64,000 bases of DNA from Vasconcelosia minhoensis LEGE 07310 (GTDB taxonomy: Bacteria; Cyanobacteriota; Cyanobacteriia; Phormidesmidales; Phormidesmidaceae): positions 1 to 64,000 of the forward strand of contig NZ_JADEXG010000002.1 of assembly GCF_015207255.1 (NCBI RefSeq). Direction: 5' to 3'. Of this stretch, positions 1 through 64,000 are shown piece by piece (the first letter of the stretch is position 1; every line of letters begins with the position of its first letter). The notes below the pieces were generated by a model. That model was not told the DNA's origin and ran no database searches. It was given only the letters and a program-made list of their open reading frames with translations. Both the position numbers and the translations under genes were made by a program.

Positions 1-9
1 CCCCTACCC

Positions 10-36
10 GATCACCCCGATCACCCCGATCACTCC
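10..36. repeat. Three tandem 9-bp units (GATCACCCC)
   Basis: GATCACCCC occurs twice and is followed by GATCACTCC, directly in tandem, in the C-rich stretch upstream of rpsD. Short GC-rich tandem repeats of this kind are common between cyanobacterial genes. The 9-mer GGGTGATCG, the reverse complement of part of this repeat, recurs inside the 3' end of phnI near 10451. Confidence 0.7.
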
Positions 37-62
37 CCCCTACCCATCCCCGCCAAAAGATG

Positions 63-68
63 TACAAT
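63..68 (+). promoter_or_regulatory. Candidate -10 element of rpsD
   Basis: TACAAT matches the -10 consensus in five of six bases, 33 bp before the rpsD start codon. A purine-rich GGAGAC at about 86-91 can serve as ribosome binding site. No convincing -35 is visible, so the call is tentative. Confidence 0.35.
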
Positions 69-100
69 GGTATGTCTGAAAAAACGGAGACTCAATTTTC

Positions 101-709
101 ATGTCGCGATATCGAGGACCTCGCCTGAGAGTCGTGCGTCGTCTGGGAGATCTGCCGGGGCTTACCCGCAAATCTGCTCGCAAAGCCTATCCACCCGGGC
201 AGCACGGCCAAGGTCGCAAGAAAAAATCTGAATACGCCATTCGGCTTGAAGAAAAGCAAAAGCTGCGGTTTAACTACGGCGTCACCGAGCGGCAGCTGCT
301 GCGCTATGTAAAAAAAGCGCGTAAGGCGGGCGGTTCGACCGGTCAGGTGATCCTCCAGCAGCTGGAGATGCGTCTGGATAATACAATTTTCCGCATGGGG
401 TTAGGCCCTACGATTCCGGCGGCGCGGCAGCTGGTGAACCACGGGCATATTACCGTTAACGGTCGCGTAGTGGATATTGCCAGCTACCAATGTCGGCCGG
501 GCGACGTAATTGCGGTGCGAGATCGCGCGGCCTCTCGCACCCTGGCTGAGGCCAACCTAGAGTTTCCGGGCCTGGCCAACCTGCCGTCTCACCTGGAGTT
601 TGACAAAAACAAGCTGGAAGGTAAGGTCAACGGCACGATCGAGCGCGAATGGGTGGCCCTGAACGTGAATGAGCTGCTGGTGGTGGAGTACTACTCCAGG
701 AAGGCCTAA
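101..709 (+). CDS. rpsD: 30S ribosomal protein S4
   Basis: Primary 16S rRNA-binding protein that nucleates assembly of the 30S body. The 202-residue length is normal for bacterial and plastid S4. The N-terminus ([20 protein letters not shown]) and the S4 RNA-binding region around residues 91-155 ([20 protein letters not shown]) are highly typical. The plastid-like N-terminus lacks the zinc-binding cysteines of some S4 types. It is monocistronic here, with its own terminator at 770-802. Confidence 0.98.
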
Positions 710-769
710 TTCACTATTGGATGCAGTTGGCTTGGGGCTGGACTGCGATCGCGCTAGCTTTGTCATCCG

Positions 770-802
770 AAGACCTCCTGGAGCATTGTTCAGGGGGTCT
801 TT
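770..802 (+). terminator. Hairpin terminator after rpsD
   Basis: AAGACC and GGTCTT pair around TCCTG/CAGGG, giving an 11-bp stem with one G-U pair and a 10-nt loop, followed by a short pyrimidine stretch. It lies 61 bp past the rpsD stop and before the next gene. Confidence 0.6.
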
Positions 803-875
803 CACCTATTGCTTTTTGAATTTATCTCATTGCCGTCAGCCGCTGGCAGAGTGAGAAGGACCCGTATGGAACCTA

Positions 876-1442
876 GTGAGTAACCCCGTTAGCTTTGAGA
901 CGATCGATCAGCTGATGCACTGGTTAGAAAGTCAGGCTATCGACTTGCAAAGCTGGAATAGGGGTGGGGCTAAGTCGGTTGAGAATCTGTGGCAGGAGCT
1001 GGTCTCGGGGGAGGCAGTAATTCAGTCACCGCCGCCGATGCGAATAGTCTCGGTAGTCCATATTATTATTCGCCAGGGCGCAAAAATTCTGATTGAGGAA
1101 AAGCAGGAATACCACTCTGGCCGGATTCGCAGGCGCGGCATTCCGCCCGCCGAAAAAATGAAGCCCGGAGAAAGTGCGGCAGCGGCAGCGATTAGGGGCA
1201 TTGAAGAGGAGCTTGGTGTCGATAGCCCCGAGGTCAAGATTCTGAAGTCCGCCCAGCAGCCGAGACAGGCGACCCGAGACTCTCAGTCCTATCCGGGCCT
1301 GCTGACTCAGTACTGGCTTTACGAGGTCGAGGCCGAGGTGCCGGGGCTGCCCGACGAACCCTTTTCGACGATTGAAACCTCGAAAACGCCTGCCGCGCAG
1401 ATCCGAAAACACTACTGGCACTGGCAGCCTTGGCAGCCCTGA
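876..1442 (+). CDS. Nudix-family hydrolase with altered Nudix box
   Basis: A 188-residue protein whose C-terminal half has a Nudix fold pattern. Beta strands around 56-75 lead into a Nudix-like box at residues 93-115 (E-KMKPG-E, then RGIEEELGV at 107-115). The metal-binding EExG core (E111, E112, G114) is intact, but the first Gly of the box is Glu93 and the Glu after Arg107 is Gly108. Substrate cannot be predicted. The start is GTG at 876; the ATG at 866 runs straight into a stop. The N-terminal 50 residues are of unknown function. It converges on leuS. Confidence 0.7.
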   Translation: MSNPVSFETIDQLMHWLESQAIDLQSWNRGGAKSVENLWQELVSGEAVIQSPPPMRIVSVVHIIIRQGAKILIEEKQEYHSGRIRRRGIPPAEKMKPGESAAAAAIRGIEEELGVDSPEVKILKSAQQPRQATRDSQSYPGLLTQYWLYEVEAEVPGLPDEPFSTIETSKTPAAQIRKHYWHWQPWQP

Positions 1443-1486
1443 GGGAGCTGCGCATAGATAACATTCCAAAGACCCTCATCCCCCAG

Positions 1487-1510
1487 CCCCTTCTCCCCGG
1501 GGAGAAGGGG
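1487..1510. repeat. 24-bp perfect palindrome between convergent genes
   Basis: The arm CCCCTTCTCCCC is followed at once by its exact complement GGGGAGAAGGGG. With the preceding CTCATCCCCCAG it matches a GC-rich interspersed repeat that I know to be frequent in filamentous cyanobacteria. It lies between the 3' ends of the Nudix gene and leuS, so it could act as a two-way terminator. Confidence 0.65.
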
Positions 1511-1544
1511 AACCAGATTCTAGAACCCTAACCTTAACCGATTG

Positions 1545-4133
1545 CTACATTGCTACGAAATTAACCAGTTTATTCGGGACGACGATCACCTTTTTGATTT
1601 GCTTGCCCTCCAGGTAGCGCTGCGCCACCTCCGATTCCCGAGCATAGTTCTCCAGGGCCGCCTTGTCGGCACCGGCGGGAACCTGGATGGTGCCGCGGGT
1701 CTTGCCCATAATCTGAATCACTAGGGTCATCTCATCGGCGACCAGTGCCGCTGCTTCCACCGTTGGCCAGGGCTGACGGTGCACCGAGTCGGACTGGCCC
1801 AGCTGTGACCACAGCTCCTCTGTAATATGGGGTGAAAACGGGGCCAGCAGCAGAATCAGCGTACGAATTCCTTCGGCGTAGGCTGGCGTAGTTGGGTCAG
1901 GCGCATCGCCGAGGGCATTGCTCAGCTTCATCAGCTCCGAAACCGCCGTATTGAACTGGTAGTCGCCTTCAATGTCTTCGGTGACTGCCTTAATCGCGGT
2001 GTGGACAGCGCGGCGCAGGTCTTTCTCCGCCTTACCGAGCTGGTCCTGCTGGATGGCGTCGCCCTTGAGCGACTGACCGGACTCGGCAAAGGCCGTCACC
2101 AGCCGCCAGACCCGATTCAAAAAGCGGAACTGGCCTTCCACGTCGGCATCGTCCCACTCCAGATCTTTCTCGGGCGGTGCTTTGAACAGGATAAACATGC
2201 GAGCCGTGTCGGCTCCATACTTAGCAATCACGTCACCCGGGGCGACGCCATTGCCCTTCGACTTGGACATGGTGGCATAGACCATTTCCAGCGGATCGCC
2301 GGTGGTGGGATCGCGGGGATCTTCCGGATCGACCGAACTTGCCGGCACCCATTTATCCTTATCGGCCTTTTTCGGATTTAGGTAGGTCAACCCCTGTACC
2401 ATGCCCTGGGTGAGCAGCCGTTGGAAGGGTTCGTCAAAGTTGAGCAAGCCCCGGTCTCGCAGCACTTTAGTAAAAAAGCGCGAATAGAGCAGGTGTAAAA
2501 TGGCATGCTCAATGCCGCCGACGTACTGATCAACCGGCAGCCAGTCATTGGCCTGATCGGAAGCGAAGGGCCTCGATTCATTCTGGGCATCGGCATAGCG
2601 CAGAAAGTACCAGGACGAGTCGATGAAAGTATCCATCGTGTCGGTCTCGCGCTTAGCGGCGGCACCGCACTGGGGACAGGGAACATTGACCCAATTCTCA
2701 ATTTTTGCCAGCGGAGAAGCGCCGCGTCCGCTCAGGTCAACCTGCTCTGGTAGCGCTACCGGCAAGTCAGCCTCGGGCACGGGCACGCAGCCACAGTCAG
2801 CGCAGTAAATCACCGGGATCGGAGCGCCCCAGTAGCGCTGACGCGAAATCAGCCAGTCGCGTAGACGATAGTTGGTCGTCCCCTGCCCCTTGCCCTTTGC
2901 CTCCAGCCACTTCACCGCAGCTTCTACGCTCTGGCCCGGCCCTTTGCCCGCTGGTACGCTGTCCAGCGGTCCAGAGTTGACCATCACGCCTTCCCCGGCA
3001 TAGGCTGCCGTCATGGTCGCGACGTCCAGGTCGCCTGCGGGCGACTGCACGACTAGGTCAATTGGCAGGTCAAACTTTTTCGCAAACTCAAAGTCGCGCT
3101 GGTCGTGGGCTGGAACGGCCATGATCGCCCCCGTCCCATAGTCCATCAGCACGTAGTCGGCCATCCAGATGGGGACTTTTTCGCCATTGACCGGGTTCAC
3201 AGCCTGGCTGCCCGTCCAGACGCCGGTCTTCTCCCGACCCTCGGCGGTGCGGTCGATTTCACTCATGGCCGCGGCCTGGGTTTGGTAGGCTTTCACGGCC
3301 TCGGCCTGGGCTGCCGTCGTCAGCTTTTCTGCCAGCGGATGCTCGGGCGAAATCACCATGAAGGTAGCTCCCCACAGCGTGTCCGGGCGCGTAGTGTAAA
3401 CAACCAGGTTGTCTCCCGCCTCAGTTTTGAACGTCACCTGGGCCCCGGTCGATTTGCCAATCCAGTTGGCCTGCATCAGCTTCACTCGCTCGGGCCAGCC
3501 GGTCAGCTGGTCGAGGTCCGCCAGTAGCTGCTCGGCATAGTCGGTAATTTTCAAGAACCACTGGCGCAGCAGCTTGCGCTCCACCTTGGCCCCTGATCGC
3601 CAGGAGCGGCCTTCGCTATCGACCTGCTCGTTAGCTAAGACAGTCTGGTCTACCGGATCCCAGTTGACGGCGGCTTCACGGCGGTAGGCTAGGCCCGCGT
3701 CGAAGAACTGGAGGAAAATCCACTGGGTCCAGCGGTAGTAGTCGGGCGAGCAGGTGGCGATTTCGCGGTCCCAGTCGTAGGATAGCCCCAGCGTCTGGAG
3801 CTGCTGGCGCATCTGGTCAATGTTTTGAAAGGTCCACTGGGCCGGGGGGACGCCCCGCTGAATCGCTGCATTCTCTGCCGGTAGGCCAAAGGCATCCCAG
3901 CCCATGGGGTGCAGCACACGGTAGCCCTGCATCCGCCGGACGCGGGCGATCACGTCGGTGATGGTGTAGTTGCGCACATGGCCCATGTGCAGATTGCCAG
4001 AGGGATAGGGAAACATCGACAGGGCATAGAACTTGGGCCGCTCCGCCCTTTCTAGGGTTTGATCCAGGCCCTGCTCAGTCCAGGTCTGCTGCCATTTCGA
4101 TTCGATTTCTGCCGGATTGTATCGGGACTCCAC
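1545..4133 (-). CDS. leuS: Leucyl-tRNA synthetase
   Basis: Class I aminoacyl-tRNA synthetase that charges tRNA-Leu. The 862-residue protein has the HIGH-type motif HMGHVRNY near residue 50 and KMSKS as TMSKSKGNG near residue 630. The CP1 editing region lies between them ([12 protein letters not shown], then [19 protein letters not shown]), and a zinc-ribbon-like CADCGC occurs around 450. The C-terminus ([14 protein letters not shown]) is the conserved LeuRS tail. Length is as expected and the gene stands alone. Confidence 0.98.
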
Positions 4134-4196
4134 GTCCAGACCCCTCTTACATAGTTCATTACCATTAGATAATTTTAATCGGCGCTTGCAAATCCG

Positions 4197-4595
4197 ATGG
4201 CTTTACTCCGAGTTTTTGTCTACGGCACCCTCAAACCGGGGGGGCTTTACCATCAGCAGTACTGTGTGGCGCATTTGGTGGAGGCGGTGAGCGCGATCGC
4301 GCAGGGCACCCTCTACGACTTCCCCCAGCTCGGTTATCCCGCCATGACCGAAGGCGACGGCTGGGTGCAGGGTGACCTGCTGACCTTCTCAAACCGGCAA
4401 ACCCTGGCCCATCTGGACTATCTGGAAGATTATGACGAGCATCGGCCCGACCATGAAAACGAGTATCAGCGTCAGGAGATTACCGTGTTTACTCCAGACC
4501 ATCAGCCCCTAGGTCAAGCCTGGGCCTATTTTATGAAACCTCAGCGGGTAAAAGACTTGGGTGGAATCCTCCTGCCTTCCGGAAGCTGGCCATGA
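4197..4595 (+). CDS. Gamma-glutamylcyclotransferase-like protein (GGCT/AIG2 family)
   Basis: A 132-residue protein with the family signature [11 protein letters not shown] at residues 7-17, GDLLTF near 60 and the [12 protein letters not shown] segment around 72-85. The glutamate in that last segment is the usual catalytic acid position. Such proteins form 5-oxoproline from gamma-glutamyl amines or peptides, but many members have no known substrate. The stop codon overlaps the ATG of a 37-codon ORF. Confidence 0.85.
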
Positions 4596-4705
4596 AAAAA
4601 TGGCTTACTATGAACGCCCCGGCCCTCCAAATTCTAGACGCTCTGATCTATCAGGTTCAAGCAGATACGGTCATCGACCGAATCTACTGTGGGAACAAAA
4701 AATGA
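4592..4705 (+). CDS. Very short ORF, unrecognised (37 aa)
   Basis: It starts at an ATG that overlaps the stop of the GGCT gene (ATGA), which suggests translational coupling. The product ([18 protein letters not shown] and on to IYCGNKK) matches nothing I know and may be the head of a truncated gene. It sits at the left edge of the AT-richer patch. Coding status is uncertain. Confidence 0.25.
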   Translation: MKKWLTMNAPALQILDALIYQVQADTVIDRIYCGNKK

Positions 4706-4743
4706 TAGCGATGTAACAGACGTTCCTTCAATCAAAATTTTGC

Positions 4744-5055
4744 TTATGGTTGACCGCCTTCGTTAATTTCGAAATCTTTGTTATATCGACCAACGACAGT
4801 TATTGAATAGTTCGATATGTTGATTATGCTCGGAGGTCCCCACCTGAATATAAACTTGTTTTCATCTTCAATCAATTCGGGAGGTATTTCTTTAACGCCT
4901 TTCTCCTCTAAAAATGTCTTTAGCTCACTGTAGTCAGTCCCTGGAGGGAATTCCCTGCCTATACATGCTCTAAACTCGGTCACGTCTGCCTTACTACAGT
5001 TCCGATTCTCTTGCCACGGTTGACACTCCCGAAGAAGCAAAAAAGAAAGCAGCAA
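4744..5055 (-). CDS. Hypothetical secreted-type protein, possibly frameshifted
   Basis: The 103-residue ORF begins only at a TTG and is cysteine-containing (REC, NRNC, RACIG); I recognise no family. Another frame just upstream, from ATG at 5074, encodes MQILRALAAFFFASS, which looks like a signal peptide. It would join this ORF after a one-base slip in a run of six T on the coding strand (A at 5039-5044). The gene may therefore be an exported protein broken or miscalled at a homopolymer. Base composition is more AT-rich than the neighbours, which fits acquired DNA. Confidence 0.45.
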   Translation of the reverse strand: MLLSFLLLRECQPWQENRNCSKADVTEFRACIGREFPPGTDYSELKTFLEEKGVKEIPPELIEDENKFIFRWGPPSIINISNYSITVVGRYNKDFEINEGGQP

Positions 5056-5372
5056 GCGCTCTCAAAATCTGCATTCTTCTGAAACCTTTAACCGCCATAG
5101 CTTTCACTAACTAAGAAAACAAACAAATTAACTGTTTGCACAGAGTGAACGATGTCAAAATGCTTGAAACTTGTTATGTACCCGTATCTTCTCAGAGATT
5201 GATGAATGAAGTCTATGGTGCTTGTGAGATTATTAGGAGTGGATATTCAAACAAACAGAGCCTAAATCATACTGCGTAAGCTTCCTTCATAACATAAGTA
5301 GATGGTACCCGCGATCGCCTTTCGATTAAAATCAAGTCAGCAAGGGTTACGCTTTACCTATGGAGATACCTG
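5056..5372. other. AT-rich intergenic region
   Basis: About 317 bp without a supportable gene apart from the possible signal-peptide start near 5074-5098. Only tiny ORFs (25 codons or fewer) occur. It must hold the promoter of the Uma2 gene; I see no clear -35/-10 pair. Confidence 0.4.
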
Positions 5373-5942
5373 ATGACCTCAATAGTGTTAAACCTGGAGC
5401 CGATCACCCGCTTCACCCGTGAACAGTTCTACACCCTCTGTCAGGCCAACCCCGACCTGCAAATGGAACGTACTGCGCAAGGAGACCTAGTAATCATGTC
5501 ACCGGTCGGCGGCGAAAGTGGGAGACAAGAAGCCGGTCTAATCACTGATTTGAGCATTTGGAACCGGTTGACTGGTCTAGGACAGGTCTTTAGCTCCTCC
5601 ACTATTTTTAGCCTACCCAACGGAGCCGATCGCTCGCCGGATGCGGCCTGGGTTTCCCAAGCACGCTGGGATGACCTGACGCCAGAGCAGCAGAAGGGCT
5701 TTCTCCCTCTGTGTCCAGACTTCGTGATTGAGCTGCGTTCACCTAGCGATCGCATCAGGCCCCTACAGGTGAAAATGCAGGAATATCTAGAAAATGGCCT
5801 GCGTTTAGGCTGGCTGATCGATCCACAAAACCGCCAAGTTGAGGTTTATCGCCCAAATCAGCCCGTAGAAGTCATTCCCTTCCCAGCAGCCTTGTCAGGT
5901 GAAGCCGTCCTGCCAAACTTCAGGCTTCAGATTGGAGAATAA
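5373..5942 (+). CDS. Uma2 family endonuclease-like protein (DUF820)
   Basis: A 189-residue protein of the Uma2/DUF820 family, which has a PD-(D/E)XK restriction-like fold and is strongly expanded in cyanobacteria. Visible marks are FYTLCQANPDLQMERTAQGD (residues 21-40), the SPDAAW motif near 89-94, and FVIELRSPSD near 117-126, which supplies the acidic core. Biological role and target are unknown; the family is often found near mobile or repeat-rich DNA. It appears to be a single-gene unit. Confidence 0.9.
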   Translation: MTSIVLNLEPITRFTREQFYTLCQANPDLQMERTAQGDLVIMSPVGGESGRQEAGLITDLSIWNRLTGLGQVFSSSTIFSLPNGADRSPDAAWVSQARWDDLTPEQQKGFLPLCPDFVIELRSPSDRIRPLQVKMQEYLENGLRLGWLIDPQNRQVEVYRPNQPVEVIPFPAALSGEAVLPNFRLQIGE

Positions 5943-6104
5943 TTGTGTTTTTGAGAGCTGGTCATACGACACAATGTGACTGTCGGCATAGTCGAGCAGC
6001 CAGGTGATCTCGGCGTCTTAGATAACAATCAGAGCGTCAACGCCCCTCGCACTGCGCCACCTTACAAACCTGCATTCAGATCTTCTGGCGCTAGCGTAGT
6101 GAGG

Positions 6105-6782
6105 TCAATTCGCAACTTCAAACGCGGGCAACCCCCAGGGCTGCGGGTCAAACTTAGAGAGCATCGGCAAAATCAGGTCAGCTTCCTGGTAAGACTGCCA
6201 GTCCATATCTTTATCGGGGACCGCAACCACCGCCATGCCCGCTTGCTTTGCTGCCTCAATCCCGGCAGGCGCATCTTCAAACACCAGGCAGCGCTCCGGC
6301 GGTGCCCCTAGGCGACTAGCTGCCACCAGAAAGCTATCCGGCTCTGGCTTACTCTGCTTAACGGCAGGATCGTCACCTACGACAATGCAATCGAACAGGG
6401 CCAGCCAGTCCTGATAGCGGGCTGACTTACAGCCAAAGGAACGCCGGGCCGAGCTGGTGGCAATCGCCTGAGGAATGCCCTGTCGATGGAAATGCTGGGT
6501 GAGCGCGATCGCGCCTGGCATCGGCTCAGCGGTGGGAAACAGGTCATAGATCAGCTCGTCTCTTGCCGCGATGTACTCTTCTGGCGTTAGCGGCAGCGCC
6601 AGCTGCGTCGTGACAATTTCAGCGCAGACCAGCGCCTGCCGTCCCATGGTTTGGGCATGGAGCTGATCAGTAAAGTCTTTCCCATAGCGCTGGGCTAGGG
6701 TTTGATTGACCTGGCAGTAGATCGGTTCGGTATTGAGCAGGAGACCATCGAAATCGTAAATGAGATGAGTAATTTGGCGCAT
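6105..6782 (-). CDS. HAD-superfamily phosphatase, HDHD1/beta-phosphoglucomutase-like
   Basis: A 225-residue HAD hydrolase with motif I YDFDGLLLNTE (nucleophile Asp near residue 9, acid/base Asp 11), motif II ATSSAR near 113, and motif III/IV KPEPDSF with CLVFEDAPAGIEAAKQAGM near 165-183. The helical cap between motifs I and II is typical of subfamily IA small-molecule phosphatases such as pseudouridine-5-phosphatase. It lies 52 bp downstream of phnM on the same strand. It could be co-transcribed with the C-P lyase operon and act on a sugar phosphate, but that link is inference. Confidence 0.85.
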   Translation of the reverse strand: MRQITHLIYDFDGLLLNTEPIYCQVNQTLAQRYGKDFTDQLHAQTMGRQALVCAEIVTTQLALPLTPEEYIAARDELIYDLFPTAEPMPGAIALTQHFHRQGIPQAIATSSARRSFGCKSARYQDWLALFDCIVVGDDPAVKQSKPEPDSFLVAASRLGAPPERCLVFEDAPAGIEAAKQAGMAVVAVPDKDMDWQSYQEADLILPMLSKFDPQPWGLPAFEVAN

Positions 6783-6834
6783 GGCGAGCCGGACTCCTGG
6801 AGGAATTCATATTGTAGGGCATTGCTCGACCGCG

Positions 6835-7971
6835 CTAGGCGACCCGGCGGCCCGCGCAGATCACACTGGTTAGGCGCGGCACGGTATCCTCCGCGCAGAC
6901 GGTGAGCAGGTCGGCGCGCTTGCCCAATTCTAGACTGCCGCGATCGCGGTCGAGCTGGATTGCGATCGCGGGATTAATCGTCACCGGACGCATCGCTTCG
7001 TGAATCGGCTTCCCGGTGGCAGCGGCGATGATAAAGACGGACTGGAGCAGGCTGTGGGGCACGTAGTCAGAAGAAATAATATCCACCAGGTCAGCCATCA
7101 CCAGCTCCATCGCCGACACATTGCCGGAATGGGAGCCCCCCAAGACCAAATTAGGCGCGCCCATCAGCACCTGTAGGCCGTGCTGATGCGACGCTTTGGC
7201 CGCTTCCAGGGTCGTCGGAAATTCGGCAATTGTTGCGCCCTCCGCGATGGCCTGCTGCACATGCTCGACTGTGGCGTCGTCGTGGCTGGCCCAGGCCAGG
7301 TTTTGGGACCGCGCTAGCTCAACCAGGGCCGTGCGGCTAATCACGGCAAAAGCTTTCTGAGCATCGAGCCGCTCTTGAATGAAATCATCAATTTCCGCTG
7401 CTGAGACCCCATGCTTGCCCATGTAGTATTCGCGAAACTTATCCAGCTTGGCAAACTGCCGCTGCCCGGGCGTGTGGTCCATCAGCGAAATTAGAGAAAG
7501 CAGCGGATGCTGGGCGTAGCGCTGGGCGATCTCAGCCACGGCATCGTAGGCCAGCTCGCAGCGCAGATGGAGACGATGCTCAATCGCAAACTGGCCCGAT
7601 TCCTGCCGCTGGTGCAGCGCCTGAATCATCGGGTCGTACTGGGTCATCCGCAGTGAAGTTGGGGTTACGTCGCCGATGGCAATGGCATCGCAGACCGTAG
7701 TAATGCCTGCCGCCGCCAGGTCGCGATCGTGCTGTACGGTAGCGGCATCCAAGGGCCAGCGCACCTTGGGTCGGGGAGACAGGCACCGCTCTAGGTGATC
7801 GGTATGCAGCTCAACCAGCCCTGGCAGCAGATATTGCCCTTCACCATCCTGTCCGCTGGGCTGGATACCGGGTTGGATGTCCGCGATCGCTCCATCTCTC
7901 ACAACCAGCGTTCCAAGCAGCTCCTGCTCAGGCAGCTGAAGCCGATAGTTGGTATAGACTTGTTCATTCAT
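6835..7971 (-). CDS. phnM: Alpha-D-ribose 1-methylphosphonate 5-triphosphate diphosphatase
   Basis: PhnM removes pyrophosphate from ribose 1-methylphosphonate 5-triphosphate to give the substrate of the C-P lyase. It is an amidohydrolase-fold metalloenzyme. The metal-site strand LLPGLVELHTDHLERCLSPRP and the later SLMDHTPGQRQF and WASHDDAT motifs are characteristic, and the length of about 378 residues matches the family. ATG at 7971 is chosen over GTG at 7980. The start overlaps the 3' end of phnL by 8 bp, so the two are probably translationally coupled. It is the last phn gene of the run. Confidence 0.96.
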   Translation of the reverse strand: MNEQVYTNYRLQLPEQELLGTLVVRDGAIADIQPGIQPSGQDGEGQYLLPGLVELHTDHLERCLSPRPKVRWPLDAATVQHDRDLAAAGITTVCDAIAIGDVTPTSLRMTQYDPMIQALHQRQESGQFAIEHRLHLRCELAYDAVAEIAQRYAQHPLLSLISLMDHTPGQRQFAKLDKFREYYMGKHGVSAAEIDDFIQERLDAQKAFAVISRTALVELARSQNLAWASHDDATVEHVQQAIAEGATIAEFPTTLEAAKASHQHGLQVLMGAPNLVLGGSHSGNVSAMELVMADLVDIISSDYVPHSLLQSVFIIAAATGKPIHEAMRPVTINPAIAIQLDRDRGSLELGKRADLLTVCAEDTVPRLTSVICAGRRVA

Positions 7972-8716
7972 GGGATTCACCTAATGCGGTTTCATCTTCT
8001 CTGCCGAAGGTTAAGACACGGTTACCGACTCGCTGCCAGACCTGCTCATCGTGAAAAATCCCAATCAGGGCGCAGCCCCGGGCCTTTTTCTCCTCGATTA
8101 GCTCAATCACAACTTCTCGATTCGCCGCATCTAATGCCGCCGTGGGTTCATCCAACAGCAAAATCGGAAAGTCTACCGAGAAGGCCCGAGCAATGTTTAA
8201 TCGCTGTTTTTCGCCCCCGGAGAACGTGGTTGGAGACAGGCTCCACAGCCGCTCGGGTAGATTCAATCGGCGAAATAATGATCTCACGTTGTCACGGGCA
8301 GCTGCTGCTTCTAAACCCAGCTCCATCAGCGGTTCTGCCGCCACTTCCAGCGCCGGAACGCGAGGAATCACCCGCAGAAACTGGCTGACGTAGCCAATTG
8401 TCTTTTGTCGAATCGCCATCAGCTCATGGGGCTGGCACTGCGTCAGATCGATCCGGTTCTCCCCGTGCTTTACCCAAATCGCGCCGCTGTCTACGCGGTA
8501 GTTGGCGTAGAGGGAGCGCATAAAAGTCGATTTGCCAGAGCCCGACGGTCCCTGAAGAATGACGCACTCACCGGGCTTAACCTTTAGTGAAGTCCCCTTG
8601 AGCACGGGCAGACAGATTCCGCCCTGGGCGTGTAGGATAAAGCGCTTATGGAGATTGTCGGCCCAGAGCAGGCTGTTGGTGGAGACGGGCGAAGGCGAGA
8701 TCGCGGTAGAAGTCAT
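7964..8716 (-). CDS. phnL: C-P lyase complex ABC-type ATP-binding protein PhnL
   Basis: A 250-residue ABC ATPase with Walker A GPSGSGKSTF (about 55-64), signature FSGGEKQRLN (about 164-173) and Walker B ILLLDEPTAALD (about 184-195). PhnL is required for C-P lyase activity and associates with the core complex rather than with a transporter. Position between phnK and phnM separates it from generic ABC ATPases. It overlaps phnM and follows phnK after 15 bp. Confidence 0.95.
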   Translation of the reverse strand: MTSTAISPSPVSTNSLLWADNLHKRFILHAQGGICLPVLKGTSLKVKPGECVILQGPSGSGKSTFMRSLYANYRVDSGAIWVKHGENRIDLTQCQPHELMAIRQKTIGYVSQFLRVIPRVPALEVAAEPLMELGLEAAAARDNVRSLFRRLNLPERLWSLSPTTFSGGEKQRLNIARAFSVDFPILLLDEPTAALDAANREVVIELIEEKKARGCALIGIFHDEQVWQRVGNRVLTFGREDETALGESHE

Positions 8717-8731
8717 TTTCTAAGACTGGGG

Positions 8732-9514
8732 TTAGGGAACAAGGGTGGCACTCACGAGCTGTTGCGTATAGGGATGCTGAGGATCGTCTAGCACCTGATC
8801 CGTCAGGCCCGCTTCAACCACCTGACCGCCCTGCATCACCAGCAGCCGATGGGCCAGCAGCCGCACCACGCCAATATCGTGGGTGACTAAAATGACGCTG
8901 AGCTGAAGCGTTCTGACCAGAGAGCGAATCAGGTCAAGCAGCTTGGCCTGAACAGAAACATCGAGTCCCCCCGTGGGCTCATCCATCAGCACCAACCGGG
9001 GACTCGTCACCAGCACCCGGGCTAACTGAAGCCGCTGCTGCATCCCGCCGGAGAACGTGTGGGGAAAATCGTCCATCCGCGCTTGGGAGATTTCAACCTG
9101 GTCTAGCCAGAGCCCCGCTGTCTGGCGAATCTGGCCATAGTGCCGTCCGCCCACCTCCATCAGCCGCTCACCGATATTGGCCCCCGCCGTCACATTCATC
9201 CGCAATCCATCGCGGGGATTCTGCTGGACAAAGCCCCATTCGGTGCGCATCAGCTGACGCCGTCGAGGCAGCGGTAGCTCGTGCAGGTCGAGCGCCTGAC
9301 CCGCTGTAGAGGTATAGCAAACCCGTCCGCTATCAATCGGCAGATGAGTCGCGATCGCTTTCAGCAACGTCGTCTTCCCCGACCCCGACTCGCCAATAAT
9401 GCCTAAAACCTGACCGGGGTAGAGCGAGAGAGAAACGCGATCGCAGGCCACCACCGCCCCATAAGCCTTACTCAGCCGCTCAACTGTCAGCAGCGGCACA
9501 AGCCGATCCTGCAT
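8732..9514 (-). CDS. phnK: C-P lyase complex ABC-type ATP-binding protein PhnK
   Basis: An ABC ATPase with Walker A GESGSGKTTL, signature FSGGMQQRLQ and Walker B LVLMDEPTGGLD. PhnK binds the PhnGHIJ core near PhnJ. The ATG at 9514 (MQDRLVPLL) gives about 260 residues, close to the family length; the longer frame from 9550 adds an unlikely leader. A GA-rich repeat fills the gap to phnJ. Confidence 0.94.
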   Translation of the reverse strand: MQDRLVPLLTVERLSKAYGAVVACDRVSLSLYPGQVLGIIGESGSGKTTLLKAIATHLPIDSGRVCYTSTAGQALDLHELPLPRRRQLMRTEWGFVQQNPRDGLRMNVTAGANIGERLMEVGGRHYGQIRQTAGLWLDQVEISQARMDDFPHTFSGGMQQRLQLARVLVTSPRLVLMDEPTGGLDVSVQAKLLDLIRSLVRTLQLSVILVTHDIGVVRLLAHRLLVMQGGQVVEAGLTDQVLDDPQHPYTQQLVSATLVP

Positions 9515-9550
9515 TGTAATTAATCGAGCCTCATCACAATCTGTTATCAT

Positions 9551-9596
9551 CCCTCTTTCCTCTTTCCTCTTCCCTTTTTACTCTTCCCTCTTCCCA
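9551..9596. repeat. GA/TC-rich short tandem repeat at the phnJ-phnK junction
   Basis: CCTCTTT and CCTCTTCCC units are iterated. On the coding strand they read GGGAAGAG-type repeats, which occur between many cyanobacterial genes. The phnJ stop codon (9578-9580) and its last codons (GKREE) lie in the repeat. Confidence 0.65.
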
Positions 9597-10423
9597 CGAC
9601 TCCGGCAAAAATCCGTATCCGAACAAATCCACAGCCGCCCCCCATCATTGTCCGTCACCACCTCATCCAAATAACTCTCAGTCGAGCCGCAGAATTCACA
9701 GGCCTTATCCCAGGTTTCAACCTGAAAAGGGTAGTCTTCAAAATCTAGACTCTTAACTTCCGTATAGGGCGGTACGGCATAGATTCGCTTCTCTCGCCCC
9801 GCGCCAAACAGCTGGATTGCCGGGCTCATATTCAGCTTGGGATTGTCGAACCGAGGAATCGGGCTAGGTCGCATCAGGTAGCGCTGATTCACCATCACCG
9901 GATAGTCGTAGGCAGTCGCGATCTGCCCAAACTGGGTGATGTCTTCATAGAGCCGCACATACATTGGACCGTACTCTGACAGGGCGTGCATTTTGCGAGT
10001 TTCTACCTCAGAGGGCTCTAGCCAGCGCAGCGGTTCTGGAATCGGCACCTGGTAGACCATAATTTGTCCTTCCTGCAATGGCGTTTCAGGAATCCGATGG
10101 CGGGTTTGGATCAGGGTTGCGGCGGATGTACTCTCTGTTGTTTCAACCCCGCAGACTTTCTCAAAAAAGCGGCGAATGTTGACCGCGTTAGTCGTATCGT
10201 CGGCCCCTTGGTCAATCACTTTGAAAACGTCGTCTTGACCGATCACCGCTGCCGTCACCTGCATCCCGCCGGTTCCCCAACCGTAGGACAGGGGCATTTC
10301 GCGTGAGCCAAAAGGAATTTGATGGCCGGGAATCGCGATCGCCTTTAGCAAAGTTCGGCGAATGGTGCGCTTGGTCTGCTCGTCGAGGTAGGCGAAGTTG
10401 AAGTTTTGAGTTAGGGAAGTCAT
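9578..10423 (-). CDS. phnJ: Carbon-phosphorus lyase catalytic subunit (radical SAM)
   Basis: PhnJ cleaves the C-P bond of ribose-1-alkylphosphonate 5-phosphate by radical SAM chemistry. The 281-residue protein keeps the unusual cluster motif: C242, C245, C267 and C273 in the pattern CX2CX21CX5C, one residue offset from the E. coli enzyme. The basic tail after C273 (RSRGKREE) is partly encoded by a GA-rich repeat. The ATG overlaps the phnI stop (ATGA), so coupling is likely. Confidence 0.98.
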   Translation of the reverse strand: MTSLTQNFNFAYLDEQTKRTIRRTLLKAIAIPGHQIPFGSREMPLSYGWGTGGMQVTAAVIGQDDVFKVIDQGADDTTNAVNIRRFFEKVCGVETTESTSAATLIQTRHRIPETPLQEGQIMVYQVPIPEPLRWLEPSEVETRKMHALSEYGPMYVRLYEDITQFGQIATAYDYPVMVNQRYLMRPSPIPRFDNPKLNMSPAIQLFGAGREKRIYAVPPYTEVKSLDFEDYPFQVETWDKACEFCGSTESYLDEVVTDNDGGRLWICSDTDFCRSRGKREE

Positions 10424-11658
10424 GGGGTGGGGGAGTGGTGGGGAGTGGTCGGGTGATCGAGTGGTGGGCTAATAGGCGTGGGCACGCTGTTATTTTCTAT
10501 GTTGGCGCTGTCGAAGTTCTCCGCTTGTTTTATTTCGACTTCGGTCGATTGAGTCGCCTGATTGGACTGTTGATACTCTTGGCGCAGTTTGCGAACTAAA
10601 TTCAGTTCGGCTTGGAAGTCGATGTAGTGGGGAAGCTTCAGATGTTGAACAAAGCCCTGGGCGGCGACGTTGTCGGAGTGGGAGAGCACAAATTCTTCGT
10701 CCTGGGCCGGTCCCTGGACAGTTTCGCCAAATTCTTCGGCGCGTAAGCACCGATCGACGAGTGCCATGGCCATCGCTTTGCGTTCGTTGTAGCCAAAGGT
10801 GAGGCCGTAGCCTCGCGTGAACTGCGGTGGGATGGCTGAGCTGCCTTTGAACTGGTTGACCATTTGGACTTCGGTCAGGGTGATGGACGCGATCGCGACC
10901 TCAAACCCCAGCTCTTCAGGACAAATCACCACTTCCACCTGACCGACGCGAATCTCGCCTGCAAAGGGGTGACTGTTGCCGTAGCCCCGCTGCGAGGAGT
11001 AGGCCAGACTGAGGAGAAAGCCCTCATCGGCCCGGGCCAAATTTTGCAGTCGGGCATCTCGCCCTGCCGGAAGCTGCTGTGGCTGTCGGGTCAGGTCAAA
11101 GACATTTTCTTCAGACTGGGTTGCGCCATTGTTCGGCTGCTGTATGGGATTCTCTGCTTGAATCAGACCTTCTTTACCTAAGACATCGACGACTCTCGGC
11201 ACCGGCTGATTGTCGGTCTCGCTCTCTGGCGCTGGGAACTGATTGTCTTCAGCCGCCAGCTTAAAGTCCAACAGCCGATGGATGTAGTCAAAGCTCGCGC
11301 CGAGCTGCTGGCCGCCCGGCAAGTCCTTGAAGATGGAAGAGATTCGCCGCTGGAGCTGCATCTGCCCGGTATCTACCGGCTGGCTGTAGTAGAACCGGGG
11401 CAGGGTTGTCCGATAGGCCCGCAGTAAAAAGGCGGCTTCGACCAGATCTCCCCAGGACTGCTTAATCGCCAGGGCCGCCAAATCACGGTCATAGAGGCTG
11501 CCTTCGCTGATCACCCGGTCTACTGCCAGCGCCATCTGCTGCTTGATCTGCTCTAAACTCAGCTCCGGGACGGTCTGCTCGCCGCGTCGCTGGGCCTGAA
11601 GTAGGGCTTCGGAATTCGCGATCGCTTTCGCGCCCCCTTTAACCGCAACGTAGGACAT
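10420..11658 (-). CDS. phnI: C-P lyase core subunit PhnI with low-complexity C-terminal tail
   Basis: PhnI works with PhnG, PhnH and PhnL to join phosphonate to ATP and release adenine. The N-terminal half (MSYVAVKGGAKAIANSEALL) and the regions VVDVLGKEGLI and YGLTFGYNERKAMAMA are typical. At 412 residues it exceeds the usual length of about 360. The excess is largely a C-terminal tail of roughly 45 residues rich in Asn, Ser, Thr, Pro and His (ending PTTPHHSPTP), whose last part is encoded by GC-rich tandem repeats. phnH abuts its start. Confidence 0.96.
   Translation of the reverse strand: MSYVAVKGGAKAIANSEALLQAQRRGEQTVPELSLEQIKQQMALAVDRVISEGSLYDRDLAALAIKQSWGDLVEAAFLLRAYRTTLPRFYYSQPVDTGQMQLQRRISSIFKDLPGGQQLGASFDYIHRLLDFKLAAEDNQFPAPESETDNQPVPRVVDVLGKEGLIQAENPIQQPNNGATQSEENVFDLTRQPQQLPAGRDARLQNLARADEGFLLSLAYSSQRGYGNSHPFAGEIRVGQVEVVICPEELGFEVAIASITLTEVQMVNQFKGSSAIPPQFTRGYGLTFGYNERKAMAMALVDRCLRAEEFGETVQGPAQDEEFVLSHSDNVAAQGFVQHLKLPHYIDFQAELNLVRKLRQEYQQSNQATQSTEVEIKQAENFDSANIENNSVPTPISPPLDHPTTPHHSPTP
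10430..10449. repeat. Two tandem 10-bp units (GGGGAGTGGT) inside the phnI 3' end
   Basis: GGGGAGTGGT occurs twice in tandem and is followed by GGGTGATCGAGTGGTGGG. The sequence shares GGGTGATCG with the complement of the repeat at 10-36. It is read as the Pro/His/Thr tail of PhnI. Confidence 0.6.
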
Positions 11659-12248
11659 CAGCGCACCTCCTGAGCTAACTCAACATTCACTGAGCGCGGC
11701 AACCCCAAAACGCCATCTGCCGTGAACAAAAAGACATCGATGCCTAAGGGATAGTCCTGATAGCGCTGCCACTGCTGCCAAAACTGGGCTGAAATTGCTG
11801 GTCGAATCTCTTCGCGGGTTTGAATTCCAGGTCCCCGTAACTCTACTTTTGGCCCCGAGGAAAAATCCGCAACCTGAATTAGTAGGGTCGCCGACGTTTC
11901 TGGATCGGTCGTGGTACCTCGGCTAAAGGCGTTGAGCTGGACTTGGTTAGCGTTAAGCAAGGCAAAGTCAGCCGATTTCGTTTCGGCCACAAACGAGCAG
12001 CCGGTGTGGAAGCGCAGCCAGGCTTCTACTTCAGCGGGCCAATCCGGCGGGAGCCATACCCGAGTTTCAAGATCGAGCAGCGTCAGGCTGGCCAAAGCGC
12101 AGGCTGGAGTCAGACCCGCGGGCGGCTGGAGTTTGGCGGGGATTGGGTAAAGGGTGCCGGGTCGCGCGATCGCGTCCAGCAAAGCCCGAAAGGTCTTCTG
12201 GGCGTCATATACCGGGTAACGAAAGCCGGGTAGCTGGGTTGTCTGCAT
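11658..12248 (-). CDS. phnH: C-P lyase core subunit PhnH
   Basis: PhnH is a structural and catalytic partner in the PhnGHIJ core complex. The 196-residue length, GFRYPVYDAQKTFRALLDAI near the N-terminus and the PGPGI-like stretch (ELRGPGIQTREEI near 140) match the family. ATG at 12248 overlaps the phnG stop in TGATG, and its own stop abuts the phnI start, so tight coupling is evident. Confidence 0.95.
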   Translation of the reverse strand: MQTTQLPGFRYPVYDAQKTFRALLDAIARPGTLYPIPAKLQPPAGLTPACALASLTLLDLETRVWLPPDWPAEVEAWLRFHTGCSFVAETKSADFALLNANQVQLNAFSRGTTTDPETSATLLIQVADFSSGPKVELRGPGIQTREEIRPAISAQFWQQWQRYQDYPLGIDVFLFTADGVLGLPRSVNVELAQEVR

Positions 12249-12700
12249 CACTCACCTCGCTGCATCGTAAAGAAGTTCACCTGGGTGGCCGCCGTCTGTC
12301 GCTGCTGCTGGGTTTGCTGCTGTTCTGCTGAAGCCTGTAAGGGCTGAATCACCGTGTTCTGGACGGTTTCATACCAGGCGGGATGCTGCATCAGGGCATC
12401 GCAGAGGGCGGCCTGGGTGGCGTGGACGCGATCGCGCCCGGCCACATAGCCAAACCCGGCAATTTTCTCGGCCCCAGCTTCAATCTGCACCACGCAGCGG
12501 GTTAGGGTCATTTCTCCCAGATTAAACACCTGCCCGGTTCCCCCGGCTCGACCCCGCACCATCGTCAGGCCCATCTCGGGCGATCGCAGGAAAGTATGGT
12601 CTGGCAGCTCTCCTAAAGTAGCTAGATGCTCGGCTAGCTCAGTGGGCTCAGCCTGGGCAAGCGTCGCCATCCACACGGGCCTTGCTGTCAGGTCCACCAT
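12248..12700 (-). CDS. phnG: C-P lyase core subunit PhnG
   Basis: First gene of the phn operon. Its 150 residues include WMATLAQAEPTELAEHL near residue 11, which aligns with the N-terminus of E. coli PhnG and supports this start. PhnG works with PhnH, PhnI and PhnL in forming the ribosyl phosphonate. A ribosome binding site (AGG and AAGG) sits just upstream. A promoter with a PhnF-type operator is 35-70 bp upstream. Confidence 0.93.
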   Translation of the reverse strand: MVDLTARPVWMATLAQAEPTELAEHLATLGELPDHTFLRSPEMGLTMVRGRAGGTGQVFNLGEMTLTRCVVQIEAGAEKIAGFGYVAGRDRVHATQAALCDALMQHPAWYETVQNTVIQPLQASAEQQQTQQQRQTAATQVNFFTMQRGE

Positions 12701-12730
12701 CACCTTAACCTGCTCTTAAATAAATCTAGA

Positions 12731-12740
12731 TGTCTAGACA
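12731..12740. promoter_or_regulatory. Candidate PhnF (GntR/HutC) operator
   Basis: TGTCTAGACA is a perfect 10-bp palindrome. It contains GT-C-TA-G-AC, matching the GT-N-TA-N-AC consensus of the HutC subfamily of GntR regulators. It lies where the phnG transcript should start and beside phnF. A second TCTAGA at 12725-12730 may be a weaker site. Confidence 0.65.
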
Positions 12741-12741
12741 A

Positions 12742-12770
12742 ATTATGCCGGGGTTTATCTTAGATGACAA
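12742..12770 (-). promoter_or_regulatory. Sigma-70 promoter of the phnGHIJKLM operon
   Basis: On the minus strand TTGTCA (12765-12770) and CATAAT (12742-12747) each match the -35 and -10 consensus at five of six positions, with the ideal 17-bp spacer. The predicted start, near 12735, falls inside the PhnF-type operator. The leader to the phnG ATG would be about 35 nt. Confidence 0.65.
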
Positions 12771-12798
12771 CCCCTATTTTGTGATAAAGCTGTCATTG

Positions 12799-13530
12799 AT
12801 GACCCAAGCTGCTCTACCGCTTTACATTCAAATTGCTGAAGTCCTGCGCCGTAGTATCCGCGACCAGGTTTACCAGGCGGGCGATCGGCTGCCGACGGAG
12901 GCTCAGCTGGCGGAGCGCTTTGGCGTTAATCGGCACACGCTGCGCCAGGCGATCGCGCTGCTGCGGCAGGAGGGTCTGCTGCGGGTAGAGCGGGGGCGTG
13001 GGACCTTCGTCACGGCAGCCCCGATTCGCTATGCGATTGGCAAGCGCGTCCGCTACAACGAGGCGCTGAGAGCCCACGGCCACACGGCCGAGTTCACGCT
13101 GCTGAGAGCGTTAGAGATTCCCGCTGACCCATCCGTAGCCAAAGACTTGGCCCTGAAGCCGGGAGACCCGGTGGCGCTGATCGAGCGACTGGGTTCGGCC
13201 GATGGTCAGCCGATTAGTGTCGGGACAGGTTACTTTCCGCTGGGACTTTTCCCCGACCTGCTCTCTGACGCTAGCCTCGCTTTGCTACAGGAAACCGGCT
13301 CCATTTCCCAATGGCTCAGACAGCGCTATGACTGTGACCATATTCGCCGTAGCACCTGTGTTTCAGCTCGTCTGGTCAAACCCCATGACGCCAAGCTGCT
13401 GGAGTTGCCGCTGAATCAGCCGATTCTTCTCGCTGAGGCAATTAACGAAGACCAGCAGGGACGCTTAATTGAATATGGGGTCGCACGGTTTAGAGGCGAT
13501 CGCATGGAGCTAGTATTTGAGCAGTTGTAA
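12799..13530 (+). CDS. phnF: GntR-family (HutC/PhnF-type) transcriptional regulator
   Basis: A likely repressor of the divergent phn operon. The winged-helix domain (LPLYIQIAEVLRRSIRDQVY, then RFGVNRHTLRQAIALLRQEG and VERGRGTFV) is followed by a UTRA effector domain from about residue 80 to the end. The ORF is open from ATG 12730, but that codon overlaps the operator. MTQAALPLYIQ at 12799 is the usual PhnF start and gives 243 residues. Ligand is unknown from sequence. Confidence 0.9.
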   Translation: MTQAALPLYIQIAEVLRRSIRDQVYQAGDRLPTEAQLAERFGVNRHTLRQAIALLRQEGLLRVERGRGTFVTAAPIRYAIGKRVRYNEALRAHGHTAEFTLLRALEIPADPSVAKDLALKPGDPVALIERLGSADGQPISVGTGYFPLGLFPDLLSDASLALLQETGSISQWLRQRYDCDHIRRSTCVSARLVKPHDAKLLELPLNQPILLAEAINEDQQGRLIEYGVARFRGDRMELVFEQL

Positions 13531-13599
13531 GAGCACCTATTGGCCCCAGCTGTCATCTCGGTTTCTAAATCAGACAGGCTCGACAAGCCGAACAGCGAT

Positions 13600-13623
13600 T
13601 GACCCGAAGCCTCAAGCGGGTCA
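13600..13623. terminator. Inverted repeat after phnF
   Basis: TGACCCG and CGGGTCA form a 7-bp stem around a 10-nt loop, 70 bp after the phnF stop and before the end of the convergent hydrolase gene. There is no strong T tract. Confidence 0.4.
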
Positions 13624-13711
13624 GTAGATAATGTGTCGGTATATGGCTTTAGCCTCCAGCCGATTCAAGCTAGTGAACCTGTACGCCTTACTCCTCATTG
13701 TCATCCCACGC

Positions 13712-14455
13712 TCAGTTTGATGTTGAAGACGGCAGCCTATATTTTCGGGGCGCTGCTAAACCGCGCTGAAACATCGTTATTTCGCATCCCACGGCTTTGG
13801 CATAGCGCTGATGGAAAAAGTACTGACCGTTTTTGCATTGCCACAGCCGGTCTTCTGCTTTCAGCCACTGCCGCCAGCGATCGCGCATCTCTTCAGCCAC
13901 AATTATATCCTGCTGCCCGCAGCACACCAGCAGCGGCACCGAGACCCCGCCCGGCGCAATCTGCCCACGCTGATAGAGCGAATGCAGCGAAAGGCCAGCG
14001 TCTAGCTCTTTTTCTAGCAGCCTGGTGAGGTGTTTTGCGATCGCGAGGGGCTGTACACCAAACAGCAGCCGCACCATATGCGCCAGTAAAACCGTACGGC
14101 TACAGGGCAAAATCTGCCGCAGCTGATAATAATGTGCCTGCCAAGTGACGGCGGGTAGGCCAGCCACCGACAGCAGCGCCAGCGAGCTGACCCGCTCTGG
14201 ATAGCGGCGGGCGTACAGCAACCCGATCACCCCGCTAATACCATGGCCAACCAGATGCATCGGCCGCTCGGTTTGGCTTAAATAGTCATGCAGCAGCGTC
14301 AGAGCAGTCTCCAGGCAGCAGGGCTCATCCATCGACTGAAAATAGTCCCAGCGGTAGACCTTGGAGCGCCGACAGAGCTCCTGTAAAAGCGGACGATCGA
14401 GACATTTGAGATAGGGGCTGGCGCTGAGCCAAAGCGTGTCTGGAGAATCGGCCAT
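13712..14455 (-). CDS. Alpha/beta-hydrolase-fold protein lacking the nucleophile serine
   Basis: The fold is clear: MHLVGHGISGVIGLLYARRYPERVSSL (about 66-92), PLLVCCGQQDIIV with the usual acid Asp, and a late His in QYFFHQRYAKAVG. At the nucleophile elbow the expected Ser of GHSxG is Gly72 (G70-H71-G72-I73-S74-G75). It may use another residue or be non-catalytic. The C-terminus extends beyond the last His by about 30 residues. It follows the Fur-like small gene on the same strand after 141 bp. Confidence 0.7.
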   Translation of the reverse strand: MADSPDTLWLSASPYLKCLDRPLLQELCRRSKVYRWDYFQSMDEPCCLETALTLLHDYLSQTERPMHLVGHGISGVIGLLYARRYPERVSSLALLSVAGLPAVTWQAHYYQLRQILPCSRTVLLAHMVRLLFGVQPLAIAKHLTRLLEKELDAGLSLHSLYQRGQIAPGGVSVPLLVCCGQQDIIVAEEMRDRWRQWLKAEDRLWQCKNGQYFFHQRYAKAVGCEITMFQRGLAAPRKYRLPSSTSN

Positions 14456-14596
14456 AGTATCCTCAACGGCGTCTAATGCTATTTAATGACTTTTATTGTC
14501 AATAACGGTAATGACAGCATAGCTCGGGTAAGGTCCCTTTGAAAACTTTTCGGGTCTGCTAGCCTCCGCCAGAACCCGATCAGGTCTGGTGTAGCG

Positions 14597-14803
14597 CTAA
14601 TCGGTCTGACATTCTGGGCAAATGCCCGACAGTCTGAGCTGTTGTTCTAACAGCTGATAGCCCTGCAACACCGTCTGATGTCGGCTTAGATCGGTGATTA
14701 AATCGGAGGAAAACTCATAGGTTCGACTACAGCAGACGCAGGTCAAGCGACAATGAACGGCTGATCTAACTGGGGCAAACTGGGAGGGAGTTGAAAGCGA
14801 CAT
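14597..14803 (-). CDS. Stand-alone Fur-family C-terminal (dimerisation/metal) domain
   Basis: This 68-residue product aligns by eye with the C-terminal half of Fur proteins, including the fur gene of this window. HCRLTCVCCSRTYEF matches HHHLICVRCNKTVEF, and GYQLLEQQLRLSGICPECQ matches GYHLLDCQLLIHAVCPTCQ. Both CxxC metal motifs are kept (C22/C25 and C62/C65). The entire DNA-binding winged helix is absent and nothing resembling it lies upstream. It could titrate metal or Fur monomers, or be a decaying fragment. Confidence 0.65.
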   Translation of the reverse strand: MSLSTPSQFAPVRSAVHCRLTCVCCSRTYEFSSDLITDLSRHQTVLQGYQLLEQQLRLSGICPECQTD

Positions 14804-14821
14804 CGTAAAGCCCTAATCTTG

Positions 14822-14838
14822 TTAAGAACTATTCTTAA
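14822..14838. promoter_or_regulatory. 17-bp inverted repeat upstream of the Fur-like gene
   Basis: TTAAGAA and TTCTTAA are separated by CTA, 19 bp upstream of the small Fur-like gene. The AT-rich palindrome is reminiscent of Fur/PerR operators but does not match their consensus closely. Confidence 0.4.
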
Positions 14839-14974
14839 TTAAGTTTGAACAAAAATCAAGCGGACAAAGGCAGGCTCGGCCAAAATCCGTGCGGCAGGGA
14901 GTTTAGCGATAAAATGGACGCGATGGCCAAGCTCGATAACGAGTGGCCACAATCTAGGCGATGATAGCCCTAAA

Positions 14975-15094
14975 ATGGCTGGTGAGACCCGGCGGGTTGG
15001 CGTGGATGATTGGTATCACGTGCCGGCGCAGGTCGTGCATTCGGCCCGGTTTGAGCAGGCGACATCAGAAATTGAGTTTTGGTTTGAGGCTTAG
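14975..15094 (+). pseudogene. Remnant of a cupin-domain protein (C-terminal part)
   Basis: A 39-codon frame reads GETRRVGVDDWYHVPAQVVH followed by ARFEQATSEIEFWFEA. This matches the end of small cupin proteins (GDW-IPA-H-ARF pattern, then an EIEFWFE tail). The upstream in-frame sequence has no cupin character, so the first two-thirds of the gene appear to be gone. Confidence 0.5.
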
Positions 15095-15110
15095 GGGGGC
15101 TTAGGATCAG

Positions 15111-15911
15111 TTGGGATTAACCATAGTTCAGGTGGACGCATTTGCGGCCCAACCGTTTGAGGGCAATCCAGCGGCGGTCTGCGTGGTGGCACAGCCGCTC
15201 GACGACGGGCTGATGCAGGCCATTGCGATGGAGATGAACCTGTCAGAAACGGCCTTTCTCTATCCACTCGAAGACGGCTATAGCCTGCGTTGGTTTACTC
15301 CAGCGGCAGAGGTTGACCTCTGTGGCCATGCCACCCTGGCCAGTGCCCACGTGCTCTGGAGCGACGGCCATCTGGCTGCCGACCAGGAGGCTCGGTTTCA
15401 CACCCGCAGCGGTCTGCTGACCGCCCGGCGTCAGGGCGATTGGATTGAGCTCAATTTTCCAGCTCAGTCAGTTCACGCCACCCACGTGACGCCGCAGCTA
15501 ATCGGGGCGCTTTGCTGCGGCGGCAACATTCGCTATGTCGCAAAAGATGAGTCTCACTACCTAATTGAGCTCCAGTCCGAAGCGGTAGTTCAAAAGCTAA
15601 AACCTGATTTTGCTAAGGTCGCAGCCCTGCCGGTCCAGGGCGTCATCGCGACGGCTCCAGCCGAGGCCGAGTCAGTCGATTTTGTCTCACGCTATTTTGC
15701 TCCGGCGGTCGGGATCAACGAAGACCCGGTTACCGGGTCCACCCACACAGTATTAGCACCCTACTGGCAGGAAAAGCTCGGTAAGTCCGAACTGGTCGCC
15801 CACCAGATTTCTGCCCGGGGCGGCGTTTTGCAGCTGCGCTGCGAGGGCGATCGCGTTTTCATCAGCGGTCAGGCGGTGACGACGCTGCGGGGTGAGCTGC
15901 TGGTAGGCTGA
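15111..15911 (+). CDS. PhzF-family isomerase/epimerase-like protein
   Basis: A 266-residue protein with the family N-terminus VQVDAFAAQPFEGNPAAVCV, the conserved Glu in MNLSETAF (about residue 45), LRWFTPAAEVDLCGHATLA (about 62-80) and the second-domain motif INEDPVTGSTHTVLAPYW. Members isomerise or epimerise small metabolites; outside phenazine pathways the substrate is usually unknown. The start is TTG at 15111, preceded by an AGGA-type site, because a stop lies three codons upstream. Confidence 0.9.
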   Translation: MGLTIVQVDAFAAQPFEGNPAAVCVVAQPLDDGLMQAIAMEMNLSETAFLYPLEDGYSLRWFTPAAEVDLCGHATLASAHVLWSDGHLAADQEARFHTRSGLLTARRQGDWIELNFPAQSVHATHVTPQLIGALCCGGNIRYVAKDESHYLIELQSEAVVQKLKPDFAKVAALPVQGVIATAPAEAESVDFVSRYFAPAVGINEDPVTGSTHTVLAPYWQEKLGKSELVAHQISARGGVLQLRCEGDRVFISGQAVTTLRGELLVG

Positions 15912-15938
15912 AACGGTATGTGAATTTTGTTCGTCTGC

Positions 15939-16715
15939 ATGACCCATCTCAGCGTCAATCTCAATAAGGTCGCACTGCTACGCAATGCCCGGCCTCTAGA
16001 TATTCCCAGCGTTACCCGCATGGCTCAGGTCTGTATAGAGGCGGGAGCCCACGGCATTACCGTCCATCCCCGGCCGGATGAACGCCATATTCGCCGCGCG
16101 GATGTCTACGCGCTGGCTGAGCTGCTGACGGATTTTCACGCGATTGAGTTCAACATTGAGGGCAACCCGCTGGAATCTCCCTGGATGGACATTGTCCGCC
16201 AGGTCAAACCCGCTCAGGCGACTCTGGTGCCGGATGCGCCCGGTCAGTCCACCTCAGACCACGGCTGGAACATTCGCCAGGATGGAGAACGGCTAAAGCC
16301 AATTATTCAGGAACTCCAGGCGCTGGGCTGTCGGGTTAGTTTGTTTATGGATCCCGACCCAGCTCAGATTGCCCGGCTCAAAGATCTGGGCTGCATGGGT
16401 GCAACAGCGCCGATGGAGACCCGGATAGAGCTCTACACCGAGCCCTATGCCACTGCCTATCGCCAGGGAAAAGCGGCGGCTAGCCTAGAGCGGTATGCCG
16501 CCGCCGCCAAAATGGCCCAATCGATTGGACTCGGCGTCAACGGCGGCCACGACCTGAATCTAGAAAATCTGCCTCAGTTCTGTACCATTCCCCATATTTT
16601 AGAAGTTTCAATTGGCCATGCCCTGACCGCAGACGCCTTGGAAATGGGCATGGCGAAAGCCGTTCAAGCCTATCTAGCGGTTCTGCATACTCAGATTACT
16701 CAATCTCCGTCGTAA
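15939..16715 (+). CDS. pdxJ: Pyridoxine 5'-phosphate synthase
   Basis: PdxJ condenses 3-amino-1-hydroxyacetone phosphate with 1-deoxyxylulose 5-phosphate in the DXP-dependent vitamin B6 pathway. Diagnostic segments are LSVNLNKVALLRNAR, GITVHPRPDERHIR, EFNIEGNP and GLGVNGGHDLN, spread over a TIM barrel of normal length (258 residues). ATG at 15939 is preferred over the TTG at 15927. The 3' end overlaps sppA on the opposite strand by 20 bp. Confidence 0.97.
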   Translation: MTHLSVNLNKVALLRNARPLDIPSVTRMAQVCIEAGAHGITVHPRPDERHIRRADVYALAELLTDFHAIEFNIEGNPLESPWMDIVRQVKPAQATLVPDAPGQSTSDHGWNIRQDGERLKPIIQELQALGCRVSLFMDPDPAQIARLKDLGCMGATAPMETRIELYTEPYATAYRQGKAAASLERYAAAAKMAQSIGLGVNGGHDLNLENLPQFCTIPHILEVSIGHALTADALEMGMAKAVQAYLAVLHTQITQSPS

Positions 16716-18504
16716 ACGGTAGTCGCGTATAGGCATGGTTGGGGTCGTTGAGCTGCTCGAGCACCTGGAGATTCTGGCGCAGCTCGATAATTTCGTCCGT
16801 CAGCGGGTCCTGCTTCCAGGGCAGTCGGGACGTGATTTCGCTGTTAAACAGGCGGCCGAAAATCTGTTCCTCTAGCGAAAGCGGTCTGGGATATTCTTCA
16901 ACCTGCCAGTCTTCTAGCTCAGCCGCTTCCGCGGCAACCGCGATCGCGTCTCCCAATCCGCCCAGCTGATCGACCAGGTCGGCCTGTACGGCATCCATGC
17001 CGGTCCAAACTCGGCCCTGGGCCACCTGGTTGACCCGCTCTTTAGTCACGTCACGGCCTTCAGCCACCAGCGTTACGAAGCGGTCATAGAGGCTGTTGAC
17101 ATAGTCCTGCTGGATCTTCAGCTCGGCTTCAGACTGGGGCCGAGCAATGGTATCAATATCAGCGAACTGGGCCGTTTTGATCACATCCCAGGTAATGCCA
17201 TTGCGGTTGGCAATCTCCTTAATATTGAGCAACAGGCCGAAGACCCCAATCGAGCCGGTAATCGTCGTCGGCTCTGCCAGGATTATGGTTCCTGGGGCCG
17301 AAATCATATAGCCGCCAGAGGCGGCAAAATCCCCCATCGAAATCACGACGGGCTTTTCCTGAGCTAGCAGCTCGACCTCGTGGGCAATAATTTCAGACGC
17401 CAGAGCGCTGCCGCCGGGGCTGTTAACCCGCAGTACCACCGCCCCTACGTCATCGTCTCGACGCATTCGACGCAGCGTTTCGGTCAGCCCCTGGTCAGTA
17501 ATCACGTCGCTGACGCCCCCTTCACCGCTGATAATATTGCCCTCAGCGTAGACGATCGCGATCTCATCACCGCCGCCACCGGAGCTACGCTCATTCACTA
17601 GACGGCTATAGGCATAGAGCGTCGTTTGGGGAAAATCATCTTCATCGCGGGCCTCGGTCAGGTCTTGCAGCTCAGCCAGGACTTCGTCGTAGAAAGCCAC
17701 CCGATCGACCAGCCCGGCGGCCTGAGCCTGCTCTGCTTCAACCAGGCCGCCCGCATCGGCAATCTGCTGGAGCTGCTGCGCCGTCAGTTCGCGGTCGGCA
17801 GACACGGTTTGGAGAAAATTTTGCCAGAGGCCGCTCAGCAGATCCTGGGTCTGCTGCCGCTCTTCCGGACTACTTTCCGTTCGAATGAAGGGCTCTACAG
17901 CTGACTTGAACCGCCCCACCCGCAGCACCTGAACCCCAATGCCGTACTTTTTCAGCGCGTTTGCTAGAAACTGAATTTCGGCGCGGAAGCCGTTTACCTC
18001 AATAATTCCAGCCGGGTTGAGCACCAGCGTATCGGCCGCTGAGGTGAGGTAGTAGTCCCGTTCGTTGAGGTCGGTTTCGTAGGCCCAGATCGGCTTGCCC
18101 GATTCCTTAAAGCTAGTCAGGGCCTGCCGCACCTCCTGTAGCGTGGCAAAGCCTTCGTCGGTATGGCCGGTCAGATAGAGGCCGACGACGTTGTCATCTT
18201 CAGCCGCCGCCGCTAGCGCTTGCAAGACCGAGTACAGCGAGACCGAGCGGTAGTCGCCGCCGCCCAAAGCCCCTTCAAACAGCGCCCCAGCCCCGTCGTA
18301 GGGGACGCTGTCAGTAATGTTAGTCGAAAGATCGAAGACCAGGATTGATTTCTCAGCGAGTTCTGGCTCTGCTTCCGAACTGCTGGTCGCAATCAGCACA
18401 CTCACCAGCCCCACCGCTCCCATTCCCAGCAGCACGACCAGGGTAAATAGGCCAATCAGCGTCCCCAGGGCGCTCGCTGCCGCATATTTTAGAAAATCAC
18501 GCAT
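16696..18504 (-). CDS. sppA: Signal peptide peptidase SppA, long (67K) type
   Basis: A membrane-anchored serine protease that degrades cleaved signal peptides; cyanobacterial SppA also acts in light acclimation. An N-terminal transmembrane segment (about residues 5-40 from MRDFLKY) is followed by two S49 repeats. The first carries the region with the general-base Lys (SFKESGKPIWAY), the second the Ser in GDFAASGGYMISAP (about 380). About 602 residues is normal. It is the last gene of a five-gene minus-strand run, 14 bp after fni. Confidence 0.95.
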   Translation of the reverse strand: MRDFLKYAAASALGTLIGLFTLVVLLGMGAVGLVSVLIATSSSEAEPELAEKSILVFDLSTNITDSVPYDGAGALFEGALGGGDYRSVSLYSVLQALAAAAEDDNVVGLYLTGHTDEGFATLQEVRQALTSFKESGKPIWAYETDLNERDYYLTSAADTLVLNPAGIIEVNGFRAEIQFLANALKKYGIGVQVLRVGRFKSAVEPFIRTESSPEERQQTQDLLSGLWQNFLQTVSADRELTAQQLQQIADAGGLVEAEQAQAAGLVDRVAFYDEVLAELQDLTEARDEDDFPQTTLYAYSRLVNERSSGGGGDEIAIVYAEGNIISGEGGVSDVITDQGLTETLRRMRRDDDVGAVVLRVNSPGGSALASEIIAHEVELLAQEKPVVISMGDFAASGGYMISAPGTIILAEPTTITGSIGVFGLLLNIKEIANRNGITWDVIKTAQFADIDTIARPQSEAELKIQQDYVNSLYDRFVTLVAEGRDVTKERVNQVAQGRVWTGMDAVQADLVDQLGGLGDAIAVAAEAAELEDWQVEEYPRPLSLEEQIFGRLFNSEITSRLPWKQDPLTDEIIELRQNLQVLEQLNDPNHAYTRLPFTTEIE

Positions 18505-18554
18505 AGTCCCCACCTCGGCTGCCAGCCGACGCATTGTCACAAGCTCATCTGTTC

Positions 18555-19625
18555 CTATGGTATTCGCTGTAAGACCTGACTGTCGCGCAGTTCTCGCAAA
18601 TTGGCCGTGCCGGTGCAGAAAAGGACGGTAACCATTTCGGCTATCAGTACGTCGGTCAGGGCGGCCAGGGCAGCTTCGGATTCGCTGGCCGCCCGTAAGA
18701 AGGGCATTGCCAGACCGGCCAGGTCAGCGCCCAGAGCCAAGGTTTTGGCGATTTCTAGGCCGTCGCGCAGGCCGCCGGAGGCAATCAGGGGAATGTGAGG
18801 CGCGATCGCGCGCACTTCTGTAATACAGTCTGCCGTCGGAATGCCCCAGTCAGCAAAGGTATTGCCCAGCCGCCGCTGCTTTTCGTCCGGGGCGCGCTCG
18901 CTTTCTACCCTGGCCCAGGAGGTGCCTCCCGCCCCGGCCACATCCAGCGCCGAGATACCCGCGTCGATGAGCCGCTGCGCCATCGACGCCGAGATGCCGT
19001 TGCCCACCTCCTTAGCGATCACAGGCACCGGCAAGGCGCGGCAGAGCTGCTCGATTTTTTGCAGCAGGCCCTTAAACTGCGTGTCGCCACTCGCCTGCAC
19101 GCATTCCTGCAGCGGGTTCAGGTGCAGGATCAGGGCATCGGCCTCCAGCCAGTCTACGATTCGCTGGCACTGGGCTTGGCCATAGCGATAGTTCAGCTGC
19201 ACCGCGCCGAGATTGGCCAGCAGGAGAATATCCGGCGCGCAGGACCGAACCGCAAAGGTCGGGCTCAGGTCTGGATTTTCCACTGCCACCCGCTGCGACC
19301 CGACCCCCATCGCCAGGCCGTACCGCTGTGCCGTCTGCGCCAGCCGCTGGTTGATCAGGCGGGCTTGCTCGGTGCCGCCGGTCATCGAGGAAATCAGCAG
19401 TGGGGCTGCGAGTGCCTTACCTAGAAACGTCGTGCTGAGGTCAATCTGGTCGCGGTCGAGCTCGGGCAGGCAGCAGTGGGTAAACCGATAGCGCTCCAGG
19501 CCGTTTGTCAGCTGGCTCTGCACGTTCTGCTCTAGGCAGATGCGCAGGTGGTCGGCCTTGCGTCCTTGAGTTTCGGCGCTGGGAGGGGACTGTGTCAAAA
19601 CCGCTGGCCTCTCAATAGGGGGCAT
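18555..19625 (-). CDS. fni: Isopentenyl-diphosphate delta-isomerase, type 2 (FMN-dependent)
   Basis: Interconverts IPP and DMAPP for carotenoid, phytol and quinone synthesis. Diagnostic stretches are [46 protein letters not shown] with the downstream [16 protein letters not shown] and the phosphate-binding [23 protein letters not shown] at 19625 follows an upstream in-frame GTG at 19643; about 356 residues fits the family. It lies between pyrR and sppA. Confidence 0.96.
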
Positions 19626-19706
19626 GAAATACAGAAATTTCACTGGAATACAGCGAAATAGACTTCTCTTTAGTAAAACCGAGTTCGGTATCGCACTTCA
19701 AGCACA

Positions 19707-20249
19707 TCAGTAGGGGCTGACCAGCTCAATCGCATCCCTACTATCGGTGGCCTGTAAAAACACCTTGACGGTTTCTTCCTTCGCGGTCGGCAGCTGTTTC
19801 CCGACAAAATCGGGATGGATCGGCAGCTGCCGATGTCCCCGGTCAATCAGCACCGCCAGCCGAATCAGTTCTGGTCGGCCATAGTCGTTGACCGCGTTGA
19901 GGGCGGCTCGAATCGTTCTGCCGCTGTAGATGACGTCGTCAACTAGGACGACGGTTTTGGCCGCTAGCCCGCCGGGTGGAATGACGGTCTTGGCCGGGGT
20001 TCTCATGCCAATTTGGTCGAGGTCATCCCGATAAAACGTAATGTCAATTGCGCCCACCGGCACTTCCACCTGCTCTAGCCGCTGAATATAGTCCGCTAGG
20101 CTGTGGGCCAGGGGAACGCCGCGAGTATGGATGCCCAGCAGCACCAGGCTGCTCAGATCGCCAGTGCGCTCGACAATCTCTGAAGCGAGTCGGTTGATCG
20201 TCCGACGGATCTCTTCAGCCGATAGAATTTCGACAACTTTAGCAGTCAT
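19707..20249 (-). CDS. pyrR: PyrR: pyrimidine regulator / uracil phosphoribosyltransferase
   Basis: A 180-residue type I phosphoribosyltransferase with the PRPP loop [18 protein letters not shown] (about 99-116). In Bacillus PyrR attenuates the pyr operon by RNA binding. No pyr biosynthetic genes or attenuator lie nearby, so UPRT activity or RNA regulation elsewhere are both possible. It lies 16 bp after cobD in the same-strand run. Confidence 0.93.
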
Positions 20250-20265
20250 GGCCAGAGCTGGAAAA

Positions 20266-21270
20266 TTACAGCATAGCGGATGGGGGCAGCGCGATTAGCC
20301 CTCCCAGGGCCAGGCTGAGCCAAAGCAAAAAGCTGTACCGAGTCAGCCGCAGCGCCTGGTGAACGACCTCAGGGGTGATGGGCCGGTCGGGATCGCCCAG
20401 CGCTGGCTTGTCCTTAACCTGACCGCGATAGTAGTTGACGCCGCCCAGCTGTACCCCCAGCGCGGCGGCGTAGGCGCACTCGCTCCAACCGGCATTGGGG
20501 CTCGGATCCTGAGGCGCATCTCGGCGACAGCGCTGCATCACCCGACCCGGTCGGCCAGAAAGCAGTGCGATCGTCAGCACGGTGAGCCGACAGGGCAGCC
20601 AGGTAAGGCCATCCTCCAGCCGGGCGCTGAACCAGCCCAGGTCGGTATAGGGCGGCTCGCGGTAGCCCACCATCGAATCAAGGGTGCTAGCGGCTTTATA
20701 AGCTAGGGCCAGCGGCACCGGCCCCAGGCCCAGCAGCGCTCCCAAAATGGCATAGAACAGCGGCGCCATGACGCCGTCCGTTGCGTTTTCACTGACGGTT
20801 TCCATCACCGCCCGTAGCATTTCTGTTGCTGAAAGCGCATCGGTATCTCGGCCCACGTAGCCCCGCAGCTGCTGCCGCGCTGAGGCCAGCTGTCCCTGGC
20901 TAAGCGGCGTTAGAACGGTCACCGCCGCCTGCCTGAGGCTGCGTCCGGCAAAGCAGCTGGCCAGCCAGACGATCGCCAGCCCCTGACTGAGTAAAGTCAG
21001 CCCGTCGCGATTCAAGGCTGTGAGAATACCCCAGCTCAGCAGCCCTGTCCCCCCGACCAGTATGAGCCCTAAGCCAATGCCCGCCAGTCGCATCCGCCAG
21101 CGCGGTACGAGCCTGTTCTGACCTTTGAGCAGCGGCTGGGTATAGGCCTGGATAACGGCTCCCATGATCTGGACCGGATGCAGCCAGTCCTGGGGGTCGC
21201 CGAGGCTATAGTCCAGCAGAGCTGCCGCACCCAAAACGAGCGCTGATGCCACAGGCGTCTCAGTCACCAC
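20266..21270 (-). CDS. cobD: Adenosylcobinamide-phosphate synthase (CobD/CbiB)
   Basis: An integral membrane enzyme that attaches the aminopropanol arm to adenosylcobyric acid. The N-terminal [20 protein letters not shown], the [15 protein letters not shown] motif (about 160-174) and [15 protein letters not shown] are diagnostic. Several hydrophobic segments are visible and the 334-residue length is normal. Pseudocobalamin or B12 use is common in cyanobacteria. It starts at one of two adjacent GTG codons, 21 bp after the Rrf2 gene. Confidence 0.95.
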
Positions 21271-21291
21271 CCGGAATAGCCAGTGGAGGGG

Positions 21292-21732
21292 TCATACAAT
21301 GAAGCTGGCATCTTCCCCCTGTGCGGCCTGCCAGCTGCGGGCGTCAAAGTATAGATCTTCCAGCGAAATGCTGTAGAGCGCTTCTTTGAGTTTCTGATGC
21401 AGGCGCTGCCACAGGCTAAAGGTCACCCAGTCTTCGGCCTGGTTAGCCGCCTGATAGTCGCCCAAGGGCTGCACGGTCTCGCCCACGGCGGCTAAGATTT
21501 GGCCCAGCGAAATTTCAGCCGCGGGTCGAGCCAGTCGATACCCCCCGTGAGCCCCGCGCACCGCTTCAACCAGGCCGGCGCGCCGCAGCTCAATTAGCAG
21601 CTTTTCTAGGTAGGCGGCGGGTAGCGCCTGACGATCGGCGATCGCGCTGACTGAGGCCAGCCCTGGAGCAGGCTGCAAGCTTAGGTCTAGCAAGGCTTTT
21701 ACGCTGTAATGGCCGCGGGTAGTCAGCTTCAT
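21292..21732 (-). CDS. Rrf2-family regulator without cluster cysteines
   Basis: A 146-residue protein with the Rrf2 winged helix: MKLTTRGHYSVKALLDLSLQ, ADRQALPAAYLEKLLIELRRAGLV and GAHGGYRLARPAAEISLGQIL. The three cysteines that bind an Fe-S cluster in IscR and NsrR (around 90-110) are missing; that stretch reads VGETVQPLGDYQAANQAE and holds no cysteine. It heads the run Rrf2-cobD-pyrR-fni-sppA. Target and signal are unknown; the cluster-free form suggests a different input. Confidence 0.9.
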   Translation of the reverse strand: MKLTTRGHYSVKALLDLSLQPAPGLASVSAIADRQALPAAYLEKLLIELRRAGLVEAVRGAHGGYRLARPAAEISLGQILAAVGETVQPLGDYQAANQAEDWVTFSLWQRLHQKLKEALYSISLEDLYFDARSWQAAQGEDASFIV

Positions 21733-22122
21733 CGGGAGGCAGTCGGAGTGGCGCGTTTGACAGTTAATGAGCCTGCGCTTAAGCCTTACATCATCTCATC
21801 AATTATTATCCTATCAATTTGCTTCACGGGGTTGGCTCATCCTATTAGCTAGCAGGATGAGTAGGCATCGTTAGCAACGCCATTCTTCTGCCTATCAAAT
21901 ATTGGCTTGCGCTGAAAAAATAGGATGAATTAGAAAAGATTTTATAAAAATGCAAAAAGCAGTTAGATGTAGTATCATTTTGCATGAAATTGTTTATGCT
22001 AGAAGGGGTGGTTCAAGACGACAAAGCGTTTAACAATATTTTGTTCCCGGTCCTTTGTCTCATGTCCATGGCATAGCAACCCCAAGTTCAGGCATATCTA
22101 GGAAAAGCAGAGAACTGAGTGA
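21733..22122. other. Divergent intergenic region between Rrf2 and cyAbrB genes
   Basis: A 390-bp AT-rich region without a supportable gene. It must hold both promoters. The only structure I see is the AGGATGA repeat family noted at 21836-21861 and 21922-21928. Confidence 0.5.
21836..21861. promoter_or_regulatory. Inverted repeat CTCATCCT / AGGATGAG
   Basis: Two 8-bp arms surround a 10-nt centre in the divergent promoter region of the Rrf2 and cyAbrB genes. A third AGGATGA lies at 21922-21928. It is a candidate operator, possibly for the adjacent Rrf2 protein. Confidence 0.4.
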
Positions 22123-22524
22123 ATGGCTAAAGATCTAAAGACAGACGTGCTAACAGGAAAAGCGCTGCTCAAGAAAGTCAAAGAGCTGGAGCATCTCTCC
22201 AAAGAGGAAAAGGCCAAGGCCTGTGGCTACTATACGCTAACCAAAGCTGGCGTTGTGCGAGTCAATATGATGAAGTTTCTGAATGCTCTGATTGACGCTG
22301 AGGGCATTCAGCTCGATAGTACCCAAAGCAGCAATGGTCGCGGTGGCCGCAGCGCTAGCTATCGAATTACGGTACAGTCCAACGGCAACCTGCTCATTGG
22401 TTCCGCCTATACCAAGCAAATGGGGCTAAAACCCGGAGATGAGTTTGAGATTTCCCTAGGGCGCAAGCATATTCGGCTGAAGCAGCTTGATTCTGACGAT
22501 TCAGAGTTCGATGAGGAAGAGTAG
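22123..22524 (+). CDS. cyAbrB family transcriptional regulator
   Basis: A 133-residue cyanobacterial AbrB-like protein. The N-terminal LTGKALLKKVKELEHLSKEEKAKACGYYT and the C-terminal swapped-hairpin-like domain (GRSASYRITVQSNGN to MGLKPGDEFEISLGRKHIRLKQL) are diagnostic. Wording such as LSKEEKAKACGYYT, VNMMKFLNALIDAEGI and SNGRGGRSASYR resembles the cyAbrB2 clade more than cyAbrB1, from memory. That clade controls carbon and nitrogen balance together with NtcA. A strong hairpin follows the gene. Confidence 0.92.
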   Translation: MAKDLKTDVLTGKALLKKVKELEHLSKEEKAKACGYYTLTKAGVVRVNMMKFLNALIDAEGIQLDSTQSSNGRGGRSASYRITVQSNGNLLIGSAYTKQMGLKPGDEFEISLGRKHIRLKQLDSDDSEFDEEE

Positions 22525-22564
22525 CACCAATCTGCTCCACTGCTATTCAAACTTAAGCACTTAA

Positions 22565-22593
22565 CCCCCGCGATGAAATTTTCATCGCGGGGG
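22565..22593. terminator. Strong hairpin terminator after cyAbrB
   Basis: CCCCCGCGATGAAA and TTTCATCGCGGGGG pair over 14 bp around one central T, flanked by AA and TTT that extend the pairing. It begins 41 bp after the cyAbrB stop. The rest of the gap to 22822 shows no gene. Confidence 0.8.
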
Positions 22594-22822
22594 TTTGATT
22601 TGGGTGTCTCTGCCTAAAGAAATCGTTCTTTACCGCTTCAAATTCTCGGTTTCCAATCTTCATTTTGTCAGTTGAGAAATGTTTAGAGGGGCGAACAGCG
22701 CTAGCAGGGCTTCAGCAGAGCGCCTTTACCTATTCGAACGAACCGTTAGGTGCTACGGTGTAGCCTAATTCCAGCCCTATCTCCCATCGCCTCACAAAAC
22801 TAGCCGAAAAGCCGCATCCGAC

Positions 22823-24385
22823 ATGAGCCTACCCGTCGTCCTGGAAATTGCCCTTGGGCTGATCTTCATCTATCTAATTCTCAGCCTGATTGCCAGCGAA
22901 ATTCAAGAGTTGGTCAGTACGCTTCTTCAATGGCGAGCCGAGCATCTCAAACAGTCTATCGAGCAGCTGCTCGCCGGTGACCGCGAGCAGGATTGGCAGT
23001 CGGCTAGGCAGCTGGCCAACCAGCTGTACGATAGCCCGCTGATTCGTGACCTCAACTATGAGGCTCGGGGCCGAATTGCTAGGTTTTTTCGGGGATTGCT
23101 GCATGGGGTTGGCCGCGCCTATCGATTCCTGACGCGAACTCACAATGTTTTTGGGCAGAAGACCAGTGGCCCGTCCTATATTCCAGCTGAGACCTTCGCT
23201 ACAAGTTTGCTGGAAGGACTCCAGCTGGAAAATTTGCAATATGTTCTATCGGAGTCACGGCTCCAGCAGTTTATCGAACAGCGCTTGAGCCGGCCTATTC
23301 ACCGGATCGTCAGCGATCTGAAGGCTAGCTTAGCCAATGAAACCATCCTCGATGCCGAAATGCAGTATCTAGAGACGGCCATTGAGCAGATCGTGGGCGA
23401 CTTCAAAGAACGGCGGGTCACCCTAGCGCGATCGCTCGACCGGCTCACAGCTCAGCTAGATGAATTCACTCAGATGGCACTGCTTTCTCTACCCGATTCT
23501 CATCTGACCCAGACCTTTCACAACCGGGTGAAATATCTCCGTGCCCAGCTGGTAGACCGCTTCGATGACGGTAGGGAGGGCGGCCAGCGAATTCAACCCA
23601 CCCTTTCAGAGCTGCTGCTGCTGCTCGACAATCAGAGCATAATCTATCGCGAGGTGGTGAATATTGCGACTCAGAAAGGTGGCCCCGCCCAGCTAGCGCT
23701 GGCGCAGTTGCAACAGACGGTCTTTCCCGATCGTCTGCGCGAAAGCCTAGATACCTTAGCAATGCGAGCCCAGGCCAAAGTTGTGGCGACCGAGGCAGGC
23801 TTGCAGCAGTTGGAAGCGGAAATCGAAGCCTGGTTTGACCGAGCGATGGACCGGGCGAGTGGTGTATATCGTCGCAATGCCAAAGCGGTAGGAATATTGA
23901 TTGGAATTGCGATCGCGGCCCTGATCAATGCCGATACGTTTCATATGGTCCATCGGCTCAGCGTTGACCAAGCGGTCCGCAGCAGCATTGTCCAAGCCGC
24001 TGAACAGTTAGAGACGCGAGGGATTAACAGTGCTGACGACCTGGCAGCCGACCTGGGGACAGACGAGATCTCAGAGCGTATCTCCATTGAGCTACAGTCC
24101 GTCGGCGCTGCCGTCAGCGAGACCTTAGAACAGTATCCTTTGCCTTTGGGCCGGAACCAGGCCACCTTAACTGCTCAGGCCGCTGCTGAAGCGAACTGGC
24201 CGCTGTTGCTACCGAGGTACTGGCTGGGCTGGATTCTGACGGGCATTGCCATTTCTATGGGCGCCAACTTCTGGTTTGACCTACTGCGGAAAGTAATTTC
24301 TGTCAGAACATCGGGCAATAAACCTGAATCTCTGCCTAGCGGCACGGTACTGCCTAGGCGGTCAACTCGGGCAGCCAAAGAATAA
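22823..24385 (+). CDS. Conserved membrane protein of unknown function
   Basis: I do not recognise a named family. The 520-residue protein has an N-terminal membrane segment (about 4-25, LEIALGLIFIYLILSLIASEI), a long charged region predicted mostly helical (about 30-340), and two more hydrophobic segments (about 354-372 and 460-485). The middle part contains heptad-like Leu/Gln-rich stretches. Topology suggests a large soluble domain between membrane anchors. Its last 32 bp overlap the convergent Hik2-like gene. Confidence 0.75.
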   Translation: MSLPVVLEIALGLIFIYLILSLIASEIQELVSTLLQWRAEHLKQSIEQLLAGDREQDWQSARQLANQLYDSPLIRDLNYEARGRIARFFRGLLHGVGRAYRFLTRTHNVFGQKTSGPSYIPAETFATSLLEGLQLENLQYVLSESRLQQFIEQRLSRPIHRIVSDLKASLANETILDAEMQYLETAIEQIVGDFKERRVTLARSLDRLTAQLDEFTQMALLSLPDSHLTQTFHNRVKYLRAQLVDRFDDGREGGQRIQPTLSELLLLLDNQSIIYREVVNIATQKGGPAQLALAQLQQTVFPDRLRESLDTLAMRAQAKVVATEAGLQQLEAEIEAWFDRAMDRASGVYRRNAKAVGILIGIAIAALINADTFHMVHRLSVDQAVRSSIVQAAEQLETRGINSADDLAADLGTDEISERISIELQSVGAAVSETLEQYPLPLGRNQATLTAQAAAEANWPLLLPRYWLGWILTGIAISMGANFWFDLLRKVISVRTSGNKPESLPSGTVLPRRSTRAAKE

Positions 24386-25766
24386 AGGCGGTCCCTGGAC
24401 CCTGTTTTTGATGCCTATCCAACGCTAGCTGACGCTCGACCCGCTCGGGTATCCAGGGGGTACCGACCACCGGGCTGACGACGTCGATCGTTCCCTGCAT
24501 CTGAGTCATCAGGTCCTTGACAATAGCCAGTCCCAGTCCAGTTCCTGGGATCCGTCCCTGGGCTTGGACGCCCCGATAGCTGCGCTGAAACAGCTGGCTG
24601 AGATCTCCCGAGGGAATCCCTGGCCCGGTGTCGCCGATCACGACACCCTGATAATGTCCCGCCTCCGTAGTCTGGCTCAAACCCGTCTGAACCCAAACCC
24701 AGGCACCGCAATCAGCATATTTCAGGGCATTGTCAATTAAATTGTTTAGCACTTCCTGCAGCGCTTCCGGATCCCCCATCACTGGGGGCGTATCGGCAGA
24801 AATTCGAGCCATTAAGGTAATCTGCTTTTCGGCTGCCATCATCTGTGCTACCGCCAGTAGAGGTTCCAAAACCTGGGGTAAAAACTGCGGTGATAGGCTA
24901 AGCGTCCGGCCCAGTCCCTTCATGGGCAGTAGCGGTGGGGAGCCGGCTGAGCTTTCAGCAGCAGGGAGTTCTAGATGATGGGCTAGGTCTTCTGCTGACG
25001 AGGTTGAGGTATCCGCTTCGCTGAGATTGACATCGCCTAGCCTGACCGTTGCGTCGAAGTCTGCTGCTAGCTCTCGTAGCCGCTGACTTTCACGCAATAG
25101 GCTAGTCGCGACCCCATAGTTGGGGTCTTCCTCATTCAGCCGTCGGGTTAGGAGCCGACCAAAGGTCGTTAGCGCCGTCAGCGGATTGCGAAACTGATGC
25201 AGCAGATTATGAAATACCTCAGACTGGCGGCTGCGGAAATCACGGTGACGTTGGAGCCGCTGCTGGAGCCACTGATTCCGCCGCTCTAGCACACAGCCAG
25301 CTGCTAGCGCTTCAGCAGCCTGCTCAACGAGCTGCTCCTCCTCGGGGCGCCACTGCCGGTCGTGACGAATCGCCACAAGCAGTCCAACCACTACATCGGT
25401 ATAGACCAGCGGGACAACGAATTGGCGATCGCGAGAAAGCCTCGAAAACCGTTCAGTTGGATGCTGCCCTGAGTTAGACTTCCAGCCAGCCTGCTGAACG
25501 CTTGCGTCGGCCATCGACTTGGGCTGAGTCGGTCCGGACCCACTGGCGGGGAGTGCGACCGAACTCGTTCTAGATTCTGCCTGTGGAGCCGCCCAAGCCT
25601 CAAAAGAATCGGGATAGCTGACAAAGGGAACAAAGTTGGGCTGGGACTGTTCAGAAGACTGCTGGGCTAAATAGATTGCCGCCGTCGTCTGCTCAAATCG
25701 CTGGGCCAGCAGCGCTAGCTGAGCCTGGCAAAGGGCCATAAATTCTGGACTGGCGACTACTGTCAT
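24354..25766 (-). CDS. GAF-type sensor histidine kinase, Hik2/CSK-like
   Basis: A 470-residue soluble kinase. A GAF-like domain spans about 1-165, the dimerisation domain carries FHNLLHQFRNPLTALTTFGRLL (phospho-acceptor probably H190), and the ATPase domain has NNLIDNALKYA, GDTGPGIP and GTGLGLAIV. The H-box wording and the N-terminal FMALCQAQLALLAQRF with Cys13 resemble cyanobacterial Hik2, the homologue of the chloroplast sensor kinase, which responds to redox or salt. No response regulator is adjacent. A low-complexity stretch (about 60-105) interrupts the GAF region. Confidence 0.8.
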   Translation of the reverse strand: MTVVASPEFMALCQAQLALLAQRFEQTTAAIYLAQQSSEQSQPNFVPFVSYPDSFEAWAAPQAESRTSSVALPASGSGPTQPKSMADASVQQAGWKSNSGQHPTERFSRLSRDRQFVVPLVYTDVVVGLLVAIRHDRQWRPEEEQLVEQAAEALAAGCVLERRNQWLQQRLQRHRDFRSRQSEVFHNLLHQFRNPLTALTTFGRLLTRRLNEEDPNYGVATSLLRESQRLRELAADFDATVRLGDVNLSEADTSTSSAEDLAHHLELPAAESSAGSPPLLPMKGLGRTLSLSPQFLPQVLEPLLAVAQMMAAEKQITLMARISADTPPVMGDPEALQEVLNNLIDNALKYADCGAWVWVQTGLSQTTEAGHYQGVVIGDTGPGIPSGDLSQLFQRSYRGVQAQGRIPGTGLGLAIVKDLMTQMQGTIDVVSPVVGTPWIPERVERQLALDRHQKQGPGTAFILWLPELTA

Positions 25767-25927
25767 GCATAGCCTCTGAAAACACTGCTAGGGGAATACC
25801 TAGTTCGCGATGAAACTTGGACTTTTGTCAAGTATGGGGAACTGCTCAATCCATTTTAGACATCCCAAAAGCGGGATGAACAGCTCAGCCAAAAGGATTT
25901 CAGAATTTGTGTGTTTTCTTGAAGAAG

Positions 25928-25950
25928 GGTTGTAAATCAAAATTACAACC
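25928..25950. repeat. Inverted repeat GGTTGTAA / TTACAACC
   Basis: Perfect 8-bp arms around a 7-nt centre in the divergent promoter region between the Hik2-like gene and the DUF3155 gene. It may be a regulator site or a hairpin. Confidence 0.5.
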
Positions 25951-25977
25951 GATATACTTTTCAGGTTCACATTTTTT

Positions 25978-25991
25978 GTAGCTAATACTAC
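25978..25991. promoter_or_regulatory. NtcA-type site GTA-N8-TAC
   Basis: GTA, eight bases, TAC is the NtcA consensus, and here it is embedded in a longer palindrome TGTAG-N6-CTACA (25977-25992). It ends 41 bp before the DUF3155 start. That is too close for a classical NtcA-activated promoter, so repression or chance are alternatives. Confidence 0.4.
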
Positions 25992-26032
25992 ACATAAATG
26001 GCGATCCGCAGGATACACAGGAGGTAGATAAC

Positions 26033-26347
26033 TTGGCACGAAGACGTAAACGTAAGAGCCGCCGTCGCTTGGAGGGACGCCGCATCCTTGAAGCCGTTCC
26101 CCAGTACAGTATTGAAAGCGGCGATGAAAAACCGGTCACGGCCGCTCGCAATTACATTCATTCTGAGGGAATCCATCCGCCGGCCTTGCTGCTAGTCAAA
26201 CGTAACGAGCATACCACCGACCGCTATTTTTGGGCCGAAAAGGGTCTGTTTGGCGCTCAGTATGTGGAAGAAAATCACTTTCTTTTTCCAAGTTTACGAG
26301 TCCTCTTAGGCGAAGAAGAAGTCGCTGCGGTTGGAGCAAGCAGATAG
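26033..26347 (+). CDS. DUF3155 family protein
   Basis: A 104-residue protein conserved across cyanobacteria, recognised from its very basic N-terminus (MARRRKRKSRRRLEGRRIL), the PVTAARNYIHSEGIHPPALL segment and TTDRYFWAEKGLFGAQYVEE. Function is unknown; the N-terminus suggests nucleic-acid or ribosome contact. The start is TTG at 26033, fixed by a perfect AGGAGG at 26019-26024 eight bases upstream. Confidence 0.88.
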   Translation: MARRRKRKSRRRLEGRRILEAVPQYSIESGDEKPVTAARNYIHSEGIHPPALLLVKRNEHTTDRYFWAEKGLFGAQYVEENHFLFPSLRVLLGEEEVAAVGASR

Positions 26348-26407
26348 TGCTTTGGTACTAGTGCTTTAACACTCATATAGACAGACTAGCGACAGCCCAG
26401 CTACAGA

Positions 26408-26941
26408 CTAAGCTTGCTCGATGAGAGGCAGCTCGGCCTGTAGCTGGGCAATCTCATCTCGATGTCCTTTGACTTTTAGGGACGACTGAGCCGAGCTTAG
26501 ATCATCGGCTGGGCTGACCCGAAATGAAATTTCTTCAGGTCGTGCCGACCGACGCCAGTAAAAGAGGCCGGCTAGCGGCGACAGACCTAAGAGCCCCCAA
26601 AACAACCCCCTCCACTCGGAGAAAAGGGTTGATAGGACTAGGGCCAGGCAAAGCCAGCCGATTGCAGCCAATCCGGTCAGAAAGACGGCCAAGAAAAGGC
26701 TGGGCCGGACAAAGCCGACTAAAGTAACCGTCTCTCGCTCAGACGTTGCATCTGCTTTCAGGCGGTAGGCTCTAGATTGAAGATGATGTGCGACCGTTTG
26801 ATACAGATCGGACGGAGTCTGCTGCGAAGTGAACTGAGCGGTCTGAATCCGGTCTTTGGTTGAGGCCCGGATAAAAAAGATTAGCCCGACCGTCAGCAGT
26901 CCGGTGAGCAGCAATGTAGAAGAGAGGACAGGAGGAGCCAC
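26408..26941 (-). CDS. Cofactor assembly of complex C subunit B (CCB2/CCB4-like)
   Basis: A 177-residue membrane protein resembling the family that helps attach heme c(i) to cytochrome b6 in the b6f complex. It has an N-terminal segment (LSSTLLLTGLLTVGLIFFIRAST), two further hydrophobic segments at about 78-100 and 108-128, and a soluble C-terminal tail. The phrase RIQTAQFTSQQTPSDLYQTV is typical of the cyanobacterial members. Confidence rests on remembered similarity rather than catalytic residues. Confidence 0.7.
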   Translation of the reverse strand: MAPPVLSSTLLLTGLLTVGLIFFIRASTKDRIQTAQFTSQQTPSDLYQTVAHHLQSRAYRLKADATSERETVTLVGFVRPSLFLAVFLTGLAAIGWLCLALVLSTLFSEWRGLFWGLLGLSPLAGLFYWRRSARPEEISFRVSPADDLSSAQSSLKVKGHRDEIAQLQAELPLIEQA

Positions 26942-27142
26942 GGCAGGTAGGGTAAGGTCAGAAAGGCAGCACGAAGAATCCGGCTACCGACAAACCAATT
27001 TTACCCCGGTCATGCTGTTTCCGGCCCCGCTTTAGACTTGCTCTGAACCTAGTCATCCAGTATCAGTTCTAATCTTCTGCAGCCATGCAGATACCGGCCA
27101 GGTGACAGTCGGCAGCAGCCCCAGCAGTCAAAAGGGCAGCGG

Positions 27143-27523
27143 TCAAGAGGACAGCATCCGCCTAGATTGGGGTTGAGAGGCTAGCTGACCGAGCATATAG
27201 CTTTGCCAAAGCGCCGATAGCTCTCGCGCTTTTGTCTGCCAGTCAGGACGTAGGCGATACATTCGCCGCGGGCGACCTCGGCCTTCGACCTTTTTCCAAT
27301 AGCCCATGGTCGCGCCCTGATGCTCCAGAAACTTTAAGGCGCTGTACAAAACCGTATCCGACAGTCGGTAGTCAGGATAGTCTTGCTCAATCGCCTGAAT
27401 TAGCTCAGTGCCATAGGAGTCACGTCGCACCAGCACCGAAAGTACATAGCAAACCGCAAGCTCTTTATTGAGATAGATCGGCGGCGGATCTTCAAAGAAT
27501 TGATAAATATCTTCGAACTTCAT
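27143..27523 (-). CDS. PadR-family transcriptional regulator
   Basis: A 126-residue protein with a PadR winged helix: NKELAVCYVLSVLVRRDSYGTELIQAIEQDYPDYRLSDTVLYSALKFLEHQG, then a wing KKVEGRGRPRRMYRL. It belongs to the short class with little C-terminal domain. The N-terminal MKFEDIYQFFEDPPPIYL is specific to a cyanobacterial group. A symmetric GGTTTACTAAACC lies 21 bp upstream and could be an autoregulatory site. Confidence 0.88.
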   Translation of the reverse strand: MKFEDIYQFFEDPPPIYLNKELAVCYVLSVLVRRDSYGTELIQAIEQDYPDYRLSDTVLYSALKFLEHQGATMGYWKKVEGRGRPRRMYRLRPDWQTKARELSALWQSYMLGQLASQPQSRRMLSS

Positions 27524-27544
27524 AAAAGGGCTCCGTAGCGTATT

Positions 27545-27557
27545 GGTTTACTAAACC
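27545..27557. promoter_or_regulatory. Palindrome GGTTTACTAAACC upstream of padR
   Basis: Two perfect 6-bp arms flank a central C, 21 bp before the PadR start. AACCGGTT follows at 27562-27569. A candidate operator for the PadR protein itself. Confidence 0.4.
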
Positions 27558-27930
27558 TGCCAACCGGTTGCTAAGAACATGAGAAACCAATTGCGACATC
27601 TAAATATATTGAGTTAGAAGCGATGGGGTCATTAACGCTGAGCATTGCCAGAAGCCTAGTTAAACCTTTTAGGAAACCCTATAGTTCTGCTAAAACTTGC
27701 TGTCGGGCTACATAAGCCATTAATGCTCCAATCCAATTGGCCTTACAGGCTAAGTTTCCGCAGCTATCAAAAATTCACAAATGTTCTTGATTAAGCTAAC
27801 AAATAAATAGCGACCAAATTTATTCTAAACACTCCGCATTAGATTGGTTTAGTTTTTTTAGATTTAGTAACTATCCGAAAACCTTTTGTTGAACTTCTTA
27901 ATCTTAGGCCTCTTTTAGTTCGACGTCGCT
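27558..27930. other. AT-rich intergenic region, no gene seen
   Basis: About 370 bp lie between the start of padR and the end of the DUF3084 gene. Several GGTTTA/TAAACC half-sites recur (for example near 27660-27680 and 27845). I see no ORF with coding character and no recognisable RNA. Confidence 0.4.
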
Positions 27931-27946
27931 GGCTATGCGCATAGCC
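27931..27946. terminator. 16-bp palindrome at the DUF3084 stop codon
   Basis: GGCTATGC is followed by its complement GCATAGCC, touching the stop codon of the DUF3084 gene. It is a possible stem for termination on the minus strand, but no T tract follows. Confidence 0.4.
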
Positions 27947-29406
27947 TAATCGTCCTGGCTCTGACGCGGCTGAATCAGCTCGTCTAACGAGGGGTTGGTC
28001 CTGGTGTCTGTCCCAAATAGAACCTGGCCGTCCTGGACCGCGATTAGCTCCAGGTTGATCGGGCCGGTTGTAAACACGGGCTGAGCCGCGATCGCTTGAA
28101 TCTCTAACGCTTCACCAGAATTCTGAACCCGTTCTAGAAACTGGATTACAGGTTCGGTAAGGCCGCCTGCTACCAGCGGATCGGCAATGATCACCCCGGC
28201 TCGCCGAGCCTGAAACTGAGCCGTTGCGATCAGCAGCCGGAAACGCTCAATCAGCTGTTCATTTGTGGGGGAAGAGTCGAGCTGTACGCCAGCCAGCCGT
28301 TCACCTGGCCGGAACAGGACCTGATTCACGGCCGCCTCAATACTGACTTGAATGCAGGGCGGGTCTTCTATGAGTTGAACGCAAGGTTCGCCGACCACAT
28401 AGTTGCCGGTCGAGGCGACTCGAATCACGTAATTCTGGCCATCCTGAATCCGCTCCACAACGCGCTCGACCGCTTCTGGGTCAACCCGCAGCGCCCGCTT
28501 CGTCACTTCAGAGGTACCCGGCAGAATCGTTTGAATCGCTACCCGATTGGCCTCACCCAGCGCCTGATCGACGGCCTGACGAGCCTCTTCCTCGGATGTG
28601 GGACTGGCCAATCGCAGCCACAGCGTCTGGTTGCGGCTGAGGGCGACATTGCCCTGGCGGAGGCTCTCAAATTCATCCTCTAGCCGCGTAATTTCCTGAG
28701 TTAAAAACGTCTGCTGGGTTTGGAGCCGGCTGAGTCGGTCTTCCCGTTCGGCGATTTCGAGATCGCGCTCTAACAGTTCCTGATTGAGCTGTGCTAGCTC
28801 TTGAGAGCGCTCCGTCAGCTCCTGGTTGCGCCGCTCAATCTGCCGGTCTCGTTCGGCAATCTGGGCCCTGATCTGGTTTTGGCGCTCGATCAGCGCCTGC
28901 CGTTCAGACCGCAGACCGCCAATTTCAGAGCGCAGGTTTTCGGCCTGCTGAGAAACGCCTGCGAGCTGCTGCTGGGTATTTTGCAATCGGGCCGTCGTTT
29001 CCTCTTCCCGCCCCACCGCAACCCGCAGCGATTCGTTGGTCTCCCGCAGTCGCGCCTGGGCCTCTTGCTGACGTTCAGTAGCGCTTTCTAGCTCGGTCTC
29101 AATCTCAGCCTTGGTCGCCTGAGCCTCGGTCAAATCGTCTCGGGCCTGAGCCAGATCCTCCTGAATATCGTCGAGCTCGAACAGGCCTTTACGCAGTTCG
29201 CTACTAACGCCTAGCAGCAGCGCCAATGTCGAAGCTGATACGACGCTACCGGTAAATACACTGACTAAGGTCGCCGTCTGGCGGGGACGAAGATTGAACA
29301 GGGTGAGCCGGGCCTTGCCCACTCGCATACCAATGCGATCGCCGACGGTCGCGATCACACCTCCCAACAGGAGGACTGCCACAATCAAAATGTATCCAGT
29401 CGGCAT
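27946..29406 (-). CDS. DUF3084 family coiled-coil membrane protein
   Basis: A 486-residue protein with an N-terminal transmembrane segment (about 4-22), a second hydrophobic stretch (about 48-66, VSVFTGSVVSASTLALLLG), a long coiled coil (about 75-255, rich in E, R, Q and L heptads) and a globular C-terminal domain. DUF3084 proteins are conserved in cyanobacteria and of unknown function; the architecture suggests an envelope or division-associated scaffold. It is followed downstream of ntcA on the same strand, 48 bp away. Confidence 0.9.
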   Translation of the reverse strand: MPTGYILIVAVLLLGGVIATVGDRIGMRVGKARLTLFNLRPRQTATLVSVFTGSVVSASTLALLLGVSSELRKGLFELDDIQEDLAQARDDLTEAQATKAEIETELESATERQQEAQARLRETNESLRVAVGREEETTARLQNTQQQLAGVSQQAENLRSEIGGLRSERQALIERQNQIRAQIAERDRQIERRNQELTERSQELAQLNQELLERDLEIAEREDRLSRLQTQQTFLTQEITRLEDEFESLRQGNVALSRNQTLWLRLASPTSEEEARQAVDQALGEANRVAIQTILPGTSEVTKRALRVDPEAVERVVERIQDGQNYVIRVASTGNYVVGEPCVQLIEDPPCIQVSIEAAVNQVLFRPGERLAGVQLDSSPTNEQLIERFRLLIATAQFQARRAGVIIADPLVAGGLTEPVIQFLERVQNSGEALEIQAIAAQPVFTTGPINLELIAVQDGQVLFGTDTRTNPSLDELIQPRQSQDD

Positions 29407-29454
29407 CAGCAGCTAAACGCAGTTTAGTTTCAAGGTTACTGCACGCTGCCAGGA

Positions 29455-30126
29455 TTAGGTGAACTGCTGGCTCAGGCTGACCGGGTTGTGAACCGTGATT
29501 TTTTTCTTGTGGATTGAAATCATACCGTCCTGGCGCAGGTCGCCGAGCAGCCGGGTGACGGTGACGCGGGTCGAACCGATCGCTTCGGCGATCGCCTGGT
29601 GCGACAGCTTTAGGTCTACGGTGATGCCGTTCTGACCGGGCACGCCAAAGTCGCGGCAGAGAATAAGCAAAAAGCTGACCAGACGAGAGCCCATGTCCCG
29701 ATGGGCCAGCGTCTCGATCATCATTTCGGTTTGCAGAATCCGCGATGACAGCCCCCGCAGCATCAGCATCGAAAGGTCGGGACTTTCTTCCAGCGCCTGT
29801 TCGACCTGATCGATCGGTACCGACAGCAGCTCTACCGGCGTAAAGGCAACGGCGTGGTAGAACCGGTCAGAGCGATGACCCGTAATCAACGAGAGGACGC
29901 CAAAAACGCTATTTTCCCGCAGCAGCGCTACGGTAATTTCTTCGCCCGCCTCATAGACACGAGATAGCTTGACGGCACCCTTGAGCAAAAAGTAAACCCG
30001 TTCCGCCGGATCTCCGGGGAAAAATATTGTTTTACCGCGATCGTAGGCTTCGACCACGGGCGGAAACGACCCTCCCGACAGGGTCCGAAACATTGTTGCT
30101 AGCGGCTTGTCCTGTGTGACTACCAT
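29455..30126 (-). CDS. ntcA: Global nitrogen regulator NtcA
   Basis: A CRP-family activator and repressor that responds to 2-oxoglutarate and PipX. The 223-residue protein has the cyclic-nucleotide-binding-like domain ([35 protein letters not shown], about 35-69), the dimer helix, and a C-terminal helix-turn-helix [25 protein letters not shown] (about 173-197), nearly invariant in cyanobacteria. I could not identify an unambiguous GTA-N8-TAC autoregulatory site upstream (30127-30310). Confidence 0.98.
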
Positions 30127-30310
30127 ACAGAGGGCTCAGAATTTGTGGTAAGCAAAAAATTGTGCAATTATGATGAGCGCTTGACTTTAAATCAATAAAC
30201 CCGACTTGGCACGCTTTTTTTGTGTCCTCAGTTACATAATATGCTGAAAGCTGGGAAGGCGCTATTTTACTCATCGGATTGACTCATCTGGGGCCAGATA
30301 ATCTAAACCT

Positions 30311-31087
30311 ATGCTAGACCTGACTGGGAAACACGCTTTAGTCACCGGTATCGCCAATAATCGCTCCATTGCCTGGGGCATCGCTCAGCAGCTGCACGCT
30401 GCCGGAGCCGATATCGGCGTCACCTACCTGCCCGACCAGCGGGGGCGGATGGAGAAGAAGGTGCGCGAGCTGACGGAGCCGCTGAGTCCCAGCCTATTCC
30501 TGCCCTGCAATGTGCAGGACGAGGGGCAGGTCAGAGCTACGTTTGCCGCTGTGCAAGAGAAGTGGGGACGGCTCGATGTTCTGATTCACTGCCTGGCCTT
30601 TGCCAAGCGCGACGACCTCACCGGCGACTTTAGCGAGACCTCCCGCGACGGCTTTCAGACCGCCCTCGACATCAGCGCTTATTCCTTAGTGCGGCTCGCT
30701 CAGGCGGCCAAATCCCTGATGACAGAAGGCGGCAGCATGATCACGCTGACCTACCTGGGCGGGGCACGGGTAGTTCCCAACTACAACGTCATGGGCATTG
30801 CCAAAGCGGCCCTGGAGATGAACGTCCGCTATCTGGCCGCCGAGCTAGGGCCGCAGAAGATTCGCGTCAACGGCATCTCCGCTGGCCCGATCCGCACCCT
30901 GGCTTCTTCAGCCGTCGGCGGTATTTTAGATATGATCCATCACGTTGAGGAAGTTGCGCCGCTGCGGCGCACGGTCACTCAGGTCGAGGTCGGCAATGCC
31001 GCTGCTTTCTTAGCCAGCGACCTGGCTAGCGGCATTACCGGCCAGATCCTATACGTCGATGCGGGCTACGAAATTATGGGGATGTAG
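30311..31087 (+). CDS. fabI: Enoyl-ACP reductase (NADH)
   Basis: Catalyses the last step of each fatty acid elongation cycle. The 258-residue SDR protein has the FabI form of the nucleotide motif (VTGIANNRSIAWGIAQQL, about 11-28), the catalytic TYLGG and YNVMGIAKAALE (Tyr-x6-Lys, about 157-164), and GPIRTLASSAVGG. It is transcribed divergently from ntcA across 184 bp. Confidence 0.98.
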   Translation: MLDLTGKHALVTGIANNRSIAWGIAQQLHAAGADIGVTYLPDQRGRMEKKVRELTEPLSPSLFLPCNVQDEGQVRATFAAVQEKWGRLDVLIHCLAFAKRDDLTGDFSETSRDGFQTALDISAYSLVRLAQAAKSLMTEGGSMITLTYLGGARVVPNYNVMGIAKAALEMNVRYLAAELGPQKIRVNGISAGPIRTLASSAVGGILDMIHHVEEVAPLRRTVTQVEVGNAAAFLASDLASGITGQILYVDAGYEIMGM

Positions 31088-31099
31088 GACCCAACGGGC

Positions 31100-32743
31100 T
31101 CAGTCAGTGAACGCTAGGTCTACCGGTTTGCTAGCCGATGCAGTGCCGAATAGCGATCGCAGTGCCAAAGCCTGAGCCATCCCGTCCTGCCCATAGGTAA
31201 AAATGCCCGGCAGATCGGCTGGGATCATTGGCTGGAAGCGCTCCCAGACATAGGGGCTACCGTAGAGCACCAGTGCGGCCAAGCAGTCCAGCGCTAGCAA
31301 AATCTGCAAATAGTCCTGCGCCAGCTGGGTTAGCTGGGCGCTGCTGCGGAAAGGGTTGCCCCGGATAAACAGCTGTAGCAGCGTCGGCTGGGGATTGTCT
31401 TTGAGCAGTTTAGGCTCGGCCCAGTGCGGGTCTATCGGCCTGAGCTGGTAGCGATGCTGGGCGGGCAAAATGACGGCGGGCGCAGTCCGGACCAGCGCGG
31501 GGTTGTTCAGCATGTCATCGACAAGAATGAGATTGTGTCCGCCCGAACGGGCCGCTAGCGGCAAATTTTGCAGCCGCATCGAACTTTGAGTCAAATCTGC
31601 GGCAGCGGCACGGGCCGGAGCAGTCGCCAACTGGGTGAGCCGAACCGGCGGCGGCTCAATCTGCTCCCAGGCATGGCAGGTCTCGCCCTGGGGCAGCCGA
31701 ACGGTAGAAGTTTTGAGCTTGGCTCGCCAGATGCGCTCAACGGCAGCGCGAACCTGCTCGGCGGCGATGCGACCGACCTGTACCGCTTCACAGACTGCCG
31801 CGATCGCACCTTCCACATCGGCGGGCATGAGCAAAATATCGGCTCCGGCTTCAACTGCCAGCACGGCGGCTTCGGAGGGGCCATAGTGCTGGGTGATGCT
31901 GCCCATCACCAGGGCATCGGTGACAATCAGGCCGTCAAAGCCCAGGTCGTGCCGCAGTAGGCCGGTCAAAATCGGTTTGGACAGGGTCGCGGGCCGCTGC
32001 GGATCGATGGCGGGCAGCCGCAGATGAGCCGTCATCACACTGTCAACCCCAGCCGCGATCGCGCCCACAAACGGCGCCAGCTCAATTTGCCTGAGCCGCT
32101 CATAGTCGTGGTTCAGCACGGGCAGGCTGAGGTGAGAATCGACCGCCGTATCGCCATGGCCAGGAAAATGCTTGGCTGTGGTGAGCACCGGGAAGTCCTG
32201 TGCTCCCCGAATAAAGGCCTGAATCAGCGGCGTCACCAGCTCCGGCGACTGGCCAAAGGCGCGGACATTAATCACCGGATTGGCCGAGTTATTATTGACA
32301 TCGACGACCGGCGCCAGCAGCCAGTTGAGGCCAATCGCGGCGGCTTCCTGCGCGGTATAGCGACCCATCTGTTCGGCCGCGGCGATGCCTTCAGCCCAAT
32401 CGCGCCGGGTCAGCTCACCCAGGGCCAGCGGCGGCGGAAACCGAGTAGCGCCGCTAAAGCGCTGGCCGACACCTTCTTCGATATCTGCCGCAATCAGTAG
32501 GGGATATTTGGCTAGGGACTGGAGCTGCTGCGATCGCAGACCCACCTCCGCCGCACTGCCGCCAAGTAGGATGACGCCGCCTATGCCCAGATCGCCTAGA
32601 CAGCGCTCCAGGGTAGATTGGGTCGCTTCCCACTGGGGATATTCAATCTCGTGGTCGAACAGATGGCCGGTCGTCCGGGCGACTACCATTTGGGCCACCT
32701 GTTCAGAGAGCGATAGCTGATCTGGGCTGGGGAGCAGCGACAT
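31100..32743 (-). CDS. Glycoside hydrolase family 3 (NagZ-like beta-N-acetylhexosaminidase)
   Basis: The N-terminal TIM barrel contains AKHFPGHGDTAVDSHLSLP (the NagZ His/Asp loop, about 190-208) and GLIVTDALVMGSI, whose Asp is the nucleophile (about 274). This is the signature of peptidoglycan-recycling hexosaminidases. At 547 residues it is longer than E. coli NagZ (about 340), with an extra C-terminal domain (about 350-547). It follows rbfA after 10 bp and is probably co-transcribed. Confidence 0.9.
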   Translation of the reverse strand: MSLLPSPDQLSLSEQVAQMVVARTTGHLFDHEIEYPQWEATQSTLERCLGDLGIGGVILLGGSAAEVGLRSQQLQSLAKYPLLIAADIEEGVGQRFSGATRFPPPLALGELTRRDWAEGIAAAEQMGRYTAQEAAAIGLNWLLAPVVDVNNNSANPVINVRAFGQSPELVTPLIQAFIRGAQDFPVLTTAKHFPGHGDTAVDSHLSLPVLNHDYERLRQIELAPFVGAIAAGVDSVMTAHLRLPAIDPQRPATLSKPILTGLLRHDLGFDGLIVTDALVMGSITQHYGPSEAAVLAVEAGADILLMPADVEGAIAAVCEAVQVGRIAAEQVRAAVERIWRAKLKTSTVRLPQGETCHAWEQIEPPPVRLTQLATAPARAAAADLTQSSMRLQNLPLAARSGGHNLILVDDMLNNPALVRTAPAVILPAQHRYQLRPIDPHWAEPKLLKDNPQPTLLQLFIRGNPFRSSAQLTQLAQDYLQILLALDCLAALVLYGSPYVWERFQPMIPADLPGIFTYGQDGMAQALALRSLFGTASASKPVDLAFTD

Positions 32744-32753
32744 GTTCTAACCG

Positions 32754-33194
32754 CTAGCGCCCAGACTCAAATTCAGATTCAAGCTCGGACTCCGGCCCAG
32801 CTTGTTCTGATTCAGACGACTCAGTTCTCTCATCGTCCTGACGCTCCTGACTGAGCTGATTGATCAGCGACAGCACCCGGCTGCCGCGCTCGAAGGAGCG
32901 GTCTTCGCGGAAGCTTACCTCCGGCGTCCGGCGCAGCCGCATGCGCTGCCCCAGCTCGCTGCGGACATAGCCGGTAGCGGCAGCGAGCCCGGCCATGGTC
33001 TCAGCTCGGGCCTCCTCAGTGCCGTAGATGCTGACAAAAATTTTGGCATGTTGCAGATCGCCCGAAACGTCAACATCGGTGACGCTGACCATGCCAGCCC
33101 CGACCCGGTCGTCCTTGATCCCGTGGAGCAGCATCTGGCTAACTTCGCGCTTGACCATTGCCGATACCCGGGCGACTCTTCGATTGGTTGCCAT
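32754..33194 (-). CDS. rbfA: 30S ribosome-binding factor RbfA
   Basis: An RNA-binding factor for 16S rRNA 5' end maturation and cold adaptation. The KH-like core reads [50 protein letters not shown], then [21 protein letters not shown]. The C-terminal 35 residues are Glu/Ser-rich and low complexity ([20 protein letters not shown]), a common variable tail. It lies between DUF751 and GH3 genes on the same strand. Confidence 0.96.
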
Positions 33195-33273
33195 AGCTGA
33201 CCTCTATTAAACGTGCAAATAAATGTGGAAAGCGCTGAATGCGCTAGATTTGAGTTGGCCAAGTCAAACCGGG

Positions 33274-33477
33274 TCAGCTCCCGGCTAGTCCCAGCATCGC
33301 CCGCAGGGTAAAGCTGATAAACAAGAACCCGGCTATTACTGCGCCAACCAGAGCGATCGCGGTCGAGGGGCGCTTCAGCAGCGGCAGCAGCGGCTCAACT
33401 ACGCCATATAAAATGCCGAGGGTAAAGCTGATTAGGTAGCGGGGGTAGCGCGAAACGTTGTCGAAAAATTCTTGCAT
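33274..33477 (-). CDS. DUF751 family small membrane protein
   Basis: A 67-residue protein from MQEFFDNVSRYPRYLISFTLG, with two transmembrane segments. This is the DUF751 family, present in cyanobacteria and some plastids, function unknown. The ATG at 33477 gives the family N-terminus; the longer frame (33498) adds MPSALPT. It precedes rbfA by 79 bp. Confidence 0.88.
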   Translation of the reverse strand: MQEFFDNVSRYPRYLISFTLGILYGVVEPLLPLLKRPSTAIALVGAVIAGFLFISFTLRAMLGLAGS

Positions 33478-33583
33478 AGTGGGCAGGGCCGAAGGCACGG
33501 CGAACAGATCGCAAAAGCTTGATTCAAGCTCCCCTCATCTTATCGCAGGCCCTCCTCAATCGAGTCTTACTGGCACTACCGAA

Positions 33584-34456
33584 ATGACGCCCCCTTCTAC
33601 TCTCAGTCCCCGCCCCTTTCTCAAATGGGCTGGGGGCAAGGCCAAACTGATCGCGCAGTATGCGGACTTTATTCCCCAAGAGTTCGTCACCTACCATGAG
33701 CCTTTTCTGGGCGGCGGCGCGCTATTTTTTTACCTGGCTCCCCGGCTGAAGTCTGCCTATCTTAGCGATCTCAATCCCGAGCTGGTGAATGTCTATCGGT
33801 GCGTGCGCGATCAGGTTGATGCGGTCTTAGATTGCTTAGCTGTCCATCAGCAGCGGCACCGTCCGGACTATTACTACGCCATGCGAGCGCAAACCGATCT
33901 AGCGCCGGCGCCCCGAGCCGCACGTTTGCTCTATTTAAATAGAACCTGCTACAACGGGCTCTACCGAGAAAATTCCAAAGGCCAGTTCAATGTTCCCATG
34001 GGCCGCTATAAAAATCCGAAAATCTGCAATCCGCCGCTGCTCAAGGCCGCTTCCCAAGCCTTGCAAATTGCTGAGATCGACGTGCGCCCCTTTACCAGAG
34101 TTTTAAACGATGCCCACAGCCGTCGGGATTTTGTCTATTTCGATCCGCCCTATTACCCCATCAGCCCCACCAGTAGCTTTACTGCCTACAGCCGCTATCG
34201 GTTTGCCGCCGATCAGCAGCGTCAGCTTCAGCAGGTTTTCGCATCCCTGGCCCAGCGGCAGGTGCAAATGCTGCTGTCCAATTCGGACTGTGATTTTATC
34301 CGGCAGCTCTATGCCGATTTTTCGATTCAGTCGATTACCGCTGCCCGAGCGATCAACTCCCATGCTGACAGGCGCGGCAAAATCAGCGAGGTTTTGGTGG
34401 TGTTTCCTGAACCTGCTGCCAGTGGTAGAAATCCGGCTGGGCCTCTCCTTCAATGA
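33584..34456 (+). CDS. Dam-type DNA adenine-N6 methyltransferase
   Basis: A class alpha amino methyltransferase of about 290 residues. The SAM motif is PRPFLKWAGGKAKLI (about 9-23) with the PFLGGGALFFYL motif (about 40), and the catalytic motif is YFDPPYYP (about 185). It resembles the solitary GATC methylases of cyanobacteria; no restriction partner is adjacent. GATC lies inside the abundant HIP1 octamer. ATG at 33584 is chosen because the frame upstream to 33458 has no coding character. The 3' end overlaps the PPTase gene by 74 bp. Confidence 0.88.
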   Translation: MTPPSTLSPRPFLKWAGGKAKLIAQYADFIPQEFVTYHEPFLGGGALFFYLAPRLKSAYLSDLNPELVNVYRCVRDQVDAVLDCLAVHQQRHRPDYYYAMRAQTDLAPAPRAARLLYLNRTCYNGLYRENSKGQFNVPMGRYKNPKICNPPLLKAASQALQIAEIDVRPFTRVLNDAHSRRDFVYFDPPYYPISPTSSFTAYSRYRFAADQQRQLQQVFASLAQRQVQMLLSNSDCDFIRQLYADFSIQSITAARAINSHADRRGKISEVLVVFPEPAASGRNPAGPLLQ

Positions 34457-35072
34457 CTAGCGCCCCGACGTAGCCGGGGGGCAGATTCAAGAGCTGGAGC
34501 TGCCAGGCGGCGGACTGGGGCACCTGGAGCAGCCGCGGCGGCGATAGCTGCACTTCAACGGCTTGCATAGACTGGGTGAGCCCCAGGCCGATGGCTTTTA
34601 GGTAAGCTTCTTTGCAGGTCCAGTATTGGAGAAAGGCGCGATCGCGCTCCGCCCCCGCTAGCTGGGACTGCTCCCGCTCGGTCAAGCAGCGATCGCAGAG
34701 CCCCGCTAGCTGCTTGAGCGACCGCACCTGTTCCAGGTCAATTCCCACCCGACCGCGTTCCGCTAGCACGCAGACGGCCAGGTCCTGCGAATGGGATAGG
34801 TTGAACTGCCAGGAACTCGTTTTAGAATCGGCGCTTAGACTGGGTTTGCCGCAGGGGCCATATTCAAAGCATAGGCTCTCAGGCGGCCGCTGTAGACAGC
34901 GGCCTAGCAGCTGCCTCAGGCGACCCCGAGCTGCGATAAAGCGCCGCCGATCGGCCTCAAACCGAAACTGCTGCGACCGGATTCGCTCATCGTCGGCAAG
35001 AATCTGTAAATATGCTTGTAACTCATGGGAAGAAACGGTCAGCGGTATTTGCCAAACCTGGACAGCGCCCAT
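34383..35072 (-). CDS. 4'-phosphopantetheinyl transferase (Sfp/HetI type)
   Basis: Transfers phosphopantetheine from CoA to a carrier-protein serine. The 229-residue protein has the Sfp motifs FNLSHSQDLAVCVLA (about 88), VGIDLEQVR (about 107-115, metal-binding Asp) and FLQYWTCKEAYLKAIGLGL (about 147-165, catalytic Glu and Lys). It is divergent from a FAAL-ACAD-ACP operon, which makes the ACP at 38971 an obvious substrate; cyanobacteria usually have one such enzyme for all carriers. Confidence 0.93.
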   Translation of the reverse strand: MGAVQVWQIPLTVSSHELQAYLQILADDERIRSQQFRFEADRRRFIAARGRLRQLLGRCLQRPPESLCFEYGPCGKPSLSADSKTSSWQFNLSHSQDLAVCVLAERGRVGIDLEQVRSLKQLAGLCDRCLTEREQSQLAGAERDRAFLQYWTCKEAYLKAIGLGLTQSMQAVEVQLSPPRLLQVPQSAAWQLQLLNLPPGYVGALVIEGEAQPDFYHWQQVQETPPKPR

Positions 35073-35145
35073 TGCGTTCTCCTTTACCCTAGGGCTATCA
35101 TCCCTCAGAATCTACGCCCAGATTCCGTAGGCTAGATTCCGCAAG

Positions 35146-35355
35146 CTAAACGGTTGAATTTATGCTCTGGCGCAGGAGTTTGTATTTTGTGTAAAGAGAC
35201 TCAAGCAGGCATTCAGACTCAGGAAAGGCTGTGCCAACATACACATTGAAGCGCTCCAACCGAATTTTCTTCACAGTTTGAATCTTTTCGGCTTCCGGCT
35301 TCTCGCCATAGTGCAGTCTGAACATCGGTATTTGAGTAGGTTTTATATTCAGCAT
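35146..35355 (-). CDS. Small ORF of uncertain status, 69 aa
   Basis: Composition looks protein-like (basic, mixed, ends SLYTKYKLLRQSINSTV), but no family is recognised. Its ATG overlaps the FAAL ATG on the opposite strand (35353-35355 against 35354-35356), an odd arrangement that leaves no room for a separate promoter. The surrounding 281-bp gap (35073-35353) must also hold the promoters of the PPTase and FAAL genes. Confidence 0.3.
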   Translation of the reverse strand: MLNIKPTQIPMFRLHYGEKPEAEKIQTVKKIRLERFNVYVGTAFPESECLLESLYTKYKLLRQSINSTV

Positions 35356-37183
35356 GACTCCATCCCCTAGCTCAGCTCCCCGCTTCTCAACGCTGATCGA
35401 ACTGCTGCGCTATCGAGCTCAGACCCAGCCTGATGACCTGGCCTATCAGTTTTTAATCGATGGCAAGCGCGAGGGTACGGCCTACACCTATGGAAAACTG
35501 GATCAGCTGGCTCAGGCGATCGCGGCTCAGCTACAGCAGCAGCAGGTCAAGGGCGAACGTGCCCTGCTCCTCTATCCCCAGGGGGTAGAAGTGGTTGCAG
35601 CCTTCTGCGGCTGTCTCTACGCTGGGGTAATTGCAATTCCCGTACCGCCCCCCGACGCCGGGCGGCTGAAGCGGACGCTGCCCCGCCTACGGGAGATCGT
35701 CAAAGACGCGGAAGCGACCCTGGTGCTGAGCAATGCCCGGATTATCGAGCTGATTCAAGGCTCTGATCTAGACTTTCCTGAATTTGAAGCCATGCGCTGG
35801 ATCGATACCGAAGCAGTCGAGCCAGACCTGGCCGCGCAGTGGGAAGATCCCGGCGTCGATAAAGACGTCCTGGCCTACCTACAGTACACCTCCGGCTCGA
35901 CTTCTACGCCTAAGGGGGTCATGCTCAGCCACTACAATCTGCTGCACCATTCGGCCTACCTCCAACGGGCCTGCGGCTACAGCACCGAGAGCGCGACCGT
36001 CACCTGGATGCCCTACTTTCACGACTATGGGCTGGTTGAAGGGCTGATTCAGCCGCTCTATAACGGCGCGCCCTGCTACATCATGGCTCCCCTGGCCTTT
36101 GTCAAACGACCCCTGCGCTGGCTAGAGGCGATCGCCCGGTACAGTGCGACCCATTCCCAAGCGCCCAACTTTGCCTACGATCTCTGCATCCGCCGGATTA
36201 AGCCTGCCCAGCGCGAAGGTCTTGACCTCAGCTGCTGGCAGAGTGCAGGTAACGCCGCCGAGCCGATCAATCCTCGCATCATGCAGGAGTTCTATGACGC
36301 CTTCAAAGATGTCGGCTTTCGCTGGGAGACGTTTTCACCCGCCTACGGGCTAGCCGAAGCAACGCTGCTGGTTTCGGCTACGCCGGTCGGTCGGGCCCCG
36401 GTGATTTTGTCTCTGGACGCCAATGCGCTAGAGCAGGGGCAGGTGCGCGAAAGCCCCGCGGATGGGGAGAGCAACGTTCGGCAGACGGTGAGCTGTGGCC
36501 CCTTGGTCTGCGAAACTGAGGTTGTGATTGTCGATCCCGAGCGAGCAACGCGCTGTCAGCCCAATCAAATTGGTGAGATCTGGGTGGCCGATGCGGGCGT
36601 CGCCCACGGCTACTGGCAGCGGTCAGCGGCCACTCAGGAAACCTTTGGTGCCCATCTCAAGGCAGCGGGCCCCTACCTGAGAACGGGGGATCTGGGATTC
36701 ATGAAAGGCAGTGAGCTCTATATCACCGGACGGATTAAAGATCTGATCATCATCCGCGGTACCAATCACTATCCCCAGGATATTGAATGGACGGTGCAGC
36801 AAATTGATCCAGCGCTGCGGCCCGACTACGGTGCTTCCTTCTCTATCATCGAAGAGGGCGAAGAACGGCTGATCGTCGTGCAGGAAGTGGAGCGGCAGCA
36901 TCAGCAATCCCTAGCCGCCGAGGAGCTAATTGCCGAAATTCGACAGGCCATTTCTGAGGCCCACGAGCTTCAGGTCTACGCGATCGCGCTGGTCAAGTCC
37001 GGCAATGTGCTGAAGACCTCCAGCGGTAAAATTCAGCGGCGGGGCTGCCGGGAGCGCTTCCTCAGCGGCAATCTGGAAGTGCTGGCTGACTGGAGTGAGA
37101 ATCCTCGGCTTACCGCCAAGGTGCGCCATCTCCAGAGCGAGGTCGAGACCCTGGCCAAGCAGTTAGAAGTTTCCCAGTCGTAA
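35354..37183 (+). CDS. Fatty acyl-AMP ligase (FAAL)
   Basis: Activates a free fatty acid as acyl-AMP and transfers it to a carrier protein rather than to CoA. The 609-residue ANL enzyme has the P-loop YTSGSTSTPKGVMLSH (about 178-193), FSPAYGLAEATLLVS near 328, YLRTGDLGF near 445, and the C-terminal GRIKDLIIIRGTNHYPQDIE, which is strongly FAAL-like. The end is a short charged extension, not a carrier domain. The ACP two genes downstream supplies the acceptor. Chain length is not readable. Confidence 0.93.
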   Translation: MTPSPSSAPRFSTLIELLRYRAQTQPDDLAYQFLIDGKREGTAYTYGKLDQLAQAIAAQLQQQQVKGERALLLYPQGVEVVAAFCGCLYAGVIAIPVPPPDAGRLKRTLPRLREIVKDAEATLVLSNARIIELIQGSDLDFPEFEAMRWIDTEAVEPDLAAQWEDPGVDKDVLAYLQYTSGSTSTPKGVMLSHYNLLHHSAYLQRACGYSTESATVTWMPYFHDYGLVEGLIQPLYNGAPCYIMAPLAFVKRPLRWLEAIARYSATHSQAPNFAYDLCIRRIKPAQREGLDLSCWQSAGNAAEPINPRIMQEFYDAFKDVGFRWETFSPAYGLAEATLLVSATPVGRAPVILSLDANALEQGQVRESPADGESNVRQTVSCGPLVCETEVVIVDPERATRCQPNQIGEIWVADAGVAHGYWQRSAATQETFGAHLKAAGPYLRTGDLGFMKGSELYITGRIKDLIIIRGTNHYPQDIEWTVQQIDPALRPDYGASFSIIEEGEERLIVVQEVERQHQQSLAAEELIAEIRQAISEAHELQVYAIALVKSGNVLKTSSGKIQRRGCRERFLSGNLEVLADWSENPRLTAKVRHLQSEVETLAKQLEVSQS

Positions 37184-37196
37184 CCGTATCGGTCCT

Positions 37197-39002
37197 ATGA
37201 AAGAACTCAAGCAGTACCAGCTGGCAGAACGACTAGAGCAGGCTTTGGGGAATCCCAGCGATCCAAAAAGCCGGATGTCCTTTCATCAGACGGCTCAGCT
37301 AGACGAAGCCGAAAGCTTTCCCGAACAGGAGATTGATTGGCTTTACAACTGGCAGCTCCAGCATTACTACATTCCTGAGGACTGCGGTGGCAGGTTCAAA
37401 TCCTTTGAGGAGTTTGTGGCCTTTGTCCGAGTGCTGTCTCGCCGCGACTTGAATATTGCGATCGCGTTCACCACTCTATTCTGGTCTAATCTGGCTTGGA
37501 TGGCTGGCACTGAAGCGCAAAAGCAGACGCTAGCTGAAGCGATGAAGAAAGAGCATGTGGCCATGTGTCTGGCCTACTCTGAGCGCGATCACGGTAGCGA
37601 CCTTGTCGGAGGCTCAGTCACTGCCCAAAAAGTTGAAGGAGGCTATCTGCTCAACGGCGAAAAGTGGCCCATCAACCGCGCTACTATTTCGCAGTTTGTC
37701 TTCGTCCTGGGTCGGACCGATCCCGCTGGCGGAAACCGCGGGCTGACCCTGTTCATGGTGGACAAACGGCAGCTAGATCCCAGCCAGTATTACAACCTCC
37801 CCAAGATCAAAACCCTTGGGATTCGCGCTGCTGATATGAGTGGAATCGGCTTTAATAACTGCTTTATTCCTGAATCAGTACGTCTGGGAGAGGAGGGGCA
37901 GGGGTTGGAATTTGCGCTAGAGGGCTTCCAGATTACCCGGTCGCTCTGTGCGGCCTTTGCTCAGGGCGCTACCGATACAGCCCTGCGGACAACGTTGAAT
38001 TTTGCATTGAGTCGCCGGCTATACAACAAGACCGTTGTTGAGATGCCTCACGCCCGTCGCACCTTGGCTAATGCTTTTATTGATATCCTCACCTGTGACT
38101 GTGTCAACATCGGTGCGGCCCGCGGGTTTCACGTCGCACCTGAGCAGTTCAGCGTTTGGTCCGCCGTCGATAAATACTTCGTGCCAGATACCTTAGAGCG
38201 GGCTGTGAATGATGTTTCAGTCGTGCTAGGAGCTCGCTTCTACATGCGGGATGAGCACGACTGGGGCGTTTTCCAAAAAATGCTGCGGGACAATGCCATT
38301 ATCAGCATGTTCGACGGCAGCTCCGTCGTTAACCTGCACGCGCTCATTCTCCAGCGGCGTCAGCTAGCAAAAAAGCGGGCTCGACGTCAGCCTAAACAAA
38401 TAGCAGCGATTCAAGCTCGCTTAGCTCAGAGCTTTTCTCTGACTCAGCCATTGCCAACCTTCGTCCCCCAAAAGCTTGAGCTCTTCAGTCGGGGCGCTGA
38501 CGACGTTTTACAGGGTCTGGAAACCATGCTGGAAGAGCTAGGTCAGCTTCAGGCTGGCGGCGTAGCACCGGACATCCTAAATCAGCTGCGCTCATTCGGC
38601 CAGATTATTCTCGAAGAGCTAGATGCCCAAGATGCGCTGATTGCTGAATCTGCATTTGAGCATGGCCACGACCAGTCATTTGAAAGTTTTGAGCTAGCTA
38701 AGCAGTACTGCCGCCTGCATGCGGCAACGGCCTGCTTGCTCATGTGGTTGCATAACCGCCAAGTTTTGGGAGATTTCTTTGCTCAGGGTGAGTGGCTGGT
38801 GCTGGCTTTACACCGCCTGCTAGCCCCCCTACGCGCATCTCTCAAGCCAATGCCGCCGGTGTACTATGAGCACGCTGCTCAAGAGCTCCTGCGGCTTCAT
38901 GCCGAGGACAAACTGTTCTCAATTGTTCCCTTTCAGCTCGCTAAATCGTCTACACAGGAGACCCACAATCATGCAACAGCTCCAGAACTCCAGCTCCTCT
39001 AA
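37197..39002 (+). CDS. Acyl-CoA dehydrogenase family flavoprotein
   Basis: A 601-residue ACAD-fold enzyme, about 200 residues longer than short-chain ACADs, with the extension at the C-terminus. Diagnostic stretches are MCLAYSERDHGSDL (about 122-135), YLLNGEKWPINRA, TLGIRAADMSGIGFNNCFIP and DNAIISMFDGSSVVNLHALI near 360. In clusters with FAAL and ACP such enzymes oxidise the ACP-bound acyl chain, usually to an alpha,beta-enoyl form. It starts 13 bp after FAAL. Confidence 0.9.
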   Translation: MKELKQYQLAERLEQALGNPSDPKSRMSFHQTAQLDEAESFPEQEIDWLYNWQLQHYYIPEDCGGRFKSFEEFVAFVRVLSRRDLNIAIAFTTLFWSNLAWMAGTEAQKQTLAEAMKKEHVAMCLAYSERDHGSDLVGGSVTAQKVEGGYLLNGEKWPINRATISQFVFVLGRTDPAGGNRGLTLFMVDKRQLDPSQYYNLPKIKTLGIRAADMSGIGFNNCFIPESVRLGEEGQGLEFALEGFQITRSLCAAFAQGATDTALRTTLNFALSRRLYNKTVVEMPHARRTLANAFIDILTCDCVNIGAARGFHVAPEQFSVWSAVDKYFVPDTLERAVNDVSVVLGARFYMRDEHDWGVFQKMLRDNAIISMFDGSSVVNLHALILQRRQLAKKRARRQPKQIAAIQARLAQSFSLTQPLPTFVPQKLELFSRGADDVLQGLETMLEELGQLQAGGVAPDILNQLRSFGQIILEELDAQDALIAESAFEHGHDQSFESFELAKQYCRLHAATACLLMWLHNRQVLGDFFAQGEWLVLALHRLLAPLRASLKPMPPVYYEHAAQELLRLHAEDKLFSIVPFQLAKSSTQETHNHATAPELQLL

Positions 39003-39261
39003 TCAGACTGAGTCCCCAGTTACTGCAATTCAGTCCTGGCTGGTCAGCCAGCTCTCAGACGTCCTTTCCATCGATTCCAGCACGATTGACGTCAAGCAGC
39101 CGCTGACCCGCTATGGACTGGACTCAATCGATGCGGTAACGCTAGTCGGCGACCTTGAAGACTGGCTCGATCTTGAGCTACCCTCGACCCTGCTATGGGA
39201 CTATCCCACCATCGAGAAGGCATCGACTTACCTGGTGCAGGAGTTTGACGTCTCGGTTTAG
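38971..39261 (+). CDS. Acyl carrier protein
   Basis: A 96-residue stand-alone carrier protein. The phosphopantetheine site is RYGLDSIDAVTL with Ser52, and the four-helix pattern (LEDWLDLELPSTLLWDYPTIEKASTYL) is PKS/NRPS-type rather than FabD-type. The ATG at 38971 follows an AGGAG site and overlaps the 3' end of the ACAD gene by 32 bp, so the two are coupled. It is the expected partner of the FAAL and target of the divergent PPTase. Confidence 0.93.
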   Translation: MQQLQNSSSSNQTESPVTAIQSWLVSQLSDVLSIDSSTIDVKQPLTRYGLDSIDAVTLVGDLEDWLDLELPSTLLWDYPTIEKASTYLVQEFDVSV

Positions 39262-39334
39262 CCCTCGCAGATGAACTGATTTACGGCACCGGGCTAGATA
39301 TAGGCCGATTTGAAATAGGACAGGACGTCGATCC

Positions 39335-40798
39335 TTGAACTTTTCTGAGTTTTCCTTTTGGTGGGTATTGTTGCTGACCAGCGTGCCGTTTTTTACGGCC
39401 CGCTATGTCAGCAGGTCCTTGAATCTCTGGCGTTCCAGCTTCGACACGGTAGGTTTAGCCGCGCTCTCCCTGTTTCTCTTCTCAAACGCCAGCCGCACCA
39501 GCTTTGCGGTCTTCGGATTTGAGATCCTCTTCAACTACCTGATGGTGAAGTGGATGCTGAGCCGTCAAGGGTGGCAGGCTCGCGCGATTGCGACAGCGCT
39601 GATCGTATTTGATATTGGCGTGCTGGCCTACTTTAAATATCTGACGTTCTTTATCGAGGACATGGTGGGCTTAGCGACAGGTGGCGCTCCTGAAAACTGG
39701 CAGGCGAGTTTTCCTCTACCCATTTTCAGGCAGATTCCGCCGGGCGTGTCTTTCTATACCTTTCAGATGGTGGCCTTTGTGGTGGACTCGTTCAAAGCCC
39801 GCCGGAAAAAGCCGATCAGGTTTATCGACTATATCAACTTCGTTTCTTTCTTCCCTCAGATTGTCGCCGGGCCAATCGAACGTCGCTCCGCCTTGCTGCC
39901 CCAATTGGAAGCTTTTCAATTTAAATTCACGCTGGAGAATTTAGATTTGGGGCTGCGCTGGCTGTCACTGGGACTATTTATGAAGTTCGTTCTAGCCGAC
40001 AATATTGCCCCCTATATTCAGCTAGAGGAAATGGGAAATCCTTGGCTGGTTTGGTTTTATGCCTTTCTCTTTACCCTGCGGATCTATTTCGACTTTGCGG
40101 GCTACAGCTTCATCGCGCTGGGAATTGCCCAGATCATTGGCGTCCGGCTAACGGTCAATTTTCTCGCACCCTACACCTCGCAGAGCATCAATGAGTTTTG
40201 GCGACGCTGGCACGTGTCGCTGAGTACCTGGTTTAGGGACTATGTGTTTCTGCCGCTGATGGGCAAACGCAAGCAGTGGGCCGCCTTCTTTTTATTCATC
40301 ACCTTTACCCTGTCGGGTTTCTGGCACGGGGCGGCGTGGAATTTTATGATCTGGGGGGCCTATCACGGGGCGCTGCTGCTGCTGCTGCGCTACGCCGGAC
40401 GTCCCTTTTCCCGGCTGATAGGACAATACGTCAAACGACCTCAGTTCATCTCCTGGGCGCTGACCTTTGGTGCCGTCATTCTAGGTTGTCTATTCTTTAT
40501 GGAGACGGATACGGGGCGGCTAGTCGCTAAGCTCAGAACGCTGGTCACGCCCTGGGCCTATTCTCCAGCAAATCTACTAGGGGCCTTCAGCATCTTTAGC
40601 GTGAACGAGGGGGTTGCATTGGGACTGGTGCTGCTGCTGGCGATCGCGTTTTTACTCCTGGAACATGTTGCCGTCTGGCAGGAGCGCCCGTCAGAATACG
40701 AGCTGCTGACGTCTCCCTGGATGTCTAAACTGCTGCTGGGTCTGACGATTCTGCTGGCGGCGAACCTGCCCTCTGAATTTATCTATTTCGACTTTTAG
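39335..40798 (+). CDS. MBOAT-family membrane O-acyltransferase (AlgI/DltB-like)
   Basis: A 487-residue polytopic protein with MBOAT signatures: YFKYLTFFIED, the IPPGVSFYTFQMVAFVVDS segment, SFFPQIVAGPIERRSALLPQ, NEFWRRWHVSLSTWFRDYVFLPLMG (first functional region) and SGFWHGAAWNFMIWGAYHG with the invariant His. AlgI/DltB-type members move acyl groups across the membrane onto polysaccharides or teichoic acids. The start is TTG at 39335 after AGGACAGGA. The SGNH partner begins 3 bp downstream. Confidence 0.93.
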   Translation: MNFSEFSFWWVLLLTSVPFFTARYVSRSLNLWRSSFDTVGLAALSLFLFSNASRTSFAVFGFEILFNYLMVKWMLSRQGWQARAIATALIVFDIGVLAYFKYLTFFIEDMVGLATGGAPENWQASFPLPIFRQIPPGVSFYTFQMVAFVVDSFKARRKKPIRFIDYINFVSFFPQIVAGPIERRSALLPQLEAFQFKFTLENLDLGLRWLSLGLFMKFVLADNIAPYIQLEEMGNPWLVWFYAFLFTLRIYFDFAGYSFIALGIAQIIGVRLTVNFLAPYTSQSINEFWRRWHVSLSTWFRDYVFLPLMGKRKQWAAFFLFITFTLSGFWHGAAWNFMIWGAYHGALLLLLRYAGRPFSRLIGQYVKRPQFISWALTFGAVILGCLFFMETDTGRLVAKLRTLVTPWAYSPANLLGAFSIFSVNEGVALGLVLLLAIAFLLLEHVAVWQERPSEYELLTSPWMSKLLLGLTILLAANLPSEFIYFDF

Positions 40799-40801
40799 CG
40801 T

Positions 40802-41737
40802 ATGACCAAACGACCCAAGTTTCTAACCTGGTTAGCGGTCGCCAGCCTAGCCTGGGGCGCTGGCGTCGTCTACAACGTCTACCTGGGCGGAGAGACCTAC
40901 TGGCTGAAGGCGATGTATCAGCGCAAGATTGCCCTGGCTCAGCAGATCGACCAGCCCAAGCTAATCGTCACCGGCGGTTCGGGAGCTCACTACACGATTA
41001 ATTCCGACCTGCTCTCCCGCGAGCTGGGGCAGCCGGTGATCAACCTGGGAATCGATGGTCCGGTGGGGCTGGATGTGATTTTGCCTAGCGTTTTGGACCA
41101 GGTGCAACCGGGAGATACGGTACTGCTGATTCCAGAATATCTGCTGCTGCTGGATGAGGATGGGCTAGGCGATCGCTCTGGTCCTTTTAGCCTCGCAATT
41201 GGTCGGCCTGGGCTGGGGCAGATTCCGGCGGAGCAGCTGGCCCTGGATACGCTTCAGCTGGGGATACCTTCGCTGCGGGGCATCGTCAAATCTTCGATGG
41301 ACCTGATTGAAACCGGAAAGCTCACCGGCTATTATGACGATCCGCTGACCCAGAGTGGCGATCCGACCCTAGATAAGCCCCGGCTGGGCGAGTGGTGGCC
41401 ACAGCAGATTCGAGAGCCGGTCTCGGCCCACTCGGTGCGGCGAATTCAGCAGTTTCGCGATCAGGTGGAGGCGCGCGGGGGCCAGCTGGTGCTGTCGCTA
41501 CCCTGGGTCTATGCCGAGCCCAATCCAGAAACGGTCGAAAATGTTCGAAAAACAGTCGATGCCCTGAGCCCGATCGCGCCGCTGCTATACGATCCTGAAA
41601 CGCTCAATATTCAGGCTAGCCCCGATCTGTTTGCCGATACCCACTACCATCTCCAGGCTGAAGGGCGACGGCTGCGATCGCAGCAGCTGGCCCTTCAGCT
41701 CGAAACCCTTCCCAATCTGCCTCAGCCAACCCCATAG
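40802..41737 (+). CDS. SGNH-like membrane-anchored protein, AlgJ/DltD-type partner
   Basis: A 311-residue protein with an N-terminal membrane anchor (about 6-26), a block-I-like VTGGSGAHYTIN with Ser60, and DTHYH near the C-terminus (D279, H281, H283). This matches the Ser and D-x-H pattern of AlgJ/AlgX-type acyltransferase partners. It most likely acts outside the cytoplasmic membrane with the MBOAT encoded just upstream. No close named homologue is recognised. Confidence 0.75.
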   Translation: MTKRPKFLTWLAVASLAWGAGVVYNVYLGGETYWLKAMYQRKIALAQQIDQPKLIVTGGSGAHYTINSDLLSRELGQPVINLGIDGPVGLDVILPSVLDQVQPGDTVLLIPEYLLLLDEDGLGDRSGPFSLAIGRPGLGQIPAEQLALDTLQLGIPSLRGIVKSSMDLIETGKLTGYYDDPLTQSGDPTLDKPRLGEWWPQQIREPVSAHSVRRIQQFRDQVEARGGQLVLSLPWVYAEPNPETVENVRKTVDALSPIAPLLYDPETLNIQASPDLFADTHYHLQAEGRRLRSQQLALQLETLPNLPQPTP

Positions 41738-41745
41738 GACCCGCC

Positions 41746-43596
41746 ATGGTAACTGACCGAGCCACTACGACCCGCTGGGTAAAGCCCCTGTCGAAACGCT
41801 ATGGGCTCGATCTGCGATCGCTGGCCCTGCTGCGGATGGGACTTGCGCTGGTCATCCTAGCCGATCTGGGAATTCGGTTTGGCGACGTCACCGCCCTCTA
41901 CAGCGATGCGGGCGTTCTGCCCCGGCAGCTTTTACTAGAAGAGGTTTTACAGCCCTGGTACTGGTCTCTCCATCTGCTCAGCGGTCAGCCGCTGGTGCAG
42001 GGGCTGATGTTTGCGGCGGCGGCTTTCTTTGCCCTAGCCATGCTAGTCGGCTATCAGACGCGGCTGGCGACGATTGCCTCCTGGGCGCTGCTGGTGTCGC
42101 TGCACAACCGCAATCCGCTGCTGATTTTTGCCGCCGATGACGTGCTGCGGGCAGTGATGTTTTGGGCCATGTTTCTGCCCTTGGGGGCGGCCTACTCAAT
42201 TGACCGGGCGATGAATACGTCGTCTCAGCCGCTGCCCAGGCGCATCTTCACGGCGGCGACGGTGGCGCTGATGGTGCAGCAGTGCTTCATCTATTGGTTC
42301 TCAGCCCTGTTTAAAACGACCAGTCCAGACTGGTGGCCAAGCGGCTCTGCCGTTTACTATTCCCTGAGCTATGACCAGTACGCAACGCCGCTGGGACATC
42401 TGCTGTTGGGGCTAGGGCCGCTGCTGACGGTGTTAACGCTGGTGACGCTGGTGGTTGAATGGGTTGGGCCGCTGCTGCTGTGGGTGCCGATCCGGACGGA
42501 CTTCTTTCGGATGCTGGCGGTGATCCTATTTATTGCGCTGCACGCGGGCTTTGGCCTGACGCTGAATATTGGCATTTTTCCATTTTTGAGTATTGTCACC
42601 TGGCTAGCATTTATCCCGACTTCAGTCTGGGAAGGCTGGGCTCGAAAGGCTTATGGCCCCGCGCAGCAGGGGCTAACGATTTACTACGATGCCGACTGCG
42701 GCTTTTGTAAAAAAGTCGTGCATCTGATTCGCACCTTTCTGCTGCTGCCCCAGACGCCGCTCCAGACGGCTCAGAGCGATCCGGTGATCAACGCCGCCAT
42801 GGAAACTCAGAATTCTTGGGTGGTGGTTGACTGGCAGCAGCGTCACCACTACAAGTTTGAGGGCATTGCCTATGTCGTTAGCCTGTCACCGGTGTTTTGC
42901 TTTTTGGCCCCGCTGCTGCGCTGGCGTCCGGTGATGGCGGTCGGTACGCGGTTCTATCAAATGATTGCTAACAATCGGCGGGCTGCCGGACGACTGACTC
43001 GTCCGTTTAGCTATCGGTCGTTTCAGGTGGGCTCTTCCTGGCTGCTCAACGGCGCTGTCATCGCGCTGCTGGGGCTGACCTTTTTATGGAATTTGCGCAG
43101 CATCGTTACCCACCGTGCCTTCGTTGATAGCCAAAACCCGGCGGCTAAGGTCGTTCGCAAGGTCACTAATAGCCGCACGCTGCAGCGGGTAGACTGGCTC
43201 AGCCGCCTGACCCGGCTGGATCAGTCCTGGAGTATTTTTGCCCCCGGTGCGCCCAAAGACGACGGCTGGCATGTGGCAGTGGGGCAGCTCGCGGACGGCC
43301 GCGAGGTTGACCTGCTGCGCGAAGGCCGCGAGGTCGGCTTTGAGAAACCTAGCCTGCGCGATCGCGGACGCCTCTATCGCAATATGCAATGGCGAACCCT
43401 CTTTATTAACCTCAATCGCAATGCGGGTCAGCGAATTCTGCCGGGCTATGGCCGCTATCTCTGCCGCCAGCAGCCTGAGCTGCCGCTAAAGTCGGTCACG
43501 CTTTACTTCATGGATGAGCAAACGGTACCGCCGGGGCAGGAGCAGACCGTCAGGCAAACTGAAATTTGGCAGCAGTCTTGCTCCGACGAGCCGTAG
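41746..43596 (+). CDS. HTTM-domain membrane protein fused to a DUF393 (DCC) thiol domain
   Basis: The 616-residue protein starts with an HTTM region (about 18-295; horizontally transferred transmembrane, related to vitamin K-dependent gamma-carboxylase), with LLRMGLALVILADLGIRFGD and LHNRNPLLIFAADDVLRAVMFW. A DUF393 domain follows with YYDADCGFCKK (C318, C321), a thioredoxin-like CxxC pattern, then another membrane segment (about 433-450) and a soluble tail. This architecture is known but its reaction is not. It closes the FAAL operon, 8 bp after the SGNH gene. Confidence 0.85.
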   Translation: MVTDRATTTRWVKPLSKRYGLDLRSLALLRMGLALVILADLGIRFGDVTALYSDAGVLPRQLLLEEVLQPWYWSLHLLSGQPLVQGLMFAAAAFFALAMLVGYQTRLATIASWALLVSLHNRNPLLIFAADDVLRAVMFWAMFLPLGAAYSIDRAMNTSSQPLPRRIFTAATVALMVQQCFIYWFSALFKTTSPDWWPSGSAVYYSLSYDQYATPLGHLLLGLGPLLTVLTLVTLVVEWVGPLLLWVPIRTDFFRMLAVILFIALHAGFGLTLNIGIFPFLSIVTWLAFIPTSVWEGWARKAYGPAQQGLTIYYDADCGFCKKVVHLIRTFLLLPQTPLQTAQSDPVINAAMETQNSWVVVDWQQRHHYKFEGIAYVVSLSPVFCFLAPLLRWRPVMAVGTRFYQMIANNRRAAGRLTRPFSYRSFQVGSSWLLNGAVIALLGLTFLWNLRSIVTHRAFVDSQNPAAKVVRKVTNSRTLQRVDWLSRLTRLDQSWSIFAPGAPKDDGWHVAVGQLADGREVDLLREGREVGFEKPSLRDRGRLYRNMQWRTLFINLNRNAGQRILPGYGRYLCRQQPELPLKSVTLYFMDEQTVPPGQEQTVRQTEIWQQSCSDEP

Positions 43597-43749
43597 TCTA
43601 ACTTGGGACAGGATTGGGATAATTAGCGCTAATCGGTCTAAATCAGCCTTGATAAGATAGGATTCGCCATCCAGAATAGATCAACATCATTTTTCCGACT
43701 CGCTTCATTGCTGTTTGGAGCGGGCTCCCTTTCAAAGGCTGACCCAGCA

Positions 43750-45126
43750 ATGTCTAACTCAATCCGGCTCGGTGGGCTATTTCGCACGGCTCGGCAATGG
43801 TTTACCAAAACGCCGGAGCGAGCTCTCGATCAGGCCTATGAAGCAGCGCTAAAAATTCAGCAGATCGAGGTCGATTACTTTGACGGCAACCCGATCTCGG
43901 CAGACTATGGCGACTACGGACAGAGCGCCCAGGCTTACTTTGAGACCGAGCTGAAGAAATATCTCAATCTGATTCGGATGCGGATGGGCGAATTCCGCTC
44001 CAGCTCTTCCATCTTCCGCGTTGACAATGAGCGGGTCATGGAGGTGCAGCTTTCAGAGCATGTCGATGATGACTACGCCTTAGACCTCATCGACCGGCCA
44101 GCAGCGTTCTTTAGAAAGCTGCGAGTGATTGACGACGTCCTGGCGCGCTATGCCGATGCTCCCGGTTCTGCCAAGGCTGACTCTACCCTAGCGACTACGT
44201 CCAATCCTGTGCCCAACCCCACGTCCAACCGGGCTCTGAAGCGTTCCGAGATCGTCAAAGACAGCAGCCTGCGGGAAGTAGCAAGGACCCCGCAGGCTGA
44301 CGCCGCCGCGCCGAGTAACGAAGGCCTATCTGCCCAGAGCAGCGTTTTGCCCCGGTCAATCCTGCGGACCGTCGATCGAATTCGGCAGGACCTCGACCCC
44401 GAGGCCGAAGACCAGGTTGTCCGTAACTTTCGCAGCTCCAAGACCAAGACAACGATGGCGCTGCGGTTTATTCTATTTCTGATCATCGTGCCGCTGATTA
44501 CCCAGCAGGTGAGTAAAAACTTCATCGTTGGCCCGGTCGTCAACTATGTGCGAGACAGCACCAATGCCGAAGTTTTCCTAAATATGGAGATGGAGGAAGA
44601 AGCCCTGCACGAACTTCAGCAGTTTGAGGAGCGGCTGCGTTTCGAAGTCCTGATCGGCAAGGCACCGCCGCTGAATGAGCTGAGAATTGAGGAACAGGTG
44701 CGAGAAAAGGCATTCGAAATTGAGGAAGCCTACCGCCAGCGCAGCAGCGATGCGGTTAAAAATGTTTTCTCCGATATGATTGCGGCCCTGGCCTTTGGCT
44801 TGCTGCTGTCTGCCTGTGGGCGTCAGGTTGCCGCGCTCAAAGGCTTTATGGATGAGATTGTCTACGGGCTCAGCGATAGCGCCAAGGCGTTTATCATCAT
44901 TTTATTCACTGACATGTTCGTCGGGTTTCACTCCCCCCACGGCTGGGAAGTTTTGCTAGAAGGGCTTTCCAGACATTTGGGGTTTTCGGCTAATCACAAC
45001 TTCATCTTTTTGTTCATCGCCACGTTCCCGGTCATTCTCGATACGGTGTTTAAATATTGGATTTTCCGCTACCTCAACCGGATCTCGCCTTCCGCCGTCG
45101 CCACCTACAAAAATATGAACGAATAA
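43750..45126 (+). CDS. pcxA: Proton extrusion protein PcxA (CemA/CotA homologue)
   Basis: Light-induced proton extrusion protein of the cytoplasmic membrane, homologous to chloroplast CemA. ALDQAYEAALKIQQIEVDYFDG and YFETELKKYLNLIRMRMGEFR are typical of the N-terminal domain; a poorly conserved Ala/Ser/Thr-rich linker (about 145-205) and the C-terminal membrane domain (IRFYLIVPLITQQ-type segment, then AFGLLLSACGRQVAALKGFMDEIVYGLSDSAKAFIII) follow. ATG at 43750 is chosen over an upstream TTG. Confidence 0.95.
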   Translation: MSNSIRLGGLFRTARQWFTKTPERALDQAYEAALKIQQIEVDYFDGNPISADYGDYGQSAQAYFETELKKYLNLIRMRMGEFRSSSSIFRVDNERVMEVQLSEHVDDDYALDLIDRPAAFFRKLRVIDDVLARYADAPGSAKADSTLATTSNPVPNPTSNRALKRSEIVKDSSLREVARTPQADAAAPSNEGLSAQSSVLPRSILRTVDRIRQDLDPEAEDQVVRNFRSSKTKTTMALRFILFLIIVPLITQQVSKNFIVGPVVNYVRDSTNAEVFLNMEMEEEALHELQQFEERLRFEVLIGKAPPLNELRIEEQVREKAFEIEEAYRQRSSDAVKNVFSDMIAALAFGLLLSACGRQVAALKGFMDEIVYGLSDSAKAFIIILFTDMFVGFHSPHGWEVLLEGLSRHLGFSANHNFIFLFIATFPVILDTVFKYWIFRYLNRISPSAVATYKNMNE

Positions 45127-45455
45127 GGGCCACAGTTGCAGGGGATTCTCAATACCTATACTTAACCCCTATGCTTAATAACTCTACTTATTTACCCTTG
45201 ACCTTTTGAACAATTGACCTTCTGACCCTGCCGCGCTGTCCAATTCGTCGAATTTATGAAGCCAAGGCCGATTAAACCAAGCGCAAGCCCGGTTTTCCCC
45301 TAAAAAAATTTGCATCGCCCAGCATTCTGGGGACAAAATCGCCGAGTAAGCAAATTTTATAGCCAACTATTCTCAATAAGCCTTTCCTCTTGAAAATTGC
45401 AAGCTAAGTGCGCTAAGATTATTCGCATTAAGACAGCTTTATTGAGATAAGAATC
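45127..45455. other. Intergenic region upstream of fur
   Basis: About 329 bp without a supportable gene. The last 90 bp before fur contain TTGAAA and TAAGAT spaced by 18 bp, and AT-rich Fur-box-like sequence (AAGATTATTCGCATTAAG, GAGATAAGAATCAT). Fur autoregulation is plausible, but no site is close enough to consensus to be assigned. Confidence 0.35.
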
Positions 45456-45911
45456 ATGGCGGCCTATACTCCATCCGCACTGAAGGCAGAGCTGCACGAG
45501 CGGGGCTGGCGCATGACGCCCCAGCGCGAGACAATCTTGACGACCTTTCAAAACTTAGAGAAAGGGGAGCATCTCAGCGCTGAAGACCTCCGTGATTTAC
45601 TCGCTCAGGAAGATGACCGGGTCAGCCTTTCCACCATCTATCGAAACCTGAAGATGATGGCGCGGATGGGCATTCTGCGGGAGCTGGAGCTGGCAGAGGG
45701 CCACAAGCGCTACGAGCTAAACCAGCCTGCGCCCCACCATCATCACCATCTGATCTGCGTGCGCTGCAATAAAACGGTGGAGTTTAAGAACGATTCCGTC
45801 CTAAAAGCGGGCGCTAAGATGGCCGACAAGTCGGGATACCACCTGCTCGACTGCCAGCTTTTGATCCACGCGGTCTGTCCCACCTGCCAGCGATCGCTGC
45901 TGCCCAGCTAA
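45456..45911 (+). CDS. fur: Ferric uptake regulator, FurA type
   Basis: A 151-residue Fur protein with the DNA-binding helix region LSTIYRNLKMMARMGILREL (about 59-78), the metal-site HHHHHLICVRC (about 91-101), and CPTC near 142. The wording LKAELHERGWRMTPQRETIL and AGAKMADKSGYHLLDCQL resembles Anabaena FurA rather than Zur or PerR. Overlaps the acetyltransferase gene on the other strand by 4 bp. Confidence 0.95.
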   Translation: MAAYTPSALKAELHERGWRMTPQRETILTTFQNLEKGEHLSAEDLRDLLAQEDDRVSLSTIYRNLKMMARMGILRELELAEGHKRYELNQPAPHHHHHLICVRCNKTVEFKNDSVLKAGAKMADKSGYHLLDCQLLIHAVCPTCQRSLLPS

Positions 45912-46582
45912 CGTCTGTCAGGCTCAGCCGGGCGCGGCCTGATGGGCCGACAGGGGCTGCCAAAGCAGACTTGCTGCGCTGGCATATCGCCAAACACACT
46001 GCTGCGAGCCCCAATCACCGCATTTGCACCAATCCGAACACCGGCGGCGATGAAGCAGTCAATCGCAACCCAAGCGCCGTTTTCAATCACGATGGGGGCC
46101 GTAATCAGACCAAATCGGCGATCGAGGATATCATGGCTGCCCGTACAGAGGTAGCTTTTCTGCGAGATCACGCAGTGCTGACCCACTCGAATCGGGGCCA
46201 GGCTGTAGAACACCACGTCATCGCCGACCCAGCTGTAGTCGCCAATTTCAACGTTCCAGGGGTAAGTAAACCGCGCCGTTGGGCGAATCATTACCTGCCG
46301 CCCAATCTTAGCCCCAAATAGCCGCAGTAGCGCCCGCCGAGGCGCGTGGGAAGCGTGTAGGGTGAGCGGAAAGACAACCGCCTGCACCAGCCACCAGAGC
46401 AGCATAATTGCCTTAGAGCGACCGGCCACATAGCCCGGCTGATGATACTGACGGAGGTCCATCAGCGGCTCGGTTCCTAGGTCTGGACTCAGCTCCAGTC
46501 CAGCATCAGAATCGAGGACCGGGCCAGCTACGACCGCAGTCTCTGGCTCAGACTCCGACGGGGGTAAACTATCCTTTGACAT
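45908..46582 (-). CDS. WcaF-like hexapeptide acetyltransferase
   Basis: A 224-residue left-handed beta-helix O-acetyltransferase of the colanic-acid WcaF type. An N-terminal 45-residue low-complexity segment precedes DLRQYHQPGYVAGRSKAIMLLWWLVQ and the hexapeptide repeats (IGRQVMIRPTARFTYPWNVEIGDYSWVGDDV to GVRIGANAVIGARSSVFGD). The donor is expected to be acetyl-CoA and the acceptor a polysaccharide sugar. It overlaps the upstream GT2 gene by 14 bp. Confidence 0.9.
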   Translation of the reverse strand: MSKDSLPPSESEPETAVVAGPVLDSDAGLELSPDLGTEPLMDLRQYHQPGYVAGRSKAIMLLWWLVQAVVFPLTLHASHAPRRALLRLFGAKIGRQVMIRPTARFTYPWNVEIGDYSWVGDDVVFYSLAPIRVGQHCVISQKSYLCTGSHDILDRRFGLITAPIVIENGAWVAIDCFIAAGVRIGANAVIGARSSVFGDMPAQQVCFGSPCRPIRPRPAEPDRR

Positions 46583-47519
46583 CGGCTGAACCGGCCAGCT
46601 GCGAGGCCAGTGGAGCCTGGATAGACTCTGGCTGACTGATGTTGAGGCGACCGCCGTGTTTGAGCTCGTAGAGCTTAACGCCGATCTGGTACTCGTACTG
46701 GCTCAGCAGCCGACCATAGATATAGCCAGCCTGGCCGTCTAAGAAGCCGAGCCGAATGAAATAGAAAAGAATGAACCGCAGCGTTGGTTTAAAGGGCAGC
46801 CGTACCCAGATTTTTTTCAAGAAGCGCTTGCGCTGCACCGAGTCGCCAAACAGGTTGGCCCCGATTGTGCCGTCGTCGCCCATACCGGTGAGGAGATTAT
46901 AGTAGACCCGCGCCTCCCAGTTGGAATAGCGATTGTGACGCTCCAGCCAGTGAAACAGGTCGCGAAAGTCCTCGTGCAGCATGTCGTGCTTGAGATAGCC
47001 AACGCCCCCTTCGACAACGACATGCTCATGTACCTCATTGTCCCCGGTATTGCGAATTTCTTCGGTGTTGAGGTTTTCGTAACGGCCTTTGGCATGGCGA
47101 AACAGGCGCAGATTCCAGTCGGGGTATTTGCCCCCGTGGCGAATCCACTGACCGAGGAAAAAGACCCGTCGATTCAGATAGTAGCCGTCCTGGTCACCGC
47201 GCTCAATCACCTCAGCAATTTCGTCCCAGAGTTCAGGCGTGATCCGCTCGTCGCAGTCAACAATCAGCACCCAGTCGTTGCGAAAGGGCAGGTTATCGAG
47301 CGACCAGTTTTTCTTCTTAGGCCAGCGCCCGTTGAAATCAAACTGAACGACTTGAGCCCCCCGGCTTTCGGCAATCTCAACGGAGCGATCGCTGCTTTGA
47401 GAATCGACGACGAAGATTTCATCAGCCCGCTCTAGACTGGTGAGGCATGCGGGCAAATTTTCTTCTTCGTTCTTAGCTGGAATCAGCACGGAGACGGGAA
47501 CGGTCGTAGAAGCAGTCAT
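46569..47519 (-). CDS. Glycosyltransferase family 2, WaaE/KdtX-like
   Basis: GT-A glycosyltransferase with VSVLIPAKNEEENLPACL (about 9-26), VVDSQSSDRSVEIAESRGA and DWVLIVDCDERI as the DxD-like site. The YPDWNLRLFRH and HEHVVVEGG stretches are typical of WaaE/KdtX-like transferases used in lipopolysaccharide core or exopolysaccharide. Start taken at ATG 47519; the longer frame to 47603 lacks coding character. Middle gene of a three-gene polysaccharide operon. Confidence 0.9.
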   Translation of the reverse strand: MTASTTVPVSVLIPAKNEEENLPACLTSLERADEIFVVDSQSSDRSVEIAESRGAQVVQFDFNGRWPKKKNWSLDNLPFRNDWVLIVDCDERITPELWDEIAEVIERGDQDGYYLNRRVFFLGQWIRHGGKYPDWNLRLFRHAKGRYENLNTEEIRNTGDNEVHEHVVVEGGVGYLKHDMLHEDFRDLFHWLERHNRYSNWEARVYYNLLTGMGDDGTIGANLFGDSVQRKRFLKKIWVRLPFKPTLRFILFYFIRLGFLDGQAGYIYGRLLSQYEYQIGVKLYELKHGGRLNISQPESIQAPLASQLAGSADVKG

Positions 47520-47606
47520 GGCTAAGGTCAGATTAAGGTGCAGTGGATAGAGTGGATCGGATGGATTAGATGAATTGGGCTGTACAAGGCTGAAACTCAA
47601 CAACCA

Positions 47607-48536
47607 CTAGGCCGGTTTGCTCGGTCGGACTAGATTGCCCAGGGCGCGGCCGAGGTAGCCAATCTGGCCGTAGGCGTAGACCAGATTCTCAAATCGCAGG
47701 GCCGGGTCACGAATGTACTTGACGGATTTATACAGCCCCCGCACCAGCCGTTCTCCGCCGCGACGGAACTGGCCGACGCCGGCGCGACCGCTAATCTGCT
47801 CGCCGTAATGCTCGCTGATGCCCTGCCACCAGCTGCGGCTGAGAAACCAGGTCGGCTTCAGGCGAGCTGGAGAAACGTTATGGGCAGCCAGGGCAGTAGG
47901 TTCGTAGACGACCTGCCAGCCTCGACCTAGGGCGAGCTGAGTCATGTAGAGCTCTTCGTTGGATAGCAAATTTTTGCCGACCCGGCCCAGGCTAGCGTCG
48001 AATCCGCCGACCTCGTCTAGAAACTGTTTGCGAATGGAATAGTTTAGCCCCCGGGGAGTCAGCTGAGGACGTTCAATATAGATTCGCTCTGGCCCCAGGT
48101 CATAGGCGCCTAAGCCGCTAGCCAATTCGGCCGACAGCCAGCGCGGCGGCTGGATTGCCGGGGGCCAGATCAGGGTGACCTTGCCACCCGCGATCGCAAC
48201 TCGGTCATTGTCCTGATAGACCTCGTAGAGGGCCTGGAGCCAGCCCGGGCTAGCTTCGGCATCGTCATCTAAATAGGCTAAGATTTCGCCTTTAGCTTCG
48301 CGGGCTCCGGTGTTGCGAGCAACCGAGAGGCCCAGGGTGGGCTCGTAGAGATAGCGGACTTTTGGATGATGCGCTCTGGCTTTTGCCACCTCGGCCGTCT
48401 GATCGGTAGAGGCATTGTCTACAATGAGAACTTCATAGGCGTCGAAGGTCTGGGCCAGCAGGCTGTCGATGGCAGCTCCCAGATATTGCTCCCGATTGTG
48501 GGTGCAGATGATGGCTGAAATGAGCGGCTCGGCCAT
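47607..48536 (-). CDS. Glycosyltransferase family 2 (exopolysaccharide type)
   Basis: A 309-residue GT-A enzyme with SAIICTHNREQYLGAAIDSLL (about 6-26), DNASTDQTAEVAK, GEILAYLDDDAEASPGWL (DDD near 91-93) and RGLNYSIRKQFLDEVGGFD. It resembles transferases of heterocyst- and exopolysaccharide-type clusters. First gene of a minus-strand unit with a second GT2 and the WcaF-like acetyltransferase. The spacing to the second GT2 start is about 87 bp. Confidence 0.92.
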   Translation of the reverse strand: MAEPLISAIICTHNREQYLGAAIDSLLAQTFDAYEVLIVDNASTDQTAEVAKARAHHPKVRYLYEPTLGLSVARNTGAREAKGEILAYLDDDAEASPGWLQALYEVYQDNDRVAIAGGKVTLIWPPAIQPPRWLSAELASGLGAYDLGPERIYIERPQLTPRGLNYSIRKQFLDEVGGFDASLGRVGKNLLSNEELYMTQLALGRGWQVVYEPTALAAHNVSPARLKPTWFLSRSWWQGISEHYGEQISGRAGVGQFRRGGERLVRGLYKSVKYIRDPALRFENLVYAYGQIGYLGRALGNLVRPSKPA

Positions 48537-48593
48537 AGGGTTGGGTACCAGGAGGTCGCGTTTTTAAGATGCCCGCCTGACAGCGCGAAATTA

Positions 48594-48609
48594 CGTTAGT
48601 GCACTAACG
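48594..48609. promoter_or_regulatory. 16-bp perfect palindrome in a divergent promoter region
   Basis: CGTTAGTGCACTAACG is an exact palindrome, 57 bp upstream of the GT2 operon and 161 bp upstream of deoC. It is a good operator candidate for an unknown dimeric regulator. Confidence 0.5.
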
Positions 48610-48769
48610 CGCGCTTTAGCCTCAGACGAACAGTTCAGGAAAAATGGGGAAGCAGCGCTGACTATCTTATCTCCGTACTCTATGTAACCCTACCCGTCCT
48701 GACAAGAACATCAAGTTTGGATAATCTCCCATAAAAACGTCATAAAAATATTTCTTTACGCATTATCCT

Positions 48770-49462
48770 ATGGCCTCGACTGCTGACTCAATTGATTTAG
48801 CTCCCTTTATCGACCACGCGCTGCTGCTGCCGACGGCGACACCAGAGCAGGTGGCGCAGTGGTGTGGCGAGGCAGAGCGCTACGGCTTTGCCTCGGTCTG
48901 TGTCTATCCAGTCCATGTTCGCCAGGCCGCCGAATGCCTACAGGGTAAGTCGCCCCGAGTCTGTGCAGTAGTCGGCTTCCCTACTGGGGCAACGACCTCG
49001 GCGGTCAAGCGCTATGAAGCACAGGAGGCGGCTGACGGCGGCGCTACCGAACTCGACGTCGTGATCAATCTGGGCTGGCTCAAGACCGGTGAGACCTCAC
49101 GCCTGCACCGAGAAATTGCAGAAATCTGCGAGGCCACCGGTCAGCCGGTGAAGGCGATTTTAGAAATGGCCTTGCTCACCCAGGCCGAGAAGCAGCTTGC
49201 AGCAGAGGTCTGCATCGATGCGGGCGTCACCTTTCTAAAAACGAGTACCGGCTGGAATGGAGGCGCTACCGTGGCCGATGTACAGCTGCTGCGAACGGCG
49301 GCCCGGGGCCAGGTTGGAATTAAAGCCTCGGGCGGCATTCGCACGCCGGAGCAGGCGATCGCTCTGATCGAGGCCGGGGCGATTCGCCTGGGCACCTCTC
49401 GCGGCCCCGAACTGCTGCGGCTGCAGGCCAGTCGGCCAGAAAACCCATCGCTATCCGTATGA
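48770..49462 (+). CDS. deoC: Deoxyribose-phosphate aldolase
   Basis: Class I aldolase splitting 2-deoxyribose 5-phosphate into glyceraldehyde 3-phosphate and acetaldehyde. The Schiff-base Lys lies in [12 protein letters not shown] (about 152-163), the second Lys in [10 protein letters not shown] (about 182-191), and [15 protein letters not shown] and AILEMALL are conserved. Length of 230 is normal. recO begins 7 bp downstream, so co-transcription is likely. Confidence 0.97.
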
Positions 49463-49469
49463 GGCCGGT

Positions 49470-50390
49470 ATGAGTCGCAGCTATAAAGCTACCGGCATTA
49501 ACCTCAAGGCGATGCCGATGGGGGAAGCTGACCGTCTGGTGACGGTGCTGACAGCTGAACATGGGCTGGTGCGCGCGATCGCGCCCGGTGCTCGCAAGCA
49601 CAGCTCCCGGCTAGCGGGGCGCAGCGGCCTGTTTGTGGTGAACGAGCTGCTGTTTGCCCAGGGTAAGTCTCTCGATAAGCTAGTCCAGGCCGAAACTATT
49701 CGCTCCTTTCCAGGACTCAGCCAGGATTTGGGCAAGCTCACCGCTAGCCAGTATCTAGCCGAAATTGTCCTGTCTCAGGCCCTGAGCGAGCAGCCCCAGC
49801 CCGACCTATTTCACCTGCTGCTGGAACACCTGACCCGACTGGAGACCGCCGCACCTGATACCGTATTGGCCCATCTGGCCCATGCCACCTTTCACCTGCT
49901 AGCGCTAGCCGGTGTTGCGCCAGAGCTATTTGTCTGCTGCCTGTCGCGATCGCCCCTACAGCTGGGCGGAGGCCATCCAGATGGGCAGGTCGGCTTTAGT
50001 ATCGCGGCAGGCGGCACCGTAAATCTGTCGGAATTAGGAAGAAGCAGCCCCACGACTGCGGTAAAATTACAAAAAGCGAAGGGCCGAACTGCCGAGACTG
50101 CGCGCGATTGGAACCCTCATGCTGTAGCTCCAGAGCGGCCTGGGTCGGCAACGGCTCGGTGGGATCTCACCCTACCGCTCCAAGCTGCTGAGCTAAATCA
50201 ATTGCAGCAGCTGAGCCAGCCTCAGCTTGAGCTGAGCCAGCCCAGCTCAGAGGCAGAAGTGGCCGACTCGCATATATGGCGTCGAATCGAGCGAATTTTG
50301 CGCCAGTATGCTCAGTATCATCTAGACCGTCCCATTCGCTCAGCCGCACTAATTGAGACCTGTTTTGCCCAGACCTATCCACGAGATTGA
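49470..50390 (+). CDS. recO: DNA repair protein RecO
   Basis: Loads RecA with RecR and anneals single strands. The N-terminal OB-fold (YKATGINLKAMPMGEADRLVTVLTAEHGLVRAIAPGARK) and helical middle are clear. At 306 residues it is long: the C-terminal third has a low-complexity insertion with repeats of LSQP (about 255-270). The usual RecO zinc cysteines are largely missing (only CC near 152), as in other cyanobacterial RecO I recall. The frame overlaps the MFS gene. Confidence 0.93.
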   Translation: MSRSYKATGINLKAMPMGEADRLVTVLTAEHGLVRAIAPGARKHSSRLAGRSGLFVVNELLFAQGKSLDKLVQAETIRSFPGLSQDLGKLTASQYLAEIVLSQALSEQPQPDLFHLLLEHLTRLETAAPDTVLAHLAHATFHLLALAGVAPELFVCCLSRSPLQLGGGHPDGQVGFSIAAGGTVNLSELGRSSPTTAVKLQKAKGRTAETARDWNPHAVAPERPGSATARWDLTLPLQAAELNQLQQLSQPQLELSQPSSEAEVADSHIWRRIERILRQYAQYHLDRPIRSAALIETCFAQTYPRD

Positions 50391-51885
50391 ATCTGACCCG
50401 TCTGTACTCAGCGGCGAGAGCCGGGAGGATAGCGTCGCGCAAGAACCGTCCCCAGCGACTAACGGGGTCAATGCCGCTGAGGCTCAACCCGATGCCAGCG
50501 GTCCGGATGCTAACGCTTCAGATACGCACCGAGAAGCCGCGATCGCGAAGTCCTTTCGAGGGCTGGGGCCGATCTTTCGCAACCGTAACTTTCTGACCCT
50601 ATGGAGCGGCCAGGTTTTTTCCCAGATCGCTGACAAAGTCTATCTGGTGCTCATGATCGCGATTATTTCCAGTCAGTTCGAGGCGCCAGGGCAGACCATC
50701 AGCGGCTGGGTTTCTGGGATTATGATTGCCTTCACGATTCCTGCGGTGCTCTTCGGCTCGCTGGCAGGGGTCTATATCGACCGTTGGCCAAAAAAGCCGG
50801 TGCTGGTGCTGACGAACCTGATTCGCGGCGGGCTGGTAGCTGGTCTGCCAGGGCTGCTGTGGCTGACGCAGGACAGCTTCACCCTGGCCGGTCTGCCGAT
50901 TGGCTTTTGGATATTGCTGATTGTCACGTTTTTTATCTCTACCCTGACCCAGTTTTTTGCCCCAGCTGAGCAGGCAGCGCTGCCGCTGATTGTCAGTCAG
51001 CGAAATCTGCTTCCGGCAAATTCGCTCTATACCACCACCATGATGGCCTCGGTGATTGTAGGCTTTGCGGTGGGTGAACCTTTGCTCGCGATCGCGGACC
51101 GGCTGCTCGTCCCCCTCGACGGTGGTTCAGGCGTGGGCAAATGCGTCTTGGTCGGGGTCAGCTATGGAGTCGCTGGGCTGCTGCTGCTGCTGCTCAGAAC
51201 GGATGAAACCTTGAGCGATGTACAGGAGCAAGCCCATGTCTGGCAGGACATCCGCGAAGGGTTGGCCTATTTGGGTCGTCAGGCCCAGGTGCGCAGCGCG
51301 GTGATTCAGCTGGTGGTGCTCTTTTCCGTATTCGCGGCCCTGGCGGTGCTAGCCGTACGCCTGGCTGAGGTCATGCCCCACCTCAAGTCGTCTCAGTTCG
51401 GCTTCTTGCTCGCCGCCGCTGGCGTAGGGATGGCCATCGGAGCAGTGTCGATTGGCCAGTTTGGCCAGCGCTTTTCTCGCTCTGTGCTGGGGTTAGGCGG
51501 TTCGTTGGGAATGGCGATCTCGCTGCTCGGGCTGTCGTTTTTTACCCAGCAGCTCTGGCCCAGCCTACTCTTAATTGGCGTTTTAGGGCTCTGCGCGGCG
51601 ATCGTCGGCATTCCTATGCAGACGACGATTCAAGAAAAGACACCCGAGGAGATGCGTGGCAAGGTCTTTGGCCTGCAAAACAACGTGGTCAATATTGCCC
51701 TGAGCCTGCCGCTAGCCGTGGCCGGACTAGCCGAAGCGTTTTTAGGGCTACGGGTGGTCTTTGGGCTGCTGGCCGGGCTAGTAACCGCTGGCGGCCTACT
51801 GACCTGGTCGGTGGCAAATGCTACCGCTACTCCAGATGAAACTGCGGCGAAAACCGCCGGAACTGAGTCCGCTGGGGGTCAATAA
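50353..51885 (+). CDS. MFS transporter
   Basis: A 12-helix major facilitator resembling the efflux group that begins FRNRNFLTLWSGQVFSQIADKVYLVLM (about 75-101). The conserved loop 2-3 motif reads GSLAGVYIDRWPKKPVLVLTNL. The first 70 residues are hydrophilic and disordered-looking; the true start may be downstream of TTG 50353, which overlaps recO by 38 bp. The substrate is unknown; MFS proteins of this type include drug and lysophospholipid transporters. Confidence 0.85.
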   Translation: MRPVLPRPIHEIESDPSVLSGESREDSVAQEPSPATNGVNAAEAQPDASGPDANASDTHREAAIAKSFRGLGPIFRNRNFLTLWSGQVFSQIADKVYLVLMIAIISSQFEAPGQTISGWVSGIMIAFTIPAVLFGSLAGVYIDRWPKKPVLVLTNLIRGGLVAGLPGLLWLTQDSFTLAGLPIGFWILLIVTFFISTLTQFFAPAEQAALPLIVSQRNLLPANSLYTTTMMASVIVGFAVGEPLLAIADRLLVPLDGGSGVGKCVLVGVSYGVAGLLLLLLRTDETLSDVQEQAHVWQDIREGLAYLGRQAQVRSAVIQLVVLFSVFAALAVLAVRLAEVMPHLKSSQFGFLLAAAGVGMAIGAVSIGQFGQRFSRSVLGLGGSLGMAISLLGLSFFTQQLWPSLLLIGVLGLCAAIVGIPMQTTIQEKTPEEMRGKVFGLQNNVVNIALSLPLAVAGLAEAFLGLRVVFGLLAGLVTAGGLLTWSVANATATPDETAAKTAGTESAGGQ

Positions 51886-51967
51886 ATGCTGTTAAAGTCT
51901 TATAGTGCTCTAAAATCGCCGATTTATGAGCGCTATATCTTTAACTCGTTTGGTTATTGGCCTCTAA

Positions 51968-53119
51968 ATGCATATTGCGTGGCTTGGTAAAAAATCGCCC
52001 TTTTGCGGCAACGTGACCTATGGTCGAGAGATTACCAATGCTCTACTAGACCGGGGTTACCGGGTCACCTTTTTACACTTTGCTCAGGCTGAAGATACCC
52101 CTGAAGATCACACGGCCTACGAAGAAGTTTCGCTACCCTTCATTTTCAAGTCTCAAATCTTAACCATTCCATCCTGGCGCTCGGGTCGGCTGCTGTTCGA
52201 GACTCTGCGCAAGCTCAAGCCCGACGTCGTCCATGCCTCGCTGATCCTATCGCCGCTCGATTTCAAGCTGCCCGAAATCTGTCAAGAGCTGGGGATTCCC
52301 CTCGTTGCCACCTTTCATCCCGCCTTCGATCGAAAGCGACGCAATCTGACTTCGAGCACCCAGCATCTCACCTATCAGCTCTATGCCTCCTGCCTGGCTC
52401 ACTACGACCGCGTTATCGTCTTTTCGCAGCTTCAGCAGGATTTGCTGGTCAAACTCGGCGTTCCCAGCAGCCAGGTTGCCGTGATTCCCAACGGCGTTGA
52501 CGCCGCCAAATATTCGCCCGGGCCTTCGCGTATTAAGGCCGAGCTCAAGGCCAGGCAGCTTTACCTCTATCAGGGACGGTTGGCCATTGAGAAGAATGTG
52601 GAGTCGCTGCTGAAAGGCTGGCGGCTAGCTAAAATGGGGTCTGAAGATAAGCTGGTCATTGTCGGTAGCGGTCCAATTCAGGCATCTCTACGGGCCTTTT
52701 ATCCCGATAGCAATATTATCTGGCTGGGCTTTGTCGCGAATGAAGCCCGTCGCATCGAAATCTTGCGCGGCGCCGATGGTTTTATTCTGCCGTCGCTGGT
52801 CGAAGGACTATCGCTGTCACTCCTCGAAGCGATGGCCTGCGGCGTCGCCTGCGCTGCGACAGATGCCGGGGCCGATGGCGAAGTATTGGGTCAGGGGGCC
52901 GGCATCATCTTAGATACGCAGCATGTTTCTACTCGGCTTCAGACTATTCTGACCCTGTTTAGAGACCAGCCCGAACTCAGACTGCTGCTAGGCCAAAAAG
53001 CACGTGAGCGGGTGTTGGCTCGCTATACCCTCAGTAAAAACATCACGCAGCTAGAAAAACTCTATGACCAGGTGGTAACGCTAGTTGGCTCGCACTACTA
53101 TATCGGCCGAGGAGCATAG
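51968..53119 (+). CDS. Glycosyltransferase family 4
   Basis: A 383-residue GT-B enzyme. The N-terminal domain has YGREITNALLDRGYRVTFLHF, and the C-terminal domain VIPNGVDAAKYSPG (about 178-191), LYLYQGRLAIEKNVESLL and the donor motif FILPSLVEGLSLSLLEAMACGVACAATDAGADGEVL (E-x7-E near 280-288). Acceptor unknown; could serve glycolipid or polysaccharide synthesis. Stands alone between the MFS gene and a convergent DUF2973 gene. Confidence 0.93.
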   Translation: MHIAWLGKKSPFCGNVTYGREITNALLDRGYRVTFLHFAQAEDTPEDHTAYEEVSLPFIFKSQILTIPSWRSGRLLFETLRKLKPDVVHASLILSPLDFKLPEICQELGIPLVATFHPAFDRKRRNLTSSTQHLTYQLYASCLAHYDRVIVFSQLQQDLLVKLGVPSSQVAVIPNGVDAAKYSPGPSRIKAELKARQLYLYQGRLAIEKNVESLLKGWRLAKMGSEDKLVIVGSGPIQASLRAFYPDSNIIWLGFVANEARRIEILRGADGFILPSLVEGLSLSLLEAMACGVACAATDAGADGEVLGQGAGIILDTQHVSTRLQTILTLFRDQPELRLLLGQKARERVLARYTLSKNITQLEKLYDQVVTLVGSHYYIGRGA

Positions 53120-53157
53120 GCTAAAGACCGAGCATTGCCAAAATTCTGGCGCAATTC

Positions 53158-53448
53158 CTAGTCTTCGTGCTCGTCTGTGCCAGAGGCGTCATACATCGCA
53201 TCAAGCTGGTCGCGGGCATCTTTAATCGAGACAGAGCGCATCACCAGCAGCGGCTCGTCAATCACTCGACCAGCGTCGTCGAGCAGCTCAGGGTGGGGCA
53301 CAGGCCGACTACTGTCGGATCGTCTGCTGCCAGACGTCCCGCTGGGTCGCCGAGCTTCGATACCCAGATTCACGAGATTGCGGATCAGGTTGGAGACGGC
53401 CAGAACCGCCAGAACCGTAAACGCGAGGATATAGAGCAGGTGTAGCAT
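53158..53448 (-). CDS. DUF2973 family small membrane protein
   Basis: A 96-residue protein with an N-terminal transmembrane helix (MLHLLYILAFTVLAVLAVSN), a Ser/Arg-rich linker and a conserved tail HPELLDDAGRVIDEPLLVMRSVSIKDARDQLDAMYD. The DUF2973 family is conserved in cyanobacteria; function unknown. Converges on the GT4 gene. Confidence 0.88.
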   Translation of the reverse strand: MLHLLYILAFTVLAVLAVSNLIRNLVNLGIEARRPSGTSGSRRSDSSRPVPHPELLDDAGRVIDEPLLVMRSVSIKDARDQLDAMYDASGTDEHED

Positions 53449-53649
53449 AGTCGCTGTGGGATAAAATAATCGGCCTTACGTTGGGACCCAGCCTTAAGTC
53501 AAAGCAGATAGCAATTGGTCTAGCAGACTTGCTGAGCTAGGTTTGCTGAGCTAACTGATAGCCAAAGCTCGAGAGCATCTAGACTGCTAAACAGTCGTTA
53601 TCAGCTCCATTATTGCCTGAGCCACTATTTTGATTGTAATATGATCTCT

Positions 53650-53955
53650 CTATTTAGACCGTAACGTCGGCGTATTTGTTCGATGCACCTCATTCGGGCA
53701 TGACTCGGGTATGACTTCTGAGGTCTCAAGATTCGCCAGCCTTTGCCAGCCCGCCTGCCAGAGCTGCCTGTTCTTGAGGATACTTGCATTGAGCCAGAAG
53801 CGGACCTGAGGATCGCAGGCCGCAACGAGTTCTGCAAAGACCCATTTTCCCTGATTTTTTCGATTGACAACCTGAAAGTGGCGCCAGCCCAGCGTCGTTT
53901 GCTGGGCAGTCCATTTAGACCCGACCAGGTGGGGAAACTTTTGCTTTTTGGCCAT
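53650..53955 (-). CDS. TIGR02450-family Trp-rich small protein
   Basis: A 101-residue basic protein whose core (KFPHLVGSKWTAQQTTLGWRHFQVV, then GKWVFAELVAACDPQVRFWLNASIL and LWQAGWQRL) matches the conserved cyanobacterial TIGR02450 family. Function unknown. A second frame on the same strand (53625-53969) is a shadow. The C-terminal 25 residues are not conserved in my memory. Confidence 0.85.
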   Translation of the reverse strand: MAKKQKFPHLVGSKWTAQQTTLGWRHFQVVNRKNQGKWVFAELVAACDPQVRFWLNASILKNRQLWQAGWQRLANLETSEVIPESCPNEVHRTNTPTLRSK

Positions 53956-54047
53956 TTAAGATTGCGCAAGCGGCGATATAGCTATGCTAATATTAGAGAC
54001 TGTAGTTTACCTAATTTATGAAATTAGGACATTTTGGAGGTTTTCGT

Positions 54048-54377
54048 TTGGAGCCCGTAGCACCTGTAGAGTCTGCAGAACCTCGGTTTATGCTAAAGGT
54101 TTTATGGCTGGATAAGGATGTCGCCCTGGCGGTTGACCAGGTGGTTGGGAAAGGAACCAGCCCTTTGACTTCTTACTACTTCTGGCCTCGCCATGATGCC
54201 TGGGAGCAGATGAAGACTGAGCTTGAGTCTAAGTCTTGGATTGCAGAAGCAGAGCGAGTAGAGCTGCTTAACAAGGCAACCGAAATTATCAACTATTGGC
54301 AGGAAGAGGGGAAAGGTCGCCCGATGACTGAAGCTCAGGCCAAGTTCCCTGAAGTTGCCTTTACCGGTAGCTCATAG
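54048..54377 (+). CDS. Plastid-specific ribosomal protein 3 homologue (PSRP-3/Ycf65)
   Basis: A ribosome-associated protein shared by cyanobacteria and plastids. The core [42 protein letters not shown] and [18 protein letters not shown] is diagnostic. The start is taken as TTG at 54048, because a perfect GGAGG lies seven bases upstream; the in-frame ATG at 54018 lacks a ribosome binding site and would put GGAGG in the coding region. A terminator follows. Confidence 0.92.
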
Positions 54378-54431
54378 CACCTATCTTGAAATAGCGGCCA
54401 CGGCTGGAGAGTCTGAGCTTCTGCCCTATCC

Positions 54432-54480
54432 CCCATATAGAAATCCCCACCGTTCAAGATGGTGGGGATTTCTATATGGG
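54432..54480. terminator. Two-way terminator between PSRP-3 and atpC
   Basis: Two perfectly complementary 20-nt arms (54432-54451 and 54461-54480) surround a 9-nt loop, GTTCAAGAT. It lies between two convergent genes, 54 bp past the PSRP-3 stop and 19 bp past the atpC stop. Confidence 0.85.
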
Positions 54481-54499
54481 TTTCTGTATTGGATAGGGT

Positions 54500-54907
54500 T
54501 TAGGCCATACCACCGGCAGCTTGGAAGCGAGCCCGCGCTCTTTTCAGGGCTTGGGTTGCCTGAATCACGGCCTGGCGATCGTCACCGGAAACGTTTTCCA
54601 TCTTGGTTTGAGCCGACTGGTAGGCCGCTTCGGCCTGGCTGCGGTCAATGCTGTCACCGCGTTCGGCCCCGTTGACGAGGATAGTCACCTCATCGCTCTC
54701 CACTTCGGCAAAACCGCCCATCAGGGCAATCGGCGTCCAGTCTTTTTCCGCCCGGACTCGCATCACGCCGATATCCAGCGCTGTCAGCAGCGGCGCATGG
54801 CCACCCAAAATGCCGAGCTGGCCGGTCGTACTGGGCAAAATCACTTCTTCAGCCTGGGCGTCCCACACGGTTTTGTCGGGAGCGACCACGCGTACAGTTA
54901 GGGTCAT
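54500..54907 (-). CDS. atpC: ATP synthase epsilon subunit
   Basis: F1 regulatory subunit, 135 residues. The N-terminal beta sandwich reads [50 protein letters not shown], followed by the C-terminal helical hairpin. It follows atpD after 65 bp, the standard cyanobacterial atpD-atpC unit, separate from the large atp operon. Confidence 0.97.
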
Positions 54908-54972
54908 CGTCTTGACTCAACACAATAGTTTGGCATCGTAAGGCGCTGGCCAGAGTCTGGACAGCAAGTTCC

Positions 54973-56852
<1,880 letters not shown>

Positions 56853-57164
56853 ATGGCAGCCGTATCTTTGAGCGTTTCTAACGTCAAGCCCCTGGGCGAT
56901 CGCGTCTTCGTTAAAGTCAGCGCGTCCGAAGAAATGACCGCTGGCGGAATCCTACTGCCGGACTCGGCTAAAGAAAAGCCGCAGGTCGGCGAAATCACCG
57001 CCGTTGGCCCTGGCAAGTTAAACGATGACGGCAGTCGTCAGAAGCCGGACATCAGCGTCGGTGACAAGGTGCTCTATTCCAAATACGCCGGTACCGACAT
57101 CAAGCTCGGCAGCGACGAGTACGTCCTGCTGTCTGAGAAAGACATCCTGGCCATTGTGTCTTAA
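56853..57164 (+). CDS. groES: Co-chaperonin GroES
   Basis: A 103-residue GroES with [43 protein letters not shown] and the C-terminal [13 protein letters not shown]. It forms the heptameric lid for GroEL. It is followed after 47 bp by groEL in one operon controlled by CIRCE and probably the K-box. Confidence 0.98.
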
Positions 57165-57211
57165 CCCGCTGTTAACTCTATTCCGCTGTCCCTTCACCCT
57201 TTGCAATACCT

Positions 57212-58843
57212 ATGGCTAAACGCATCATTTACAACGAAAACGCCCGCCGTGCGCTCGAAAGAGGCATGGACATTCTGACCGAGGCGGTCGCCGTGACGCT
57301 GGGTCCCAAAGGCCGCAACGTCGTTCTAGAGAAAAAGTTTGGCGCCCCTCAGATCATCAATGACGGCGTCACTATCGCCAAAGAGATCGAGCTCGAAGAT
57401 AACGTTGAGAATACCGGCGTCGCGCTGATCCGCCAGGCCGCATCGAAGACGAACGACTCAGCCGGAGATGGAACGACGACGGCAACCGTGTTGGCCCACG
57501 CGATCGTCAAAGAAGGCATGCGCAATGTCGCCGCTGGCGCCAATGCCATTTCCCTCCGCCGGGGGATTGAAAAGGCTACCGCTTACCTGGTTGAGCGGAT
57601 TGCTGAAAAAGCCCAGCCCGTTGGCGATTCAACCGCAATTTCCCAGGTGGGGACGATCTCTGCCGGTAACGACGCCGAAGTCGGCGAAATGATCGCCAGC
57701 GCCATGGAAAAAGTGGGCCGTGAAGGCGTCATTTCCCTAGAAGAAGGCAAGTCGATGACGACTGAGCTGGAAATTACCGAAGGGATGCGCTTCGACAAGG
57801 GCTACATCTCGCCCTACTTTGTCACCGACCCCGAGCGGATGGAAGCCGTTTTTGACGAGCCCTACATTCTGCTCACCGATAAGAAAATCGCCCTAGTTCA
57901 GGATCTGGTACCGGTGCTGGAGCAGGTCGCTCGCTCGGGCAAGCCGCTGCTGATTATTTCTGAAGACATTGAGAAAGAGGCGCTGGCCACCCTGGTGGTC
58001 AATCGCCTGCGCGGCGTGCTGAATGTTGCCGCCGTTAAAGCTCCTGGCTTTGGCGATCGGCGTAAGGCGATGCTGGAAGACATTGCCGTCCTCACCGGTG
58101 GTCAGGTGATTACCGAAGAAGCCGGTCTCAAGCTAGACACCGTGCGCCCGGAAATGCTCGGTCAGGCCCGGCGGATCACCATTACTAAGGACAACACCAC
58201 CCTCGTTGCCGAAGGCAACGAAAGCGCGGTCAAGTCTCGCTGTGACCAAATTCGTCGCCAGATTGAGGAAACCGAGTCGAGTTACGACAAGGAAAAGCTG
58301 CAAGAGCGACTGGCCAAGCTCTCCGGTGGTGTAGCCGTGATCAAAGTCGGCGCAGCTACCGAGACCGAAATGAAGGACCGGAAGCTGCGGCTGGAAGATG
58401 CGATCAACGCGACGAAAGCGGCCGTGGAAGAAGGCATCGTCCCCGGCGGCGGCACCACGCTGGCCCACCTATCCCCTGGCCTAGAGGACTGGGCCACCAG
58501 CAACCTGGAAGGTGAAGAACTGGTCGGGGCGATGATCGTCACCCGGGCGCTGTCTGCACCGCTGCGGCGAATTGCCCAAAACGCTGGTCAAAACGGCGCG
58601 GTGATTGCCGAACGGGTGAAGGAGAAAGACTTCAACGTGGGCTACAACGCGGCTGACAATACCTTTGTCGATATGCTGGAAGCGGGGATCGTAGACCCGG
58701 CCAAAGTGACTCGTTCGGCGCTGCAAAATGCGGCTTCGATCGCGGCGATGGTGCTGACGACCGAGTGCATTGTGGTTGACAAGCCCGAGCCTGAAGCTGC
58801 CGGCGCTGGCGCTGGGGCTGGCATGGGCGACTTCGACTACTAA
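57212..58843 (+). CDS. groEL: Chaperonin GroEL
   Basis: A 543-residue chaperonin with the ATP-site motif [12 protein letters not shown] (about 85-96), the apical-domain stretch [24 protein letters not shown] and [13 protein letters not shown] near 410. Linkage to groES marks this as the GroEL1 copy of cyanobacteria, which commonly carry a second unlinked one. The C-terminus is a short Gly-Ala repeat ([15 protein letters not shown]) rather than the GGM repeat of E. coli. Confidence 0.98.
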
Positions 58844-58910
58844 CGCCCAGCTGACAAAGCTAACTAGGACGCTGTCATTTAAAAGGTGACAGACTTCCTG
58901 CCCTCATGCC

Positions 58911-58942
58911 AAAGGCGGATTGTTTAACGACAGTCCGCCTTT
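58911..58942 (+). terminator. Terminator after groEL
   Basis: AAAGGCGGA and TCCGCCTTT form a 9-bp stem around a 14-nt loop, 68 bp after the groEL stop. A weaker hairpin (CTGTCA/TGACAG, 58872-58892) precedes it. Confidence 0.65.
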
Positions 58943-59002
58943 GCGCTTGGGGCCTGCTACGGTAAAGCTAGGCCCTTTGCCGCTCGCTTTTGAGCGTTCA
59001 CG

Positions 59003-59581
59003 ATGACTCCTGACGATATCAATCACTTTTTACAAACCCAGTTTGGCGATCGCTATGAGCAGCCCTCTGCCGATTCCTGGCAGGTGGAAACCGACGACTA
59101 TCGGCTGCTGCTGCTGTCCGCCGACGGCAGCTGGCTACGGGCGCTGATCCCGATTACGCCCGCGGCTGACGCGCTGCCCTTTCTCAGCCAGATTTTAGAA
59201 TCTAATTTTGACCTCACCCAGGAGACCCGCTATGCGCTCTACGAAGACTTGCTCTGGGGCGTTTTTCAGCACGACCTGGCAACGCTGCAACCGGCTCAGC
59301 TAGAAGCCGCGACGGCGCAGCTGCTGAAGCTGAAGCAGGGCGGAATTGAAATTTTCTTTAACCAGATGGTTGAGGGCCAAATCCGTAAGATCATCGTCGC
59401 GGCCAAGCTCCAGGGCCAGTCTCTAGAAACGACGATGCAAACGCTCGACCGCTTTTACGCCGAAGGGGTGATGGGCGAAATGGGCGAAGGCGAATATCAG
59501 CAGAACGCCCTCAGCGCCTGGCGGCGTCAGCTGGAGCGGCTCTGGCCCGAAGTTGACGTGGCTAATCCAGAGATTCTGTAG
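59003..59581 (+). CDS. Conserved cyanobacterial hypothetical protein
   Basis: A 192-residue soluble acidic protein. The first half (WQVETDDYRLLLLSADGSWLRALIPITP and LPFLSQILESNFDLTQETRYALYEDLLWGVFQHDL) resembles small secretion-chaperone or YbjN-like folds, but I cannot assign a family. The second half is helical. DUF2358 follows after 9 bp, so the two may be one unit. Confidence 0.7.
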   Translation: MTPDDINHFLQTQFGDRYEQPSADSWQVETDDYRLLLLSADGSWLRALIPITPAADALPFLSQILESNFDLTQETRYALYEDLLWGVFQHDLATLQPAQLEAATAQLLKLKQGGIEIFFNQMVEGQIRKIIVAAKLQGQSLETTMQTLDRFYAEGVMGEMGEGEYQQNALSAWRRQLERLWPEVDVANPEIL

Positions 59582-59590
59582 AGTACCAAT

Positions 59591-59971
59591 ATGGATATCG
59601 TCGAACAGCTCAGGCAAGACTACAGCCGCTTTCCCCAGAATCAGAGCTACGAACTCTACACCCCCGACGTGAAGTTCAAAGATCCGCTGAATCATTTTAA
59701 GGGGCGCGATCGCTACCGGCAGATGATCGGCTTTATCGAACAGTGGTTTATCGATACCCACATGGAGCTCCACGAGATCGAGCGCCCCGTCGCCGACCGG
59801 ATTACGACTCGCTGGACGCTCCACTTCACCGCGCCGACCTTCTGGAAACCGCGCATTTCCATTCCCGGCAGGACTGAGCTCAGGCTGAATACGCAGGGGC
59901 TAGTGGAAGCCCATATTGACTATTGGGACTGCTCTCGCTGGGATGTAGTGAAGCAGCTTTGGGGTGGATGA
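59591..59971 (+). CDS. DUF2358 family protein (NTF2-like)
   Basis: A 126-residue protein conserved in cyanobacteria and plants. The stretches LRQDYSRFPQNQSYELYTPDVKFKDPLNHFKGRDRYRQMI and IDYWDCSRWDVVKQLW are typical of DUF2358, which has an NTF2-like fold. Function unknown. It starts 9 bp after the preceding gene. Confidence 0.88.
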   Translation: MDIVEQLRQDYSRFPQNQSYELYTPDVKFKDPLNHFKGRDRYRQMIGFIEQWFIDTHMELHEIERPVADRITTRWTLHFTAPTFWKPRISIPGRTELRLNTQGLVEAHIDYWDCSRWDVVKQLWGG

Positions 59972-59978
59972 AGTTATG

Positions 59979-60007
59979 GGATGCGTTTGCTTAGCAGCAA
60001 CGCATCC
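59979..60007. repeat. Inverted repeat GGATGCGTT / AACGCATCC
   Basis: Perfect 9-bp arms around an 11-nt loop between the convergent DUF2358 and acs genes. GATGCGTT-type palindromes are dispersed in many cyanobacterial genomes. Could act as terminator. Confidence 0.6.
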
Positions 60008-60040
60008 TACAGGAACTAAGCTCCTTGGCGGAGTTTTTCC

Positions 60041-62014
60041 TTACGCCCCCTGGCGTAGTTTCTCCAGAACGCTCTGGTCCTCCATTGTCGTGGCATCGCC
60101 AACAACCGCTTCGCCGCTGGCTAGGTTGCGCAGGAAGCGGCGGATGATTTTGCCCGAGCGGGTTTTGGGTAGGGCGTCGGTGAACTGGATTTCGCCGGGA
60201 CGCGCGATCGCGCCAATCTCATTCACCACATGCTGCTTCAGTTCGGCCTTGAGATCGTCGCTGGGAGAGTAAGTGCCCTCTAAGGTCACAAAAGCGTACA
60301 CGTCCTCTCCCTTGACCTCATCCTTGCGCCCGACCACGGCTGCCTCAGCTACGGCTGGATGGGAGACTAGCGCCGACTCAATTTCCATGGTGCCCAGGCG
60401 GTGCCCCGAAACGTTCAGCACGTCGTCAGTCCGACCCATTACCCAAAAGTAACCATCTTTGTCCTTCCGGGCACCGTCCCCAGCAAAGTAGAGATACTGC
60501 CCATCCTTGGGTGGAATGTGCTCCCAGTAGGTGCGGCGAAAGCGGTCGTCGTCTCCGTAGACCGTTCGCATCATGCTGGGCCAGGGATGTCTGACGACGA
60601 GATAGCCGCCTTCGTTATCACCGACCGGATTGCCTTCGCTGTCTACAATATCGGCCTGAATGCCGGGAAAAGGTTTAGTAGCAGATCCAGGCTTGGTCGG
60701 CGTCGCGCCTGGCAGCGGCGTCAGCATGAAGCCGCCGGTCTCCGTTTGCCACCAGGTATCGACGATGGGGCAGCGACCGCCACCGATGACGCGGTGGTAC
60801 CACATCCAGGCTTCGGGGTTGATTGGCTCGCCCACCGTGCCCAAAATCCGCAGGGAAGACAGATCCCGCGCCTGGGGCAGCTGGTCGCCCATTTTGATAA
60901 AGGCGCGAATGGCCGTCGGAGCCGTATAGAACAGGCTGACGCCGTATTTTTCCACCACGTCCCAGAAGCAGCCTGGATTGGACGGTCGCGGCGCACCTTC
61001 ATACATCAGGCTGGTGGCCCCGTTTGACAGCGGCCCGTAGACAATGTAGCTGTGGCCGGTAATCCAGCCGACGTCGGCGGTGCACCAGTAGACGTCGGTG
61101 TCTTGAATGTCAAAGGTCCACTTAAAGGTGAGGTGGGTGTAGAGGTTGTAGCCGCCGGTGGTATGGACGACCCCCTTGGGCTTACCAGTGGTGCCGCTGG
61201 TGTAGAGGATAAATAACATATCTTCGCTGTCCATCGGCTCGGCGGGGCAGTTCGCAGAGACGGTGGGCTGCACCTCATGCCACCAGACATCGCGGCCTTC
61301 AGACCAGTCCACCTCAGCTCCGGTACGCTTCACGACCAGGACATGCTGCACCGAGGGCACGCTGTCATCTTCGAGCGCCTGATCGACGGCGGGCTTGAGC
61401 GCAACTGCTTTGTCCTTACGAAAGCCGCCATCCGCCGTAATCACCACTTTTGCTTCGGCATCGTTGAGCCGATCGCGCAGGGCCTCGGCGCTAAAGCCGC
61501 CAAAAATGACGGTATGCGGTGCGCCAATTCGAGCGCAGGCTAGCATCGCGATCGCGGCCTCCGGGATCATCGGCATGTAGAGACCGACGCGATCGCCCTT
61601 CTGCACGCCTAGCGACTTGAGCACGTTCGCCATCTGGCACACTTCGCGGTGCAGCTGAGCATAGGTCAGCGTGCGTGAGTCGCCGGGTTCGCCTTCCCAG
61701 ATCAGCGCCGCTTTATTCCGCCGCCAGGTGGTCAGATGGCGGTCGAGGCAGTTATAGGAAATATTTAGCTGGCCGCCGACGAACCATTTGGCAAAGGGCG
61801 GCTGCCAGTCGAGCACTGTGTCCCACTTCTTAAACCAGTCGAGCTCCTGCTCCGCCAGCTCAGCCCAAAAAGCGGCGGGGTCGGCAGCGGCTTTGTCATA
61901 GAGGGCCTGATAGGCGGCCATACTCGATATGCGGGCCTGCTGAGCAAATTCTGCCGAAGGCGGAAAGACTCGCTGCTCTTGCAGGACCGATTCTATGCTG
62001 GAAGATTGTGCCAT
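60041..62014 (-). CDS. acs: Acetyl-CoA synthetase
   Basis: Converts acetate, ATP and CoA to acetyl-CoA. The 657-residue ANL enzyme has [19 protein letters not shown] (about 265-283), [16 protein letters not shown] near 417, and the C-terminal [13 protein letters not shown] with the catalytic Lys that is regulated by acetylation in other bacteria. An AAGGAAGG ribosome binding site precedes the ATG at 62014. Divergent from a PadR gene. Confidence 0.97.
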
Positions 62015-62133
62015 TTTAAGGAAGGTCAGCGACTGGGATCAAAAAAGCATACTTTTCAAAAAGATACTGCTTTTGCGACCGACCCGGGCAGTTCAGCCCG
62101 ACATAGTCAGCTTTTTTAACGATCCCCAACTTC

Positions 62134-62157
62134 GACTATGCTAATAGATGCATAGTC
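62134..62157. promoter_or_regulatory. PadR-type operator upstream of padR
   Basis: GACTATGC, eight bases, GCATAGTC: perfect 8-bp arms. The inner ATGC-N8-GCAT has the spacing of the PadR consensus ATGT-N8-ACAT. It includes TATGCT, a likely -10 of the padR gene. A further CATAGTC half-site is at 62102-62108. Confidence 0.6.
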
Positions 62158-62172
62158 ACCTAGTCTCATCCT

Positions 62173-62766
62173 ATGGCGCTTTCCCATGCAATATTGGCAG
62201 CACTGATCGAGTGCCCCTGCAGCGGCTATGACCTAGCCAAGCGGTTTGACGGCTCAGTGGGCTTTTTCTGGAACGCTAGCCATCAGCAGATCTACCGTGA
62301 GCTGTCCAGACTGGAAGCGGAGGGCCAGATCACGGCTGAAAAAATAGAGCAGGACGGTCGCCCGAATAAAAAGCTGTATTCCATTACCGCTACAGGCAAA
62401 GCGCTGCTCCAGGAGTGGATTGCTCAGCCAGCCGAGGTCAGCCCGGTCAAAGATGACCTGCTGGTAAAGCTGTTCTCCGGGCACATCGCACCGCGAGAAA
62501 CGATTTTGCAAAAGCTGAAAGAGCACTATCAGCAGCACCGCGCCAAGCTCGAAGGCTATCAGGCCATTGCCCAGCAGCATTTTTCCGACCCCGCCCAGCT
62601 TTCAGAAGCCCGTCGGTTTCAGTTCCTAACTTTGAGAGCAGGCATCCGCCATGAGATGGCCTGGATGACCTGGTGCGGCGAGGCCATGAGTTTCCTAACC
62701 GAGCCAGCCGAGACTGAGAATACCTATCAATCCAGCTTGTATGTCAGGGATGACCTAGCTGAGTAG
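62173..62766 (+). CDS. PadR-family transcriptional regulator with Vir_act_alpha C-terminal domain
   Basis: A 197-residue PadR. The winged helix reads AILAALIECPCSGYDLAKRFDGSVGFFWNASHQQIYRELSRLEAEGQI, with wing KIEQDGRPNKKLYSITATGKALLQEWI, and a helical C-terminal dimerisation domain from about 90. Members repress efflux or phenolic-acid genes. It is divergent from acs; control of itself through the operator at 62134 is likely, of acs possible. Confidence 0.9.
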   Translation: MALSHAILAALIECPCSGYDLAKRFDGSVGFFWNASHQQIYRELSRLEAEGQITAEKIEQDGRPNKKLYSITATGKALLQEWIAQPAEVSPVKDDLLVKLFSGHIAPRETILQKLKEHYQQHRAKLEGYQAIAQQHFSDPAQLSEARRFQFLTLRAGIRHEMAWMTWCGEAMSFLTEPAETENTYQSSLYVRDDLAE

Positions 62767-62781
62767 GATAGCATCTCGCTC

Positions 62782-63454
62782 ATGTTCGACACCGTCTGTA
62801 AGTTCCTGGCCGAGACCTTTTCGGCAGACTTTGCCAGCTGGCTGCTCGGTGAGTCAGTCACTCTGAGCAAGCTCAGCCCTTCTGAGCTTTCCCTAGAGCC
62901 CATCTGAGCCGACGCGCTAATCCTGTGGGGCGACTTTAGCTGGGCTAGTATTGGACAAGGGGTTGATTCAGCAGGCTTTGAGGAAGGAAACGATGCAGGA
63001 GTCGGTAATCTATCAGGACATCATCGCTGAGGGGCGGCGCGCGGGACGCCAGGAGGGACGCCAGGAAGGCCGACGGCAGGAAGCGGTCGCGCTGATCCAG
63101 CGGCAGCTGACTCGGCGATTGGGAACTTTGCCTGAAGTCAGCCGAGCTCAGCTAGCGAGGCTTTCACTAGTACAGATAGAGGCGCTAGGAGAGGCGCTGC
63201 TGGACTTTGGAGCTTTGGCAGAGCTGGAATCCTGGCTGTCACATCAGCAGGCTGAGGGTGCCAGAGTTTTTCGAGAGCTGAGCGGACAGCTGGGTGAACT
63301 ACCTGCTGAGATTAGTGAGCAGGTTCAGGCGCTATCCTTGGAGCAGTTGGCTTTATTGGAAACTGCTCTAGCAGAGGTTTCTGGGGTGAATGAGCTGAGG
63401 GTTTGGTTGCAGAACCAGAGCACTGCGGCTGAGAATTTTGATCAGCTTCAGTAA
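62782..63454 (+). pseudogene. Decayed Rpn-family/DUF4351 PD-(D/E)XK transposase-nuclease
   Basis: The first 41 codons (MFDTVCKFLAETFSADFASW to LSPSELSLEPI) are the start of a cyanobacterial Rpn-type/DUF4351 protein. A TGA at 62905 sits where the family has Arg, and the family sequence (ADALIL) resumes after it. Most of the nuclease domain is then missing; from about 62945 the frame carries the C-terminal region (DKGLIQQALRKETMQESVIYQDIIAEG, a GRQEG repeat and two DUF4351-like units). A TTG at 62951 could still express the last 167 residues. Confidence 0.7.
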
Positions 63455-63541
63455 CGTTGTTGGGGGCTTTGAGTCAGTGGGTGCGATCACGGCAACAACC
63501 GCAGCTACTGGATCAACCCTTCAGCTGCCTGCGCTGTTCGC

Positions 63542-64000
63542 TCAGTCCTGATCTCGGGGCTGCTTTCGCTTCAGCCAGATCAGGGCGACAGCAAAGACGC
63601 CTAATCCCAATAGCTGACCTGGCTCAGGCACGGACGCCGCTGAACTGAGCGGATTGCCGGGCTGGGTCAGATCGTCCTGGCCGTCTTCGACTTCTCGGTC
63701 AAAGCGATCGCGGCTGGCCTCAGCTTCACGCAACAGATCGCGCTGGCGGTCGTCCACCAATACCAGCATTGAAGAATAGGGCGTGACAATTTCGGTACGT
63801 TTTGCGATCGCGTGAATCTCATCCAGCGTCGCCAGCTGCGTCATATCGGCGCTGCGGCTCTGCTGCAACACCAGCTGCCGGGCGGCAAGTGGTTCAAAGG
63901 CATCAGCGTTGGAAGTCTCGACCGATTCTGCTGACGGTTTCACGGTTGTCACTGACCAGTCGTACCCATCAATTGCGTCGCCTGTCGAATCAGAAGAAAC
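63542..64000 (-). CDS. C-terminal part of a PEP-CTERM membrane/surface protein (5' end outside window)
   Basis: The frame is open to the window edge, so the gene continues beyond 64000. The C-terminus is a clear PEP-CTERM sorting signal: SVPEPGQLLGLGVFAVALIWLKRKQPRDQD, with VPEP, a transmembrane helix and a basic tail, the substrate signature of an exosortase. The preceding AIAKRTEIVTPYSSMLVLVDDRQRDLLREAE resembles the ends of large cyanobacterial PEP-CTERM proteins, which I recall only loosely. Confidence 0.65.
   Translation of the reverse strand, partial: VSSDSTGDAIDGYDWSVTTVKPSAESVETSNADAFEPLAARQLVLQQSRSADMTQLATLDEIHAIAKRTEIVTPYSSMLVLVDDRQRDLLREAEASRDRFDREVEDGQDDLTQPGNPLSSAASVPEPGQLLGLGVFAVALIWLKRKQPRDQD

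Follow-up and report, generated by a model that had tools for sequence, protein, structure and literature searches.

Dlt, with DltB, is the only MBOAT–SGNH system in which use of a carrier protein is known; PatA takes its acyl group from acetyl-CoA, with no carrier protein involved (PMC12148441). An FXYXXF "acyl shuttle" has been proven experimentally in PatA and DltX; for PatA, mutation and mass spectrometry placed the acyl group on the tyrosine of the motif (PMC12148441). MBOAT–SGNH relays have so far fallen into a carrier-fed kind, in which the shuttle is separate (Dlt), and a CoA-fed kind, in which it is fused (PatA). Fatty acyl-AMP ligases (FAALs) reject CoA and load ACP (PMC8460268). The word "MBOAT" is absent from the FAAL review PMC11837247, and in the openly licensed literature we found no paper covering FAAL together with MBOAT, none on HTTM together with DUF393, and no description of the operon system presented here.

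The DNA analysed, a stretch of 64,000 nucleotides from Vasconcelosia minhoensis LEGE 07310 (the window), contains six plus-strand genes opposite one divergent minus-strand phosphopantetheinyl transferase (PPTase) gene (Table 1). From FAAL to HTTM-DCC1 the intergenic gaps are, in order, 13, −32, 73, 3 and 8 bp. The open reading frame positions bear out the first-pass annotation on the six-gene set, the Sfp-type PPTase and all five gaps. Pfam matches comprise ACPS, AMP-binding with a DIP2-like C-domain, three ACAD domains, PP-binding, MBOAT and DCC1. Orthologs beginning MNFSEFSFWW support the TTG start of the MBOAT gene. Promoter and terminator pattern counts were not above those of shuffled sequence. 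The next gene downstream of HTTM-DCC1, 153 bp away, is a PcxA/CemA gene (43750–45126).

Table 1. Genes and candidate functional sites of the locus (window positions).
Feature	Position	Strand	Basis and remarks
Sfp/HetI-like PPTase, divergent	34383..35072	−	Pfam ACPS, NCBIfam
FAAL, fatty acyl-AMP ligase	35354..37183	+	Pfam, structure collinearity, clade; expected role: fatty-acid adenylation and transfer to ACP
ACAD-family flavoenzyme, 601 aa	37197..39002	+	Pfam N, M and C domains of ACAD; orthologs
ACAD Asp373, at the usual catalytic Glu position	38313..38315	+	Family alignment
ACP	38971..39261	+	Pfam PP-binding; 32-bp overlap with ACAD gene
ACP Ser52 (RYGLDSID), phosphopantetheine site	39124..39126	+	Invariant
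MBOAT, DltB-like	39335..40798	+	Pfam, NCBIfam, PDB matches; TTG start
MBOAT His331 (GFWHG), candidate catalytic His	40325..40327	+	Invariant
MBOAT C-terminal FIYFDF (482–487), FXYXXF motif, Tyr484	40778..40795	+	Ortholog alignment
SGNH protein, one N-terminal TM helix (6–28)	40802..41737	+	Predicted fold, alignment
SGNH Ser60 (GGSGAH), candidate nucleophile	40979..40981	+	Invariant
SGNH Asp279-Thr-His281-Tyr-His283, candidate triad Asp/His	41636..41650	+	Alignment
HTTM-DCC1	41746..43596	+	GGCX-like membrane fold with thioredoxin-like insertion; Pfam DCC1
DCC CxxC, Cys318-Gly-Phe-Cys321	42697..42708	+	Invariant

The operon probably encodes a carrier-protein-fed, trans-membrane fatty-acylation relay functionally analogous to Dlt. 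From the observed gene content, order, co-occurrence, motifs and folds we infer its reactions, the acyl chain, the acceptor and the involvement of HTTM-DCC1. FAAL would activate a free fatty acid as its adenylate and transfer it to holo-ACP, on which the ACAD-like flavoenzyme would oxidise the chain, probably giving a 2-enoyl product. From the ACP phosphopantetheine the DltB-like MBOAT would pass the acyl group across the membrane to its own Tyr484, from where the membrane-anchored SGNH protein would take it onto Ser60 and transfer it as an ester to an extracytoplasmic glycan or glycolipid. HTTM-DCC1, joined in most relatives by a quinone reductase of the NDH-2 type, would add a redox step.

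Orthologs of the ACAD (at least 57% identity) occur in 24 of 390 cyanobacterial genomes, and 23 of these 24 also hold MBOAT, SGNH and HTTM orthologs; the remaining genome is fragmentary and is interrupted within its MBOAT gene. MBOAT orthologs are likewise found in 24 of the 390, 23 of them shared with ACAD (hypergeometric p ~7e-35, uncorrected for relatedness). At genus level, 15 are shared, of 15 and 16 among 159 genera (p ~4e-20, again uncorrected for relatedness). Microcystis has kept MBOAT, SGNH and HTTM together with ACAD though the genes are spread over four loci, and FAAL orthologs are retained in the scattered-gene genomes checked. Wherever a named locus has both ACAD and ACP (64 loci), the two adjoin, and MBOAT and SGNH do so in 35 of 36. 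In some Crocosphaera/Cyanothece loci SGNH lies apart from MBOAT, elsewhere in the genomes checked. The gene layout is far beyond chance.

By sequence the ligase is of FAAL type and not a CoA ligase, and rejection of CoA is predicted for it. Its best 15 PDB matches are all FAAL-type proteins, with 7r7e at E 6.6e-162 and collinear over the full length; it is also collinear with the FAAL structure 3kxw. It scores 444 bits on the NCBIfam fatty-acid--AMP ligase model NF004509 against 95 bits on DltA (NF003417, cut-off 476). The flavoenzyme carries a C-terminal extension of ~200 aa and is expected, judging from its domains, to be an acyl-ACP dehydrogenase. The usual catalytic Glu is absent, however: all 79 family members have Asp at the position of MCAD Glu376. 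Asp373 may serve as the base in its place; the unsaturation step suggested earlier stays an inference. The 32-bp overlap of the ACAD and ACP genes points to likely translational coupling.

FAAL, ACAD and ACP might instead supply the starter to an NRPS/PKS encoded far away, for a lipopeptide or polyketide, with MBOAT, SGNH and HTTM forming a separate, adjoining surface-acylation unit. Such an arrangement has a precedent in Gammaproteobacteria (Pseudomonas, Marinobacterium and others), where a homologous FAAL-ACAD-ACP cassette precedes a one-module C-A-PCP(-TE) NRPS with MMPL-family transporters nearby, and the window genome itself holds, outside the operon, two condensation-domain matches and a 2785-aa adenylation protein. 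Yet 4 of 22 genomes with the operon lack NRPS condensation domains altogether, which makes a lipopeptide role less likely. MBOAT, SGNH and HTTM also co-occur near perfectly with the cassette, even where the genes are scattered, and FAALs of the operon type form one clade, separate from further FAALs encoded in those genomes. We regard a distant synthetase as a decidedly improbable destination. The earlier proposal that a lipid-activation module is dedicated to feeding a membrane acyltransferase, for which a gene order not conserved in relatives was named as a counter-sign, is upheld by this conserved order and co-occurrence and by the four genomes free of condensation domains.

The divergent PPTase, which had been listed with the operon, is a different matter. 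Among the named cyanobacterial loci only 5 have a PPTase just upstream of FAAL, and at the loci of relatives it is mostly missing, which rules it out as a dedicated part; the window genome also has a second PPTase, on contig C46. In two genomes (G012 and G049) the operon-side enzyme is the sole match above the family cut-off, and it is therefore likely to be general. It could activate the ACP.

The MBOAT finds its best match in DltB (TIGR04091, E 3.6e-52; PDB 6bug, E 7.7e-30), although its 177.9 bits on the DltB equivalog TIGR04091 are under the 375-bit cut-off. His293 is invariant alongside His331, and FIYF-x-F forms the C-terminal end in 54 of 54 full-length orthologs checked. As other MBOAT–SGNH pairs use acyl-CoA, the proposed link between ACP and MBOAT rests on gene linkage, and a carrier protein genetically linked to an MBOAT–SGNH pair, a feature of Dlt, is present in the operon.

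The SGNH protein has no match in Pfam or NCBIfam. SGNH and HTTM profiles searched against PDB sequences returned nothing useful, and fold comparison alone was informative: the structure model is a membrane-anchored SGNH domain, with DltD 6o93 and the OatA SGNH domain among its fold matches. Ser60, Asp279 and His283 are invariant in orthologs and His281 is kept in at least 90%; the Asp–His spacing of the candidate triad is unusual and not DxxH. The protein is a candidate for accepting the acyl group from the MBOAT tyrosine and for acting as the final transferase. The "AlgJ-like" parallel drawn earlier is not the best one, and we dropped the AlgI/AlgJ label: the MBOAT is nearest to DltB and has FXYXXF, and the SGNH serine precedes the Asp/His block.

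The acyl target outside the cell is probably a surface sugar. GT2, PMT_2/GT-C and GtrA-DPMS genes adjoin the cluster in many relatives, and in two genomes (G224 and G298) a related MBOAT–SGNH pair lies amid genes resembling Kdo biosynthesis. Nothing in the sequences fixes the acceptor, and the pair could instead acylate an exported protein, or else a small molecule or membrane lipid (quinone, carotenoid glycoside, glycolipid), with HTTM modifying the same molecule. MBOATs as a superfamily also acylate lipids and proteins, and the adjacent PMT_2-type glycosyltransferases may act on either. Against such an acceptor, which we consider unlikely, stand the sugar genes flanking many loci and the envelope polymers targeted by FXYXXF bacterial MBOAT–SGNH pairs of known function (PMC12148441). 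Emulcyan, a cyanobacterial extracellular polysaccharide with fatty acids, was considered as a possible product. PMC4500136 states only that fatty acids can occur, in small amounts, on cyanobacterial exopolysaccharides, and we claim no link between emulcyan and the operon.

HTTM-DCC1 scores 23.2 bits on Pfam HTTM, slightly below the cut-off of 27.7. Its predicted fold matches GGCX (VIA Z 15.6–23.5 over 324–391 residues; next unrelated chain 7.7). Lys190 is invariant, while profile searches gave no residue-level alignment to GGCX, whose active-site Lys is K218. The first-pass annotation saw an "unexplained redox-type step" in HTTM-DUF393. In the model this step corresponds to a GGCX fold with a thioredoxin-like insertion, and most relatives add a gene for an NDH-2-type oxidoreductase. 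The window operon has none, and a search of the window genome found just a 41% paralog common to all genomes.

NDH2 and HTTM could belong to an unrelated redox process, forming a second module beside FAAL-ACAD-ACP-MBOAT-SGNH acylation, a reading that leaves room for the acylation part of the Dlt-like relay. In several genomes (G002, G015, G033) copies of the two are paired away from the cassette, beside a PPTase, and HTTM matches of 49–50% identity, mostly partial, occur in genomes without it. Nevertheless, all 23 genomes with cassette and MBOAT hold a full-length HTTM ortholog (at least 49% identity), scattered cases included, and we treat two modules as a tentative, somewhat unlikely alternative. 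More speculatively, and with only a slim chance of being right, the operon may perform a new envelope modification in which a carrier-bound fatty acyl chain, exported through an acyl-Tyr relay, is altered outside by quinol-driven GGCX-like chemistry; HTTM with its own thioredoxin-like domain would carry this out, using quinone reduced by the NDH-2-type enzyme. If true, bacteria would have a parallel to the vitamin K cycle that is directed at lipid or glycan and not at protein Glu.

Should the Dlt-like relay be correct, FAALs would have a role beyond PKS/NRPS, and cyanobacterial surface-glycan lipidation would become open to genetics in genera including Microcystis, Okeania, Anabaena and Leptolyngbya. 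GGCX-fold and NDH-2-type proteins would be set in a defined pathway in which their chemistry can be tested.

Set against the GGCX/HTTM family, the last gene product of the operon appears alike in its modelled membrane fold, but differs by the inserted thioredoxin-like CxxC domain, and we ascribe no carboxylation to it. FAAL-ACP starter modules of cyanobacterial and other bacterial lipopeptides and polyketides likewise pair a FAAL with its own ACP; in contrast, this cluster has no NRPS/PKS and its output is MBOAT–SGNH. PatA-PatB/AlgI-type systems share the MBOAT with C-terminal FXYXXF and the membrane-anchored SGNH partner, whereas here the pair comes with a linked FAAL and ACP. The Gram-positive Dlt system (DltA-DltC-DltB-DltX-DltD), which D-alanylates teichoic acids, likewise combines an adenylating ligase, a carrier protein, an MBOAT and an SGNH protein, with DltB the closest MBOAT by sequence and a similar acyl-Tyr shuttle motif. 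However, a fatty acyl ligase takes the place of DltA, an ACAD is extra, and the shuttle motif, which in Dlt sits on a separate microprotein (DltX), is fused to the MBOAT. The hosts are Gram-negative cyanobacteria without teichoic acid, and the operon adds HTTM and often NDH2. It joins carrier feeding to a fused shuttle, and the cargo it points to is a fatty acid, not an acetyl or D-alanyl group.

The source genome of the window is cyanobacterial (5.26 Mb), and the window lies on contig C72 of 161. An ORF check bore out the seven genes and the intergenic gaps of the first-pass annotation, with unchanged coordinates. Pfam and NCBIfam identified six of the seven genes, the SGNH protein being the sole exception. 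Relatives back two of the start calls: the TTG start of the MBOAT is supported by orthologs that begin with MNFSEFSFWW, and the ACP start within the ACAD gene agrees with a median overlap of 32 bp (64 loci).

The operon is a real unit. Among 59 relatives, gene order is the same in each genome that has a close MBOAT ortholog on a sufficiently long contig. The ACAD is found in 24 of 390 genomes of the class, always at least 57% identical, and a search of the 390 at E 1e-40 yielded no weaker matches. MBOAT orthologs (at least 65% identity) occur in 23 of these 24, plus one 50% relative in genome G224; the remaining ACAD genome, G029 (completeness 61%), has a contig that breaks off inside the MBOAT gene. 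The same 23 genomes hold the SGNH orthologs (with 36–38% relatives in G224 and G298) and full-length HTTM orthologs (at least 49% identity). The chance of such an ACAD/MBOAT overlap is about 7e-35 by genomes and 4e-20 by genera, uncorrected for relatedness. Gene order and co-occurrence, the check proposed in the first-pass annotation, are thus conserved; the divergent PPTase, named there with the operon, is not a conserved partner, judging by relatives' loci and PPTase matches across genomes. A record titled Candidatus Gracilibacteria (L100) carries FAAL-ACAD-ACP-MBOAT almost identical to Hydrococcus and is probably a mis-binned cyanobacterial contig.

The strongest evidence for the unit comes from genomes in which it is scattered. 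Microcystis-type G277 and G282 keep FAAL, ACAD-ACP, MBOAT-SGNH-NDH2 (NDH2, an NDH-2-type oxidoreductase gene) and HTTM at four sites, with none lost; in G305 and G357, FAAL is separate from ACAD-ACP-MBOAT-NDH2, and SGNH-HTTM occupies another site. The scattered FAALs nest in the operon-FAAL clade of the tree (support 99/97), with other FAALs from the same genomes outside it.

Named organisms with these genes include Leptolyngbya, Phormidesmis, Adonisia, Hydrococcus, Coleofasciculus, Crocosphaera, Cyanothece, Okeania, Microcystis, Anabaena, Nostoc, Sphaerospermopsis and Geitlerinema. The usual, fuller arrangement in relatives is FAAL-ACAD-ACP-MBOAT-SGNH-NDH2-HTTM. NDH2 is absent from the window operon, and the window's genome yields only a common 41% paralog. 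The fuller form is often followed by a second MBOAT (31–37% identical, C-terminus FLYFQF), suggesting a second acylation step within the same cluster, and by a protein of ~406 aa; other frequent followers are glycosyltransferase genes, GT2, PMT_2 or GtrA-DPMS.

In the HTTM model (pLDDT 80.5), GGCX structures rank top (VIA Z 15.6–23.5 vs 7.7 for the next chain), and residues 304–421 form a predicted insertion matching thioredoxin-like folds; the CxxC motif and Lys190 are both invariant. The NDH2-HTTM pair may form a partly independent module, because copies of the two also occur together, beside a PPTase, remote from the FAAL-ACAD-ACP cassette. Three such sites, with a broken or gapped second HTTM, may be what is left of a cluster duplication, or else a module in their own right.

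Features of the window and of related loci
Feature	Location	Strand	Content
PPTase	34383-35072	-	divergent
FAAL, ACAD, ACP, MBOAT, SGNH, HTTM-DCC1	35354-43596	+	six-gene operon
PcxA/CemA proton-extrusion gene	43750-45126		3′ of operon; likewise L097, L098, L099 (same clade only)
Phosphonate-use genes	6105-13530		PhnI, ABC transporter ATPase, amidohydrolase, divergent GntR-UTRA regulator
F1 ATP synthase beta subunit ORF	54973-56805		GTG start, ~130 additional N-terminal residues
Distant MBOAT-SGNH pair	L258 7978-10363 (G224)		genome without ACAD
Distant MBOAT-SGNH pair	L259 19-1421 (G298)		genome without ACAD
NDH2, second HTTM, PPTase	G002:C5:2096386-2099973		apart from FAAL operon
NDH2, second HTTM, PPTase	G015:C115:192180-195776		same layout
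NDH2, second HTTM, PPTase	G033:C11:1828356-1832018		same layout
Second MBOAT after HTTM	L104, L107, L108, L117, L122, L123, L124, L132, L144, L145, L149, L153, L162		~406-aa protein in most of the 13
Proteobacterial cassette, then single-module NRPS	L164, L169, L170, L172, L174, L175, L176		C-A-PCP-TE in L175

Elsewhere in the window, the phosphonate-use genes are consistent with a C-P lyase operon, and the extra N-terminus of the ATP synthase subunit is probably merely an over-long ORF call.

The top PDB matches of the FAAL are FAALs, aligned collinearly over the full length; FAALs refuse CoA and accept holo-ACP (PMC8460268). The RYGLDSID motif of the ACP is invariant. The ACAD retains all three ACAD domains and has a C-terminal extension; in alignment to MCAD, Asp373 occupies the catalytic Glu position (79/79 relatives, including Proteobacteria). 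Given intact domains and this Asp, the sequence makes dehydrogenation of acyl-ACP likely, though not certain. In Pseudomonas, Marinobacterium and others a C-A-PCP(-TE) NRPS follows the FAAL-ACAD-ACP cassette and MMPL-family transporters lie close by, so the cassette is reusable. For cyanobacteria, a hidden NRPS partner is unlikely, because 4 of 22 operon-bearing genomes (G297, G388, G049, G316) lack any condensation-domain match at E 1e-15. The proteobacterial loci, several with an MMPL-family and an SRPBCC-fold protein nearby, look like lipo-amino-acid clusters, of which we found no description.

As to the acceptor in cyanobacteria, many loci are flanked by sugar-transferase genes, and the distant MBOAT-SGNH pair of G224 and G298 neighbours glycosyltransferases and KdsA-, KdsB-, KdsC- and KdsD-like genes, which by the look of their sequences resemble Kdo biosynthesis. 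On both grounds we favour a surface glycan or glycolipid.

The MBOAT is DltB-like by sequence comparison, with His293 and His331 invariant, and ends in FIYF-x-F in all full-length orthologs read; in PatA and DltX, the FXYXXF Tyr bears the acyl group on its way to the SGNH protein (PMC12148441). The SGNH protein, with invariant Ser60, Asp279 and His283, is predicted to comprise an N-terminal TM helix and an SGNH domain (pLDDT 89.8); by fold the model matches SGNH esterases (VIA Z 10.8–12.8), and its Foldseek list includes DltD 6o93 and the OatA SGNH domain. The first-pass outline, a lipid-activation module feeding a membrane acyltransferase, stands and can be sharpened: the operon would act as a carrier-fed, Dlt-like fatty-acyl relay with a fused shuttle of PatA type, each reaction of which we infer. 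Our literature search found no prior description of such a relay operon. Other MBOAT/SGNH pathways do not have the Dlt-type carrier protein (PMC12148441), evidently because acyl-CoA is their donor. The present operon falls outside this division between Dlt and the other pathways, as it joins a fused shuttle to a linked carrier protein.
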